NCBI GenBank assembly: GCA_029964075.1 | Contig: CM057148.1 | Location: forward strand, 30,807,916-30,871,915 | Source of the DNA: Patiria pectinifera | Lineage: Eukaryota; Echinodermata; Asteroidea; Valvatida; Asterinidae | Direction: 5' to 3' | Length of the DNA: 64,000 bases | In this document: positions 1 through 64,000 of the stretch, piece after piece | Layout of the letters: every line of letters begins with the position of its first letter | Numbering within the stretch: position 1 is the stretch's first letter | Notes under the pieces: model-generated | The model's database searches: none | What the model saw: only the letters and a program-made list of their open reading frames with translations | What the model was told of the DNA's origin: nothing | Translations under genes and position numbers: made by a program

Positions 1-7
1 TTTTCCC

Positions 8-162
8 ACTTCCGCCATGGGCATGCACGCCTCGAACTGGCAACTTTACACAATATATAACCGGTTCAGTGATTCCCGTATTGGGGTTCAGATCACTGAA
101 CCGGCCCTTTTTATTTTGTAAAGTTGCCAGATCGAGGTAAACTTGCATGCCCAATGACGGAG
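8..162. mobile_element. Short fold-back (hairpin) element
   Basis: The two halves are near-perfect inverted repeats of each other. The left arm contains CATGGGCATGCACGCCTCGA and CAACTTTACA and ends with ACCGGTTCAGTGAT. The right arm begins ATCACTGAACCGG, then TGTAAAGTTGCCAG, a GATCGAGG segment, and TTGCATGCCCAATGACGG. Length and fold-back layout fit a non-autonomous MITE-type element. There is no coding capacity, and no clear target-site duplication because the window edge is close. Positions 163-301 hold nothing recognisable. Confidence 0.6.
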
Positions 163-301
163 CGTGAAAAAAGAGAGGAAAGGGTCACGTGCTCGGTCAT
201 ACAGATTAATGCCTCTATGACCCATGAGAATGACTACCATTAAAACGATAACCAAAATACTAGTTTATGAATACAGTATAATCTTTATTTATGCTTATTC
301 G

Positions 302-1460
302 TGTGGAGAACCGGGCCGGGGGTAAGGGGGGAAGAGGAAGGAGGGGGCCAGGCACGCAGATTCACGAGTACATGTACACGTGTTCTTCAGTTCTCTTCCC
401 TCAAGGGTTTATTCTGCCAGTATAGTGTAGTCAGGCCCCAAGACTGGGGCTACCTGCAAAGAGTCGGGCAGGCGATCTGTTAATTTTGTTACACATAATT
501 CATTATCAATAAACATACACAATAAACATTAAACAACAATAACCAATTTGGGCCACACTTGACTTAAAACAACATAAATGTACATGTAACTGAATAGGCA
601 TGAAGGCAGCGCCGGCTACACGGGTCAGGGACGCAAGCAGACAGGTCAACCCCGCGCGCTGGCTGACCGACGATCGCACGCACACTCACAGCACACACAC
701 ACAAACCCTCCCGAGTATCCAACACGGCCGCCATGCCTACTAAACTTGACAGCGAGCGATTTAAATTTCCAGGGTAACTACACTTAATCCCACACACGTA
801 AAGGTGTTACAGTTAAATTACTGATGTCACATAAAATCCAAATCTAATCCCACAATCCAATAAATTTCGTAAGTCTTGCACGTTAACCCAGGTGATGTTT
901 TACACAATCACAACGCACGTACATGTCACTATTGTCAACAATCAACGTTAAACTTCCAACATTACACTACCTCAAACTTCACCTAAATTCCACATTTTCA
1001 ATCCAACAAAAGCCATCCCCATCCTTATTAAACCAGTCTATGATAAATTGCGGTAAAGGTAGTAGGCCATCTGACCTCAAAAGTTTCCACAAAATGATGA
1101 ATTTTACGCTACAAAAATGGGAGTAAAAGAAAGGACATGATTACCTGCAAAGAGTCGGGCAGGCGATGCCAAAACCCGCGTTTTTGGGCGGTATTTATGT
1201 GCCCGTGTAGTACAGTTTAAACCCTTCGTAAAAACCTAAAGTTGATATCAGGCCGCCAAACCTCGGAAATTTACAACAAAGAGTACATTGATCAAAAATA
1301 AAGAAATGTTTTTTACATTTCAAGGTCCTTGGCCCGCATTTCCACTGATTAAAACTTGTGATGAACTACACGTACTAAATTAAAGATCGTTACGAACAAA
1401 ACTAAGGACGACAATGAAGGACATGCAACAAATTCAAGGGATATCATTGGGTCCCCTACA
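302..1460 (-). repeat. 3' LTR of G1
   Basis: In the + direction it begins TGTGGAGAACC and ends CCCCTACA, and it matches 7,990-9,144 almost base for base. The minus-strand LTR therefore starts TGTAGGGG and follows the polypurine tract. A 26-base segment (TACCTGCAAAGAGTCGGGCA plus GGCGAT) occurs twice inside the LTR, at about 450-475 and 1,142-1,167. Short open frames here are not convincing genes. Confidence 0.88.
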
Positions 1461-1769
1461 TCTCTTCCCCGCCTTGGAGTCATCGCCCCCGATGACTCAG
1501 GTCAAAAATGGCGGCGGCCTGACAGCGCCCAAAATAGAGTCGGGAGAGAACTGTTTTGAAAAAATGCACAGCATTTTCAACAACGAACTAGGAAGGTTAG
1601 AATAACACAACACAAATAAGTGTCCTCCAGATTAACTACTGAACACCATAATCCTCGGGCACACTCTAGAGTAATAGATGGAATAATAATACAGAAAAGT
1701 TACAATAACACAACACCAACAAGTGTCCTCCAGAGTAGCCACTCAAACACTATATTGTCTGAGCACATG

Positions 1770-3398
1770 CTAAGGGGAATAACGACATGGTGGCTTCCCT
1801 CTAGATGAACGAACTGGGTATCTACGGGTCGAGTGCTCCTCTGTGGTTGCAACAGGGGAGCCCTGGTCATCTGTTGCCACCGGCGCAGCGTCTGCACTCT
1901 CCATGGCGTCATAGACTGGCGGGCGCTGAAGGATATAGCCTCGTGGTGGATCATCATCAGAGGAACTGAGACAGTCGCTCGAGGATGACTCAGGTGATTG
2001 TTGCACGTCGTCCGGGAGAAATGGGCAGTGCTTAAGGTCTTGGTGGTGGAGAACCTTCTCTCTGCCCGACCTATTCCGAACTACATAAACCGGTCCATCT
2101 TGGTATGGCCGCCGGACGACCATGTAGGGTTCTTCCTCCCAGTAATCCTTTTTCTTGCAACGCCCCTGGTGCCCTCGGCTTCGTATCAGGACGTAATGTC
2201 CAACCTCCAGAGGCTTCTCGAAGACCTTCCGAGCCTGGAGTGCCTTCCTGGTCATAGCTGCTTCTGCTGTCCTCTTGGAGGCGACTTGGCGGGCAACCTT
2301 GGGGGACTTTTGGTGGTCTTTTAAGTAGGAGCCCAAGCTTTTCCACACCCGCTTGGAAGCTTCCCCGCCTAAAACTGTGCCTTGTGGGAACCTAGCGTTT
2401 CGACCAAACATCAAAAAGAAGGGCTCAACTCCGGTCGTTGAATGCACAGAACCATTGTAGGCAAAGACCAAGGTTTGTAGGTGGTTTGTCCATCTTGCTT
2501 TCTTCCCCTCTGGGAGCGCCGCCAACATATTGTGCATCGTCCTATTGAAGCGCTCGCATTGTCCGTTGCCAGCGGAATGGTAAGGGGTAGTGTGCCCCTT
2601 ATGGATCCCATACATCTCGCATAGCTCGGTGACAATGCGAGATTCAAAATTCCGCCCGCAGTCGGAATGTAGCCTGAGGGGGCAGCCGAATGGAAGGAAG
2701 ATGTACTTTACTAGGGCTCTTGCAACGGTGGAAGCCTTCTGGTCCCTGGTTGGGATGGCCCAGACGAACTTAGTGAAAACATCCGTTACAACCAACACGT
2801 TTTCGTGACCATCTTGTGAGGGTTCCAGGACAGTAAAATCCATTGCCAAGGTCTCCATTGGGGCCGTTGCAGAGAGCGTCTCAAATGGTGGTTGGGTACG
2901 CCGCACTGGGGGTTTGCTGAGGGCGCAGCGTTTGCACTTGTGACACCATTGTTTGATGTCCTCCTTCATGTTGTGCCAGAAGACATGCGACCAAAGCAGA
3001 TGGTAGGTCAGCTTAGGCCCAAAATGCCCTGCTTCATCATGGAACTTAGTCAGAGCTTCAGCTTGCAGTGCCTTTGGAAGTACTAGTTGGCGATGTACCT
3101 CGCCAGTGGACGGAGAAGTAACCCGTCTATACAGGAGCCCATCCTCAAGGGTAAGCCGCTTCCAATCACGAAGGAGAACCAGAGATTCATGACTACAGGT
3201 AGCCCTCTCTTGCCGCGTAGGTTGTAACACCCTTCTCAGGTACTTGATAACTGGCTGCAATATCGGATCGTCCTGCTGCAGGGCTCTCAACTGAGCCGTT
3301 GTGTACCCAGGTAAGCATGGCGTGCCCCCGTCGCGACATGCCTCAACCTGATTACAGAAGGAGATCGGGAGTGAAGCACCGGCAGAGTGACCCGCCAA
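1770..3398 (-). pseudogene. G1 integrase region of pol
   Basis: An open frame of about 540 residues encodes the integrase part of the polyprotein, which inserts element cDNA into the genome. The N-terminal zinc-binding module is visible (HDEAGHFG followed by CHKCKRC). The catalytic core shows Asp in AMDFTVLE, Asp in HSDCGRNFE and Glu in GQCERFNR, so the D,D-E residues are present. Downstream is a GPY/F-like module (YWEEEPYMVV, then GPVYVV) and a Ser/Asp-rich tail ending beside the 3' LTR. The first 60 or so residues do not join in frame with the upstream RNase H segment, so it is marked broken although integrase itself looks intact. Confidence 0.85.
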
Positions 3399-4185
3399 AC
3401 ATGCAGTAACAGTCTGTAAGCAATCTCATAGTCGAAGGAGCTGAGCTGCTGTACCCATTTCATTTCGGTGCATCCAAGATTGGCTGTGTCCAAGAACTTG
3501 AGCGGGTTGTGGTCGGTCACAATTGTGCACTTGTGGCCGAGGAGGTAGTCCTTAAACACCTCTGCAACGGCCCACTTGATGGCTAGAAGTTCAAGCTTGA
3601 AAGCGCTATAACGACCCGAGCGCTCAGAGGGCCGCAGGGCACGGGAGGCATAAGCAATGACATGACGGTGCCCCTCACTGTCATCTTGAAATAGGATGGC
3701 TCCCAAGCCTGAACCGGATGCGTCGGTTTCAAGCCGAAAGGGTTTGCTGAAGTCTGCATAGGCTAGTACAGGTGCAGTTGAGAGGCAGTTGATGAGTTTG
3801 TGAAAGGCATCCCGACCATCGCCATCAAGTGTGATGCATGTGTTTCCCCCTCTGCCCTTCTTGTGACTCTTCCCTTGGTCGCCCTTTAGGTATCCAAACA
3901 ACGGTGCAGCAATGGTGGCATATCCACGAACAAATCGCCGGAAGAATCCTGTAAACCCCAGGAAGGCTCGAAGGTCACGCACTGAACGACCTTGACCTTG
4001 TCCGGGTCTACTGCAACTCCACTGCTGGATACTCTATGGCCCAAATATTGAACTTCTGATTGCAGAAGATGGCACTTTACCGGTTTAAGTTTCAGTCCAT
4101 GCTGACGGAGCCTGGAGAACACCTTATCGAGGTGAGCCATATGGGTTTCGAAATCTGGCGAGTAAACGTCCAAGTAGATCAGCAC
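3287..4185 (-). pseudogene. G1 reverse transcriptase palm/thumb and RNase H region
   Basis: Two overlapping frames (4185-3886 and 3982-3287) carry the end of the reverse transcriptase and the RNase H. The palm motif reads IYLDVYS: the second catalytic Asp of the usual YxDD is absent, as if a few residues were deleted in frame. The thumb motif LRAFLGFTGFFRRF and the RNase H motifs LETDASGSGLGAIL and VTDHNPLKFL are clear. The change of frame near 3,960 and the missing Asp mean this copy should not make active enzyme. Confidence 0.8.
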
Positions 4186-4212
4186 AGAGTCGAAGGACAG
4201 ATCCCCAAGACA

Positions 4213-5685
4213 TCACTGCATGAGCCGCTGGAAGGTGGCAGGTGCATTGGAGAGCCCAAAGGGTAGCCTCGTGTACTCGTATAACCCAAAGGGCACTGTG
4301 AAGGCTGTCTTCTCGACGTCCCCCGGGTGCACCGCCACCTGATAGTAACCACTCGTCAGATCTAATACACTGAAAAACCTTGCACCGCCAAGCGCTTGAA
4401 GCGACTCCTCAATTCGAGGGAGCGGGAAGGAGTCACGATGGGTCAGCTTGTTTAACTGCCGGTAGTCTACACACAAGCGAATGCTCTTGTCCTTTTTCTG
4501 GACAACCACCACCGGAGATGCCCACGGACTTGCACTCTCACGAACAATCCCCTCCTCCAACAGGCCTCGGATATGGTCCCGCACTGTTTGATATTGTGAT
4601 GGGGGAAGTGGTCGATGTCGCTGGCGGATTGGGTGTGCGGACCCTGTATCTATGAGGTGCATCACAGTATCTGTATATCCTAAGTCCTGGGGATGGTGAG
4701 AAAACGTGTCTCGATGCTTGGCCAACAAGGTGGACACCCTCAATGCCTGCTCGGCAGTAAGGCCTTCTCCAACGTCCACCTGGGGCACACCAGTCTCTGG
4801 TCCTTGACCTTCTGTTACACTGATCCCAGCCAGTCCTGCAACAGGGGGTTCAGTGGTTGTTTGGCTGCCATCGTGACTCTCCACTATAGATCCAATGTAC
4901 AGGGTGCCGATCTCTGCCGACTTTGGGATGGCCATGTCTGTTTCAGTCTCATTGTACAAAGCGACATTGAAGGACCCAGACTCTACCCGTACGAGGCACG
5001 GCGGTACGACAACACCGTACGGAACGTCCCCACTCTTGGATGGTTCCAGGACCGCATCATATGCTCCCCCTCCAGGACCAGGAAGCCCCTTGCACTCTAC
5101 TGTGACTCCTTGCCTTGCAGACACTGCAATGTATTGCTCTGATGTTACTAAATACGCCTTCCCAACCTCTCCAGTCGCTCTGCCAAATTCCATTTTCTCC
5201 CCTACCGTCTGAAGAGCTCTCTGCCAAGCCTGTCCCGAAGGCCAGGTTATCTTCTCCACATGCTTCAACCCTTGATCACCGACCAAGAACTCCCAACAAT
5301 CGCAAAGGACATTCATTCCCAGGATCCCCTGTACATTTGCCGCCTTCCAGTTCCTCAGGGTGGAGCACCGTTCCTGGATGACTAACACCACCCGTGACTT
5401 CATTACGTGGCCCAACGCTGAAACGTCTGTCTCAAAGCAACCCACATATGGTATGGATGCACCGCTAGCCGAGACAAGGGGAAATGTTGACGGGATCCCC
5501 TGAAGCTGGAACCCCTTTGGCTTTAAGCACTCTCGGAAGAATCTCTCCCCAACGGTCGTCACTTGGGATCCAGGATCTAGAAGACAGGTTATCGTCTCTT
5601 TGGCAAACTTAACAGTAACGGAGAAACACTCGCCAACAGCTTTGGATAAAAATTGCCTGTCCATTGATGCAGATGAGCCAGTCAC
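4213..5685 (-). pseudogene. G1 protease and N-terminal reverse transcriptase
   Basis: A 490-residue frame. Near its start is a retropepsin-like motif with LLDPGSQVTTVG, where Pro replaces the usual Thr/Ser after the catalytic Asp. About 100 residues further is ILGMNVL, the usual ILG partner motif. The reverse transcriptase begins with SPWASPVVVVQKKD, RLCVDYRQLN and FFSVLDLTSGYYQ and stops just after PFGLSNAPATFQRLMQ. A stop at about 4,213 separates it from the rest of RT. It overlaps the gag stop by a few bases in a different frame, as expected for gag-pol fusion by frameshift. Confidence 0.85.
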
Positions 5686-6842
5686 TCCAACCTCTGCTCG
5701 TTTAATGTCTGAGGTGCTGGATGCCCTAAAGGTGCGGATGTGTTCCCTTGGGTTGTGCCTCCACGACCGTAATGCTCAGGTGGGTACTCAGTTGGCCTCT
5801 GGCCTGTTGATGGGAACGGCGGGCCCCGGTACTGTTCTGCCCGACGGGAAGGTGGTGGAGGTGGCCCTCCCATACGGCACTCCCGAGCAAAGTGACCCGG
5901 CATGCCACAACGGTAACAAACACCAGAGCGAGCTGACTGGTTGCGATTCATCGACCATGGCGGGCCTACCCCTCCGTAGGGCGGGTGATATGGTGTACTC
6001 AAAGGGGCCGGACCGGGCTGGGGGGCTCCGACTACCTGCTTCACTGCTTCGACAATTCGGTCAGACATGTGGTTGAGGGCAGTTAGGAGGGACTCGTTTG
6101 GAGGTGCGCTACTTCCCCCCATCTGTAGAGATGCACTGTGAACTCCATCAGAACCAGACACCTTGTGCCTCGCCTCCTCTTGTCCTTCACGCTTTATGGC
6201 GTATTCCCTGATCTCCCTAAAACTCCCCATCGTACCCCGCTCGTGCTGATCTCTGCAGGAGTTCCGAAGGTACGTGTCTCGGATGCCCTCCACAAATTGC
6301 TCCGCCAAGGTAGTGTCTGGCTCCGAGTACAGCTTGGGGTCTCGCCGGGTGAGGCGTATAAATCTCTTCTCGAGATCAACCGCATAGTCCCTGATGGATT
6401 CGCCATACTTCTGCTGTCGCTCAAGGAACATGCGCTGTAGTTCCCCGACGGGTAGCTTGTCGCTATAAGACTCTCGAAGAAATCCGAGAATTTCATCAGC
6501 CTGCGTCTTTGCTGCTAGGAGAGCCTTCACCTCGGTCTTGGGTCCTCCGCGGAGGTAGTCCAACAAGAACGGCCCCCTTTGAGATAGAGGGATGGCGTAG
6601 CGCTCGAAGGCATATTCAATGCTCTTGATGAAGTCCTCTATCTCGCTAGCTTGGCCATCAAAAACAGAGATTTTCCTCTCCGGCGCCATTACCAGCTGCT
6701 GCTGTGGTTTCTTGAGCAGCTTGGCCAATTGTAGCTGAACGTCCACCATCGCTGCATCTCCAGGGGTAAGGGGGCACCGGCTCAGGGAGCAGGACGGAGT
6801 ATGTACGTTCCAACCATCCTCCGGCTGGCGGTTTAATGACAT
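5682..6842 (-). CDS. G1 Gag (nucleocapsid zinc knuckle)
   Basis: An intact frame of about 386 residues, starting from the first ATG on the minus strand at 6,842 (the frame is open a few codons further with no ATG). Gag packages element RNA into virus-like particles. A retrotransposon gag-like helical region runs through the first half (for example FLLDYLRGGPKTEVKALL and QRMFLERQQKYGESI). A CCHC zinc knuckle, CYRCGMPGHFAREC, lies near the C-terminus in a Pro/Gly-rich stretch. Length is normal for this group. Confidence 0.82.
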   Translation of the reverse strand: MSLNRQPEDGWNVHTPSCSLSRCPLTPGDAAMVDVQLQLAKLLKKPQQQLVMAPERKISVFDGQASEIEDFIKSIEYAFERYAIPLSQRGPFLLDYLRGGPKTEVKALLAAKTQADEILGFLRESYSDKLPVGELQRMFLERQQKYGESIRDYAVDLEKRFIRLTRRDPKLYSEPDTTLAEQFVEGIRDTYLRNSCRDQHERGTMGSFREIREYAIKREGQEEARHKVSGSDGVHSASLQMGGSSAPPNESLLTALNHMSDRIVEAVKQVVGAPQPGPAPLSTPYHPPYGGVGPPWSMNRNQSARSGVCYRCGMPGHFARECRMGGPPPPPSRRAEQYRGPPFPSTGQRPTEYPPEHYGRGGTTQGNTSAPLGHPAPQTLNEQRLE

Positions 6843-7989
6843 CTTGTGAGGCCGGAACAACCACTTTGTCTGTACCCTCAGAATACAGGAGGCCTGTTGC
6901 CGTCGGTTACTGAGCCTGAAGGACAGAAAGACTCAGTGGACCTCCGTCGTCCTGCAAGGGAAACTGGTGGATGGATGTGGGCCCCTGAATTTTCACGTAA
7001 AGTGTCATATTGCCAGCTACAATGGGAATACAGAACAGGTATAAGATTACGGCAAGGGCAGTTTGCGTTAAGACAAAAACTTTGTGAACCAGAAAATGTA
7101 AACGGTATTTCTGCAAATAAGTCTACACCAGGTCACTGCCTAAAATACCTCAGACCAATTTCAATGTACGAAATATGCAAAAATGGCGAACACGCTAGAA
7201 ACAATCAAATACTGCTCACTGGTATCAATATGTACGACACACAAATTATATCCTGGTACACACTTGGGGTAAAACAATATATCCCCAGATGCAATAAGCC
7301 AAAAAACGATAAACTGAATTAGGGGTATTTCAGAATTTTTTTCCAAATGTACACTACCCCCTATAAGTACACATTCAGTGGCAAGACTTATAAACACTCC
7401 CGAAATATTGGAATGATGTAACAAAGCCTTGGACAAACTCTCTCTTATGATTAAACTTACTTTCCGACAAAATAGGATTACAAGCTAACAATACAGTAAA
7501 AATAAAATGCACTGTTATGAATTCTTATTTTTTAAGGTCTAAAGCGTGATGTTAGGCAAATCTATGTTCTATCCAAGTAATTCTGGCAAGGCAAATCAAG
7601 GCAACCCTATCAAGGCAAATCTATATTCTATTCAATGCAAAACAGGAAGCACATTAAAAGGGAATATCACGGTATGAATAAATTCTTATGTCCAATATAC
7701 GGTGCTAAACAATTTCAACTCTCACTCAGCAAGCAACAGGCAATTCTTGTATATAATACTACTAAAACAAGCAACCAGGGTCTCTATTCCGATGTAAAAA
7801 CTGGGGTTAATGGACTTCCAAATAGAATTACAAATGTAGTTAAATAACGACTTAGAGAATATATAATACAACTGGTAGAAAATCCAAGAAAGCCTTCCAG
7901 AGCAGCCACGGGGGTAAGAGCCTCTCCTGGTCCTCTTGCTACCTGTCCTCTCGCAGCTTCTGTAAAAACTCGATCCTGCCGACTACGCT
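6843..7989 (-). other. Untranslated leader of G1
   Basis: About 1.15 kb between the 5' LTR and gag. Open frames are short and lack family motifs. It is AT-rich at 7,020-7,870. A short direct repeat, CAAGGCAAATC followed by a CTATxTTCTAT segment, lies at 7,550-7,640. I see no gene here. Confidence 0.5.
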
Positions 7990-9144
7990 TGTGGAGAACC
8001 CGAGGCCGGTGGTAAGGGGGAAAGAGGAAGGAGGGGGCCAGGCACGCAGGTTCACGAGTACATGTACACTTGTTCTTCAGTTCTCTTCCCTCAAGGGTTT
8101 ATTCTGCCAGTATAGTGTAGTCAGGCCCCGAGACTGGGGCTACCTGCAAAGAGTCGGGCAGGCGATCTGTTAGTTTCACATAATTCATTATCAATAAACA
8201 TACATAATAAACATTAAACAATAATAACCAATTTGGGCCACACTTGACTTAAAACAACATACATGTGCATGTAACTGAATAGGCATGAAGGCAGCGCCGG
8301 CTACACGGGTCAGGGACGCAAGCAGACAGGTCAACCCCGCGCGCTGGCTGACCGACGATCGCACGCACACTCACCGCACACACACACAAACCCTCCCGAG
8401 TATCCAACACGGCCGCCATGCCTACTAAACTTGACAGCGAGCGATTTAAATTTCCAGGGTAACTACACTTAATCCCACACATGTAAAGGTGTTACAGTTA
8501 AATTACCGATGTCACATAAAATCCAAATCTAATCCCACAATCCAATAAATTTTGTAAGTCTTGCACGTTAACCCAGGTGATGTTTTACACAATCACAACG
8601 CACGTACATGTCACTATTGTCAACAATCAACGTTAAACTTCCAACATTACACTACCTCAAACTTCACCTAAATTCCACATTTTCAATCCAACAAAAGCCA
8701 TCCCCATCCTTATTAAACCAGTCTATGATAAATTGCGGTAAAGGTAGTAGGCCATCTGACCTCAAAAGTTTCCACAAAATGATGAATTTTACGCTACAAA
8801 AATGGGAGTAAAAGAAAGGACATGATTACCTGCAAAGAGTCGGGCAGGCGATGCCAAAACCCGCGTTTTTGGGCGGTATTTATGTGCCCGTGTAGTACAG
8901 TTTAAACCCTTCGTAAAAACCTAAAGTTGATATCAGGCCGCCAAACCTCGGAAATTTACAACAAAGAGTACATTGATCAAAAATAAAGAAATGTTTTTAC
9001 ATTTCAAGGTCCTTGGCCCGCATTTCCAATGATTAAAACTTGTGATGAACTACACGTACTAAATTAAAGATCGTTACGAACAAAACTAAGGACGACAATG
9101 AAGGACATGCAACAAATTAAAGGGATATCATTGGGTCCCCTACA
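7990..9144 (-). repeat. 5' LTR of G1
   Basis: A direct repeat of 302-1,460, four bases shorter and with only scattered substitutions. It contains the same internal 26-base duplication (about 8,140-8,165 and 8,827-8,852), so the duplication was already present in the parent element. The sequence just beyond 9,144 is the inverted copy of a receptor-gene intron. Confidence 0.88.
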
Positions 9145-9147
9145 TCT

Positions 9148-9765
9148 GACAATGCGAATGTTAAATGAAAGGTCTATTGAACAAGCTCATTGCAATGCCC
9201 GATCCTACATGGAATGGGCTATATAACTTTCCAGCGCCTAGAGGACATATGTCACAAGCAGGCTGCTTGCGAAGATAGCAGTTGCTATTGACATACATAA
9301 TCTTACACATCTATGGAAATATACTGCATTTTTCGTCAGCGATCCCCGGTGTCTAAAACTTGTTTCTTTTGAACAATGGTTCCTCTTCAACACGCCTATA
9401 ATACTGTTTCCTTAGTTTGTCTTTCCAACTGTTTATTTATTATGGCGTCAAGCATCGACCGTCCATCACGCACACGTACGAATAATCGTTGGGGTGTGAC
9501 GGTTCAAAGGTCACCTATCTATACAAAAACATATACACTAAAATATGTGATTATCATCCAGTTCTGGTAAATTTGCAGGTTTACGTTTGTATCATTGTTT
9601 GTATAACAGAATCTCATTTTGTTTTCGGAATTTTGCTACAAGGTTGAATTTACTCCCGCTAAAGTGCCCAGCTGTGACAGAGACTGTAAAAACTGCGGTG
9701 TAAATTCAACACATTGGGATTTTTGAACCTGATTGGAACACTGGTGTAAAACAATAGTGGTACTC
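9148..9765 (-). pseudogene. Inverted dead copy of receptor exon 1 and its flanks
   Basis: Read on the minus strand, this matches 20,270-20,700, which holds the upstream flank, signal-peptide exon and start of intron 1 of the Ig/NACHT receptor gene. Shared segments include ACGTGTGCGTGATGG, TAGCAACTGCTATCTTCGCA, GACATATGTCCTCTAGGC and CCTTTCATTTAACA. The copy is non-functional: bases are lost inside the signal-peptide codons, which shifts the frame, and the splice donor after the exon is GAAAGT instead of GTAAGT. About 170 extra bases lie at roughly 9,510-9,700. It stops abruptly at the G1 LTR, and no later exon was found nearby. It implies at least one further family member once existed here. 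Confidence 0.8.
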
Positions 9766-9889
9766 TACAGATAGTCCCCTTATTACATTGATCACCGCTG
9801 TCGTCCACATACGTTCTCATTTTTTTTTCAGTTGAAATTCTGGGAAGACTTGTATAGAGTCCATAGGGTGATTAAAATAGGTTTGAAGG

Positions 9890-10163
9890 CAGTGGCGTTA
9901 GTCTGTGATGGCGAGTGGGCGGGAGAGGGGGAAGGGGATGACCAAAATACAAACATTACCGGGTCGAAGAAATTCGAAAAGCGGGAACGGGGGAGGGTGG
10001 ATACCAAATAAAAATATGGGGGAGCTGTTCATAATACAGACGTACATCTATATGTACACTCGCGCTTAAATCAAAAAGCTCACATCATTTTTTTTTTTGG
10101 GGGGGGGGTCAAATTCATCGACAGATATAAACCCCACCCCCACCAACCGGATTTACGCCCCTG
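9890..10163 (+). mobile_element. Short inverted-repeat element, copy 1
   Basis: It begins CAGTGGCGTTAG and ends CGGATTTACGCCCCTG, imperfect terminal inverted repeats. The inside matches 19,883-20,266 in the same orientation (GATGACCAAAATA near the left end, GCTGTTCATxATxCA, then CTCGCG and a long G run before the right end). It has no coding capacity and looks like a MITE. Bases 10,164-10,330 hold nothing recognisable. Confidence 0.65.
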
Positions 10164-10329
10164 TTTAAAAGCTGCATTTTAGAGGAATTTCAATCGAAAA
10201 AAAATGTATTAATTAACTAGAGGACAAGGTTTTGTTAATCAAAAGATCACTGGCCTTTTAAGGCTAGTTATGAGTTAATGCATTGATAGTACTTGTATAT
10301 ACCCGTTCATATCCGCCGCGGATCGCCTC

Positions 10330-10411
10330 GTCGTCGCCTGTTATTATTATTATTATTGTCGTCGTCGTCGTCGTCGTCGTTGATGTTATTATTATTATTA
10401 TTATTATTAAA
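10330..10411. repeat. Compound trinucleotide microsatellite (ATT)n/(GTC)n
   Basis: A TTATTATTATTATT run, then about nine GTC repeats, then another ATT run. It lies exactly where the RNase H frame of G3 ends, so the microsatellite marks the 3' truncation of that element. Confidence 0.9.
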
Positions 10412-11519
10412 AGTGCGACATGGTCTGTTCTCAACGTCACTTTTCGGCCGTACAAATACTGCCGAAAGTGCTCAAGGTACACGACAACTGCTAACAACTC
10501 CCGTCGTGTCACGCAATAATTGCGTTCAGCCTTGCTCAGCTTACGGCTAGCGTAAGCTAGGACTTTTTCCTCTCCATCCTGTACTTGGGACAAGACCCCA
10601 CCTATGTCGTCTCCACTGGCATCTGTGTCCAAGAGAAAATCGCCCTCTGGAATTGGATAGGACAATATCGGGGCAGACCACCTGGCACCGTTCGCTCCTA
10701 ACAAACTTCCTAGCCTTCTCTGTAAGGGCGTGGAGCGGACTCGCAATTTCTGCGAAACCCTTGATGTACTTTCTGTAATAGGATGTGAGGCCCAAGAAAC
10801 TTCTCACATCCCTTACACATGGAGGGACTGGCCAATCGGCAACGGCTTGGACCTTCTTGGGGTCTGTTGCCACCCCGTCTGCTGAGACAATATGGCCCAA
10901 ATAACTCACTGACCGTTGAAATAAATGGCATTTGCTGGGCTTCAACTTGAGCCCAGCATCTCTCAACCTACCCAACACTATTCGGAGACGCTCTTGGGTC
11001 TCTCAACCGTTCGACCAAACACAATGATGTCGTCTAGGTAAATCAATAAGATTTCCCACTGCAGGCTCCTCATGACCTGCTCCATAAGGCGCTCAAACGT
11101 TGCTGGAGCGTTGCATAACCCAAAGGGCATGCACTTCCAGCGGTGAAGACCATTCCTCACCACAAAGGATGACTTCTGGCTGGCGTCTTCATCGAGAACT
11201 ACCTGCCAGTACTTTGACGCTAAATCTAAGGCACAGAACCATTTCGCCCCATGCAACACATCAAATGTCTCATCAATGCTTGGCACTTGATGGTGACAGC
11301 GTTAAGCTTCCGGTAGTCCACACAGATCCGCTTTGTCCCATCCTTCTTACCAACAAGGACAACGTTCGCAGCCGAGGGGCTGTCAGAAGGCTCTATGATG
11401 CCTCTCTCCTGGAGGTCAACAACTTGCCTCTGAATCTCCTCCTGGTAACTATATGGGTGACGCCTTGGCCGTTCCTTTATAGGCCTTGCTTCTCCGGTAT
11501 TGATGTGGTGTCGAACCAC
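10412..11519 (-). pseudogene. G3 reverse transcriptase and partial RNase H
   Basis: Spread over three frames. Frame 11519-11226 has [12 protein letters not shown]. Frame 11286-10978 has [29 protein letters not shown] and an intact catalytic IYLDDIIVF. Frame 10978-10547 carries the thumb ([15 protein letters not shown]). RNase H is visible in 10746-10412 with [15 protein letters not shown], ending at RTDH, where the microsatellite begins. Frame changes near 10,978, 10,710 and 11,270 make it non-functional. Confidence 0.83.
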
Positions 11520-11584
11520 ATCAGTCCGGCCAATGTCAAACTCACCCTTCGAGCGAAGACATCTTGAAATTCTCTCAAATACCC

Positions 11585-12693
11585 TTAGACCAACCCATGG
11601 TGTTCTACGTCAACGTTGGCTTTACACCATTCGAATAAATCGACTAAGTGTTTGGGTAACTCAGGCTCTGCGGCACAAGTAGCCACTTTGCCTACCTGAA
11701 TTGCACTCGACTCGACCGCGGAGATAACTCCTGCGGTAGTCCCCCTTCTAGCTGTCCTGGTCTCACGACCAGGATTAAAAACTCTCAGCGGGACGTACTC
11801 AGTCCCTGCTTCCACCAATGGTCGCCCTAGCGCTAAGCCTTTCGTGGCTAACTCGCCTCCTCCCTCAGGAGGTTCAACAATTGCTGGCCCAACCAGCCTG
11901 TGACATTTCTCAGCCACTACTCCGGGCACGACAGCTTCGTGACCAGACGGTATCTCTGTGGCCTCTGCAACCAACATTCTACCGATGAACGGTTCACCTC
12001 CACCATCGGTACATTGGATGTTTTCACCATTGAGCATCCACCTCTTGCTTCGGAAGTCCAAGTTCCCACCTGTAGTCAACAAAAAATCCATACCTAAGAT
12101 GCCAGCGCATCTTATCTTTGCAAAAAATGCCTTCACCGGGGAAATAGTACGACAAATCTGAATGTCTACCCATGCCACTCCCAGCACTCCCAGTGGTTTA
12201 CCATCAACCTGCTGGACGCTAACCTCATGTGCGAGCAAGGCAGGCCTTTGCTCTTCTTTTGGCATCTGGTAGTAGATCCTACTACTAATCAATGTATCAG
12301 TCGACCCAGTGTTTACTAAAATTCTGCATTTTGTCTTCCTGACAATTCCTTCCACAAATAAGCCATGCTTTTGGCTCTTGACCACACTAGGGCTCACAAT
12401 AAATCTCTTGTCGCAGCTTGTCGTCTGCAAACCATTTTCCCCACCAAGCTTGGGCCGCTTTACGGTTGAGAAGCCTTTGGAGTCTCCAGCCTGCCCGTGG
12501 GTCCTCCGTTTGGCTGGTCTCCGTTTCCTTGCTGGAACTTCGTTTCCTTGTGTGGCTGCTTGCAACTTCTTGCAAAATGGCCTTTCCCACCACAATTGAA
12601 ACACGTCAACAATTTGGGATCCTTAGGAGGTACCTGCACTGAGGCACTTCCCCTTTTACCCAAATCTGACAATCTGGCCAAGATGGCATCCAA
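11585..12693 (-). pseudogene. G3 zinc knuckle and protease region
   Basis: The frame at 12693-12460 contains a CCHC knuckle, CFNCGGKGHFARSC. The frame at 12604-11585 contains an aspartic protease-like segment, ILVNTGSTDTLIS (Asn at the position of the catalytic Asp), followed by GILGMDFLL. The knuckle and protease frames overlap and differ, consistent with a frameshifted gag-pol junction. Loss of the catalytic Asp suggests decay. Confidence 0.75.
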
Positions 12694-12710
12694 CTTCGAC
12701 TTTACCGACT

Positions 12711-13954
12711 TTACTCGACTTTACGAAAAGCCTCAGACTGTTCACCCACGGTGACTTCGAGTTTCCCAACTCGGTCATCGGTTGCTGAATCGAGAGCTCT
12801 GACTAACTTGACTGGCTTTCCCTCCAGTGCCCTCTGCCTCTCGACCTTCTCGTAATTCTCAGTCTCTAATGCGGCCTGTATGGCCATGTCCAAGTTCTTT
12901 GGACGCACCCTATGAATCTCTTCACGCACCGTCTGACTCATGACGGCATCGTGGAAATGATTCTTTGCAAGTCGATCTCGTGCGTCTTCCTTTAACTCAG
13001 GATATGCTTTACTGTAAGCTCACGCACTGCTTGCCCTAACTCTTGCAAGGACCCTTTCGGCCCTTGCCGACGATGTTGCAATTCGACTAAGTAATTTTCA
13101 GCCTGCAAGCCGGAATCAAACCTCCTCTTCAACAACTTCACCATTTCCGCATAACTATACTCATGCCCACCTGCGGATCCTTCTCCCAGTACTCTAAGAG
13201 CATTTCCCTGAAGGCTTGCAGCGAGGAATGTAGCAGCTTCCTCATCATCCCAGTGGTTAGCCTTCTTACAAGACTCAAAATGTCTGTGGTACTCTCTCCA
13301 TAATACCTTACCACTATACCTATCGGGAATGATGTTTGGAGGGTGCCGCTTCCGTCCCTACTGCTCCTTCAACACACTCTCATTACATACCCTTCGCACA
13401 CTTTTTAATGGCCAAGAGCCTACCGACGGGACAATATCCTTTCCCGATCGGTCAACACTATTGCCTACTCGGGTAGCAAAACTCATTAGTTCTGCCCTCA
13501 ACTTCTCAGGAGTCAAAACCTCCTGTCCCTCTGCAAAGGGATTATTCCGTGTCGAATCACTTCGACCTAATTTTATGTTACTCAGACCATCTTCTTTATA
13601 CGCACCAGGCATCTAAGCCACAGGCGTTTTACCCTCTACCGATAAGTCGAATGCAGGTTTCCCTAAAGGGTGTGCTCTCCCCAAAGCTCACCTCTTTCCT
13701 GCCCTCATGGACTACCTCCGGCGACATGGCCTCACATCATCGCCTTTGCCCTGAACGACTCATAGCCAATTTGCTTGGGACTCGAAACTCAATTTCCGGG
13801 TCAACCCGAATCCGACACCTCTCTAGCTCAGCCTCTTTTGCAGACTTTTCTAGCTGCAGCAACTGATTCTCCATCCGCAAGCGACTCATTCCTCTTCGAG
13901 TGACTGTACTTTGCTCTCACCTGGCGAGGCAACCGCACCACGCTGCCTGCTCAT
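12711..13954 (-). pseudogene. G3 Gag, broken into several frames
   Basis: A likely start ATG on the minus strand is at 13,954, but that frame closes after about 22 codons. Further pieces are at 13612-13358, about 13,290-12,960 (matching the helical retrotransposon gag domain, with FLAASLQGNALRVLGEGSAG and VKLLKRRFDSGLQAENYL) and 12941-12711. No single frame covers the protein. Confidence 0.65.
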
Positions 13955-14076
13955 GGCAACGATATCCGACAACGGACTCTTTTTAACAACACCAAACAAT
14001 TTTGTAAGCTCTCCGAAAGCTTTCGACTTAATTAGCGAATTTTACTCAATCAATTCCGATCCCACCTTTGACACCA

Positions 14077-14912
14077 TTTTTGGGCGGATTGCTCCCGAAC
14101 CCCGTTACTTCCTCGGACCGGGGACTAACGAGCGGCCTCAAGGCTAAGGGATGCAAGTTTGATTTGGTGGAAATATACCGTCTAAGGAATTGATTGGCTT
14201 ACTCTGCTCAATAAGTCAAATAAACACAACAGGACACTTGATTTCGGACCACAATGATTTAAATATGGTTTAATGAATCAACAAATATGAATGATTGATA
14301 ATTAGATGAACTTCTTGGACTAAGGGGAACATTTTATTATTAATTAAACCTGATGTGTGGCTTACTACCCGCTGTGCAAGGCTGACTACCTCGCTGTTTG
14401 GCTTACTATAAGGACTATAAACTACAACAGTCGTTAAGTTTATAATAGAGGTTCTAAAGGTAACAACTTAAGCTGCAGACACCTCTTTCGATACTTGGCA
14501 CGCTCAACCACCTTTGGCTGATGCTACTCCCAACGCACGGCTTACCTATGTTCTCCGCTACAACGGGGAACTACACGCTACCGGGCCAAATGCACGCAGC
14601 TCGCCGGCAACAACCTAGCGATCTCGGCTCCCTAGTAAGCGCTACCCACGTCACAAAGCCGATCCTAGTAAGCCACACACAAACCACAAACTCTACATAG
14701 TTCGTGCTTACCTCTGACTGTTGACTCCCCACTGCCATTAACACACTGACTGTCTAACCACGTGTGTACGTCTCCACAGCACACAGAACAATGTTGGGTG
14801 ACGCGCTGCCAATCACATCTCTGCGCGCAGTTACTTTTACCAAACTCCAGCCCGTGACATTGCTCACTGGGTGAATATCCCTAAATTGCGCTAGTCTCCT
14901 AACAAGCCTACA
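14077..14912 (-). repeat. Probable 5' LTR of G3
   Basis: Non-coding sequence lying between the G3 primer-binding-like site and an unrelated gag fragment. Boundaries are inferred from the primer site at one side and a TGTAGGC...CA-type edge at the other. The partner LTR is absent from the window, so this rests on position alone. Confidence 0.45.
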
Positions 14913-14915
14913 TGT

Positions 14916-15138
14916 TTATAGAACACTTTCGCCACAGAACATTGCATTCTCCGCTTCGCCCCACTCATTGACCATCGGCATACTCTCGAAGTGAATGAGG
15001 TAGTCGGCCCAAGAAGACGTGCCGTCGAACTGGTCTGGAAGCATCATCGGTCTCCTGACTGCACCAGCATTGTCTGCTCCCGCTCTTCCCTTTAGGGATC
15101 TTTCCAGTTGATCATGCTTTGCTCGCAGCCTGACATTC
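14916..15138 (-). pseudogene. Gag N-terminal fragment of another Gypsy element
   Basis: A short minus-strand frame with a likely coiled-coil segment (RAKHDQLERSLKG) followed by LPDQFDGTSSWADYLIHFES, the opening of the capsid-like region of Gypsy Gag proteins. It ends at a stop at 14,916, at the edge of the G3 LTR, which probably inserted into it. No other part of this element was identified. Confidence 0.6.
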
Positions 15139-15384
15139 CCTCAGCAGTAGCCGGTGGCACATGGTTGGATGGTGTTGTACGTGTCCATGCTTGCCCCTGC
15201 ATTTTGTCGGGATTTTGCACTCCATAGCGTAGTCCGGTTTCTGACTCTCTCCAGTGCAAAGGTTCGAGGGGATATGTGTTTCTGTTTTGTGTGGGAAGCG
15301 TCCTTTCCGGGTAATCTCGATCTGCATTACCGGGATCTGGACCTTTGGTCTATTTACATTGCAATTTGCCTGTCTTGTAAGGGT

Positions 15385-16812
15385 CCACATCGTTGATTTG
15401 TGCACGGCGGATCTTCTCTGCAAGGTAAGGATCTGTCTCATTAACTTGTGTACAGCGGATCCTCTGGGGGTGATCCTTCTCATAGGTGTGTGTGTAGCGG
15501 ATCCTCTCCGAATGGTGAGGATCCACCTCATTGGCTTGTGTACGGCGGATCCTCTGTGGGGGATCCGCCTCATTGGGGTGTGCACAGCGGATCCTCTCCG
15601 AGTGGTAAGGATTCGCCTCATTGGTTAGTGTACGGCTGATCCTATCCGAGTGGTAAGGATCCGTCTCATTGCCTTGTGTACGGCGGATCCTCGGGGGGGG
15701 GGGGATCCGCCTCATATGGTTGTGTACGCCGGATCCTCTTAGGACGCCGGATCCTCTCAGAGAGGTAAGGATCCGCCTTATTGGCTTGTGTACGGCGGAT
15801 CCTCTGTGGGGGGTCCACCTCATTGGGCTGTGCACAGCGGATCCTCTCCGAGTGGTAAAGATCCGCCTCATTGGTTAGTGTACGGCTGATCCTCTCCCAG
15901 TGGTAAGGATCCGCCTCATTGGGTTGTGCACAGCGGATCCTCTTCGAGTGGTAAGGATCCGCCTCATTGGTTTGTGTACGGCGGATCCTGGGGGGGGGGG
16001 GGATCCGCCTCATTGGATTGTGCACAGCGGAACCTCTCCGAGTGGTAAGGATCCGCCTCATTGGTTTGTGTACGGTGGATCCTCTGGGGGGGGGGATCTG
16101 CCTCATATGGTTGTGTACTGCGGATCCTCTCCGAGTGGTGAGGATCCGCCCCATCGGGTTGTGTCCAACGGATCCTCTGTGGGGGATCTGCCTCATTGGG
16201 TTGTGCCCAGTGGATCCCCTCCGAGTGGTAAGAATGCGCCTCATTGGTTTGTGGCACGGCGGATCTTCGGGGGGGGGGGGGATCCGCCTCATTGGGTTGT
16301 GCACAGCGGATCCTTTCCGTGTGGTAAGGATCCGCCTCATTGGCTTGTGTACGGCGGATCCTCTGGGGAAATTCGACGCATTGGTTTGAGCATGGCGGAT
16401 CCTCTGGGGGGGGGGGGGAGGATCCACCTCATTGGGTTGTGCACAGCGGATCTTCTCCGAGTGGTAAGGATCCGCCTCATTGGCTTGTGTACGGCGGATC
16501 CTCTGGGGAAATTCGACGCATTGGTTTGAGCATGGCGGATCCTCTGGGGGGGGGGGGGGGGATCCACCTCATTGGGTTGTGCACAGCGGATCTTCTCCGA
16601 GTGGTAAGGATCCGCCGGTTTGTGTACGGCGGATCCTCACCGAGTGGTCAGGATCCGTCTCTTTGGATTGTGCACAGCGGATCCTCTGGGTTGGATCCGC
16701 CGCATTTGGTTGTGCACAGCGGATTCTCTCCAAATGGTAAGGATCCGCCTCATTTGCTTGTGTACGGTGGATCCTCTGGGGGATCCACCTCATTGGGTTG
16801 TGTTTGGAGGCT
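15385..16812. repeat. GGATCC-rich minisatellite, units of about 48 bp
   Basis: About 30 degenerate units. A typical unit reads GGATCCGCCTCATTGGTTTG, then TGTACGGCGGATCCTCTCCG, then AGTGGTAA. Each unit contains an inverted repeat, GGATCCGCC facing GGCGGATCC, so every unit can fold as a hairpin. Alternate units replace the CTCCGAGTGG part with runs of 7-14 G. Higher-order pairs of about 90 bp are visible, and two blocks near 16,340-16,610 are almost identical. Long open frames exist on both strands (up to about 250 codons), as expected of a repeat without stops; I do not regard them as genes. Confidence 0.9.
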
Positions 16813-16824
16813 TACTTTTGGGCC

Positions 16825-17045
16825 ACACGGACCCGTCACGCAATCATATGTACTACCGTTCCCACCAAAATCGCGTGTATCCAGGTCATGTGTCCTGCCG
16901 TTCCCGCAAAAACCGCGCGGATCCCGGTCACGTGTGCCGCCGTTCCCGCAAAAACCGCTCGGGTGCAGGTCACGTGTGCCACTGTTCCCGCCAAAACCGC
17001 GCGGGTCAAGGTAACGTATACAACTGTTCCCGCCAAAACGAAGCG
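16825..17045. repeat. Second minisatellite, 42 bp unit, about five copies
   Basis: Units contain GTTCCCGCAAAAACCGCGCG followed by a GGTCACGTGTGCC segment, at a period of 42 bases. Outer copies diverge more than central ones. It directly adjoins the GGATCC array but shares no unit sequence with it. Confidence 0.8.
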
Positions 17046-19882
17046 GACAGGTTGTTCTGCTATGTACTGATCTGTGGATAGAGGGAAGTGGCGTACTCGT
17101 AGTAGTTTTCCGGTCCCTACTGTACATCAAAGTGGTTTCTCCCCGCGGGTATCCTTGGGTGGGAATTTCCAATTCCTGATCGACGGGCTCTCTAACTGGC
17201 TAGCAAACTATCTCCCTACGTGCCGACCATCATCAGGCCCCCACAGGTCACATTCCCACTCTTTTGCTGCCTTCCCGGGAGTAATTCCCCAGTAGACTGT
17301 GGAGTGTACGACAAAAATAATTGCAAATCATCAATCGTGATGTAAGAACCCAATGTCTCATCCGGTCGAGGGCAACTCGCTCCTACCGCGTCTCCGCCAT
17401 GTTTCCTACGTGTGACCATAACGCTGATCCTTCAAGCAATCAAGCAAAACACTTTCAAAAAAATACCTGATTTCCTGTCCTGACTGTGCCGCCGCTGCCA
17501 CCAGTGTAGCGTGTAGCCTAGGGGTTGTTTACCACACAGTCAAAAAGAACAAACACAGGTAATATTCCTTTGAAATGTGCTCTTTTATTCCACAGGACTT
17601 TACAGCAATACGAAAACATTTCTGAACTTTTGATCTCTCAACATGTGACTCACAAGTGGAAATTTCCACACCCCGACAAAAGCGTCCCTTGAACGAGTTT
17701 TACAGGGGCCCTGGTCCGCACCGTCGAAGGTGTATAGCGCCCTCAGTTGGCCGGTCGTCGCAGACGTTACATCACGATAAGCAAAAAAAATTGTCTTTTT
17801 CGAAAGTAGTGTCAGGTTGCAACATTTTTTTCTCAAAAGTAATTAAATTAGAGCGTCAAATAAACTGCAAGACATTAGGCAAGAAAAGTTACACAACCCT
17901 CTTCTAAAATTGATGTTTTTTGGCTCTGCCAATGACAAACGTGAATACCAATCAATAATACTCAACGCACATTTTGTACAATCGCACTGATACGCTGAAA
18001 ATAGATTAGTCAGTTCCCGATCGCAGCGCTTATTCAGCAACGGAAGTGATGTGTGGGAACATGACCCCAATCGGTGCAAAAAGTTCCCGGATAGCAAAAT
18101 TTGATGACGCTGTTCATCGAGTTCGGGAACTTTTGTCAGTGCGAAAAGTCGCCCCTAATCAAAGACAAAATTAAAGTAAATACTGATTTATTGGTTTGAA
18201 ACTTTCACAGATATGAGAAATGACAAGTTTTCAGTAACAATATAAGAGATAGGCCCTAGGCCAAGGCCCCTTTATACTGTATGTTGCATCAGATTTTTTT
18301 AATTAGTGCTCCTCAACACTATAAACACGCGAGTCGTCTGAACAAATATTGACAACACTGAAATTACAAGATAAACTGTTCAAAAATGACAAAAATAACT
18401 GTAATTGGAATTATGTGAAGTATACTTTAGGTTATAAAGGTCATTTTTGAACTGAAAAACACCCTTGACTCTAATATAATCGAAAATAAACAGGGACTAT
18501 ATCGATCGCCTAAAAAAAAAAATAGGCTAGCGTTCGTGCATAGGTTAGGCCTAACGTACATTTAATATACGTACGACTGTTACACCAAGATTATTCATAC
18601 AGAAGACGCGTTGAAAATTCGCTTACCGTTTTCTAAGAATCCATTCATCCCCCGAAGGGCAACAACTTAGTTGTTTGCCGATCGGCGGTGGTCACGCGGA
18701 CTGTCATGGGCATCCTCTCCGGTGGATGAGGCTAGATTAAATACCTTAAAATAAAATGCATTGATAGTTTACAAACAATGGCGTCCGTCCGCGCCCGGCT
18801 GCGATATTTTTTTTACACAATTATCTATGGTACTTTGTGCGCTTTCCTATGGGGCAAGGTTTTTTTTATAACTAGGCTTTTTTTTATAACTAGGCTTAAG
18901 TGGAGGCTTCTATTTTTCAACTTGGTACGGATTTCAGACTTTATTTCCCTTTAAAAAAAAAAATCCTCCAGAGCCTCGGATCAGAAAAGAAAAAAAAATT
19001 GCTGCTTTACAAGTAGTATCCGACTGAAAAATAACGTTTTTAAGAAAAAACTTAAAATTGTTGAAAAAAAAAGAGCAAAATCTGAATTAGCAGAGCAAGG
19101 AATCGAACACGGGGATCTCGCTAGGCAATGGCGGTGCTCGACCAAATTTTGCATTTCATAAATTATATACTTTCGCACATGTGGAGAGAGTATACACGCG
19201 AGTAAGGGCGCGCGCGCGTAAGGGCGCGCGCGCGTAGGTAAAAGGCTACAGGATTGTAGAGCGCCGCTACGCGACGCTCTACAATCCTATAACCTTGATT
19301 CAAGTCGTCTGAAAAATGGGTACCCTGTACTATTATGTAAATAAAATATTCGCCGCCCGGCCCGCGCGCGAATCACGCGTGTACGTTATATCCCATAATA
19401 CTTGTACTCACAAAGGTGATGCCGTCCAATCAGATTGCTGGATTTTCAACATGCGCACATTTTGTTATCTTTTAACACCAGCACTAAACTAACACCAAGT
19501 TATTCGAGTTTCTGCTTGCACATTTAAATGAATTGGTGTTATTTTAACACCATGGGAATCACCCAAACCTTTACACCAGTTCAGTGTCAGCAATTTAACA
19601 CCAGAGTTTTTGCAGTGTAAGAATGTCGGATGCCGAAGAGCTCGTGGTTTTGAATATATAAAGAAAAAATGAAGACTTGTTGGCCCGTCGATGAATTTAG
19701 AATGATTTCATATAAAGGTGCGAGGCTCTATTACAAAAATATCGGCAATTATTGATAAAAGGCGACGACGAAGCGATCCGTGACAGCGTGAACTTCCACT
19801 GAAACAAGAAAAACAAAATGAAAACCTATATGGAAACAGCGGTGGTAAATGAACAAGGGGGTTAACTATAAAGCACCACCGA
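17046..19882. other. Intergenic stretch without recognised gene
   Basis: No convincing coding exon was found. Notable items: AATAAA on the minus strand near 17,584-17,589; poly-A/T runs at 18,510, 18,850-19,080; a tRNA-like piece near 19,090-19,145 on the minus strand (CCGTGTTCGATTCC resembles a B box, with GGTCGAGCACCGCC upstream), probably a SINE remnant; a GGGCGCGCGCGCGTA direct repeat at 19,206-19,236; a hairpin with arms AGGATTGTAGAGCG at 19,250-19,290; and repeated TTAACACCA words at 19,470-19,610 ending in a CTGCAAAAAC-type terminus (minus strand), likely the end of a DNA transposon. Confidence 0.4.
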
Positions 19883-20266
19883 CAGTGGCGTAAATCTGTG
19901 CCGGGGAGTGGGGAAATGGGGGATGACCAAAATAAAATAAAAAATCCCGGCCGTGGAAATTCGAAAGGGGTGGTGGGGGTGGGGGTAGATATCACATTAC
20001 TTATGGGGCGCTGTTCATGATGCACATGTACATATCTTTATGTATACTCGCGGTTCCATACAAACGGCGCATTTTAAGCTTTTGCACTTTTGTAATATCA
20101 ATTTTTTAGTGCTATTGGGAATACATTGAAATCCGCTTTTTTTGTTTCTCATCACGAAAAAGGTGTGGGGGAATGATTAAATGGCCCAACCACCCACCTA
20201 GTCAAAGAGTGTGTGTGGGGGGGGGGGGGGGGAGATATACCCCCCCCCCCCCGGATTTACGCCCCT
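19883..20266 (+). mobile_element. Short inverted-repeat element, copy 2
   Basis: It begins CAGTGGCGTAAATCTG and ends CCGGATTTACGCCCCTG. The internal sequence is shared with 9,890-10,163 in the same orientation. Near the right end a run of about 18 G is followed by AGATATA and about 14 C, a potential hairpin. It ends within a few bases of the region that matches the inverted exon-1 copy. Confidence 0.68.
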
Positions 20267-20519
20267 GGCCACCGTTGTTTTAAACCAGTGTTCCAATCAG
20301 GGATCCCAATGTTGTGTTCAGTATAGATGTTTGGTGAACTTTGAACCGTCACACCTCAAACAATTATTTGTACGTGTGCGTGATGGGTGGTCGATGCTTG
20401 AACATTGGACGCCATAACAAAATGCATGGTTGGAAAGACGGACGAAGAGAACTGTACTAGGCGTGTTGCAGAGGAACTATTGTTCGAGAGGAACACATGT
20501 TAGTCACCGGGAATCCCTG

Positions 20520-20640
20520 ATGAAACATACAATAGATTTCTACAGACATCTGAGATTTGGTGTTATGTATTTGTTAATAGCAACTGCTATCTTCGCAATC
20601 AGCCTGTGTGCTGCATATGACATATGTCCTCTAGGCACTG
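20520..20640 (+). CDS. Receptor exon 1: signal peptide
   Basis: Two in-frame ATGs (20,520 and 20,565). The second directly precedes a hydrophobic core, YLLIATAIFAISLCAAY, typical of a secretory signal, with a likely cleavage after CAA. The exon ends with a G in phase 1 at a consensus donor GTAAGT (20,641). The frame is open upstream to about 20,430 without other evidence of coding. The inverted dead copy at 9,148-9,765 conserves mainly this exon. Confidence 0.78.
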
Positions 20641-23600
20641 GTAAGTTACAGTCGGACATGCCATGGACCTTGTTCGATAAACCTTTCATTTAACAGTATC
20701 TCTTGAAAAGAACAAGTGTTTTGAGGGAATACTGAAGTATCACATTTTGTCTTACGATATGCTTATCTTAAAATGGTTCTATGAGAAAAATAAATTGAAA
20801 GTTTCAAATAGAATATACTGATGTACCACTCAATGTATTGCTTTTGTTTCAGTAGAGATTATTCACGATACATTTGGCCAGACTACAAGTACAGCACGTG
20901 TACAGAGCGGGCTTTGGCACAGAGTTTCCTGTCCATCGCTCCGCGAAGGTGACAGCATAGTGGGAGTTGTTTGGTACAAAGGAAATTCACTGGAGGATCC
21001 TTCAAAACGACAACTTATAAGTCACTCCAATGGTGTAGACTATCCCTCGAGCGACAGATATGCAACGTCATCAGGTTCCAGCCTCGTGATTAAAGGTGTC
21101 AGTGAATCGGATGAAGGGAAGTACATTTGTCGTGTCATAACACATGGAACTGCCAATACATTAGGAAAAATCGTCCTGGAAGTTCTCGGTAAGTCTACAA
21201 AATACTCCAACCTGAATCCAACGCTTTAGCAGATGACATTATTTGCTAAAAAAAACCCACAAATAAATGACATGTGACATTCAATCTCACAGTGAAACTG
21301 AATAGGTTCATTATACATGTATCAGGTTTTGTTTCAATTGTCAATCCCGATGTTGGCGGAAGGGGCGTTATAGTCAGACGCCATTATCCGTATGTGCCAT
21401 ATAACCTGGGAGCACGCCAATGCTAGCAACATCAGCAATGCTGCAAACCTGAGAAATAGCAAAATTGGGATAACTCAGTTGGTCTAACAACGGAACGACA
21501 ATCAGACTGTTTTTTGACAGACTGCCTTTGTTAATAAAAAATGCAAAATTTGTGTTGCTTTATATGTTTTGTATTCAGGAGATTCTTTTCCGGCCAGAAC
21601 CAAGTACACATCGTCCACTGCCAGATTGCAGCGAGATGGCAGACAGACGCTACCGTGTCAGTGCGCGCCACTGACACCAAACGCAATATCCGTAGTGTAT
21701 TGGTCAATGGGAGAAGGCATAACTGAAGATACAGAGATCATTGGTGCACGTTTTGCTGATGGTGCTACACTACAGTTCCGAAATGGCGTTGATTACAGCA
21801 TTGATAGCGACGGGACACTCACAGTTAATTCTGTCAGTGCTTTGCATGATGCAGCGAGGTTCTGGTGTCATGTATTTCAGTTGGACGGATCACAGACTGA
21901 CTGCTACATAAATGTACACGTATCAGGTATTGTGTTTTATTCTTGAACGTCTTAAATCGTCGCGTCAGTGCAACACGGTCGTAACTCGATTCTAACTCGA
22001 AATATGAATACCATAATTGGTAACTGTTTATTTTCCGTAGTCCCGCTCATCGCCAATTATTATGAACGTCTCATTCGCAACGTGATCAAGAGCTACCTAT
22101 TCCATATGCCTGCGCATATTACATCAAACATTAATTGTGTCATCTTTGCTCACGTAATCCAGGTGATACTCCATTGCTTGGTCCTCTCAGGGCATCAGCA
22201 GCATCATTCTACCTGCTGCAGGGAAGGAGGCAGATGATTCCTTGTACAACTTGGACACTTGGCAATGCAACATGTTTGGTGCAATGGTTTAAAGTTGATA
22301 TCTCTAGCCACCATCTCCTCATCAATTACACGGTGTCCTCTAGTACCGTTCTTGCTGATCCATCGTTTGACCTTGCTCTTGACTTCGGTCTGGTAATCAA
22401 GTCCGTTGATGAGGATGACGGTGGGAACTACAGCTGCTCTGCAAACCCTGAAGCCAATGAAGGGCTTGTCGAAGTCCGTGTCATCGGTAAATTACTTTTT
22501 TCTTTTTTGTTGGGGTAATTTTTGTTCCGCCCGCTCATTTGACTTTAGAGCATCGACTTTAGAGCATAACATTGTTGGTATCCTCGACAATTTTGTGTGT
22601 ACGTTTTTCTTGTTCTTCTTCAAGTAAGTGTCAATGTATACAAGTTTGGTCATTGTTAGCGAAATATTTTTGAAACAACTGGGTTGTCTCTATTTTTTTT
22701 TTACACAGGAGATACGTTTCCGTTGGATGGAAGAAGCGCAACTAAAGGAGACGTCATAGCATTTGAATCTGATAGCAAATTTACACTGCACTGCCCAGCC
22801 ATGGAAGGTGTACCTATAGGTAGCAGAACCACGTTGATTTGGTCATTCGGTGCTGTTGATGCACAACTGACCACTGTGGTTGGCAAGCTAGATCTACCGG
22901 CTGGCTCCAAATGGCTGTCTGACATAGACGGCCACACCTGCTTCGGCTTAACAATTGAAGGTTCTCTCCTTCTAACGAACTGCTCTCAAAATAGTGCAGT
23001 CAGATTCTGGTGTCATGTGTTTCCCCATGTCGAAGCGTTACGAAGGTCCTACGTGGATGTAGTAATGAGAGGTAATATATCGTCATTTGTGGTATGAGAA
23101 CATTGTTTACATGAACAAAATTCTGTTTATCTGGTCCATGAAGTGATGAAGTTAAGTATCAAAAGAAGGAAGTTATCAGATAATGGCCATCTGATACGTC
23201 CAGAAGTATAGATATTGTTTTCTTAACATCCACAGTTCACACGTGCCTACGTTACATACGTAGTGTGGACATTCCTTTGTTTTCGTGTAGTTAAGAAAAA
23301 AAAGAAGAAAAAAACGAACATTTTATTGACACTTTGAAAACACTTTTAACCCAACTTGTTTTATTTGATTCCCTTTAGTGTTTCTCTTTATTTTTCAACG
23401 GTTAAACCTAACCCTAAAATGCCTCTAAATCTGTTTTCCACTGTGTGGGCGTGGGCAAGTCCACACCCAGTACCACCTGAATTATTTGGACCTCTTTTGG
23501 TCGGAAGTCCGCACAGTGAATGCAATGCTTGTTCACATAACTCACACACACACTCTATCGAAGTGTTTTCTGGGAAGGATGAAAACTAAAATTTTACGAG

Positions 23601-26600
23601 CTGTATTCATTTCTCGTTTACTTTTACAGATTCCATCAAGCCTTCTAACATTGGTCTCATAGCTGCACTTGTCTCTATGTTTGCACTTGTTGTCGTTGCT
23701 ATCACTGTGTGTTTGACGTGGAAGCTACGCAAACGGAATCCACCTCACGATCGGGAACGAGTTGTTTACCGCCCAATTCCTAAAGCAGGTATGTGACATT
23801 CAAACGTGTGGGTTTTTTTTTCCGTGGGTGTAATCATACAGTTTTAATTTTTACTGGACTGTACGTCGTTCATTTTGCTTTATTAAATGTGTTTATCACC
23901 CAAATTAACAATCGAGTCATGCAAGTCTCTTAAACTTTAGGTTTATCCGGTCATTTTCTTTTACAGGCATAGATAAATTATGTGCACCAAACGAGAGTAT
24001 ACATTTTGACATTCAAATTGATTGCGTAAATGTAAATTGTCTTTTACGTTTCTTACAGAACCTGCACGACAATTTAGCGTGACTACGCTCGCTACGATGA
24101 TCCGGGAGTTTGTGTCGGAGAGAATGAACAGACTGCCCATCACGCCTTGGGTGACAGGTGATGACAGCTACGCAGCGATGGATGAGGTATACACACCACT
24201 GGAAATGTACCTCAATGTGAATATAGCAGGTTGTAAAGCTAGATACAAAATAGAGTCAGAGTCTGAAATCTTTGATGACGGTATCTCTGAATTGTCGAGT
24301 TGTCATGTACTCCTTGAAGGTAGTTCAGGTTGTGGTAAAACTGCCTTCTTAAGCAAAATGGCATCTGACTGGTCACTGGAAAAGCCACACGCAGTATTCG
24401 GTAAGAAAAAGATGGTCTTTGTTCTGCCGGCGAAAATTCTCTTAAAAACTCGGAATGTGGGGCAAGCTGTTGGTCAATATATGCTTAAAGGTGGCACGAA
24501 GCATTGGGCAAATTCGATCAATGAATACTGTTCAAAGCACGCTGACGAAGTGGCCATTCTTGTTGATGGCTGCAATGACACACACGACATAGATAATGTC
24601 ATGGAGATCATGACGGAACAATGTCTTATGGGGAGTCAAATAGTGATAAGTGCAAGACATACACAGATGGTGGAAGAAACAAGCAAACGTCATAAACTGC
24701 GCCACATAACGATTACTGGGTTCACGCAAGAAAGTGCAAAGGCGTACGTTGATTGCCACTTTGATGCACTCAATCGCTTAACTACTAACAGCCAGACTCA
24801 AAATGAGACAATTCACGTCTCTTCACAGATTGACGAAACACAAGAACACAAAGAAAAAGATGATACAAATTTAAAAAGAAGTTGTTACCAATCTGAGAAC
24901 GGCTGTGAAAATCAAAGTCAAAGATCTCATTTGCTCACTCACAGCTACTTGGATGCAAACATTCTACACCCAAATGTGGCTTGTCTTCCCGTTATCATAG
25001 CGACTCTTTGTCAGTTATCCTCTTGGACTGATGGGTTGGCTATTCAAGATGATCCTACTATGGGCGACTTGTTTATTAGGTTGGTGAAAAGTCTGTTTGA
25101 GAGAAGCAGTGACAGAGGCAATGACGATACCAAAACACATGAGGCTTTGAACAAACATGTAGATTTTGATGATGTAACAGGCCTATCAAAAGTACAGCTT
25201 GAAATATTGAGAAACCTAGGAGATGTATTTCTGCCGAAGATGTTTGAAAACGAAAGTCAAGCTACATTTTCCAAAGCAAAATTCCTGAATTCGTGTAATA
25301 ACAGTCAGACAATCTTAGACGTGGCAATTAAAATTGGTCTTGTGCGTTACGAAGGAGATGCAGTTGTTTACTTTGTCCTTGAAATACTTCAAAACTTCTG
25401 CACTGGTCTTTCCCTGGCTCATACTGCTGAAAAAAATGCAAACTGGATACCTGAACTTCAGCACACTGATTGGATGAGTGCAGCTGACACGTTTTCAAAT
25501 GTATGTGCGTTTGCCTGTAGGAAGAGTCAAACGGTTTGTAGTGGACTTGTGCAAAAGATAGCAGACCGGAAAAAGAAAGAAGCAACCAATGTCATTGGTA
25601 TTCAAACGATGACACAGTTGTGTCTTCTGCTGAATTTTGAAGGAAAATGCAAAGGTTCGTTGAATGACAAGTTTGCCGGCATCTTTGAGGGAGGGAAAGT
25701 TCGTCTCGGAGGCGTTTCTGGTCACACGATCAGAATGCTGTCGTATTTGTTCAAACATGCAGACAAACAGATAGAAGGTGTTGCTTTGTGCGTTGAATCC
25801 GTTGAGTTGTTGCGACTTGAGAAAGTTGACTGGGGAGAGTTTCGGGAATACTTTGAGTACTTTTTCCCATTGACTCTGGAAGAGGACATCCAGAAAACTG
25901 AACAGATGCAAAGGTGTTCAGAGAATGGGATACTGGCAAAGTTGCGTGAAAGAGTAAAGTCCAGAAACAAAGACATGCCTCAGTTTTCCTCAGACCAGTC
26001 AGACATCAGGGTCCTTCGTACTGTGCAGTCGTTGGGTCTTTATGAGCTTCTGGAGGGTCAGGCAGGTGAATTGCACAAACTGGGAGAAAAGCAACCATTT
26101 CCTGTAAGCCAGCCTGATCAAACTGCACACTCTACAATGTCGCAGCCAAGGTTTCAGGGGTCGGGCTCTGAAATTCAAGGTTCGGTTTGTAAAACCAATC
26201 CCAATTCTAGTGAAAGTCACCAAACAAGTGCATCAAGCGAGTTAGTTGGATGCCTGTCGTTTCTACCGAAGCTTGAAAACCTCGTTCTTGTGGGGACAAT
26301 TTTCAGTTCAAATGATGTCTGCAACTTTGTATGTGAACCTGAAAATGCCCCGAAGTTGAAAAGGCTAGATCTGCGTCTGAATAAGCAGTTTGATGATGAT
26401 GCGTTCTGCGCAGTTGCAAAATCGCTTGAGCAACGCTCTAGAAGAAGCAAATTTAGTAACATGGCAGACCTCCGATTGTCTTTGTATGGAGTAACTCTTG
26501 AAGGGTTTATTAGCGTACAGCAGAACACCGACAGTGATGGAGCCATTGCCTGGTCTCATTTAGAAACTCTCTATCTACTGCATGGTGAGATTCCAGAGGA

Positions 26601-26763
26601 ATTCTGTGATTTCCTCAAACAAAGCGTGAAAAAGAAAATACCATTCTCGATTAGAGAAGATAGAAAGCCGTACACTGAGATACTATATGGTAAAGGAATG
26701 CAAATGCTGGAGCCCCCTTTGTGTGGACTTCACAAAGATGAGCAAGGCGAGCCCTCAAATTAG
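20520..26763 (+). CDS. Membrane receptor: signal peptide, four Ig-like domains, TM helix, NACHT, LRR-like tail
   Basis: Join of 20520-20640, 20853-21188, 21579-21926, 22163-22486, 22709-23071, 23630-23788 and 24059-26763: 1,451 codons plus stop, all introns GT-AG and all six in phase 1. Residues 1-40 are the signal-peptide exon, 41-497 four Ig-like domains (one per exon), 505-528 a hydrophobic helix followed by a basic stop-transfer (KLRKR), and 551-1451 the cytoplasmic region. The latter has DEVYTPLE (about 592), Walker A GSSGCGKT (638-645) and Walker B ILVDG (Asp about 720), which together identify a NACHT NTPase, then a long helical region and two or three LRR-like stretches. Expected role (inferred): surface recognition coupled to NACHT oligomerisation inside the cell. 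No death, CARD or TIR domain was seen. Family NLRs are normally cytosolic, so the architecture is unusual. An alternative start is the ATG at 20,565, still before the signal peptide. Confidence 0.85.
20853..21188 (+). CDS. Receptor exon 2: Ig-like domain 1
   Basis: Acceptor TTTTGTTTCAG, donor GTAAGT. The domain has Cys67 (RVSCPSL), Trp81 (VVWYKG) and Cys133 in the classical strand F motif DEGKYIC, so the intradomain disulphide and core Trp are present. 112 codons, phase 1-1. Confidence 0.85.
21579..21926 (+). CDS. Receptor exon 3: Ig-like domain 2 (RFWCHVF type)
   Basis: Acceptor TTTGTATTCAG, donor GTATTG (weaker). It opens with GDSFPA, has CQC at 179-181, core Trp194 (VVYWSMG) and a strand F motif ARFWCHVFQ with Cys249. 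An extra Cys (TDCY) near the C-terminal end could form a second bond. This motif recurs in exon 5. Confidence 0.83.
22163..22486 (+). CDS. Receptor exon 4: Ig-like domain 3
   Basis: Acceptor TAATCCAG, donor GTAAAT. It opens GDTPLLG, with Cys296 (MIPCTT) and Trp310 (VQWFKV), and a strand F motif DDGGNYSC. It resembles domain 1 in its strand F rather than domains 2 and 4. 108 codons, phase 1-1. Confidence 0.82.
22709..23071 (+). CDS. Receptor exon 5: Ig-like domain 4 (RFWCHVF type)
   Basis: Acceptor TTTTTTACACAG, donor GTAATA. It opens GDTFPLDG (compare GDSFPA of domain 2), has Cys405 (TLHCPAM), Trp in TLIWSFG and the strand F motif VRFWCHVF. It repeats domain 2, so domains 1-4 form an A-B-A-B arrangement. 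Confidence 0.83.
23630..23788 (+). CDS. Receptor exon 6: transmembrane helix and juxtamembrane segment
   Basis: Acceptor CTTTTACAG, donor GTATGT. A 24-residue hydrophobic stretch (IGLIAALVSMFALVVVAITV and on) is followed by the basic KLRKRNPPHDRER, which predicts type I topology with the exon 7 product in the cytosol. The tail contains one Tyr (VVYRPI). Confidence 0.85.
24059..26763 (+). CDS. Receptor exon 7: NACHT NTPase and LRR-like C-terminus
   Basis: A single 2,705-base exon. It starts after TTTCTTACAG and runs to TAG at 26,761. Walker A is LLEGSSGCGKTAFL; Walker B is AILVDGCND; a sensor-like GSQIVISARH follows about 25-35 residues later. This order matches the NACHT branch of STAND NTPases. 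A polar, low-complexity insert (about 24,795-24,940) interrupts the region after NACHT. The last 200 residues contain leucine-patterned segments (LENLVLVGTIFSS, LKRLDLRLNKQFDDDAF, LETLYLL) like degenerate ribonuclease-inhibitor-type LRRs. No introns in 900 codons, unlike the ectodomain. Confidence 0.85.
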
Positions 26764-27105
26764 AATCCCTTCCCAGACCATTCGGGGTTGAGCCCGCCCA
26801 GTACGTTGGAGGGATTGGGGACCTTGCATGGAACCGATCGGCCTGGATTAACTCTACCAGGCTTCTGCGCCATGGCTCTGGCTCATCACAAAGGAACCGA
26901 TTTACGACGCGCTAATCCTCCAGTGGTCAACAATGACTGTGAGCTTCAAAGAATTTGCCGCAGGTAATCCCGCATACCATTACCTTTATGCACTAATACG
27001 ACGTTTACTGTACTTTAATAATTGTGAACCTGATGGCTTTTTTTTAACCAATGACATCCAAAAGATGCGCCCTCCATTGAAAATAAAGAAATGACTTGTT
27101 GTTTA
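26764..27105 (+). terminator. Receptor 3' UTR and polyadenylation signal
   Basis: AATAAA at 27,082-27,087 lies about 320 bases after the stop codon and is followed by a GT-rich stretch (ACTTGTTGTTT). It is the first canonical signal downstream in the sense orientation. Confidence 0.65.
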
Positions 27106-27874
27106 ACTATTGTTGTCCCGCAATTGAGCAATAGAAAATACATATTCTGTTTTTTCATAAATAAGTAGTGAAAGGCTTGATTTTATGAAAACTACTTTGT
27201 TGGAAGAAAGTTTATTTGGCAAAGTGTACTTGGAATGTTAAACAATACGTTTATTGTTATCAAGGAAGATTAGCTGTATGTGTGAACAAATTTCAGTGTA
27301 AAAGTAGTGTGAAATTCAGCTTCTCTTGAAATGCAAAACGTAGAGTAGCAGGATAAGGAAAGGCATCTTTGAAGTGAATCAAGTACCCTACTTGTTGATA
27401 GTGTTTTTATATAAATCTCCTGAGCTGTTTTAGACTGTACCCGTCTCTTTGCCCGACGGAGGTCACCATCAACAAATGTTATTGTCAGTTGTTTGGAATC
27501 CGAGTGCTTAAGAGTTACGTGGATCCGGGGTTACTGTTGATTTGATCAGCTTTTTTGGTTAATAACTAGACGCAGAGCTTATCCCTGGAGAGTACAACGC
27601 AGTAGGTCAGCTTGCTGAAATAACTGACGGTGGCGTATCCGATATGACTATAAATATACTAGTGTCACTTACTTGTAACTGAGTTTGTGGCTGTCATCTT
27701 TGTCAAACTTCTCATGTTCCCTGATAAATATCCCATAAGGTGTATGGAACGATATAAACTCATACTACTTGTTCAGTATACAGAACAAAATAATAAGCTA
27801 GCCTTATACACCTTACACCATCCACTATGACTACATTTAGTATGTAGTTGAGCAGTTCATATATGCTGCCTGTA
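27106..27874. other. Intergenic spacer with a repeat shared with 52,905-53,010
   Basis: No gene seen. About 27,428-27,540 matches 52,905-53,010 (TTTGCCCGACGGAGGTCA against TTCGCCCGACGGAAGTCA, then ACAAATGTTATTGTCAG-like sequence and GAGTTACGTGGATCCGGG against CAGTTACGTGGATCGGGT). It is a dispersed repeat or an old duplication linking this spacer to the end of the second duplicated segment. Confidence 0.45.
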
Positions 27875-29310
27875 GGGCGAAATATTCACCGAACAGCTCC
27901 AGCACAGTTAGCCCGACTGCATCTGGCCGTACAGTACTATCGCAAGTTCTGTAGTACGACCACACACCCAATGTTCCCCTAAACGCTGATCTCTGATGTA
28001 GCGATTTTGCTACCAATTTTGATCGAGATTATCTTCTCATCCTGGACAAAAATTTCCAAAGTTAAGGTTCCTAGTCATAGAGGAACTCATACCTTTTCGA
28101 AAAAACGTTGTTTGATCTCAATATTTTCATCCATCTGACCAAAAGACGACTTTCAGTCATCATCTTCCACAAATCGTCACCGACACCACGAAGTAACACC
28201 CATCTACATACCAGTAAAAACTAGCAATCGGGGAAAACGGCTACTAAAGTTGAGCGCCTTATAAAACAACAATTTGCGTCAAAACGACAGAGTATTTTCA
28301 GTTGGGTTTCTCGTTGTGGACACTTGATGAATTGAATTTATTAAATCTGCTGTTTTTCATCCGTTTGTGTATTAAATAAACAAGAAAAAAAGAGAAAAAA
28401 GATGAGTGTTAGTTCGTGAAACCGAAAAGGCTGCGAAACTGTAAATTTTCGTTTTCACGAAGTAACACTCTTCAATGTATTGAACACGAGCAAAGTGCAA
28501 CTTTAGGTCAGCGCGCGCGCGCTCATACAACTTATTACAAAAAGAGTGTTACTTCGTGAAAACGAAAATTGTCACTTTTGCGTGAAAGTTGCCATGGATA
28601 CTTAGCGTAATTATTAAAGTAAAGCTCTTGAAGCTTTAAAACTTCGTGCAATGGTAGGCCTTGATGAATAATGTTGAAAAATCCAACAAACTGAAAATCG
28701 AAAAAAATATGGTTTAACACGGTAGAGTGTTACTTCGTGGTGTCGGTGACGAAATATCGTCCCGAAAATGTCTTCCATGCGATTTCAAAATGGCGGCCGC
28801 GTTGTAATGTATGCATTATGCGGGCGTGCTTGGGCAAGATTACGAATATGCATTAAAGTTTATGACGTTTATCGGTCGCGCGGCGCGGCTGACCATACAA
28901 ACACGAGGTCATGAACTGTACATTGCATATTCATAATCTTGCCCAAGCGCGCCCGCATAATGCATACATTACAAATGCGGCCGCCATTTTGAAATCGCAT
29001 TTGGGAAATTTTTGGGACGATTTTCGTGGGCGATGATGACTGAATGTCATCTTTTGGCCAGATGGATGAAGATTTTGGGATTAAAAAAAACGGTTTTTCG
29101 AAAAGGTATGAGTTCCTCTACGACTAAGAACCTTAACTTTGGAAATTTCTGTCCTCGATGAAAATATAATCTCGATCAAAATCGGTAGCAAATTGCTACA
29201 TCAGCGTTCAGCGTTTAGGGGAGCATTGCCTGTCTGGCCGTACTACAGAGCTTGCGATAGTACTGTACGGCCAGATGCAGTCGGGCTACTGCACAGTGTA
29301 CACCTTGATT
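27875..29310. mobile_element. Large fold-back element with nested insertion
   Basis: Left arm 27,875-28,177 plus 28,755-28,870; right arm about 28,910-29,310 is the inverted complement. Matching words include GATGCAGTCGGGCT against AGCCCGACTGCATC, CTTTTCGAAAAA-type segments and the inner pair AATGGCGGCCGC / GCGGCCGCCATT with ATGCATTATGCGGGCG. The loop is at about 28,871-28,909. The left arm is split by an independent element at 28,178-28,748. No transposase frame is present. Confidence 0.75.
28178..28748. mobile_element. Nested inverted-repeat element, 22 bp perfect TIRs
   Basis: The termini are CACCGACACCACGAAGTAAC+AC and its exact reverse complement. It interrupts the left arm of the surrounding fold-back element: the arm resumes with CCCGAAAA after the insertion, and similar AAATCGT / ATATCGT sequence flanks both ends, consistent with a short target duplication. 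Inside are further copies of the word TTCGTGAAA in both orientations and a GCGCGCGCGC run. Non-coding, so presumably mobilised in trans. Confidence 0.72.
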
Positions 29311-29640
29311 GTAGCCGAACAGCTATAAATCTACTGCAAAATAATGTTTTGAGTTTGTTTTTCATTTCCTCGGCACTACAGCCATCCTGTTTTTCACATA
29401 TCTTGCATTCAACTCTTGCAGTCTCGAAAAAGCAAGGAACTATTTAAAGATCCAAGTAGTTTAGATACACATATCTCGCCACCACTGAGAGCTGCTCTCT
29501 CGCTAAATGTCTTTGATATGTCAACCATGACGGAGTAAATTTGTGGGGCGAACGCTTCTCTGAACTGCTCCTGTCCACGCTAATAATTGCCGAATAGCTG
29601 TGAATATGTTTCAATTTATTCAACATACATCTTTTTTGCA
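29310..29640 (-). repeat. Tandem partial copy of the hAT-like fragment
   Basis: Direct repeat of the following segment at an offset of about 244 bases: CATATCTTGCATTCAACTCT at about 29,397 against CATATCTGATATTCAACTCT at about 29,641, and TAGATACACATATCTCGCCA against TCTGATACACATATCTTACC. Minus-strand translation shows the decayed end of the same domain, as in SVVARYVYLN. Confidence 0.6.
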
Positions 29641-29687
29641 CATATCTGATATTCAACTCTTGCAGTTTTGTAAATGAAAAGGGACTC

Positions 29688-29966
29688 TTAATCGATGCAG
29701 TTCTGATACACATATCTTACCACCAACGAGTTTTTTCTGTTACTGATGTCCTTTGATTTGTCAACCATGACGGATAACTGTTTCGAGTTTGACAACTCAC
29801 GACTGATTTCTTCTTGAACCATCTTGGCCGTCAGTTCTATAATCCCGTTTTGAATTATAGAATCAAGGTACTTCACCCTGTTGGGACCTTCCAAATGGTT
29901 TGTTATAAACTTGTTCTGTTCACTGAGTAGCACAAGAATTTCCATCAAGTTGCCACCCCTTTGCAA
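29688..29966 (-). pseudogene. hAT-superfamily transposase-like fragment (DUF4371 / ZMYM1-like)
   Basis: A 92-codon minus-strand frame with NLMEILVLLSEQNKF, HLEGPNRVKYLDSIIQN, MVQEEISRELSNSKQLSVMV and SLVVRYVYQN. This pattern is typical of the start of the catalytic region in hAT-like DUF4371 proteins (family recognised from memory). No zinc finger, dimerisation region or terminal repeats are present, so it is a fragment. Confidence 0.65.
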
Positions 29967-30776
29967 CTTCTACCTGTTGCCTGTGTCCACGCTGCCCAAT
30001 TGAGTTGCAGTTTCACGGAGACTTTGGCAATCTGCCTTTATGTAGTGTTTGTTTTCTGAAATTGCTTTTTTTGGGCAACAGACACGACGGCAACATCAAT
30101 GGTTGCAAAGCCTCTTTTTAGACACACTTCATCCCGTTGTGGTATTCACTTTTCCGAATGATGTTTAGTTATTAAAATCAGAAGGGTATAAGGGGATTTA
30201 CATGATAACATGAATCAAAACACGCATGCATGCTGAAGTAAATTACGGTCACTTTGCGGCTACATAAATATCACCAACAGCTATTCTTGCTTAGATGTGC
30301 CATATTTTAACAATAATGTACTGTACACTGGAAGTAAACGATTGTAGTTTCAATATGTTAGTATTTATGACATGTATGTCATTCGTAATGAGAACATGGA
30401 AGAATCGGGGTTTAAGTCGATATATATATACTAGACGGATATATACTATCTTCTAAGTTTTCAGAAAGTGCCATCAAGCGAACTTTTAAAATATCCTTCG
30501 CCGTTTAACAACTAATACGTAATGTTTGTACTGTATTGAGCAAATACGTACCTGTATGTATATAACAAGTCTTTTAAGTTTAAGACGACAACGCAAGCAT
30601 ATTAAAACTGATACAGAGCTCACAAACTTATATTTAGAAATTAAGAAGGACTAAATATGTCGTAGAATAAGTTTTAGTTTTAGTTTTAGTGAGGTTAAGA
30701 AATACACGTTCGCAATTGGCGTTGCGAATTAACTATTGCTAAAACATGTATCTTAAAGGTACATGCAACTAGCTCT
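29967..30776. other. AT-rich spacer, no gene seen
   Basis: It contains a short (TA)n run near 30,420-30,450, a TTTTAGTTTTAG repeat near 30,670 and otherwise no recognisable feature on either strand. Confidence 0.4.
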
Positions 30777-30883
30777 GCCAGACTAAAGCACGTGGTGTAC
30801 ATGCTATAAAACACATATGAAACGGCACGCTTCTTATAACAAGTAAAAGGGATATATGCAACCAGTCGAATTCATTTGTGATA

Positions 30884-30911
30884 GTCAGTCATTCGGTCGG
30901 TCGGTCAGTCA
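30884..30911. repeat. Short GTCG/GTCA tetranucleotide repeat
   Basis: GTCAGTCATTCGGTCGGTCG followed by GTCAGTCAGG. The equivalent in the second copy (49,357-49,409) is about twice as long, so the tract has changed length since the duplication. Confidence 0.75.
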
Positions 30912-31094
30912 GGCCTGCCTCCCCTGGGACGAGGAAAAATAGGGCACACCATATGTGACTATTTTAACGCAATTATTGTGTACATACGAGAAAAAACAAA
31001 AACGTAATATCCGAACGGATATTTAATACCAATTAATAAGTAATGATGTTCTGTAAAAAAGACTAATTTTAGCCGTATTCCTGTGAAATCAAAT

Positions 31095-31314
31095 CGAAGG
31101 GGCCGTATTATAAGTCCGATGCCTCATAGGTCCGACGCCTCATAAGTCGGAAGTTTCGGACTTATGAGGCGTCGGACTTATGAGGCATAAATTCCGCCTC
31201 ATAGGTCCGACGCCTCATAAGCCCGACAATGGACAATCGCTGTTTCGGATTCATGAGGCGTCGGAGCTATCATGAGGCGTCGGACCTATGAGCCGTCGGA
31301 CTTGAGCGAACCCC
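31095..31314. mobile_element. Palindromic insertion with 8 bp target duplication
   Basis: It lies between two copies of AATCAAAT (31,087-31,094 and 31,315-31,322). The paralogous segment (about 49,585) has only AAATCAAAG there, so it preserves the empty site. The insertion consists of repeats of the word GTCCGACGCCTCATAAG in both orientations and can fold extensively. Both ends carry imperfect inverted repeats (GGGGCCGTATTATAAGTCCGA against the complement of the right end, GGGGTTCGCTCAAGTCCGA). An 8 bp duplication is typical of the hAT superfamily, so it may be a hAT-driven MITE. Confidence 0.75.
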
Positions 31315-34300
31315 AATCAAATGAAGGTCCGTTGACCTACGATAAAAAATTGAATCTGACTAGTCGAACTAGTGTGGAAACAACTACGAGTTATATATAA
31401 ACAGAAAAAACTGGCATTAATGTGACTGAATTAATTTGAAAATCACCTTTGCATTACAAACATTCGGTTTAATTAGCATACAAAAATGTGGTAGTTTGAA
31501 GGTTTAATGTGATTATGACAATTAACTTTGGAAACAGCTCTGAAAGACCATTGGAGTAAAATGCTTTAATATTTTAACTTCAGATCGATGAGAGTAACAT
31601 ATTACAAGACATTTGGGAAATAGGCGGAACGTGATTGTAGTAGTTATACGAATGGTTTGACTGTCTTACAATTAGATTCTACTAATTTACTGAGATTTAC
31701 ATTCCATTACTAATCGTCTTTACGAACGAATAAGGAATGCTTTTACCCAACAGTATCAGTGGTTATCTTTTATGTTTTTCATCCGACGCTGAAGTTGGAA
31801 CCTAATTATACGATTAAACAAATAATATGCGGTATATTTCAACAACGATAACATTAATGGATAACGAAATGGCGATACTGTTGCTTGGAAACCTATTTTG
31901 ACATCAGCCAAAGTCCAACTTCAAACGTTTTCGTAAACACGTAAGGTATTCTGGATTACACATACACTCTTGTGATTGCTTTGTAAATATAAGAAGAATA
32001 AAACCTAAATTGATTGAATATAACGCATTTGGCTCTTAGAGAGGTTCTTAATTTTTCGCATTTGTTTTCGCGTGAAGTATGAACCGCCAGTTAGCCTCCC
32101 TACGCCCTATTCCCCTTTGCCCCCGATACTGACGAACAACGCCAACTTGTGTTCGATAGATGCCATGATGTTTCTTACCCTCCCAGCCTTAATGTTATCA
32201 AGGAGATAAATGAGTGTTTCTGGGTGGTCATCTGATGAGAAGAACTTGCAATACAATAGGTAGGAGTCTTCCCTTTAGAAACACATGCACACATGCTGCA
32301 TACCTGTGGTATATATAGGGAGTGGGGATAAAATGGGTCTTGTGTTGAACTTAAATTTGTGTGAAAAAAAGGGGAAGGGGTAGAGTTCAGACAAAAGTTG
32401 ATACATTTTGCAAAGTAGGACAAATACACCAAATAACTGCACACTGGAGTTCACTACATCATGTGTATAAAGAAATTGATTAGTTTAGAAGTATTACACA
32501 ATCCCCCCAAGTTAAAAAAATAATCAAAGTTAAATGTTTACGGAAACTGTCATTTTAAATGCGAGAAATTCAAACAAATGTATATATACTGTATGATAAA
32601 CTGTAACTCCGATCCCCAACCATGAGGCGCTACTCAAGATGTCATATCTGGTATTCCAGACAACAGATTTCTAAAGAAGCATGGTCGTTTGGGTATCATA
32701 AATATGTGTAACGATTTGTGCATTACAGAGCAATACATGGCAAATTGTGACATTCACTTGCATTGTACAGTAATTCAAATGCTTGAAGCTATTAAACGCC
32801 TCTTGGTATAAACCCTCTCAAACTTGTAATTGGCATTGTGTTTTAAGAAATGTAAGTTCATTTGGTTGGGGGGGGGGGGTAACGAATTAGAACAACATTG
32901 TATTTGTTTTGTAAACATCACTGCACTTCGCAAATGGATAATAGGATGATGAGGTCTACTGATATATAAGCTTGTGCGTGGCAAGAATGTGCCATCTATG
33001 TACAAACAGACTGACAACAAGCAATTAACTGATGTAACCTGGCTAGATGTAACATAGCTGTATTATGTGCAAGGCTATTTCCTTCTTTTATCCTGTAAAT
33101 ATGCAACAAAAGCAGTGATGCCATCATCTTCTTATGCAGTTTACAAAATGGTCGCAACTTATCAGCATTACATGTAAGGCTTTTTTCATCAATGGGCGGT
33201 AGTATAGGTTTTTCCATCTGGCAAATATGCGGATGATGTTGTAATGCACAAAAGATTAATAAATGTGATGCAATCATGCTAAAAAAATCGATCTATTGTC
33301 GACCCTGGTCAATATTTTATTATACAGATTTGAAAACAGCACAATCCTAACATTACTGATGTGGAAACCGCATGCGGTACCATCTTCAGTTAAACAAATA
33401 TGGAAGTCGTAACACCAAGAGACGTGATGAAGTGACCCTATTTTGGCATGTATGTCCAAATGAAAGTTCGCGACTCATTTTGCTTGATCGCATCAAAAAT
33501 TCTTAGCATGTTTTACTACACTTCTGACAACAGAATTGAAAAATTAAATTTAAAACAATATATTAAGTGTAACAGGTTTTTATACAAAATCATTGAAATG
33601 GTGAAATAAATAAATGGCATTAATGTCGGTAAACCCTCCTGGGTTTGTTTCCAGCAATACACTTTTGCATTTTATGTCATAGTTATGAAATCTGACGTAG
33701 ATGTCCGACAATTCGTATTTGGTTTGTTTTAACATCTTGGATGACAATGAACAATCTTTTCGATGGCTGTTTGGGCAGAATTCCTCATCTATAACGAAAC
33801 AGTCTTCTAATCAGCTATTCCAATTGTTTACTGTAATCTACACAACTTGAAAGTATTTTGCAGTCTCGGCCAAACCTGACGTCGAATTTTCGATATCCCC
33901 GAAGACAATTATGGATGACCTCAAACACGAGGCCAGGAAATTATAGCATAAATTCAATTCTCTGTACTAATATATAGTGTAAGGACTCATGACATGTTTC
34001 AATAGGCAAAGTTGTTGATTGAATCAAGTTTAAAGGTTAACCTGACAGCACAGACTAAACAAATTGTGCAGAGTTATGTTAATAATAAACTACTGTGTTT
34101 GTTATGTCTGAGTATTGATAACCTTTGCGCTATCATTGTATTGCGTATGCTTACTGTAGTTACCATATGTTCAAGGAAACGAGCGGTTTGTAGCACTCAA
34201 ATTACGTCTATGTCATAACTTGTTAAATTCTTTAAATGGATGAGTATATATAAACATTTCTAATTATTTTTCTCGTACCCATAACATCCATTTTATTTTA

Positions 34301-34652
34301 AATAGCATTTACAAACATAGTTATTCGGCTGTAGTGTAAATTTCAAAACAAAATTTCTCCCAAAAGTCTCCATTTTGAGAGCCGTGTAAGACACTGAGGT
34401 AGAATTATTACTCGTACTTTATTTTTGTTGTTACAATTTTGTCTTATTTTGAGATTGGCGTTGTTTTGAAAAGTTATACCTATTGTTTTGAAAAGTTAAT
34501 TAGTTTTAGCGATATAACTTAGTGTATCCCTTCACGGACATATTTATTACAGTTGTATTCTTAGTGCTTAGGAGGGCTTTCGAGAGAAAAAAAGTCACAA
34601 GTTTTATTTTCAGGTAAGACTCAAAAATTACATACAATCTCTTCAGTGACAG

Positions 34653-35215
34653 ATGCCGACCTACGAGCTTAAACAGACACCCAACGAAGACGATGAGACG
34701 CCGAATGTATGTAGATTAATAAAAGTGTTCATAATGATAAGCCTTGTAACATTGAAAATGAAATATCTACCATAAAGAAAAGAATTGCTATACGAATTCA
34801 TGGCGTATATGTATTTATATTCCAGTTGAATCTTAACTGGGGTATACAGAGGGTAACCTTTAAATATAAGTTATTTGTATAAATATGGTTTTGCCCTTCA
34901 CCGACGTAGCAAATATACTCCAATTTGCGGCGACATCAAATTATGACATTTCGGCAAATTGAAAATGAAATTCCTCAAACTAAATCAACTCCTGTGATAT
35001 TTGGGTTTTTTTTAACTAGAGCAGACTATTCATTCCTTTGGATTCTCCCCCTCAAAAAAAAATTGATGTTAAAACTGTAGCTAGGATTTCTGATATTGCA
35101 TCCTTTACTTTTGAAGTGCTCCTCACAAGCATAACATTCTTTTCATTACCAGAAAAACGAATATAAGCCTTCTATTTTGAGGTTTAAAAGACAATCCTTC
35201 GGTGACTTGTTTTAA
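34653..35215 (+). pseudogene. Truncated paralogue of the right-hand membrane protein gene
   Basis: Exon 1 (34653-34706) encodes 18 residues, MPTYELKQTPNEDDETPN, in phase 0 before donor GTATGT. Exon 2 (35153-35215) follows acceptor TTTCATTACCAG and starts KNEYKPSILRFKRQS, closely matching KNESKPSIWKFKSQS of the gene at 58,575, then reads a TAA at 35,213-35,215. Homology stops there, before the first transmembrane helix, and repeat DNA follows. The splice sites and frame are intact up to the stop, so a 38-residue peptide is possible, but a dead gene start is more likely. Confidence 0.72.
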
Positions 35216-35234
35216 ACTTAGCAAATTCAGAGTC

Positions 35235-35560
35235 TATTTTATTTTATTCTATTTATTTCTTATTTCAACTGTGGCCGATTCAGTAGAATCCACCGGTCTC
35301 CCATGGGTCCCAGCATACAGAGAAGACAATAAACATAACAAACAATAAACATAAAAAAAAATACACATTCACATAAAGTGAAAATAGGAACTGCCCAAAA
35401 CTAATACAGCCTACTGAATGCTCTGAATACAATATTACACAACCCATAAAACCACTCCCAGTGACTAGGTGCCATGCTTGTTGGCAATGTATTCAGTTTA
35501 ATTCCGTTCTCTCAAAGTTTTATCGGACAATAGTGAAGCACTTAGATAAATAAATATAAC
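35235..35560 (-). mobile_element. Probable 3' end of a non-LTR retroposon
   Basis: On the minus strand the sequence ends with a GAAATAAGAAATAAATAGAA-type AT repeat preceded by GGAGACCGGTGGATTCTACT and TTTATTGTCTTCTCTG, resembling 3' tails of CR1/L2-like elements or their SINEs. No reverse transcriptase frame was found, so the assignment rests on tail structure. Confidence 0.35.
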
Positions 35561-36035
35561 ATCGAGATAAACATACACAGGGTACCGAAATGAATTAAGA
35601 GAAAGAAACAAACAACCTTACATTACTTATATTAAGCCAATTTCGAAATGTTCTTCCCTTTGATAATATTCATTCATCTTTGTTTGTCAATTTATGAATA
35701 CTAGTTATAATACATGCTTTGCCTTGCTATTAACTCATAATCATTTTTTTTTGTTTACGTATTTTTTTCTTTGCTTCTTTCTTTACTGCATGTGTAACAA
35801 TGCCAAAATAGGAAAGCTTCATTGACGTATTCTGTGTTTTATAACATTGTAGAGATCATGGAATTGCCTTGCGATTGCGATTAACACACCCCCTGGAAAT
35901 TGTATTAGTAGAGTCTTTGTTTTGAATCTGTATAGCTTACAGCTAAGTAGAGGAATGAACACCCCTGTATTAGCAGTGGAACAGCCTAACATCCTTGAGG
36001 GAACAGGTAGTGAGGCTGTGGAAGATACGCACTGG
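35561..36035. other. AT-rich spacer, no gene seen
   Basis: Nothing recognisable on either strand apart from short poly-T runs near 35,745 and 35,762. Confidence 0.35.
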
Positions 36036-36104
36036 TCACTTGTGGCAGATTATTCCAAGTGAACAGTTCATATATTCTACTTCCTTTTCTGCCTTTGCTT
36101 ACAG
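36036..36104 (+). repeat. 69 bp perfect direct repeat, copy A
   Basis: Identical to 37,208-37,276 and unlike it on both sides. The repeat ends TTTTCTGCCTTTGCTTACAG, a textbook polypyrimidine tract and splice acceptor. Here it is followed by GTATGT, which reads as a donor. Confidence 0.85.
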
Positions 36105-36599
36105 GTATGTACCATTCCTTGAACTTGTGTATTGTTATTATTGATGGTAAAATATAATGTAAGACCATTATATCTAGATTCATTGTTATTTGCAGTTATG
36201 ATGTGCTGAAGTTCTTTTGTTTACACCTTAAAACTTACTCAAGAACTTTTCGTTTGTTCCTTTTGTATTTACATTGTAATGTTTCTTTTCCTACATTATG
36301 GGCTCTTGGAATACAGTTGTAGTATTTTGAGAATTATTCTTTATGGATTTGTTATTGTGAATTAAACATGGATGGAAGTTGAGAATTCTACTCTTGATTT
36401 TACTTTGAAGTTACAAGAACTTATTTTACCTAACTTCACTTTGGCCCAGCAAGTTTAGAATGAATGTACTTATTTTTTGTTACTGATATTGTAGTCATTT
36501 TGGTAATTAATATATTTTGAGTAGAGTTTCATTTAATTGTTGCTCCAAAGTTTAGGGATTTGAATGTACACACCATGCATGAGATACCCAGTGTAGGAT

Positions 36600-36690
36600 A
36601 GGGCAGCCAGGCCTCGTGGCCCAGTCCCTGGGTGGGACATTCCAGAGGCAGATGTTCAGTAGACAGACCGTCTGGGTTTGACCCTGTCTG
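36600..36690 (+). mobile_element. tRNA-derived SINE head (probable)
   Basis: CGTGGCCCAGTCCCTGGG resembles a Pol III A box, and GTCTGGGTTTGACCCTGTCT about 60 bases later resembles a B box (GGTTTGACCC). The spacing fits a tRNA-like promoter. The remaining sequence up to 36,830 may be its body. There is no clear A-tail, and 36,700-37,154 holds nothing else recognisable. Confidence 0.4.
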
Positions 36691-37207
36691 ACCAGAGTAG
36701 GATTGACCTCGCTAGCCTGGGATAGTGTATTTTGATAGCCTTGTATGCCCCCTTCCTCTGTTATCTAAATGTGGAGGCAAGTGCCAGGTTAGATTAACTT
36801 TACCAGAGCCAGGGCAAGATAAATTATGAACACTGGTGGTATTGTTGGGAAATTGGGAGAGAGCTTATAGAGTATCCTGTGTGTGTACACTAGGGTAGCA
36901 AAAGTTGCGCATAGCTAATGAGTATTAACTTTCATGTCCAGCTGGTCAAGTTGGCCAGGCGAAAGTTTGTTGATTGACTTATTGCTCTGATAAAGGATAG
37001 CAGTACCATGTACTAAAAGGCCCTAAGGATTGTCTCCATGACAACAAGACTTGGCCAGAGAGAATTTATCAGTTATTTATGCATACATGTATTTAGAAAG
37101 GCCTATTTCTGTGGTTGAAGTAGTGAATTAATTTCAACATTTTCAAGTTCCTTATGTATTTAGTGTCTAGTATTGTTTCATATTCTTAGCGTGATTTAGT
37201 AATAAAA

Positions 37208-37276
37208 TCACTTGTGGCAGATTATTCCAAGTGAACAGTTCATATATTCTACTTCCTTTTCTGCCTTTGCTTACAG
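37208..37276 (+). repeat. 69 bp perfect direct repeat, copy B
   Basis: Identical to 36,036-36,104. It lies inside the putative 5' LTR of G2, just after an AATAAA (37,202), and is followed by ATTTATTCTGTC instead of a donor-like GTATGT. Confidence 0.85.
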
Positions 37277-37591
37277 ATTTATTCTGTCAACCACCCGTCT
37301 CCCTTACGGGTGTAACATTTTGGAGGCACGAGAGGGATGGGCGTATCCTTTCCCATCCTAAACCTGACGGAAAGGATGCCAGCGCTCATCCAGTGATATG
37401 ACCCCGACCCCGTCCACGAACCGATGACCCCAACCCAGTAGAGAGCAACTGGCAGTAGACGACGGTGAGCGACCTGACGCACCATTTGAAGCCTGAGTGA
37501 GTGGAGGAAGCCCAGAGTCTCACGTCACTGAGGGACAAAGTGGTGGTCGAGGTGCGGAATTCGGATCTACTGCTGGAGAACATCTGCTGTA

Positions 37592-38869
37592 ATGGAGGCC
37601 ATTTTCAAAGCGCACCAAGAGGTCCTGGAAAGTTTAAGCAAACTTTCCAGGGAGGAGCTGAGGAAGGTCCAGACGCACCTCGAGATGATATGGAAGGAGG
37701 AGGACAGCCAGCTCCGCCTCCTTCGCAAGATCACAGCGTATCTGTCAAGTGAAGAAGTGGGATGATCGGATGACGAGGGCTTGGCAGTCCTCCTGCAGCT
37801 TGCCAGGTTTATCAAGGAGCACGTGATGGAGCCAGCAGCAGTGGAGGCAGTTGTGACAACAGCGGCTGCAACAAACTCAACGGAAGGGACGGCTGCCAGC
37901 ACCGGAAAGGGAACCCAACACACCCTAGACTCCAAGATATCTGGTCTTCTTCGGAGAGAATTCAAGATTGCTGGACATATTGGCGAGCCAGGCCAAAAGG
38001 ACCGTTTGACCTTCTCCAGTCTGGCGAACCAAATCGAGACAGGGCGAGAGAAGGGCTACCCTGACCGGGATATTGTCCAAGGAGTCATCCGCGCTATTGT
38101 CCCTGGGTCACCCCTACGAAGCTACCTTGAGGGGAGGAGCAAGATTACACTTCCCAGCCTTCGGCAGATTGTGAGATCTCACTACCAGGAGCGAGATGCA
38201 ACCGACCTATACAAGCAACTATCCCAGTTGGCCCAAGAACCCAAGGAAACACCCCAAGCATTTCTTGTACGTGCATTTGACCTCCGACAGAAGGTGATCT
38301 TTGCCAGCTAGGAGGCTGACTCCAAGCTGCGGTACGAGCCGAGTTTAGTTCAGGAGATGTTCAGACACAGCATCTTAACTGGCCTAAGAAGTGATGCCAT
38401 CAAGACAGAACTCCGACCATACCTAGACGACCCTGAGACATCGGATGAGGCACTCTTTGAAAAAATTTACGTCTACGCCAGTCTAGAGGCAGAGAGGCGG
38501 AAGAAGCTCAATGCAGGGAGGCCAAGTACGGTCAATGAGGTGACGATGGAGACGGTGCCCAAAGAAAAAGAAAAACCAAAGCCAGGCCTACTAATGACCG
38601 AGATTGCTGCACTACGAGCGGGAATTGAAGAGCTAGCTCCCTTGAAAACCCAGGTAGCCGCCCTGCAGCAGCAGTCCCGATCCAGTATGCAAAGACAGAG
38701 CCAGCCTCGTCTGCGTCGAACCTGTGATCAGTGCACCAAGGATGGCCAGGAAATCTGCAACCACTATTTTCACTGTGGGTCTGCTGAACATTTTACCAAA
38801 GGGTGCCGACAGAGGAAGCCAAAGCATCAGGGAAAGGGCCAAGGGTTGCCCCCACGGGACAGGGAGTAA
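37592..38869 (+). pseudogene. G2 Gag region, interrupted
   Basis: The first piece (37,592-37,765) starts MEAIFKAHQEVLESL and looks like an amphipathic coiled coil. The frame then changes. The second piece (37,781-38,311) contains the gag helices (PGSPLRSYLEGRSKITLPSL, KQLSQLAQEPKETPQAFL) and ends at a TAG. The third (38,357-38,869) continues FRHSILTGLRSDAI and ends with a Cys/His cluster, CDQCTKDGQEICNHYFHCGS, then HFTKGC, an atypical zinc knuckle in which one CCHC cysteine is not in the standard place. Confidence 0.78.
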
Positions 38870-41123
38870 CCAAAACGACAGTGTCCCAGTCACCCTCACA
38901 GTCTCCCTCCCAGTCCAAGTATCCCCCATCCTCGAAGGATTTCTTTGTTTGTCATGTCAGTCCAAAGAAGCACTACAAAATCACAAGACTGATAGGACGA
39001 AGATGTACTGTTGATTGTCTCCTCAATGAGGTGCCAGCAACAGTACTGTGGGATACTGGTGCACAGGTGTCCATGTTAAGTTCTGCGTGGGTTGACCAAA
39101 ACTTACCAGAAACCCCTTTCCGTCCCATTTCTGAGCTACTGGACTGCGATGAGAAATTAGACCTGCAAGCAGCCAATGGAACCCCTATCCCCTTCGATGG
39201 ATGGATAGATGTCCAGCTAAAATTGACAGCACCAGAAGGAAGGCCGAAGAAAGTATCCTTTCCTGCCTTAATCACCAAAGGCCAATTACAGCAACCAATC
39301 ATCGGGTACAATGTTATCGAGGAAATTGTGAGGAGTCCAGGAGAAGACCCAAGTAACGTCCTTGGTAAAGCAGTTCGGAGTCTTGGCCGCCACCAAGTAG
39401 CCAGCCTAGTCCAACTAATCCAATCCAACGACTCCGATGACCTCTGTAATGTTGTATCGGGTAGGCAGGATGTCGTCATTCCACCACAGAGTAATGTAGG
39501 CATCCGCTGCCATGTTCATGCTGGTCCAGTGCACCATAAGATGGCAGTTCTCTTTGAACCTGATGTTCGCTCCCAGTGGTCAGAGGGCTTGCAAGTTGAA
39601 GAATCTGTCGTTACTCTGTCTCGCGGGAAGTCTTGCCCTGTGACCATCAGAGTAACAAATCCCACTGACCGCACCGTCGTCCTCAAGCATCGAACACCAC
39701 TTGGTCAACTGCAACTGGTCCAATCAGTCACCCCCCTATGTCTCTCAACCCAAGATAAGTGGAAAAGAGTACCCCAGCAAAACACCACAATAAATGCAGT
39801 TCTTGACACTGACGTCTCTCTTCATGACTCATGGATACCCCCTGTCGATCTGAGCCATTTGTCTCCACCCCAGAAAGCTGCTGTAGAAAAGCTGCTCCAT
39901 GAAGAGTCTGCAGCCTTTGCTAGAGATGGAGATTACATGGGACGCATTGATCATCTGCAGATGAGTATAAAGTTGAGTGACGACCAACCTGTGCAAAAGA
40001 CATACACTTCTGTTCCACGCCCCTTGTTCCAGGAGGTACGAAACTACTTGTCTGATCTCATTGCTCGAGGGTGGATAACAAAGTCAAGCTCAGCATACTC
40101 CTCACCCATCGTCTGCGTCCGTAAAAAAGATGGCACCTTGCGGCTGTGTGTAGACTACCGTGAGCTTAATCGTAAGACAGTACCTAACCGCGAACCCATA
40201 CCACGCATCAGAGATGTTTTGGATATCCTTGGAGGAAATTCCTGGTTTTCGACCCTCGATCAAGGGAAGGCCTATCACCAAGGGTTCATGTCAGCGGACA
40301 GTCGCCATCTGACAGCGTTTGTCACGCCTTGGGGACTCTATGAGTGGGTACGGATACCCTTTGGTCTAACTAACGCACCTGCGGTGTTCCAAAGGTTTAT
40401 GGAAACCTGTCTGGAGGATTTGAATGGTGACATCGCAACATCGCAATGACATACTTGGATGATGTGCTGGTTTTCAGCAATACCTTCCAGGTTCATATCG
40501 ACAATCTCCGCAAGGTTTTGAGGCGTCTTAAAGAACATGGAGTCAAGCTGTAACCTTCCAAGTGCGAGTTATTCCAGAAGGAAGTACGGTATCTTGGTAG
40601 GCTAGTGTCCTCAGAAGGACATCGGATGGATTCAGCTGATGTCGCAGCAGTAAAGACGCTCAGCGAGAAGAGGCCAGCCACTGTGGGGGAAGTTCGAAAA
40701 TTGCTTGGTCTACTTGGTTATTACCGAAGTTACATTCAAGACTTCTCCCGTAAAGCAAAGCCTCTTTATGACCTTCTCTCCACACAACCAGATGGGCAGC
40801 CAAACAAAGTACCGCCCAATGCCAAGACTGCGAAGACAAGAAAACCAATTCCAAAGAGTAAGGCAGGACAGATGTCATCTAGACAGAAGGTTGAATGGAC
40901 GGACCAACATCAGGAGGTGCTGGAGAAGTTACTCGATGTTTTAATGGCTCCACCAATCATGGCATTTCCTGACCATGATCAACCTTTCATAGTCCACACG
41001 GATGCGTCCAACGAAGGCCTTGGTGCGGTACTCTACCAAAAGCTGAATGGCAAGATGCGAGTAATTGCATATGGTTCACGTACCCTCAGTCCCGCCGAAC
41101 GCAACTACAACCTTCACTCCTAG
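38803..41123 (+). pseudogene. G2 protease, reverse transcriptase and RNase H start
   Basis: The frame 38,803-40,449 has the aspartic protease motif VLWDTGAQVSMLS, a later IIGYNVI, and RT motifs RLCVDYRELNRKT, WFSTLDQGKAYHQ and PFGLTNAPAVFQRFM. It closes at 40,449 at a local duplication (ACATCGCAACATCGCAATGA). The catalytic MTYLDDVLVF sits in another frame just after. A further TAA is at about 40,552. The thumb and RNase H ([30 protein letters not shown]) run from 40,605 to a TAG at 41,121. Confidence 0.85.
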
Positions 41124-43553
41124 AAAATTGAGTTCTTGGCACTGAAATGGGCATTGACCGAGAAATTTAGGAACTATCTGTATTATTCTCCATCATTCAC
41201 TGTGTATACAGACAACAATCCTTTAACGTACATTCTTTCTTCTGCGAGGCTCAATGCCACTGGCCATCGATGGGTCGCTGAGTTGGCGGACTTCCACTTC
41301 ACCATCAAGTATCGGCCGGGACGGAAGAATGCAGATGCTAATACACTGTCCCGCATACCCCTGGACCTGGACCGATACATCCAGGAATGTACCAAAGAGT
41401 TCTCTACAGCTGAACTGGATACCACTATCCAGATGGTCATGACACAAGAGAGTGACAACCCAATGATGGTCGCTTCGGTCACAGCTGACCCAGGACCCCT
41501 GTCTATCAATGCAGTACCATCCAATGGTCCAATCCTCACTGAGGATGACATTCAGCGTGCTCAACAGGAAGACACTAGCATAGAGAGGATGTTAGGCTAC
41601 CTTCAGAAGGGCAAACGGCCAAACAAGAAGGAGTTAGCGAACGAGCACCCAGACACGGTGGCCCTCTTGCGGGAATGGAGCTTCCTGACAGTAGACAGAG
41701 GTATCTTATTCAGAAAGAAGGGTTCCCGATCAAAGCTGATAATCCCCGCCAAGCTCCGGCCAACAGTCTACCGGGAACTACATGACAACATGGGGCACCT
41801 GGGTGCTGCACGAGTACTGGACTTTGCTAGAGACCGGTTTTACTGACCACATATGCAGCACGATGTTGAACATTACTGCTCCAAAGCCTGCCGATGTCTG
41901 AAGGACAGAAAACCCACCCACCAGACCCGAGAACCCCTAGACGGCATAGTGACAACATGCCCATTCGAATTAGTCTCCATCGACTACGTTCATCTGGAAA
42001 AGAGCCGAGTTGGGTTCGAATACATACTAGTTGTCATCGACCACTTTACACGGTTCGCACAAGCCTATCCAACCCGAGACAAGTCTGGGAAAACTGCCGC
42101 GGATAAAATCTTTAACGATTTTATCCTAAAGTTAGGTTTCCCTCATCGCTTACATCATGATCAAGGGAGAGAGTTTGAAAATCACCTCTTCACACGTCTC
42201 CATCAGCTTTCGGGTATCGCAAAGTCCAGGACCACGCCCTACCATCCTGCTGGGAATGGACAATGCGAACGGTTTAACCGTACTCTGCTTGGTATGCTAC
42301 GTACCCTCTCAGATGAAGAGAAAGCCAACTGGAAGGACTAAGTCAACAAGGTCGTCCATGCGTACAACTGTACGAGGAGTGAAGCGACTGGGTTCTCTCC
42401 ATTCTTTCTTCTGTATGGCAGATCGCCGAGGCTCCCCATAGACATGATGTTTGGCTTCAAACCTGAAGTTGGCCCCTCGGCAGACGATCATAGCACATTT
42501 GTCAGGAAATGGAGAGAACAAATGGAGGAAGCATATGCTATTGCGTCGAAACATGCATCCAAGTCAGCCGAACGTGGGAAGAAATACTACGACCAGAAGA
42601 CCCACAGCTCAGTACTGCACCCAGGAGACCGGGTACTAGTGAAGAATGTCGGCAGACAGGAAGGCCCAGGCAAGCTTCGCTCATACTGGGAAGACAAAGT
42701 GCATATTGTTGTCCATCGCAAAGGTGAAGATTCGCCAGTATACGAGATCAAACCTGAGCACGGCAACACGCGGCATCGTGTTCTTCATCGAAATCTTCTT
42801 CTCCCGTGCGACAGCTTACAACTGGATCAACCTCAACCAGTCAGTTCGGCCCAACCTAAGCGCCGGATGAGGTCCAACAAGCTGACAACTCTGAAACAGG
42901 CACAGCCGAGAAGAGTTGATGATAGTAGCTCAGAGGAGGAAGATTCACTGGTTGTCCTTCCCCTTTTCCCAAATCTGCAGACAGCAGAGGTTCCCGGCAC
43001 TTTGGATCTTAACCCTGAGGCCATACCATTCGACAAGCAATGCGATGCACAGCCATCTCCTCCAAGTCAGTGTCAACCTGGGGAGGGAAATGTGGACCCT
43101 GCTGATGGAAACATACCTCTCCCCGCCGATTTAGCTCTAGCCCCCGAAGTGGTGGAAGAATTGCAGACAGAGGAAGTTTATCCAGTGGATGCAGAACCCA
43201 GCACTCAGTCACTTGATGGATCAGAGCCTGAACCACCACCAGCCCTTAATGAACGACCAGCAAGGCAGAGACAACCCCCTCAGATGTTTGGATACCAAAA
43301 CCTTGGGGAACCTGATCCAAGATGTATGGATCCCAGAGTGAGTGCCCTTCATCAAACTGCTGCCCCACCACCTCCCATGCAATACGGATGGCAACAGATG
43401 GCTCCAGCCCAGCAGCATTACCCTCTTATGATGTGGCAAAGCCCCTATCATCAGGCACTTGTACCACCCTGGATAGCAGGCCATCGGCAATTTGGGCAAC
43501 ACTGGGTAGCAGGAGGACCATATCCCCAGTTCAGGCCACAACAGGCATCCTAA
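41124..43553 (+). pseudogene. G2 RNase H end, integrase and C-terminal extension
   Basis: Pieces 41,136-41,846, 41,853-42,341 and 42,444-43,553, separated by stops at 41,844 and 42,339 and a frame change. Visible: RNase H YTDNNPLTYIL; integrase zinc module HDNMGHLGA with CSKACRCL; core Asp in VSIDYVH, Asp in HHDQGREFE and Glu in GQCERFNR; a GPY/F-like module (GKLRSYWEDKVHIV, RHRVLHRNLLLP). A long acidic and Pro/Gln-rich tail (about 230 residues, with PPPPMQYGWQQM) follows and looks lineage-specific. Bases 43,554-44,074 are untranslated. Confidence 0.83.
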
Positions 43554-44250
43554 CAAGTCTTTAGCTGCAGCAAAATATCCTGTGGTGGCACATCAACGAA
43601 GGTGCACCTGTACTGTTGGCGTTGTTTTATTCTAGACGGAAGGTAGATGTAGATGTTAACCAGGAAATAGCCAGCGGAAGAGAAATCACTGTACAGTGTC
43701 AGGGAAGGGACTGTCTTACCAGCAATGAGTACCTTCAGGGGAACGTCCAGTCATGTAGGGCTCTGACGAGGGTATTGGCAGTACATCAGATAGGCCGCTG
43801 GGCTAATCCAAAAGCGAATTCAGCGTTCTTACAGGACAACAGTTCAAGTTCACTTCCTTCATGATCTTCCTTAGATCAGGATGACGTCGAGAACTTATGG
43901 AAATAGCTACTCCATCTGCCTCATTAGTCTCCAAGTGGTCACTTCGATGGGAAACAACCATCTTAGCTGAACGAGTGAGCAGAGAAGCTCCTAGAGTGGA
44001 ATGAGCTGTACTTTGCTGAATGAACGGAATATTGATACGTGTAGTAGTAAATGTTGGGACAACATTTTATTTTGAAGGGGAGAGTGTATTTGACGTTTGT
44101 ATTACTTTATTGGTCATCCGTAATCAGGCATACTTAGGTAAAACCGTTCTTGTATCATAAAGGTTAATGAATTACCGACCACGTTTTGCAACCTGGCCAC
44201 GTTTTGCAATCTTTCAGTCAATAATTATACTTGCCCATTAGCTGACAACA

Positions 44251-45350
44251 CATACGTTTGTTATAAAGCTGATTTCGGGTCATTTTGTAATTTTAGATTT
44301 GACTGCTTCTTTAGAGACAGCTTCGATTGCTATTTTGTGTACAAATTCTCCAGTTGAAATTGCGTTTGCTGCAAAATGCAGATTTTACGTTATCATGCTT
44401 CCACGATGATGTAAAGACCCCAAATGGTCTGGGCGTAATATCAAACCAAAAATAACAGAGAAACGATTAATTATTGTGTAAGACATAAAGTAAATCACAG
44501 AGAGTAGCCAGTTGTTTGACTGTTGCCTTTACTGCTGATTTTATGTCACAAATGACGGGTTTTCTCTTTCCTGATGCCACTCGTCTAATGTTTTCGGTGT
44601 TCGTTATCCAATCATCTGTGTAGATATTGTCATACTTGTCATACGTATCTATCATGAGTCTGTCCTGACGTGTCACTCTTTCCATCCTGTCCCTTTTTTT
44701 CTGACCTACATATTAAGCATGCGCCCCATTTTGTGGCTGGTTGTCTATTCCCACTTGTCTGCATGCGACTTTCTTTGCCAAACATAACCTTATGTTTCTT
44801 AACCAAATTTGAAAGATTCCTCATTATTAAATTAAAAGGAGTTTCTTTCAATACATTTTTTGATTTCAAGTTTATATTGTAGCAATCCGTTGTATATAGA
44901 TCTATTAATCTTGCTATTAATCTTCGAATAGTTATTGTAACTCATATAATAATAAAAAATGGAATAAATTGCAATCTGGTAAACTCACAGGGTTATCCAA
45001 AATAAGATTCAAATCGTATCAGTTCAGTGTAGTTTTGTGTGTCTTTGTGTTGACAGTAAAACGGACCTACAACGATTATTTTGAATGTTTAGTATTCGGC
45101 ATTAATCCGCCAGACATATACAAATGAACAGCCACCGACAGTCTTCCTCGAGTTCGACAATTTGTTTTTATAAATAGGACAGTGCATTTGCAGCCATTCC
45201 CATTTCTAGATGAGTGACCATTCCCCCTTTAGTCTTCCAAAACATATATAACCCCATAAAATTCCACAGAAATGATCAAGCAAATAGAACCGTGAATGAC
45301 CCAGCCGGGGAGAAATGGCTTTATCGGTTACTACTTCTAGTAGCCACACA
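44251..45350. other. Spacer without recognised gene
   Basis: AT-rich. Minus-strand frames at 44,467-44,869 are short and show no recognisable family. No repeat shared with other parts of the window was noticed. Confidence 0.35.
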
Positions 45351-47283
45351 TAGTCCGGTGGCTTAAGGAAAAATCGTGACCCGCTGGATTAAAGCGCCAA
45401 ATTTGGTACACTTACTGTATAGGTCTCAAGAAGTCATTCTAGAGGGGGGTGCCCGATTTTGATGGCCTGGGTCAAGGTCAGGCCAAGGTCAAAGGTCACA
45501 AGGTGTATAATACAGTATGTAGTTTTAGTAAATATCAACAAAAGTCTGAAATTTTAAATTCTGAATAGTATAAAAGGATGTCTGACAATTATAAGACCTC
45601 ACATTTTAGAAAAAGTTCCATCAAAAAAACGTTTCCCAACAAAATATAGGGGAGTTTATTCCATTTCCAAAAATGATGACTCAGCACTTTTTAGAAAGTT
45701 TGCTTTCTGTTATGTTAAAGTTATAGAAAAGGGTTTATTAATCATTATAATTACAACGTTAGTCTGATTTCAATCATGATTTAATAGTTGATGTCTGTAT
45801 AAGTATGTATTGTATATACGTATATCACTTTTAACTCACAAGGCATAAAAGTGAATGGTCAGTTTCTGGCTTTCTATTATGTTTTTTCTTCTAAAAATGT
45901 ATTGGTCGTTCCAGTTCACCTTTTTATTCTTTGTGTGTCATAGTTTCACAGTGGCACGGGAAGCCTATACGTAAACCTACATTTATACAGTGTACATTTA
46001 TATGGAGGAGGTGAATACCTGTAATAACGGTCAAAGTTGTTTTTCTTATTTGCATATTATTAGCACCCTGATGTGCTCATTGATTGATTTTGCCTACCAT
46101 CGCTGAAATTATGTCCTATACCTTGTGTGTTATTGATTCACAATTCACAAAGCAAAAGATTTACAAGAGCGCTTTTCATTTCATGAAAGCTCAAGTGTAC
46201 TTCGGACCAAATTTGAAAATTGCGAGTCGTTAAACCTAAATGCCTATAAATATGCATACCTTATTATGAGAAATAGTAGTTTTCAATGATGAAAACGATA
46301 AAATACATGTAGAGCTAGTTTAAAAATTTAAACAAGAGGTATACAAACTCATTAACTTTTTGGACTGGAGCCAATGGCTGGAGAATAGCCAACTATTCCG
46401 TAAGTTGCTGAGATTTATGATGATACAAAGCTTTCGTTGTGGAAAGATTGTAATAGTGGTTATACTGCAGTGCATTCTCTTAAGTTTTAAGGACAGGACA
46501 CAAAATTATGAATGGATATCAAAAATATACTCTTATGAAAAGAACAAACAGTTTAAAAAACGTAGTTTGCAGTACTGACCTTTCTCGACACAATGTACAC
46601 CTTCCACACTGATATTGATAATCAAACACGGGTAACTACATGTAATATGGCCCAGCCATTAGGCTTGGCCAAGATTAGAATACTGGAAACTGATTGTACA
46701 CCTTCATGCCTTATGAGTAAAGTGTGATGGGAATACATACATTTGTGCATATGCATACATAATGGCAACTTTATAACTATCATTATTTTGAAGCAAAATA
46801 TCGCTTAATTAAGATAATTAACAAACCATAACTTATTAATAAAAGAATGGAAGAACATTTTTTATGTCTTTGATTATTCACATTCCAACAAAATAATGAA
46901 AATATAGCAAAGCTTATAGTTTCTACAACATTAACATAACAGAAATCAAATTTTCTAAAAAGTGTGAGTCATCATTTTTGGAAATTGCGTAGTCTCCACT
47001 ATTTTGTTGGGCACAGGTTTTTTGATGGATTTTTTTCTGATATGGTTGCTCTTAAAGTTGCCTGACATCCTTTTATGCTATTCAGAACTTTAAATTTCAG
47101 ACTTTTGGTGAAATTTACGACAACTATATGCAGTACACCTTGTGACCTTTGACCTAGGCCCCAAAACCGGGCACCCCCCTCTAGAATGTCTTCTAGGGAC
47201 CAATACAGTAAGTGTACCAAATTTGGTGCTTTAATCCGGCGTGTCACGATCTTGCCCAAAATTAGCTCTAAGCCACCGGACTA
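45351..47283. mobile_element. Fold-back DNA element with inverted repeats of about 370 bp
   Basis: The ends are TAGTCCGGTGGCTTAAG and CTCTAAGCCACCGGACTA. The arms (45,351-45,735 and 46,928-47,283) pair along their length, for example GGATTAAAGC(G/A)CCAAATTTGG, TCTAGAGGGGGGTGCCCG-type segments, GGTCAAAGGTCACAAGGTGT and AAAGTGxxxAGTCATCATTTTTGG. The 1.2 kb centre is AT-rich without a transposase frame; the longest ORF is 72 codons and unconvincing. A TA at each edge may be the target duplication. Confidence 0.8.
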
Positions 47284-47909
47284 ACAGTAATAGTCCAAGA
47301 AAAAAATCCGTGATAGCCGTGCAAGCATGTTAGTTGAACGTGATCAAGGCCTACTAAAGGTCGTTCTTTTGAAGGTCAGGGGTCAAAGAAGTTTTGAGCA
47401 TAAATGACTTCACATGAAGTACATTCCGATCCTGAATAATCCATATCGCACTCATCTAACATTATTTTTACGTATTTATGGTATCTCGCATTCCTGCTTA
47501 ATCTTTCAAAAGATTACCAAATAAAATAGGAAAAAAAATGAGGCAAAATATGCCCTGCACCGAACAGACCAAAATAATCATCCTGAATCAAACGACTCCA
47601 TATTTCTAGATTATAATTTATCGGGAACTGTATGAAACAGTAAACCATCATCTCATTGACAAAACACACGCTAACTTACACTCCAAGTATAAACAAATTC
47701 AACGAGTATCGATTGGTGATGCAAATTAGGAACCTTTGAACATGCACTTCATAACAACATCATAGATTGCATTAATGCTTTTGTGCATAACGCCCCATAA
47801 AAAAATGTTATCAGAAAAAAATATCAGTAGAAATAAACACTTGAGGGTCATGTCTGCCTTACCATGTCCGATACTGTATTTTAATAGTGTTTGTCAATGT
47901 TTGTGTATG
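47284..47909. other. Spacer, no gene seen
   Basis: AT-rich single-copy-looking sequence between the fold-back element and the Gmr1-like fragment; nothing recognisable. Confidence 0.35.
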
Positions 47910-48797
47910 GCCATGAACTTCCGGTAATAACCGGCTAGTCCGAGGAAAGATCGAAGTTCCTTCTTTGTCTCGGGTCGCGTTGCATTCTTAATCTTGTCCA
48001 GCTTGTCTGGATGAGGATGTAGTTGCCCCTTCCCGATCAAATGCCCAAGGAACTCAATCTTTTCGTCGTCAACCATGCATTTCGAGGGTTTCGCTGTTAG
48101 GTTTGCATTACGCAGAAGGCTTAACGACCTCCTTAAGAGATTCTAGGTGTTCAGGCCATGAAGGATTATGAACCAGGATGTCGTCAATGAAGTTATGGAC
48201 GTGCGGGATGTCTTTGAGTAGTTTTCTCATCAAACGGGAAAACGTCGCCTGGGCGTTAACAAGCCCAAGGGCATCACCCTAAACTGGAACAGACCACTCG
48301 GAGTAACGAATGCTGTTTTTTTCCTTGATGTCATCCTTCAGAGGGATTTGCCAGTATCCCTTCGTAAGATCCAATTTAGTAAACACCACATCATTTGCGA
48401 GACAAGTGAAAATGTCGTCTGGATTCGGCATCGGCTCGGCGTCAAAAATGGTAACTTGATTGAGCTTCCTGAAATCTACGCACAATCTGTTGCTCCCGTC
48501 CTTTTTCTTTACAAGGACAATTGGTGTAGCATAGGGCGACTCCGAGGGTTCCACCACTTGCATCTCCAGCATGGCCTTCACCTCATCTTGGACGGTGTCA
48601 CGTAACGCATGCGGTAACGGGTATGGCCTAGTCCTGATCGGTTCATCGGTTGTTACCTTCACATCGTGAATCCTCATGGTGGTTTTCCCTGGAAGATCGG
48701 TCAGGACGTCACCAAACCTCTCTAAAAGTCTTGGACATCTCCTTGCTGTCGTTGTGACAGTGTGTAATACTGATTCTGACGTCATTGACACTTCCAC
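47910..48797 (-). pseudogene. G4 reverse transcriptase
   Basis: The frame 48797-48279 has PYATPIVLVKKKDGSNRLCV, VDFRKLNQV and FTKLDLTKGYWQIPL. The frame then shifts. Between 48,279 and 48,120 are readable remains of the NAQATFSRLM and FIDDILVH motifs. Frame 48076-47894 carries the thumb (EFLGHLIGKG, LRSFLGLAGYYRKF). Frame breaks at about 48,279 and 48,100 make it inactive. Confidence 0.8.
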
Positions 48798-49245
48798 TTG
48801 CTTTCAATACAGGCAACTGACTCTCAATGTTACTTAAGGGGCTACAATCACTTAATCCATTCATCTCAGGATCTATCTTATCTTCTTTAATGGTAGAAGT
48901 ACATACAATGACAAATTGGTCATTGTCATCACCTACTTCGATGAATTGCCTAGCTTCTTCTGTCGACCAGTCAATGTACTTCTTCAGTTAATTGATGTGG
49001 AAGGTCTGGATCTTGCCGTGGACATCTAACCGGTAGTCATCAGAACTCATCTTCTCGGTTATCGTGAAAGGTCCCTTCCACTGGAGGAGCAACTTGTTTT
49101 ATCCGTTGGGAGGAGTACGAGTGCTCGATCGCCTACTTTTAAACTTCTGTGTCTACACTTCTTGTCATAGAATTTCTTGTACTTGACTGAGGACTTCTGA
49201 AGCTCCTCCTGTGCCATGTGGTAGTAGACGGGCCAATTAAGATTT
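47910..49245 (-). mobile_element. Gmr1-like Ty3/Gypsy fragment G4 (integrase upstream of RT)
   Basis: Reading the minus strand, the end of an integrase comes first (49,250-49,040: KKFYDKKCRHRSLKVGDRAL, then QWKGPFTI, a GPY/F module) and about 130 codons later the protease-less start of RT appears on the same strand. Ordinary Ty3/Gypsy elements have integrase last; the reversed order defines Gmr1-like elements of deuterostomes. The left end stops in the RT thumb, and the right end is cut by the edge of duplicated segment copy 2. Both LTRs are absent. Confidence 0.72.
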
Positions 49246-49250
49246 GCCAG
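49040..49250 (-). pseudogene. G4 integrase C-terminal domain
   Basis: The SLKVGDRALVLLPTDK core and, after a one-base frame change near 49,095, the WKGPFTI motif are typical of Gypsy integrase C-termini. A stop appears at about 48,987 after QTFHIN. The catalytic core of the integrase is missing, cut off at 49,245. Confidence 0.72.
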
Positions 49251-52200
49251 ACTAAAGCACGTGGTGCACATGCTATAAAACAGATATGAAAATGCACGCC
49301 TCGTATAGCAAGTTAAAGGGAGATATGCAACCAGTCAAATTCATTTGTGATAGTCAGTCAGTCGGTCGGTCGGTCAGTCAGTCGGTCGGTCGGTCGGTCG
49401 GTCGGTCAGGCTGGCCTCCACTGGGAGACCAAAAATAGGGCACAAAATATGTTACTACTTTGAACGCCATTTCTGTATACCTATGAAAAAACCAAACGTA
49501 ATGCCTGTAAGGGTATTTAATATAAATTATTAAGTAATTATGTTATGTTAAAAAAGACTCATTGTAGCCGTATTCCTTTGAAATCAAAGAAGGTCCGTAG
49601 GCCTACGATAGAAACTTGACTCTGACTAGTCAAACAGATGTGGAAACAAGTACCAGTTATATATGAACAGCAATGAACTAGCATTATCTTTTTCCTTTTT
49701 CATCCTACGCTAAACTTTGAACCTAATTATAAGATTCAAAAACAAATATGCAGTCTATTTGAACAACAAAATGGCGATACTGTTGCTTGGAAACCTATTT
49801 TTACATCAACCAAAGTCCAACTTCAAACGTTTTCGTAAACACGTAAGGTATACTGGAGGGCCCTATTTTCTTGTGATTGCTTTGAAAATGTAAGAAGAAT
49901 ACAACCTAAATTGATTGAATATAACGCATTTGGCTCTCAAAGAGATGTTTAATTTTTCGCTTTTGTTTTTGCGTTAAGTATGAACCGCCAGTTAGACTCC
50001 CTCTGCGCATGCCCAATCCCCTTTGCCCTGTTACTGACGAACAACGCCACCTTGTGTTTGATATGGCTCAGTGTCGTTCGCGTCCGAGGGATCCCATGAT
50101 ATTTCCTAGCCCCCTCCCCAAATGATGTTATCAAGGTGATAAAGGAGTGCTTGTTCTGGTCATCTGATGAGAACAATTGCAATACGATAGTTAGGAGTCT
50201 TGCCTTTTGGAACCACACGCACACAATCTGCATACCTATATAGCTATGGTAGCTTGTGTAAAACAAATGTGTCAGGTAAAGTTAAGACTAAATTTGATTA
50301 ATTTTGCAAAGTAGGACAAATACTCAAAATAACTACAGACTGGAGTTAACTACATCATATGTGTAAAGAAATTGATTAGTTTCCAAGTATCATGACACAA
50401 TCCTCCAAGTTCAAAAAAAAAATAATGAAAGTTAAATGTTTACGGAAACTGTCATTTCACTCCAAAAATTCAAATCAATGTATATATACCGTATGATAAA
50501 CTGTTACTCCGATCCCGATATCAAAAGGCGCGACTCAAGATGTCATATCCGGTATTCCAGACAACAGATTTATAAAGAAGCATGGTCGTTGGGTATCCAA
50601 AATACATGTCAAGATTTGTGAATTACAGAGCAATATATGGCAAAATGTGACATTCACTTGCATTTTAAAGTAATTGAAACAATTGAAGCTATTAGACGTG
50701 GTTTATCTTTTTGCCCGGACGCCTCTCGGTAAGCCCTCTCAAATGTGTAAATGGCAGTGTGTTGTTTTAAGAAATGTAACTTCATTTAGTTGGCGGGGTA
50801 ACGAATTAGAACAGCTTGTTTTGTACATATTCTTGCGAACCCAGAATGCTTGATTATGGAAATCTAGCGCCCTCTGGTTTCACTCCGTCCACGAAGTACA
50901 CAATCTTCTTGTTGTCTTTTACTGTTCCTTTAATTTACCTATTTATCGTAAATTGCCAACTTGCACATTTATTCCCTGGGTCTCTTACCAAGCACAGCGC
51001 ATGATGCAATACCACGCGCGCTGCTGCATTCATTATTCATGAAGCGGTGTACATGTGCGCAACTGACCACACCTCCCTTCGCCCCATCGAGCTAAGACAT
51101 AGTTTTGCCATAGTACATGTATAGACTTTGTAGACACCAACCTGTTATCTTTATAACGCTACCAAACTACCAAAAGGAGAAACCCTAGGTTGATGAAATC
51201 TACACAAAGTTATGTAAAAGTGAAGTGATGAATAAATCAGTGTACTGACATGTGGGACTGTCACCCCAAAGCTCTGTTTCCCTCCAACATATTTGATATT
51301 GTTGACTCTAATAAATGTTTCATGAACTGCTATTAGGGAACGCAACAATATCACTGCGCTAGCAAATGGATAATGAGATGATAAGGTCCACTGATATATA
51401 AGCTTGGGTAGGACAAGGATGTGCCATCTATGTACAGACGGACACCAGACAGCAATCAAATAATTGATGTAACCGAGCTGTATTATTTGTAAGGTTTATT
51501 CCTTATTGCATCCTGTAATGCGACTGAAGCATTGATGGCATCATCTTCTAATGCAGTTTACAAAATGGTCGCATTTTTTCCCTTCTATTGACTGTAGTAG
51601 GTTTTTCCTTGCGGCAAATATGCGGATGAAGTTGTAATGCACAACATATTAATAATCTCTTAGCATGTTTTACTACACTTCTGACAACAAAACTGACGAA
51701 TTAAATGTAAACAATATTTTGAATGTAACAGATTTTGTACAGACTTATTGAAATGATGAGATAAATGAGTGGCATGACTGTCGGTAAGCCCTCCAAGGTT
51801 TGTTTCAAGCAAATTTCCCGGCAATACACTTTTGCATTAATGTCAAAGTTATGAAATCTGACTTAGATGTCCTATAATTCGTATTTTTTTTATCATCTTA
51901 TATGAGAATGAACGATCTTTTCGACAGTTGTTTGGGCAGAATTCCTCATCTATCACGAAACAGTCATCAAATCAGCTATTCCAGTTGTGTACTGTTATCT
52001 ACAAAACTTGAAAATGCCTGAGTATTTTGCAGTCTCGGCCAAACCTGACGTCGAATTTTCGGTATCTTCAAGCTAGACATTTCCCACAAACTAGACAATT
52101 GTGGAGGACCTCAAACATGTCGCCAGGAAATTATAGCGCATATCCAATTCTCTCTACTTAATTTAATGAATCATGAAGTGTTTAAATAGGCAAAGTTGTT

Positions 52201-52840
52201 TATCGAATCAAGTTCAAAGGTTAAAGTGACAGCACAGACTAGACAAATTGTGCAGAGTTAATATGTTAATAATAAACTACTGTGTTTGTTATGTCTGAGT
52301 ATTGATAACCTTATATTGTAACCCGATATTGTGATGCGTATACTCACTGTAGTCGCCATATGTCCAAGGAAAAGAGCGGTTTGAGCTCAATTTATGTCTG
52401 TCGTAACTTGTTAAATTCCTTAAATCGGTGAGTATATATAGACATTTCTAATTATTTTGACATTTTCTAGTTCCAACCACTTACATTTTTATTATAAATA
52501 GCATTTACAAACCTAATTATTTGGCTGTAGTGTAAGTTTCAATACAACATTTGTCCCGTCAGACTCCATTTTGAGAGCCTTGTAATAAACTATGGAGGCA
52601 TTTTTATTGTTTTTGCTGTTGCAAAATTGCCTTATTTTGAGATTGGCGTTGTTTTTGAGAAGTTAAGTTGCTTTTGCTTATCATATTAACGCGTCGTTTA
52701 CTCATATCCAGTATATGCATAGCTCTGAATAGTTAGAGTTGGCAGAAATAATTTCGTTAATTCCTTTACGGACACAGTGGTTACGAGGACTTTCGAGAGA
52801 AAAAAAGGCACAAGTTTTATTTTCAGGTAATACTCGAACA
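49247..52840 (+). repeat. Duplicated segment, copy 2
   Basis: Paralogue of 30,777-34,620, beginning at GCCAGACTAAAGCACG. It lacks the 220 bp palindromic insertion and about 340 bases present at 31,395-31,740, and has an extra piece of about 500 bases at roughly 50,816-51,340. It diverges just before the position of the gene start, after TTTTATTTTCAGGTAA (about 52,815-52,830), so no exon 1 is present. No gene seen inside. Confidence 0.82.
49357..49409. repeat. GTCG/GTCA tetranucleotide microsatellite
   Basis: Thirteen uninterrupted tetranucleotides of the types GTCA and GTCG. It is the expanded counterpart of the tract at 30,884-30,911. Confidence 0.9.
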
Positions 52841-53084
52841 TATGATCTCTTGTTTACCAGAAAGTCATCTTGCAAGGAATTCAATAACTCTCTCTCTGAA
52901 TCTCCTCTCTGTTTGAGACTGTGCGAGTCTCTTCGCCCGACGGAAGTCAACAAAAACTAATGTTATTAGCATTTGTTCGGAATCCTAGTGCTTAGCAGTT
53001 ACGTGGATCGGGTGCATAACTAGGTTCCCCAATACCTCTGTTACCCAATACCTATGTTACCCAATACCGATGTTCCCAGAAATT

Positions 53085-53145
53085 CCTAAACTAACCCTAA
53101 CCGTAACCCTAAAGCTAATCCTAACCATAACCCTAACCCCCTCCG
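53085..53145 (+). repeat. Degenerate telomere-like (CCCTAA)n tract
   Basis: AACTAACCCTAACCGTAACC followed by CTAAAGCTAATCCTAACCAT and AACCCTAACCCC: about eight units close to the metazoan telomere repeat with several variant units. It lies in the middle of the sequence, so it is interstitial. Confidence 0.7.
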
Positions 53146-53159
53146 GGAGTAACTCAGTC

Positions 53160-53445
53160 TTATGTGCAGGTTGTCAGAACATAGGAGTATCGGAACATAT
53201 GGGTGTCGGAGCATAGGGGTGTCAGAACTTCGGTTGAACATTTGGACTATAGGGGTGTCGAAACGGTTACAGCCCGATAGTCTGAAGGTTCGATGGTCCG
53301 AAGGTTCTTTAGTCCGAAAGGTCATTAGTCCGAATGTTCGTAAGTCCGAAGGTTCAATCATTCTTATTCCTCCATGGTTCAATAGTCCGAAGGTTTGATA
53401 GTCCGAGGGTTCGATAGTCCGAAGGGCCCATTAGTCCGAAAATAG
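53160..53445. repeat. Short tandem repeats of about 17 bp (TAGTCCGAAGGTTCGA type)
   Basis: Two related blocks. The first (about 53,165-53,235) repeats a CGGAACATAxGGGTGT-like unit; the second (53,268-53,445) repeats a GGTTCGATAGTCCGA-like unit about nine times with variants. They follow directly on the telomere-like tract. They recall the GTCCGACGCCTCATAAG words at 31,095-31,314 only loosely (shared GTCCGA). Confidence 0.75.
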
Positions 53446-53454
53446 AAACCGGTT

Positions 53455-54830
53455 TGGTTCCCCTTAGCCCCATAAATGTGGCCCATCATTAGAGACAAAC
53501 TCTTGGAAAAAATGGTTCTGTTAACATTGTTAACGTATTCCTTATGATGGGACTTGCGGTTTGGCCGAAGTCAATTGAGCGTGATCGGCTGACTGATAGG
53601 GTTTACGTACTAAACCCCGAGCCAACGAGGTTTTTGTATAGAAAGCTGCCGGACCACATTTTTCGAGAGTGTGTCCGTAATGCTTGAAGCCTGCCGGTAA
53701 TGCTGAGCCTGCATACTGCCAAAGTTACTAGTGGCATCCCTACATTTTCTCGTGCAAAAAGGACCCATTTTTGGACCCTAATTTTATCAAATCTGCTCTT
53801 AGATAATAGCCTAAAGGCTAGGGAGATTATCCTCGGCTATATTTGCACGATTCCACAGATTTTTAAACTAGACGGTCTCGTTTTTAACAAAAAAATTGTG
53901 GGAGCACTTTTTTTTGCAAATTAACGACTCGCGTAGACATTTTTGAAACCCTAATCAAAATTATTGCGCCCGCTGTCGGTCTTATTGCGCCATTCTGATA
54001 TATCTTCTGTCTAGCCCCCCCCCCCCCCGCCACACCAAAAAATAATAGTAATTAATTACTGTTAAGAATGTGCTCGTTTATTCAGAAATTCATGAAGCAT
54101 ATTCAAACTGATTGGATGTTTCAGAAGTGTCTTTCCCATTTGCAAAAGTTCTTTTTAAAAGCCCATCAGCCAATAGAGACACACTCTTGGAAAAACATGG
54201 TCCGGTTAACATTGTTAACTTATTTCTTATGATGGGACTGCGGTTTGGCAGAAGTCAATTGAGCGAGATCGGCTGACTGATAAGGTTTACGCACAAAACC
54301 CCCAGCAAACGAGATTTTTGTATAGAAAGCTGCCGGACCACATTTTGCGAGAGTGTGTCTGTAATGATTTACTGGACTGCCTCCGTAAATAGAGGCCACA
54401 CTTCCATCATGTACAAAAACATGTCAAGCTTGGTCAAATTTCGATTTTTACATTTAGGCTTAGTTTTTATGGTTTTTTTGGCTTTATAAGCATACTCACC
54501 CTCTTAATAGGCGAATTAGAAAGTGCTGCCTTTTTTTAGATCTATAAATTTCGTGAAATTTCATGTTGAAATTTTGAAACGCAAATGTGTGCAAACGAAA
54601 ATCTGGAATTTTCACCAAAAAATAGACATCTGAAAAAGGCAGCACGTCCTTATTAGCCTACAAGGAGGGTGAGTATGCTTCTAAACGAAAAAAAACCTAC
54701 AAACCAAGCCTAAATGTTAAAATCAAAATTTGACCAAGTTCGACATGTTTTTGTACATGGTGGAAGTGTGGCCTTTATTTACGGAGGTAGTCCAGTAAAT
54801 TGGCCACATTTATGGGGCTTGGTTCCCCAG
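53455..54830. mobile_element. Composite repeat with outer inverted repeats
   Basis: The ends carry the inverted pair GGTTCCCCTTAGCCCCATAA... and ...TTATGGGGCTTGGTTCC. Inside are two direct copies of about 210 bases (53,495-53,685 and 54,170-54,365; shared words TTAACATTGTTAAC, ATGATGGGACT, GCTGCCGGACCACATTTT) and a hairpin element at 54,368-54,799. No transposase frame was seen. A C run of 10 is at about 54,018. Confidence 0.6.
54368..54799. mobile_element. Hairpin MITE nested in composite repeat
   Basis: The ends are TTTACTGGACTGCCTCCGTA and its near complement TACGGAGGTAGTCCAGTAAA. The arms of about 75 bases continue with GGCCACACTTCCA(T/C)CATGTACA and AACATGTCxAxCTTGGTCAAATTT. A second inverted pair (AAGCATACTCACC / GGTGAGTATGCTT and AGTGCTGCCTTTTT / AAAAAGGCAGCAC) extends the fold inward to a small central loop. 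Non-coding. Confidence 0.78.
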
Positions 54831-55724
54831 AGTCAGCTCAGTGTCTGACAAGAACCCTGTACGGCCGAATGCAATTGCAGGGGGAAAGCCTCACAGATTA
54901 GGGGCCTACAGTCGCGTACTAATTAGGTTGCATGATCGGATTGAGGCCGCTGCAGAAAAATGCGCAAGAGAAAAATGAGCTTGCTCGGCTCAGAGAAAGC
55001 ACACTGAAAGAACAATTCCCCAAAGGTGTGGACTGGCCTGCTGACAAGGCGACCCACTATAAGTGGCTTCAAAGCTACACATGTATGTTGCATATATTTA
55101 CGCACATACAATATATGCTATAAATATGGCGTTTATAATCAGCATTTCAGAAATCTATATAAAATCACATGATTGTTGACATCATAATGACCTCACACAT
55201 CGACAGTGTTTATACGAAATGACAAAATTCTCAATGTCATGCAAAAAGGTCATTCCGTGATAATCGCCTTTGAAGTTAATCATTTTTTTTCAAAACACCT
55301 TTTCGACTAGTTTTTAGAAATTCTTGTAGTGTCTATAAGTCTCTCTTAATTAAACTGTAATTCATTATTCATTAATACCTAAGACAGTTTACGCATTCCT
55401 ATTGGTCGAGAGCTCGTCACGTGACCGGTCTTAAACGGATGACAAAGACATGGCTAGCTGGTCTTAAACACTTTATCAGTGTCACAATAAAATGTGGACT
55501 CCTCAAAATCAAGTGCCTCTTATCGTTTCATTGGTTGAACGTGCAAAATCCTCACGTAGACATGCGCAACACTACCAGAGACTCTAAGTGGTCTTAAACA
55601 GAGTGATAAAAAACTCCGAAGCACACATTTATTCCCTTAATAAAGATCAATTAAAGTTGTTATAAGTTAGAGAAAACAGCAAAACACAGAGGCCTCATTT
55701 TGTTCCAATGAAGTTGTACACACT
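54831..55724. other. Spacer, no gene seen
   Basis: An open frame at 54,932-55,123 is short with no recognisable family. GTGACCGGTCTTAAACGGATGA and GGTCTTAAACA words recur near 55,420-55,600 (about three times). Otherwise AT-rich and featureless. Confidence 0.35.
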
Positions 55725-56110
55725 TTTCGTCACTTCGTGAAAACATAAAAAGTTCTAAGAAATTGTCACATTTGCGCGTCTGACGTCACTGTAGCGCGCG
55801 CGCGTCTGTTCTTTATCGACATCGTTCACGGCGTGCGCGTCCACTCCCATCCTAACGCGTGTGTAGAGAAATGCATTATTCCTCTGGCCCTGCTAAAGAG
55901 GTAAGTTTCTGTCACTTCGTGAAAACAAAAAACACAGCTTTCAGGTATTTTGTCAATAGTTTGTTTGCGATAATCACGAAATCAAACAATATTTTGTTTT
56001 GAAACTCAGCCAAATTCTTCTTTTTGTCAAGTGCAATTTATTGGCCAGCAAAACTCAAAATCGAAAATGTTTGGATTTGCAGGTTTTTGTCACTTCATGA
56101 AAACATCGTC
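55725..56110. repeat. Three spaced copies of a TCACTTCGTGAAAAC word
   Basis: TCACTTCGTGAAAACA occurs at about 55,729, 55,911 and (with CATGA) 56,089, spaced by about 180 bases, with weakly similar following sequence (ATTGTCACATTTGCG in the first). A GCGCGCGCGCG run lies at 55,795. The same word and run occur inside the nested element at 28,178-28,748, so both probably descend from one repeat family. Bases 56,111-56,960 hold nothing recognisable. Confidence 0.5.
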
Positions 56111-56959
56111 GACATGTGTCAGATTTTTGTGCCAATGGCAAAGATCTAACATACCTAAAACAAACATTCTTAAAAAAAAAAATGTTCCTTTGATGAGATA
56201 TTGCTTTAAAGCTTCAAAAACTGAAAAAAATATGACATTCTCAATGTTACCTATGACACATTCCGTTATGCATACAGACCAATGTTGAACCCTATCGGAC
56301 TTACAGTTCCGTAGATATAGCACCTTAACATAGATACCTTTAAGTGGACGTCAAATGACCTGTAATGACCTCATCATGACGACACCTAAGTTTTTGTTTG
56401 AATTCAATCAGAACTCAATTCTCCGGGACCTTAAAATATACACTTTTAAAATAGCGTCACATGACCTACGATGACGTTATTACGACCTCTTATTTCGCGG
56501 ACCGCCTTTGGGTGATGGTCTCCCTTATGCCAAGTTTTATGGTGGTTTACAAATGACAGAAGTCGTGTGGAGAAAAATCGTGTAAAAAGTCTATGTGACT
56601 TGGGATAGGAGAAAAAAAATCTGAAAAAAATTGGGTTCTCCGCTTTTAAGCGGATAAGCCAATAAATTAGCTGCACTGTTTTGAAGTAAACGCATTGTGT
56701 CCAATACATGCATCTTCGGTAACGTGTACACCATCTGTCAAATATTTAGTAATGTTTTTAAAGTTGAACACGTTGAGTACAGGAGCGCAAAATTGAAAAA
56801 TACAACTGTTAGAAATGCATAATTTCTTTTTTTTATGATGGATTGTCCGTAAGTCTTTTTGAGCCTGGATTTCCTAATACATGAAGAGATATTCATTGTC
56901 CTAACAGACTCATCCGGCAAATACAGATAGGGGTGGTTTTTTCAGGATTGACGAGCATT

Positions 56960-57684
56960 AACAAAGGTGTTTACGAAGTGTGTCAACAGGCAAAGTTGTT
57001 TACTGAATAAAGTTCAAAGGGTTAAGCTGACTGCACAGATCTCAAAGATTATTCAGAGGTAATATATTAATAATTTAATGCGTTTGTCACGTGACAGTCT
57101 TGATAACCTTTGTGCTATCATTGTACTGCGTATATTTACTTTAGCCGCCATTCACAATTTCTGTTCAAGAAAACGAGCGGTTTGCAGCACTTGCTTTACG
57201 TTTATTCACAACTTTTATAAATTTTGGAAATTTGTGAGTAGATATATGAGTTTCTGGTTACTTTTACAATGTGCCATACAGATCGCCTCGTTTTTTTGTT
57301 TTACATTGCGTTTATAAATTTAGTGGGCAGTAGTGTAAATTTAAATTTAAAATTTGACCCCAAGAGACTCCATTTTGAAATCAGGGTAATACACTAATGT
57401 AACATTCTAACTCGCCATACATTTGGCAAATTCGTCTCATTTGGAGATTGGCGTTGTATATAAAAAGCTAACTCGATTTTGCTAATCATTTTAACGCGTC
57501 GTTCATTCATATCGAGTGCATGCATTGCTTTAAATTATTAAAGAGGAGATTTAAAGGATGGGAATTGCGTCAGAAAATATAATTATGTATCCGGTTTAAC
57601 TTTCACCGGCGTATGAAATTAAGTTTACTCAGTAATATAACAGGGTTTTCGAGACTGAAACCTACGACCTCCTGTTGTTTACCA
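56960..57684 (+). promoter_or_regulatory. Upstream region of the membrane protein gene (third duplicated copy)
   Basis: Matches 34,000-34,640 and 52,180-52,830 (GCAAAGTTGTTTACTGAATA, GATAACCTTTGTGCTATCAT, CGAGCGGTTTGCAGCAC, GAGATTGGCGTTGT). Because it precedes the gene start in two of three copies, it probably contains the promoter and 5' UTR. I could not pick out a TATA box or start site with confidence. Confidence 0.5.
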
Positions 57685-60600
57685 ATGCAGATATCGAACG
57701 CCACCACCGAGCCTAAACAGATCTACAAAGAAGACGATGACGCCGAATGTACGTAGATAAAAAATGGTGTATTTAATGATTACCTTTGAAACATTAAAAA
57801 TGAAATGTGTACCCTAAATAATTCCTTTACATGCTTATATATATGCATTTATTTATCATTTGAATCGTAATTTGGGTAACAAAAGTACCCGTTCCTGTGT
57901 TTTTTTTAATATGAAATATTATACTACAGGGTGTTTAATAAAAAAAAGGAAACTGAGCTGATTTTGTTGATTTCTCGGGTTCACTAATTATTTAGGAAAA
58001 TGGTAACCACCATCTGCTACATAACCATGTCTTCTTTTGTTTGACACCACGAACTCAATTTTACGGATGACTGAGCACTATTAAAGTGATGTAACTGAAA
58101 TGCCAAAAATGCCCTTGTCCCATATGCACAGTAAGACCAATTGACAGTTATCAGAGAAAGAGACATTATCGGATATGCGTTCACAGCAATGAAAACCGGG
58201 GCAGAGATTTGCGTTGAAAGGAATGGGGGCATGTTGAAGGAGAGTGGGGTTAACGGGGACAGTGATAAACCTTGATATGTAACAAAATAAGTTCGGTTTC
58301 CTTTTTTTTTTAAACACCCTGGATATTGCAATCTTTAACGACGTAAAATTGTGACTTTTTTGAAAATTGAATCACGTAATTTTTTTCTAAATAAAGGAAC
58401 TCCTGTGATTTATTTGCATTTTATAAACAAATAATCCACAAAAGTATTCCGTTGAATTAAAGAACTACCAAAATATCGATGTATTAGTAGCAGCCCATAG
58501 CTGTAGTTCCATGTTCGATGTTGCATCCTTCACTTTTTCTATGCTCCTACAATTTGCTATTTTTTTATTACCAGAAGAACGAATCTAAGCCTTCCATTTG
58601 GAAATTTAAGAGTCAATCCGTCGCTGACTTATCTCAATTGGAATGGCTATTTCTCGTCCTATCCGCCCTCGCTGTTGGATACGCAGCGTCTCTGATGTCA
58701 ATCGTGATGTTTGCAGAAGAAACACCGGATTCGCCAAAATTTATATTTGCAATTGTTTTGGGTGTTACTTCAGGTTAGTAACACTTCAATTAAATAAATG
58801 TTAACAAATATTCTGTTGTTTTTAGGTGTCTGTTATGCCATTTACTTAGAGGATTTTGGCTGTGTCACCTTTAACCGGAATTGCATCACAAGATATTTGA
58901 ATTGTTAAAATTCGGTTAATATGTTTAAAATGGCATATCGTTAAAGGATTAGTTTTAGATTTGGACGTCTGAATAGGATGGAATAATTGAGTTAAGTGTG
59001 AATATTCATCACATTTGGTAATCGAAGTTTGCTCATGCTTTGCGGATGATAATTGATGTGTAATTTACATCGCATCAACCAACAACACAAAATACAAGCA
59101 ACAACACCAGCAACATGCTACCTTTAATCAATATAATTGTATTGAAGTTAATCATTGAAACAAATTATTTATTTTTCCGCTAACTACTCATACAATCCAC
59201 GTGCAACAGTACATAATACATATTATTTATCAAAGGTACACATTTTAAACCTTTAGTGCCGTTGAAGGTAACAACACAATTTCCAGTTAAATGGATTAAG
59301 GAAATGTACAATTTTGAACGATTTCCCAGATAGATAATTTTATGAACATTTGCATACATTAATTAAGTTTGGTTTTAAACCGATCTTCTTGTTGATTCAA
59401 TCATTCCGAATAAAAACAATACAATCAATTAGGCATTGACAAAAACGATGCAAGTAATGTGACATTCATTAAGATCGATTTGTTTATATATAATTATAGG
59501 CAATATCCTTATAAACTATCATGTTATTAATTTCAAACACTGTGAAACATATTTCGTCTCTTGTTTATTAAGTGTTCCTTCTGGTGTATCCTGTGCACGG
59601 TGTGTTCTGGAGGATGCCTTACAGCCTTGTACTGTATTGCTTGTGTCACGTGGTTCTGTTAGCCTATTGTATAATGTATTGCATACTGCCGGAGGATAAG
59701 GAATCGATACTAAAAGGAGAACAGATGCCGAATGGAGATCAAAAGTCTAAGATCGTAAGTAAAATTTATTCATGCAAAAATTAGCTTGCCGTATCTGTTC
59801 ATTCATATTTAGTCAGTTTTTCTTTGTGGTTTGTGAAAGAAAGTGTAGTTTCCTCTTTAAGTGATCTTAGTTTGCTATTTCCCAGGTTGCAGCACTGACA
59901 GTGTTCCTAGCGTCGTGACTTACGTGATCCCTGGCATAATACAGGTTTATGTCTTATGGAAAGTGTCCCTTGAACAAAGACATTGCCAAAATGGTAAACC
60001 GTCAACAGAGGGCAGAATAGCTCAGTTTTTGAATAGCTGAAGCTGCAATGAGGAGGTTGCAGGTTCAAAGCCAGCTCCAGTCAACTTCAAAATTGTTCAA
60101 TTTCCACAAGAGTCATCCATATTTAGTTAAGAAATCAAGTTGGTTTCTTTATTAGTCATGTTTGCTTAATTCTTATAAAACACTCTACAATTGTTGTCTT
60201 TCTGAAAACAACACCTCAGTATTTACTGATTTTCTTTCTGTTGCAGGTAATTGTGGTCTTGGCTGCAACTGTTGTTGTTGCGAACGTTTTGCCTGCTATG
60301 TGCTGCTTCAGTGAGTATTGGCAGGCAAGAACGATGATATTTCCGTGGGGAGCAGAGACACATAATCAAGGTAACTCGTAGATCCAAGTGCGTATAAGGC
60401 TGGCTGGGAATTTTCTCCAACGTCGGCGATGTTCCAGGGCCTTATATTAACAATGACTGTAAATTCATTTCAATTTTCAATCTTTAAAAAAAAAATCTGT
60501 AAAGCTCACTCAAATTCTTAGAATACTTGTTTACACGAATTGTTCAAAACGATTCAACAAAAAATTCAGAGAGTGTAGGAAGGACCCAAGTGACTGGCAA

Positions 60601-62532
60601 ATAAAAACAATATATGTCAATTTCTAGTACCATTCAGTGAAGTAGTACTTGTTTTGTGTTTTGAATGTCGTGTATTGCTAGATGAGAACGTCAAACATCT
60701 GTTCGTGATGTGTTTGCTGTTGTTAACTCTTCATCTGGAGGTAAGTACACAAATGAAAAGTGTAACTTAAGAGTGTTTTTGTTGAAATAGCAAGAACAAT
60801 TTATAAGGTGGCAGATGGGAATGCTCCGTTCAACGAGGTGAAGTCGACTGCAATATGGAATAACCAATGTAAATCATTCTTTATTAGTTTTATACAACAC
60901 TGGATTGAATCCTCGGCATATTATGGTTGATCAGAGCCGCCTTAAGCGTGACCGTACAATGGAACTTCAATTCACCGTGGATTGGCACTGCAATTTGTGC
61001 CGTGCGGTCGTCAGGCGCGGTTCTTTTAGCTATTTTTTTTTGGGGGGGGGGCTAACAGGGTGCATCCAGAATTGTTTTCAGTGAAACGCGCTTAAATGTA
61101 GACCGGTTATTTTCTCTGGAGACTTAGGCCTCCGAAAATCAATAAGGCGGGGAGGGGGAGGGTGCCATATTTTCAGTGTGGAGTGCTGATAAAATCCTAC
61201 AATCTGGCACACTATATTAACTAAAACTGTCAAATGCACCCTTCTCTCGACTATTTATTCAGGGGCCACCGTTCGCATATACGTCACATTCTTACAATTT
61301 ACTAGTGCTATTTTTTTATTGATTCTTCGGGGGGGGGCTCGACACATTTTCTTTTCTTGGGGGGGGGAGCTAAAAAAAACCTAACCCCCCGGTAGAACCG
61401 CCACTGGCGATCATGTTGGGACGAATAATTCAATGACCATTGATCAATGACCAACCAATTAGATGACAGAGATTTTTCGGATGTTATGGGTTAGCTCCTG
61501 AAACACATTGGCTGCATTAAATCACGAAACTCACTTTTAGTGCTGTGCATTTATTGGATTTTAATGCTACACAGTTTTTAATGCTATATTGTTTGATGAG
61601 GTCAGTGCAGTTTGTCTCTGATTTGTCAAGTTGTTATATGTTGTCATTTGTTGTTATATCTGATTTTTCAAGGTTGTGTTGTGTTCTGAATGTTCGGACT
61701 GAATGTTCTATTGTGAACACTTACTTTTATGTGTAGGTTAATTATCCTTACTGTGCTATAGAGACTCATTTTTGTACTGTTTACTTTCCGGCAGCTTACT
61801 TTTGTGGCATTTGTCATGAAAATTGAAGAGACAGGATTGGCAGAGTCAGAGATTGGGTGGCTGGCTGTTGGAGTTATATATTCCACTAGTATGTGTGCCT
61901 TTGGCTTCTTGTTCGTAAGTAGTCAATACTATTGTGTCTTTTCCGTTGAATGTAAATATCCATACAGATAACATGAAATAAATCTTACTCGAAAAATACA
62001 ATTATACTGGCATGCGGAGTGTCTCAGGGTTGAAGGAAATCGTGCTGTTATATTTTTCAGTTAATCAAAAAATGGAAACCGCTGGTGATTGTCATCCCTT
62101 TGGCAAGTTCGATTGAGGTTGCCTACATCACATACAACCTGATAAATGTGAGTACGACTTACGCAATTTGTAACAAACCCACCATCCTCTGTTCTGTGCT
62201 GCGAATGAAGTTTGTTCGTGCGTTTGAGGCTGCATTTTTTTATAACGGCTGAAATTAATTTAGCACTTTTCAATTGTGGTAGAATTAAAGTGGAGGAAAA
62301 CGTCTTTTTGAAATTTTTCAACTATTCTGGGTAAGGGTACACGATTTCTTAATCCACAGAACAACTAAGTAATTATGTATTTCCTTACATCAGACTGGAC
62401 AGTTATGGCAAGGTTTCCCCGATGAGGCCATCCCAGCGTTCATCATGGCTGTCAGCATCGCTTGTCTTGCAGTGAGGAGCTTTGCATGCTGGTCTCTAAT
62501 CTTTATATTCAAACACGTTCGGCCCGAAGTTG
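57685..62532 (+). CDS. Polytopic membrane protein, unrecognised family (at least eight exons)
   Basis: Exons read from frame, phase and GT-AG signals: 57685-57748, 58575-58773, 59573-59754, 60247-60370, 60682-60740, 61795-61914, 62061-62147, 62394-62532. From exon 2 on all phases agree. Some 300 residues are encoded, mostly hydrophobic, with about eight helices: LFLVLSALAVGYAASLMSIV, a second across exons 2-3, SLVLYCLCHVVLLAYCIMYC, VIVVLAATVVVANVLPAMCC, LFVMCLLLLTLHLELTFVAF, WLAVGVIYSTSMCAFGFLF, KPLVIVIPLASSIEVAYI and FIMAVSIACLAVRSFACWSL. A charged loop (EDKESILKGE) follows helix 3. No signature motif was recognised. Exon 1 (MQISNATTEP start) ends in phase 1 whereas exon 2 needs phase 0, so the first exon is uncertain. 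The gene continues at least to 62,533, where a donor GTAAGT follows a phase 1 exon. Confidence 0.72.
57927..58321. mobile_element. Inverted-repeat element in intron 1
   Basis: It begins CAGGGTGTTTAATAAAAAAA+AGGAAAC and ends GTTTCCTTTTTTTTTAAACA+CCCTG. TA-containing flanks (ACTA / GATA) leave the target duplication unclear. The central part has a minus-strand frame of about 100 codons with no family I recognise. Probably a MITE. Confidence 0.72.
60008..60078 (+). mobile_element. tRNA-derived SINE head in intron 3
   Basis: GCAGAATAGCTCAGTTTTTG matches a tRNA A box, and GGTTGCAGGTTCAAAGCC, 40 bases later, a B box. The acceptor stem does not pair, so this is not a functional tRNA. It is probably the head of a SINE inserted between exons 3 and 4. 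Confidence 0.45.
60950..61420. repeat. Poly-G-rich repeat in intron 5
   Basis: Three runs of 7-10 G (about 61,043, 61,328 and 61,362) lie next to poly-T, ending in CTAACCCCCCGGTAGAACCG+CCACTGG, which resembles the terminus of a MITE. I could not identify a matching left terminus. Confidence 0.35.
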
Positions 62533-63876
62533 GTAAGTTAAGTTATTGGGAATAATACTTAACTTGACCTTTTCTCATGCATCTCTGTACCGACATATAG
62601 TTATCAGGGTATTTTCAGTGTTCATTTCTATTTTCATCATACTTTTACTAAGTCATTTCCATTGTTTTACCAACTTATCCCACAAACCAAAAAAAATAAT
62701 AAAAAAAATATTAATAATAAAAAATAAACTTTGTAAAGCCAATACGATTCTTTTTGGAGGAGGGGGAGACTATTTGTAATCTCGTCAGTTCTTCTAAGGA
62801 TACAATGGGCGTGTGTGAATGACGTTTTTGGGGGGGGGGGGATCGTTCTGGTCTCTACAAACGTCAATGTAGAATAACTAGAAATGACAATCATTTTTAA
62901 AATTGCCATCATTGCTTGTCATTTTACCTATGTTTTTTTACATGACAAATCACCGATGGCCCTACAGCCAAATATTTTTCTTAATATAGGTTTTCCCGCT
63001 CACTTCAAGCATCTTTACATTCAATTTGATAATACGTGCACTCATTTTGCCGCGACGCCACCTCAACTGTCGGATTAGTCATTCAAATGTTGACTTTCGT
63101 AATTCTGTTAATATTGTCATCCCAATGATTACAATGTACATTCGAATTAAAACGCGCATTAAAATGCAAACTTGTCATTCGAATTCAAGACTGTCTTGCG
63201 AAAGCAGCATTCGTTTTTAGGACTACATATTCAAATTGGAAATGTTTACATTGAAATTCATGGTGTCGTTTAGAACACACGATGTCTATGTTTTCCCATT
63301 GTCTACTTCAGTCAAAAACACGTTTAAGGTTGGTGTGGTAGTAGAGTTTTGAGAAAAAAACATTCCTCGGCTTCCTTTACCCCTTCTCATCCTCTGAAAA
63401 ATGCAAAAACATAAACGAATGATAATCAAATTGCACTTTGCAAGTGAACATATGTGGCAATATACCTAGAATCCCCCCGCATAACGATGAAAGAAAAGAA
63501 TAAATACGAAAAACACAATTAATACAGCAATCATACACAAAGATTAGTATGCCCAAAAAAACTAAAAATAGTGAATGGTCAGTGGGAATATCAAAACAAA
63601 CATCATAAAAGAAAAGCTGTACAATAAGACTGACGAAGAAAAAGAAAGTGAAAAATCATAGTTTAACTGTAACGATAAAAAGCAACAGAGTAAAATGAGC
63701 ATAGAATAAAGATATGGAGATAGTGTGGGTGGCTACAGTGAAGTAAAAGTGTGTAAGTGATTGAGAACAAAAGGCAAACAAAACGTATAAACCCTGTCAA
63801 TTAAATTGAGTTTAAATTATGTGAAAATGAATCTTACGAAATGAAATTGAATTTGTGGAGACTACATGTATTTCAG
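62533..63876. other. Intronic or 3' region, no certain exon
   Basis: AT-rich. It holds an (AAT)n-like tract at 62,690-62,725, a run of 10 G at about 62,831 and an A-rich block at 63,480-63,700. No exon with a transmembrane segment was found. Confidence 0.4.
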
Positions 63877-63902
63877 TCATGCCGCCGCACAGTCGAAATT
63901 GA
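63877..63902 (+). CDS. Possible last exon of the membrane protein gene
   Basis: The acceptor ACATGTATTTCAG at 63,876 is in the right phase for the exon ending at 62,532. It would add V-MPPHSRN and a stop. The exon is very short and lacks other support, so it may be chance; a real last exon could lie beyond the window. Confidence 0.25.
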
Positions 63903-64000
63903 ACGACAGATTCGTAAAAAGCGTCATAAGAGTATTAAAAAAAAAGTGAATTCGGCTGGCCGGGTCAGACTTTTGAATGCAAAAGAATGAAAACTTCATC

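Follow-up and report, generated by a model that had tools for sequence, protein, structure and literature searches.

Does the stretch from 20520 to 26763 on the forward strand of the Patiria pectinifera window, the whole 64,000-nt piece of DNA analyzed here, encode one receptor joining Ig domains to an NLR-type engine across the membrane, or two neighboring genes, and would such a receptor be new? Spliced translation of seven exons, all on the forward strand, gave a single open reading frame of 1,451 aa; all six introns are GT-AG and in phase 1, and the gene ends and exon 6-7 junction proposed in the first-pass annotation proved correct. Exon 1 (20520-20640) carries the start codon and a predicted signal peptide, exons 2 to 5 (20853-21188, 21579-21926, 22163-22486 and 22709-23071) encode Ig1 to Ig4, and exon 6 (23630-23788) encodes a stalk, a TM helix (23656-23721) and a basic stop-transfer sequence. 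It is followed by the 270 bp intron 6 (23789-24058) and by exon 7 (24059-26763), a single exon that holds the entire, predictedly cytoplasmic, NLR module including the stop codon. About 320 bp 3’ of the stop codon the motif AATAAA (27082-27087) forms a candidate poly(A) signal. Retroelement frames flank the gene on both sides in the 64-kb window.

In the Ig part, Pfam detected V-set (E 4.8e-16, three stretches) as well as Ig_3, ig, I-set and Ig_2, and every Ig domain retains at least two cysteines (Cys67 and Cys133 in the outermost one, the V-set domain Ig1). Two strong hydropathy segments were found: the core of the signal peptide at about residues 13-32 (up to 2.27) and residues 507-528 (up to 2.86), directly after which KLRKRN is located. 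The first segment is flanked by charges of +2 on its N-terminal and -3 on its C-terminal side, and the TM helix is followed by +6. These flanking charges predict that the Ig domains are outside and NACHT inside, and together with hydropathy they predict a membrane-bound protein, unlike cytosolic NLRs. The signal peptide, the four Ig domains and the TM helix with basic stop-transfer were borne out, and the layout derived from them in the first-pass annotation, with an Ig ectodomain outside and NACHT and LRR-like parts inside, is supported as a prediction. A third, weaker hydropathy segment at residues 852-870 (up to 1.66, borderline), post-NACHT HPNVACLPVIIATLCQL (24967-25017), is a helix in the structure model and is read here as an HD1-like helix rather than a TM helix. 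With this hydropathy value, the same stretch could be called a TM helix.

The juxtamembrane sequence VVYRPI (23761-23778) within the TM exon reads as a YxxPhi motif, shared by all 25 TM exons that were read in genes of the NACHT type (15 of subfamily A, 9 of B and 1 of C) and not present in the TM exon of the ApoL-type locus L076. A reading as ITIM was dropped: subfamily A fits, with V at -2, but most B rows and C carry G at this position, and because of this YxxPhi is the safer description.

For exon 7, Pfam identified NACHT (PF05729; E 6.1e-12) at residues 634-786 (24307-24765), and the domain was found in 20 of 20 aligned relatives. A profile search of the Ig exons and exon 7 had been suggested in the first-pass annotation, and Ig families and NACHT are what Pfam recovered from them. 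The family profile of exon 7 matches vertebrate NLR proteins in PDB, and the fold of exon 7 matches NOD2, NLRC4 and NLRPs, while exon 7 as a single query gave no match in PDB by phmmer at E 0.1. GSSGCGKT (24319-24342) and ILVDG (24556-24570), both named in the first-pass annotation, and VISAR (24643-24657) are taken by us to be Walker A, Walker B and a sensor-1-like motif, respectively. Behind NACHT lies a polar insert of variable length (24766-24957), which is mostly missing in 3 of 13 aligned genes. The winged-helix region of NLRs usually carries His; in the corresponding FVLEI (25372-25386) Leu is found in 13 of 13 alignment rows. Since residues of both the winged helix and Walker B depart from the usual pattern, nucleotide switching may differ.

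The tail (26230-26727) consists of about four irregular repeats that were modelled as beta-alpha repeats with a pLDDT of about 80, within a whole exon 7 model that is poor (pLDDT 49). Foldseek matches of the tail were NLRs first, then LRR proteins at E 0.02-0.07, and three Pfam LRR families were each detected in 1 of 20 relatives at E 0.026-0.094. This suggests, by modelled fold and weakly by sequence, the C-terminal LRRs of NLRs, and the earlier description of the tail as LRR-like is retained on these terms. The Pfam scan of the protein at E up to 1 gave only Ig families and NACHT, and neither a death-fold or BIR effector domain nor a TIR domain was found.

Judged from sequence matches, the genome holds about 60 Ig-NACHT genes, the window gene among them, and 66 of the 67 NACHT exons among the matches listed are located on a single contig. 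COX1 had no match in this assembly; bindin, an echinoderm protein, had one (E 1e-33), in keeping with an echinoderm. Counts are lower bounds, since the genome searches scored the best 76 of 564, 51 of 429, 49 of 620 and 150 of 249 candidates; split matches were merged into exons and subfamilies A-D were assigned by hand. Pairing with an ectodomain query initially yielded partners for 15/15 (A), 9/19 (B) and 4/15 (C) genes, and a later Ig4 query gave higher figures. Among the matches listed, 34 of 96 Ig4-like exons had no NACHT partner and 4 of 67 NACHT exons had no Ig4 inside 16 kb; two extra Ig4-NACHT pairs, at 10 and 13 kb, may be false. Pairwise mean dN/dS in the close family was 0.39-0.64 for the Ig domains, 0.62 for TM and 0.35 for NACHT (Ig2, Ig3 and Ig4 alignments covering 13 of 15 genes each, and the NACHT comparison leaving out G3119 and G3213, whose exon is broken), and therefore lies below 1 on both sides of the exon 6-7 junction. 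dN exceeded dS in none of 78 NACHT pairs, in 18 of 105 TM pairs and in 11 of 78 Ig3 pairs.

That exons 6 and 7 belong to two neighbors, an Ig-TM receptor that stops with exon 6 and a NACHT-LRR gene with its own start in exon 7, or that both isoforms exist, would agree with an immediate in-frame stop upon intron 6 retention (KAGM*), an ATTAAA inside this intron and an internal Met in exon 7. However, the TM exon, GT and AG of intron 6 and the same NACHT junction are kept in 15 of 15 genes (the window gene and 14 close paralogues), in all of which the NACHT module starts at residue 551, the intron is just 270 bp long, and the first Met of the exon 7 frame falls within the first helix of the module. 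Moreover, 61 of the 67 NACHT exons listed have an Ig4-like exon on their own strand up to 5.5 kb upstream, compared to none within 5.5 kb downstream, none on the opposite strand, and a mean of 3.85 (maximum 11) when positions were jittered 500 times; none of the 18 conventional NACHTs that share a contig with Ig4 matches had an Ig4 partner. The order Ig1, Ig2, Ig3, Ig4, TM, NACHT also recurs at L072 and L073, one locus for each of two other subfamilies with 35-40% identity in exon 7. Because of the 15 conserved junctions and the genome-wide pairing with its controls, two adjacent genes, and with them an artefactual exon 6-7 fusion, are now very unlikely, in line with the single gene drawn at first pass. 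It is also improbable, if slightly less so, that the window copy is a non-expressed pseudogene: the retroelement frames on either side and the broken NACHT exon in two of the 15 close genes would fit such a relic, but the frame of the window copy is intact over seven exons with all splice signals present, and mean dN/dS of the close family is below 1.

Of the four Ig domains Ig1 varies most, in three CDR-like loops at CDR positions, and its overall dN/dS remains below 1; as loop limits were set after viewing the alignment, loop pN/pS ratios are descriptive. Among 12 genes, Ig1 distances barely track those of other exons (r 0.08-0.18), a correlation that is lowest for Ig1 though not special to it (Ig3-Ig4 r 0.12, Ig3-TM 0.18, Ig2-TM 0.24). 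Sister genes join a similar Ig-TM part to ApoL, with five ApoL frames near Ig4, two of them in pieces or with stops. No relevant paper combining Ig with ApoL was found among the titles and abstracts searched. The variable Ig1 and the ApoL sisters suggest a repertoire of invertebrate receptors whose outputs can be swapped.

The product is probably an AjNLRC4-like type I receptor that spans the membrane once, with the Ig domains outside, the NLR engine inside and a phagocytic or pattern-recognition function. By analogy with AjNLRC4, the extracellular Ig part, with its outermost V-set domain as the likely contact, would bind a ligand, probably a microbial surface, and the receptor would cluster. 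A single TM helix and the basic YxxPhi segment, which may aid internalization, would lead to cytosolic NACHT, winged helix and LRR-like tail devoid of a recognizable death-fold; clustered NACHT modules would bind one another and bring in actin and/or caspase machinery, resulting in phagocytosis or lytic defence. The large, clustered family, the variability of Ig1 and its distances hardly following other exons would suit a cell-cell or allorecognition receptor in which Ig1 recognizes not microbes but polymorphic ligands of self or kin. We regard this as unlikely, since pathogen receptors are equally expected to expand in the germline and the closest characterized relative, AjNLRC4, is reported to bind microbes (PMC8699970). 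For AjNLR-new the opposite topology has been reported, with NACHT on the outer and Ig on the inner side, along with surface binding by a recombinant NACHT fragment and a TMHMM prediction (PMC13133943). For the window protein its chance is slim: the first hydrophobic segment is placed and charged like a signal peptide, the TM helix precedes +6, at least two cysteines are retained per Ig domain, and a signal peptide misread as TM helix would give exactly such an inversion. Furthermore, a NACHT NTPase is expected to require cytosolic nucleotide, which counts against NACHT outside. Several points count against the AjNLRC4-like type I receptor: the reported binding of caspase-1 by AjNLRC4 Ig domains, which is hard for an ectodomain (PMC11932488), the description of AjNLRC4 as having a second TM and no LRR (PMC8699970), and that of AjNLR-new with NACHT outside and Ig inside (PMC13133943). 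The borderline stretch 852-870, the atypical winged-helix and Walker B residues, the dN/dS of Ig1 below 1 and the TM and Ig3 pairs in which dN exceeds dS also weigh on this side.

NLR engines are commonly regarded as cytosolic. A large family with such an engine under an Ig ectodomain makes NACHT assembly driven from outside testable, as in TLRs and antigen receptors. Tentatively, in a judgment close to balanced, one chromosome may hold a germline-diversified arsenal of about 60 receptors on one four-Ig and TM chassis, to which phase-1 exons couple an NLR engine or ApoL, the V domain with its three CDR-like loops varying most. If true, this would be modular surface recognition with interchangeable effectors, in which V-domain recognition outside is wired to an NLR-type or pore-type output. 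The damaged state of two ApoL frames and the fact that exon mixing is not peculiar to Ig1 weigh against this view.

Exon 7 resembles vertebrate NLRC4, NAIP, NOD2 and NLRPs by profile and fold; these are cytosolic, with other N-terminal domains and no ectodomain, and carry His where the window gene has Leu. Toll-like receptors have a cytoplasmic TIR, unlike the window protein in the Pfam scan. In the sea cucumber Apostichopus japonicus, AjNLRC4 (MN607598) is described as a membrane-localized Ig-TM-NACHT receptor for Vibrio phagocytosis that binds microbes by Ig and whose knock-down lowers phagocytosis (PMC8699970); its Ig domains were reported to bind caspase-1 after internalization (PMC11932488). 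It shares with the window gene an N-terminal Ig ectodomain followed by TM and NACHT in one chain, at similar spacing (TM 483-503 vs 507-528, NACHT 600-757 vs 634-786), and the putative kinship rests on this architecture and spacing. According to its description, AjNLRC4 has two Ig domains, lacks an LRR and carries a further TM at 776-795, the latter two features resting on SMART, whereas we read four Ig exons, one TM and, after NACHT, an LRR-like tail plus the borderline stretch 852-870. Set side by side from the descriptions, its second TM may correspond in position to the post-NACHT hydrophobic helix of the family. AjNLR-new (PIK48001.1, 1,197 aa), also from A. japonicus and linked to phagocytosis, likewise has Ig, TM and NACHT on a single chain, but its description sets the Ig part between two TM helices and NACHT outside the cell (PMC13133943); the window gene would resemble this description if its signal peptide were taken as a TM helix. 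For another sea cucumber, Chiridota heheva, the passages available mention NLRs that carry an Ig V-set domain (at least one of six NLRs ‘with other domains’), combining NACHT and V-set with no membrane layout or family described, and the authors did not find V-set in sea-urchin NLRs (PMC8913654). AjNLRC4 and AjNLR-new are treated singly and with disagreeing topologies in the available texts, and the family anatomy argues for one orientation. Contrary to the first-pass annotation, which saw here the best candidate for an undescribed system, Ig-TM-NACHT is already in print (PMC8699970, PMC13133943); new here are the family size and clustering, the LRR-like tail, the conserved juxtamembrane YxxPhi, the variable CDR-like loops of Ig1 and the ApoL sisters.

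The seven exons of the window gene (20520..26763, + strand) encode a protein of 1,451 residues and are separated by six introns, all with GT-AG borders and in phase 1, so that they form one continuous reading; the first-pass annotation, which had described a seven-exon, one-phase Ig-TM-NACHT gene, was right in this respect. The profile check that it proposed, against Ig families and NACHT, was made with Pfam, which matched the protein to V-set (E 4.8e-16), Ig_3, ig, I-set and Ig_2, and placed NACHT at residues 634-786 (E 6.1e-12). Strong hydrophobic segments are present at two places, one being the signal peptide at the N-terminus and the other residues 507-528, which are followed by KLRKRN; a weaker one lies at residues 852-870. 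The charges around the two strong segments predict that the Ig domains lie outside and NACHT inside; the cytoplasmic part according to this topology is almost entirely encoded by exon 7.

The 613.5-Mb assembly, in which the window corresponds to C20:30807916-30871915, was searched separately with the ectodomain and with exon 7, and both queries yielded many relatives. Among the matches listed, 15 genes including the window gene, 14 on contig C20 and one on C14, share a closely related exon 7, at roughly 70-100% identity. All 15 carry same-strand Ig exons upstream of exon 7, a GT after the TM exon and an AG before the NACHT exon at the same residue. With exon order and splice signals agreeing in 15/15 genes, the fusion of Ig, TM and NACHT in one gene, as initially annotated, is very likely real. 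The NACHT exon is broken in 2 of the 15 genes, and the exons taken for codon counts contain no internal stop. Mean dN/dS among the close genes was 0.64 for Ig1, 0.42, 0.58 and 0.39 for Ig2-4, 0.62 for TM, 0.35 for NACHT, 0.45 for the winged helix/HD2 region and 0.58 for the LRR tail. Pairs with dN > dS numbered 3/105 for Ig1, 1, 11 and 1 of 78 for Ig2, Ig3 and Ig4, 18/105 for TM, 9/78 for the tail, and 0/78 each for NACHT and winged helix/HD2.

The exon 7 relatives among the matches listed fall into four subfamilies (A 15, including the window gene, B 33, C 15, D 4), and 66 of the 67 reside on the 33-Mb contig C20. Pairing based on the ectodomain search linked 15/15 A, 9/19 B and 4/15 C exons to Ig exons. 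A B-type Ig4 query gave 96 Ig4-like exons among the matches listed, and with these a same-strand Ig4 was found within 16 kb upstream of 63/67 NACHT exons (A 15/15, B 30/33, C 14/15, D 4/4), and within 5.5 kb upstream of 61/67. None of the 67 had an Ig4 within 5.5 kb downstream, and none had one within this distance on the opposite strand. In 500 rounds of jittering, with Ig4 places shifted by as much as 300 kb, the mean was 3.85 pairings and the maximum 11. As a second control, 18 of 101 NACHT matches from a family search lay on contigs with Ig4 matches, and none of these 18 had an Ig4 within 16 kb upstream. A TM exon preceded NACHT in 8/8 B loci examined, and Ig1, Ig2, Ig3, Ig4 and TM were all found in one B locus (L072) and one C locus (L073), with splice signals at most exon ends.

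Several further features were recorded. Paralogue G2693 (C20:26934100-26935800; L071, L029) apparently has two tandem Ig1-like exons, and a bindin match (PF02084, E 1e-33) lies at C11:9439569-9439766 (L074); bindin being an echinoderm protein, the animal was taken to be an echinoderm. The window also contains retroelement frames at 1700-7000 (-), 10264-13357 (-), 37500-43600 (+) and 48279-48803 (-), which we take to be Gypsy-like; nine frames were scanned across these four stretches and 29691-29969, and five of them gave integrase, reverse transcriptase and zinc-knuckle matches. The repetitive stretch at 15100-17200, with long open frames of GSSGGGDPPH type on both strands, is perhaps a minisatellite.

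Among the Ig domains, variation is greatest in Ig1, whose mean column entropy, gaps counted, was 0.66 versus 0.25-0.37 for Ig2-4. Within Ig1 it was high in the BC, C'-D and FG loops, which were picked after the alignment had been seen (pN/pS 0.96, 1.77 and 0.77 versus 0.52 in the rest of Ig1). In 12 genes, Ig1 distances correlated weakly with those of other exons (r 0.08-0.18), as was also the case for several further exon pairs, while Ig2, Ig4 and TM tracked the NACHT distances (r 0.53-0.55).

The nearest profile matches of exon 7 were NAIP (E 1.6e-5), NLRP9 and NLRC4. Its AlphaFold model was poor overall (pLDDT 49); 29 of the best 41 Foldseek matches had an NLR named in the title, NOD2 ranking first (E 1.9e-8), and the other 12 were chains without a name from SCMC or oocyte-lattice complexes, in which NLRPs occur. 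TM-scores were low (0.15-0.29), and ranks 42-50 were LRR proteins (E 0.02-0.07). A 480-residue fragment modelled at pLDDT 63.5, with the NACHT core mostly at 80-95, gave matches to NOD2 and NLRC4 with E near 1e-11 and a TM-score of about 0.4. In the 13 aligned rows, Walker A reads GSSGCGKT in the window gene and GRSGCGKT in the other 12, Walker B is ILVDGCND in 11, and the winged-helix position usually occupied by His in NLRs is Leu in all. In genes of the NACHT type, all 25 TM exons read (15 from A, 9 from B and 1 from C) carry a juxtamembrane YxxPhi motif.

Thirty-four of the 96 Ig4-like exons could be paired with none of the NACHT exons listed (for example at C19 11.7-13.1 Mb, C6 15.8-15.95 Mb and C21 33.52 Mb). 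Five of them, at C20 9.90-10.03 Mb, are followed on the same strand by an ApoL-like frame at 2.4, 2.3, 19.5, 3.3 and 2.5 kb, two of these frames being in pieces or with stops. At L076 (C20:9899500-9906500, positions 1190-5079) the Ig-TM exons lead into a helical exon and ApoL (PF05461, E 3.9e-9) with no NACHT, and by eye the phases of the Ig4, TM, helical and ApoL exons match (1, 1, 1, 0). L077 (C20:10008450-10012850) has its exons in an apparently similar order, and at L075 (C19:12205500-12212500) an ApoL match with a stop lies about 11 kb past Ig4. Most of the other ApoL matches, 20 in all, were not tied to any Ig gene. A similar receptor front thus appears to be coupled to either of two intracellular parts, NACHT or ApoL. 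A literature search for Ig joined to ApoL found nothing relevant.

The Ig-TM-NACHT layout itself, initially annotated as the best candidate for an undescribed immune or allorecognition system, is already known from sea cucumbers. In Apostichopus japonicus, AjNLRC4 is reported as a protein of the coelomocyte membrane with its Ig domains outside, TM at 483-503 and NACHT at 600-757; the Ig domains bind microbes, and the protein promotes Vibrio phagocytosis via beta-actin (PMC8699970). A later paper links it to caspase-1 and MLKL cleavage (PMC11932488). For AjNLR-new, the published description gives two TM helices and places NACHT outside the cell (PMC13133943), and a V-set domain is reported in one or more NLRs of Chiridota heheva, with none found in sea-urchin NLRs (PMC8913654). 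The analysis establishes the anatomy and unity of the gene, its family and the selection on it, and predicts its topology from sequence. In the favoured mechanism, by analogy with AjNLRC4, the Ig part of the window receptor would bind a ligand and the receptor would cluster in the membrane, NACHT modules might then self-associate, and the output could be cytoskeletal or caspase-mediated, with YxxPhi possibly assisting uptake. As far as literature searches show, the family size, its clustering, the Ig1 variation and the exchange of the intracellular part are new. In three paralogues the insert after NACHT is largely missing, leaving a hydrophobic helix close behind NACHT, probably near the position at which AjNLRC4 was assigned its second TM; this published TM may be such a post-NACHT helix taken for a TM helix. 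Likewise, the NACHT-outside topology of AjNLR-new may stem from mistaking a signal peptide for a TM helix, which would invert it. Both published disagreements, the second TM and the inverted topology, can be addressed from the family of the window gene.
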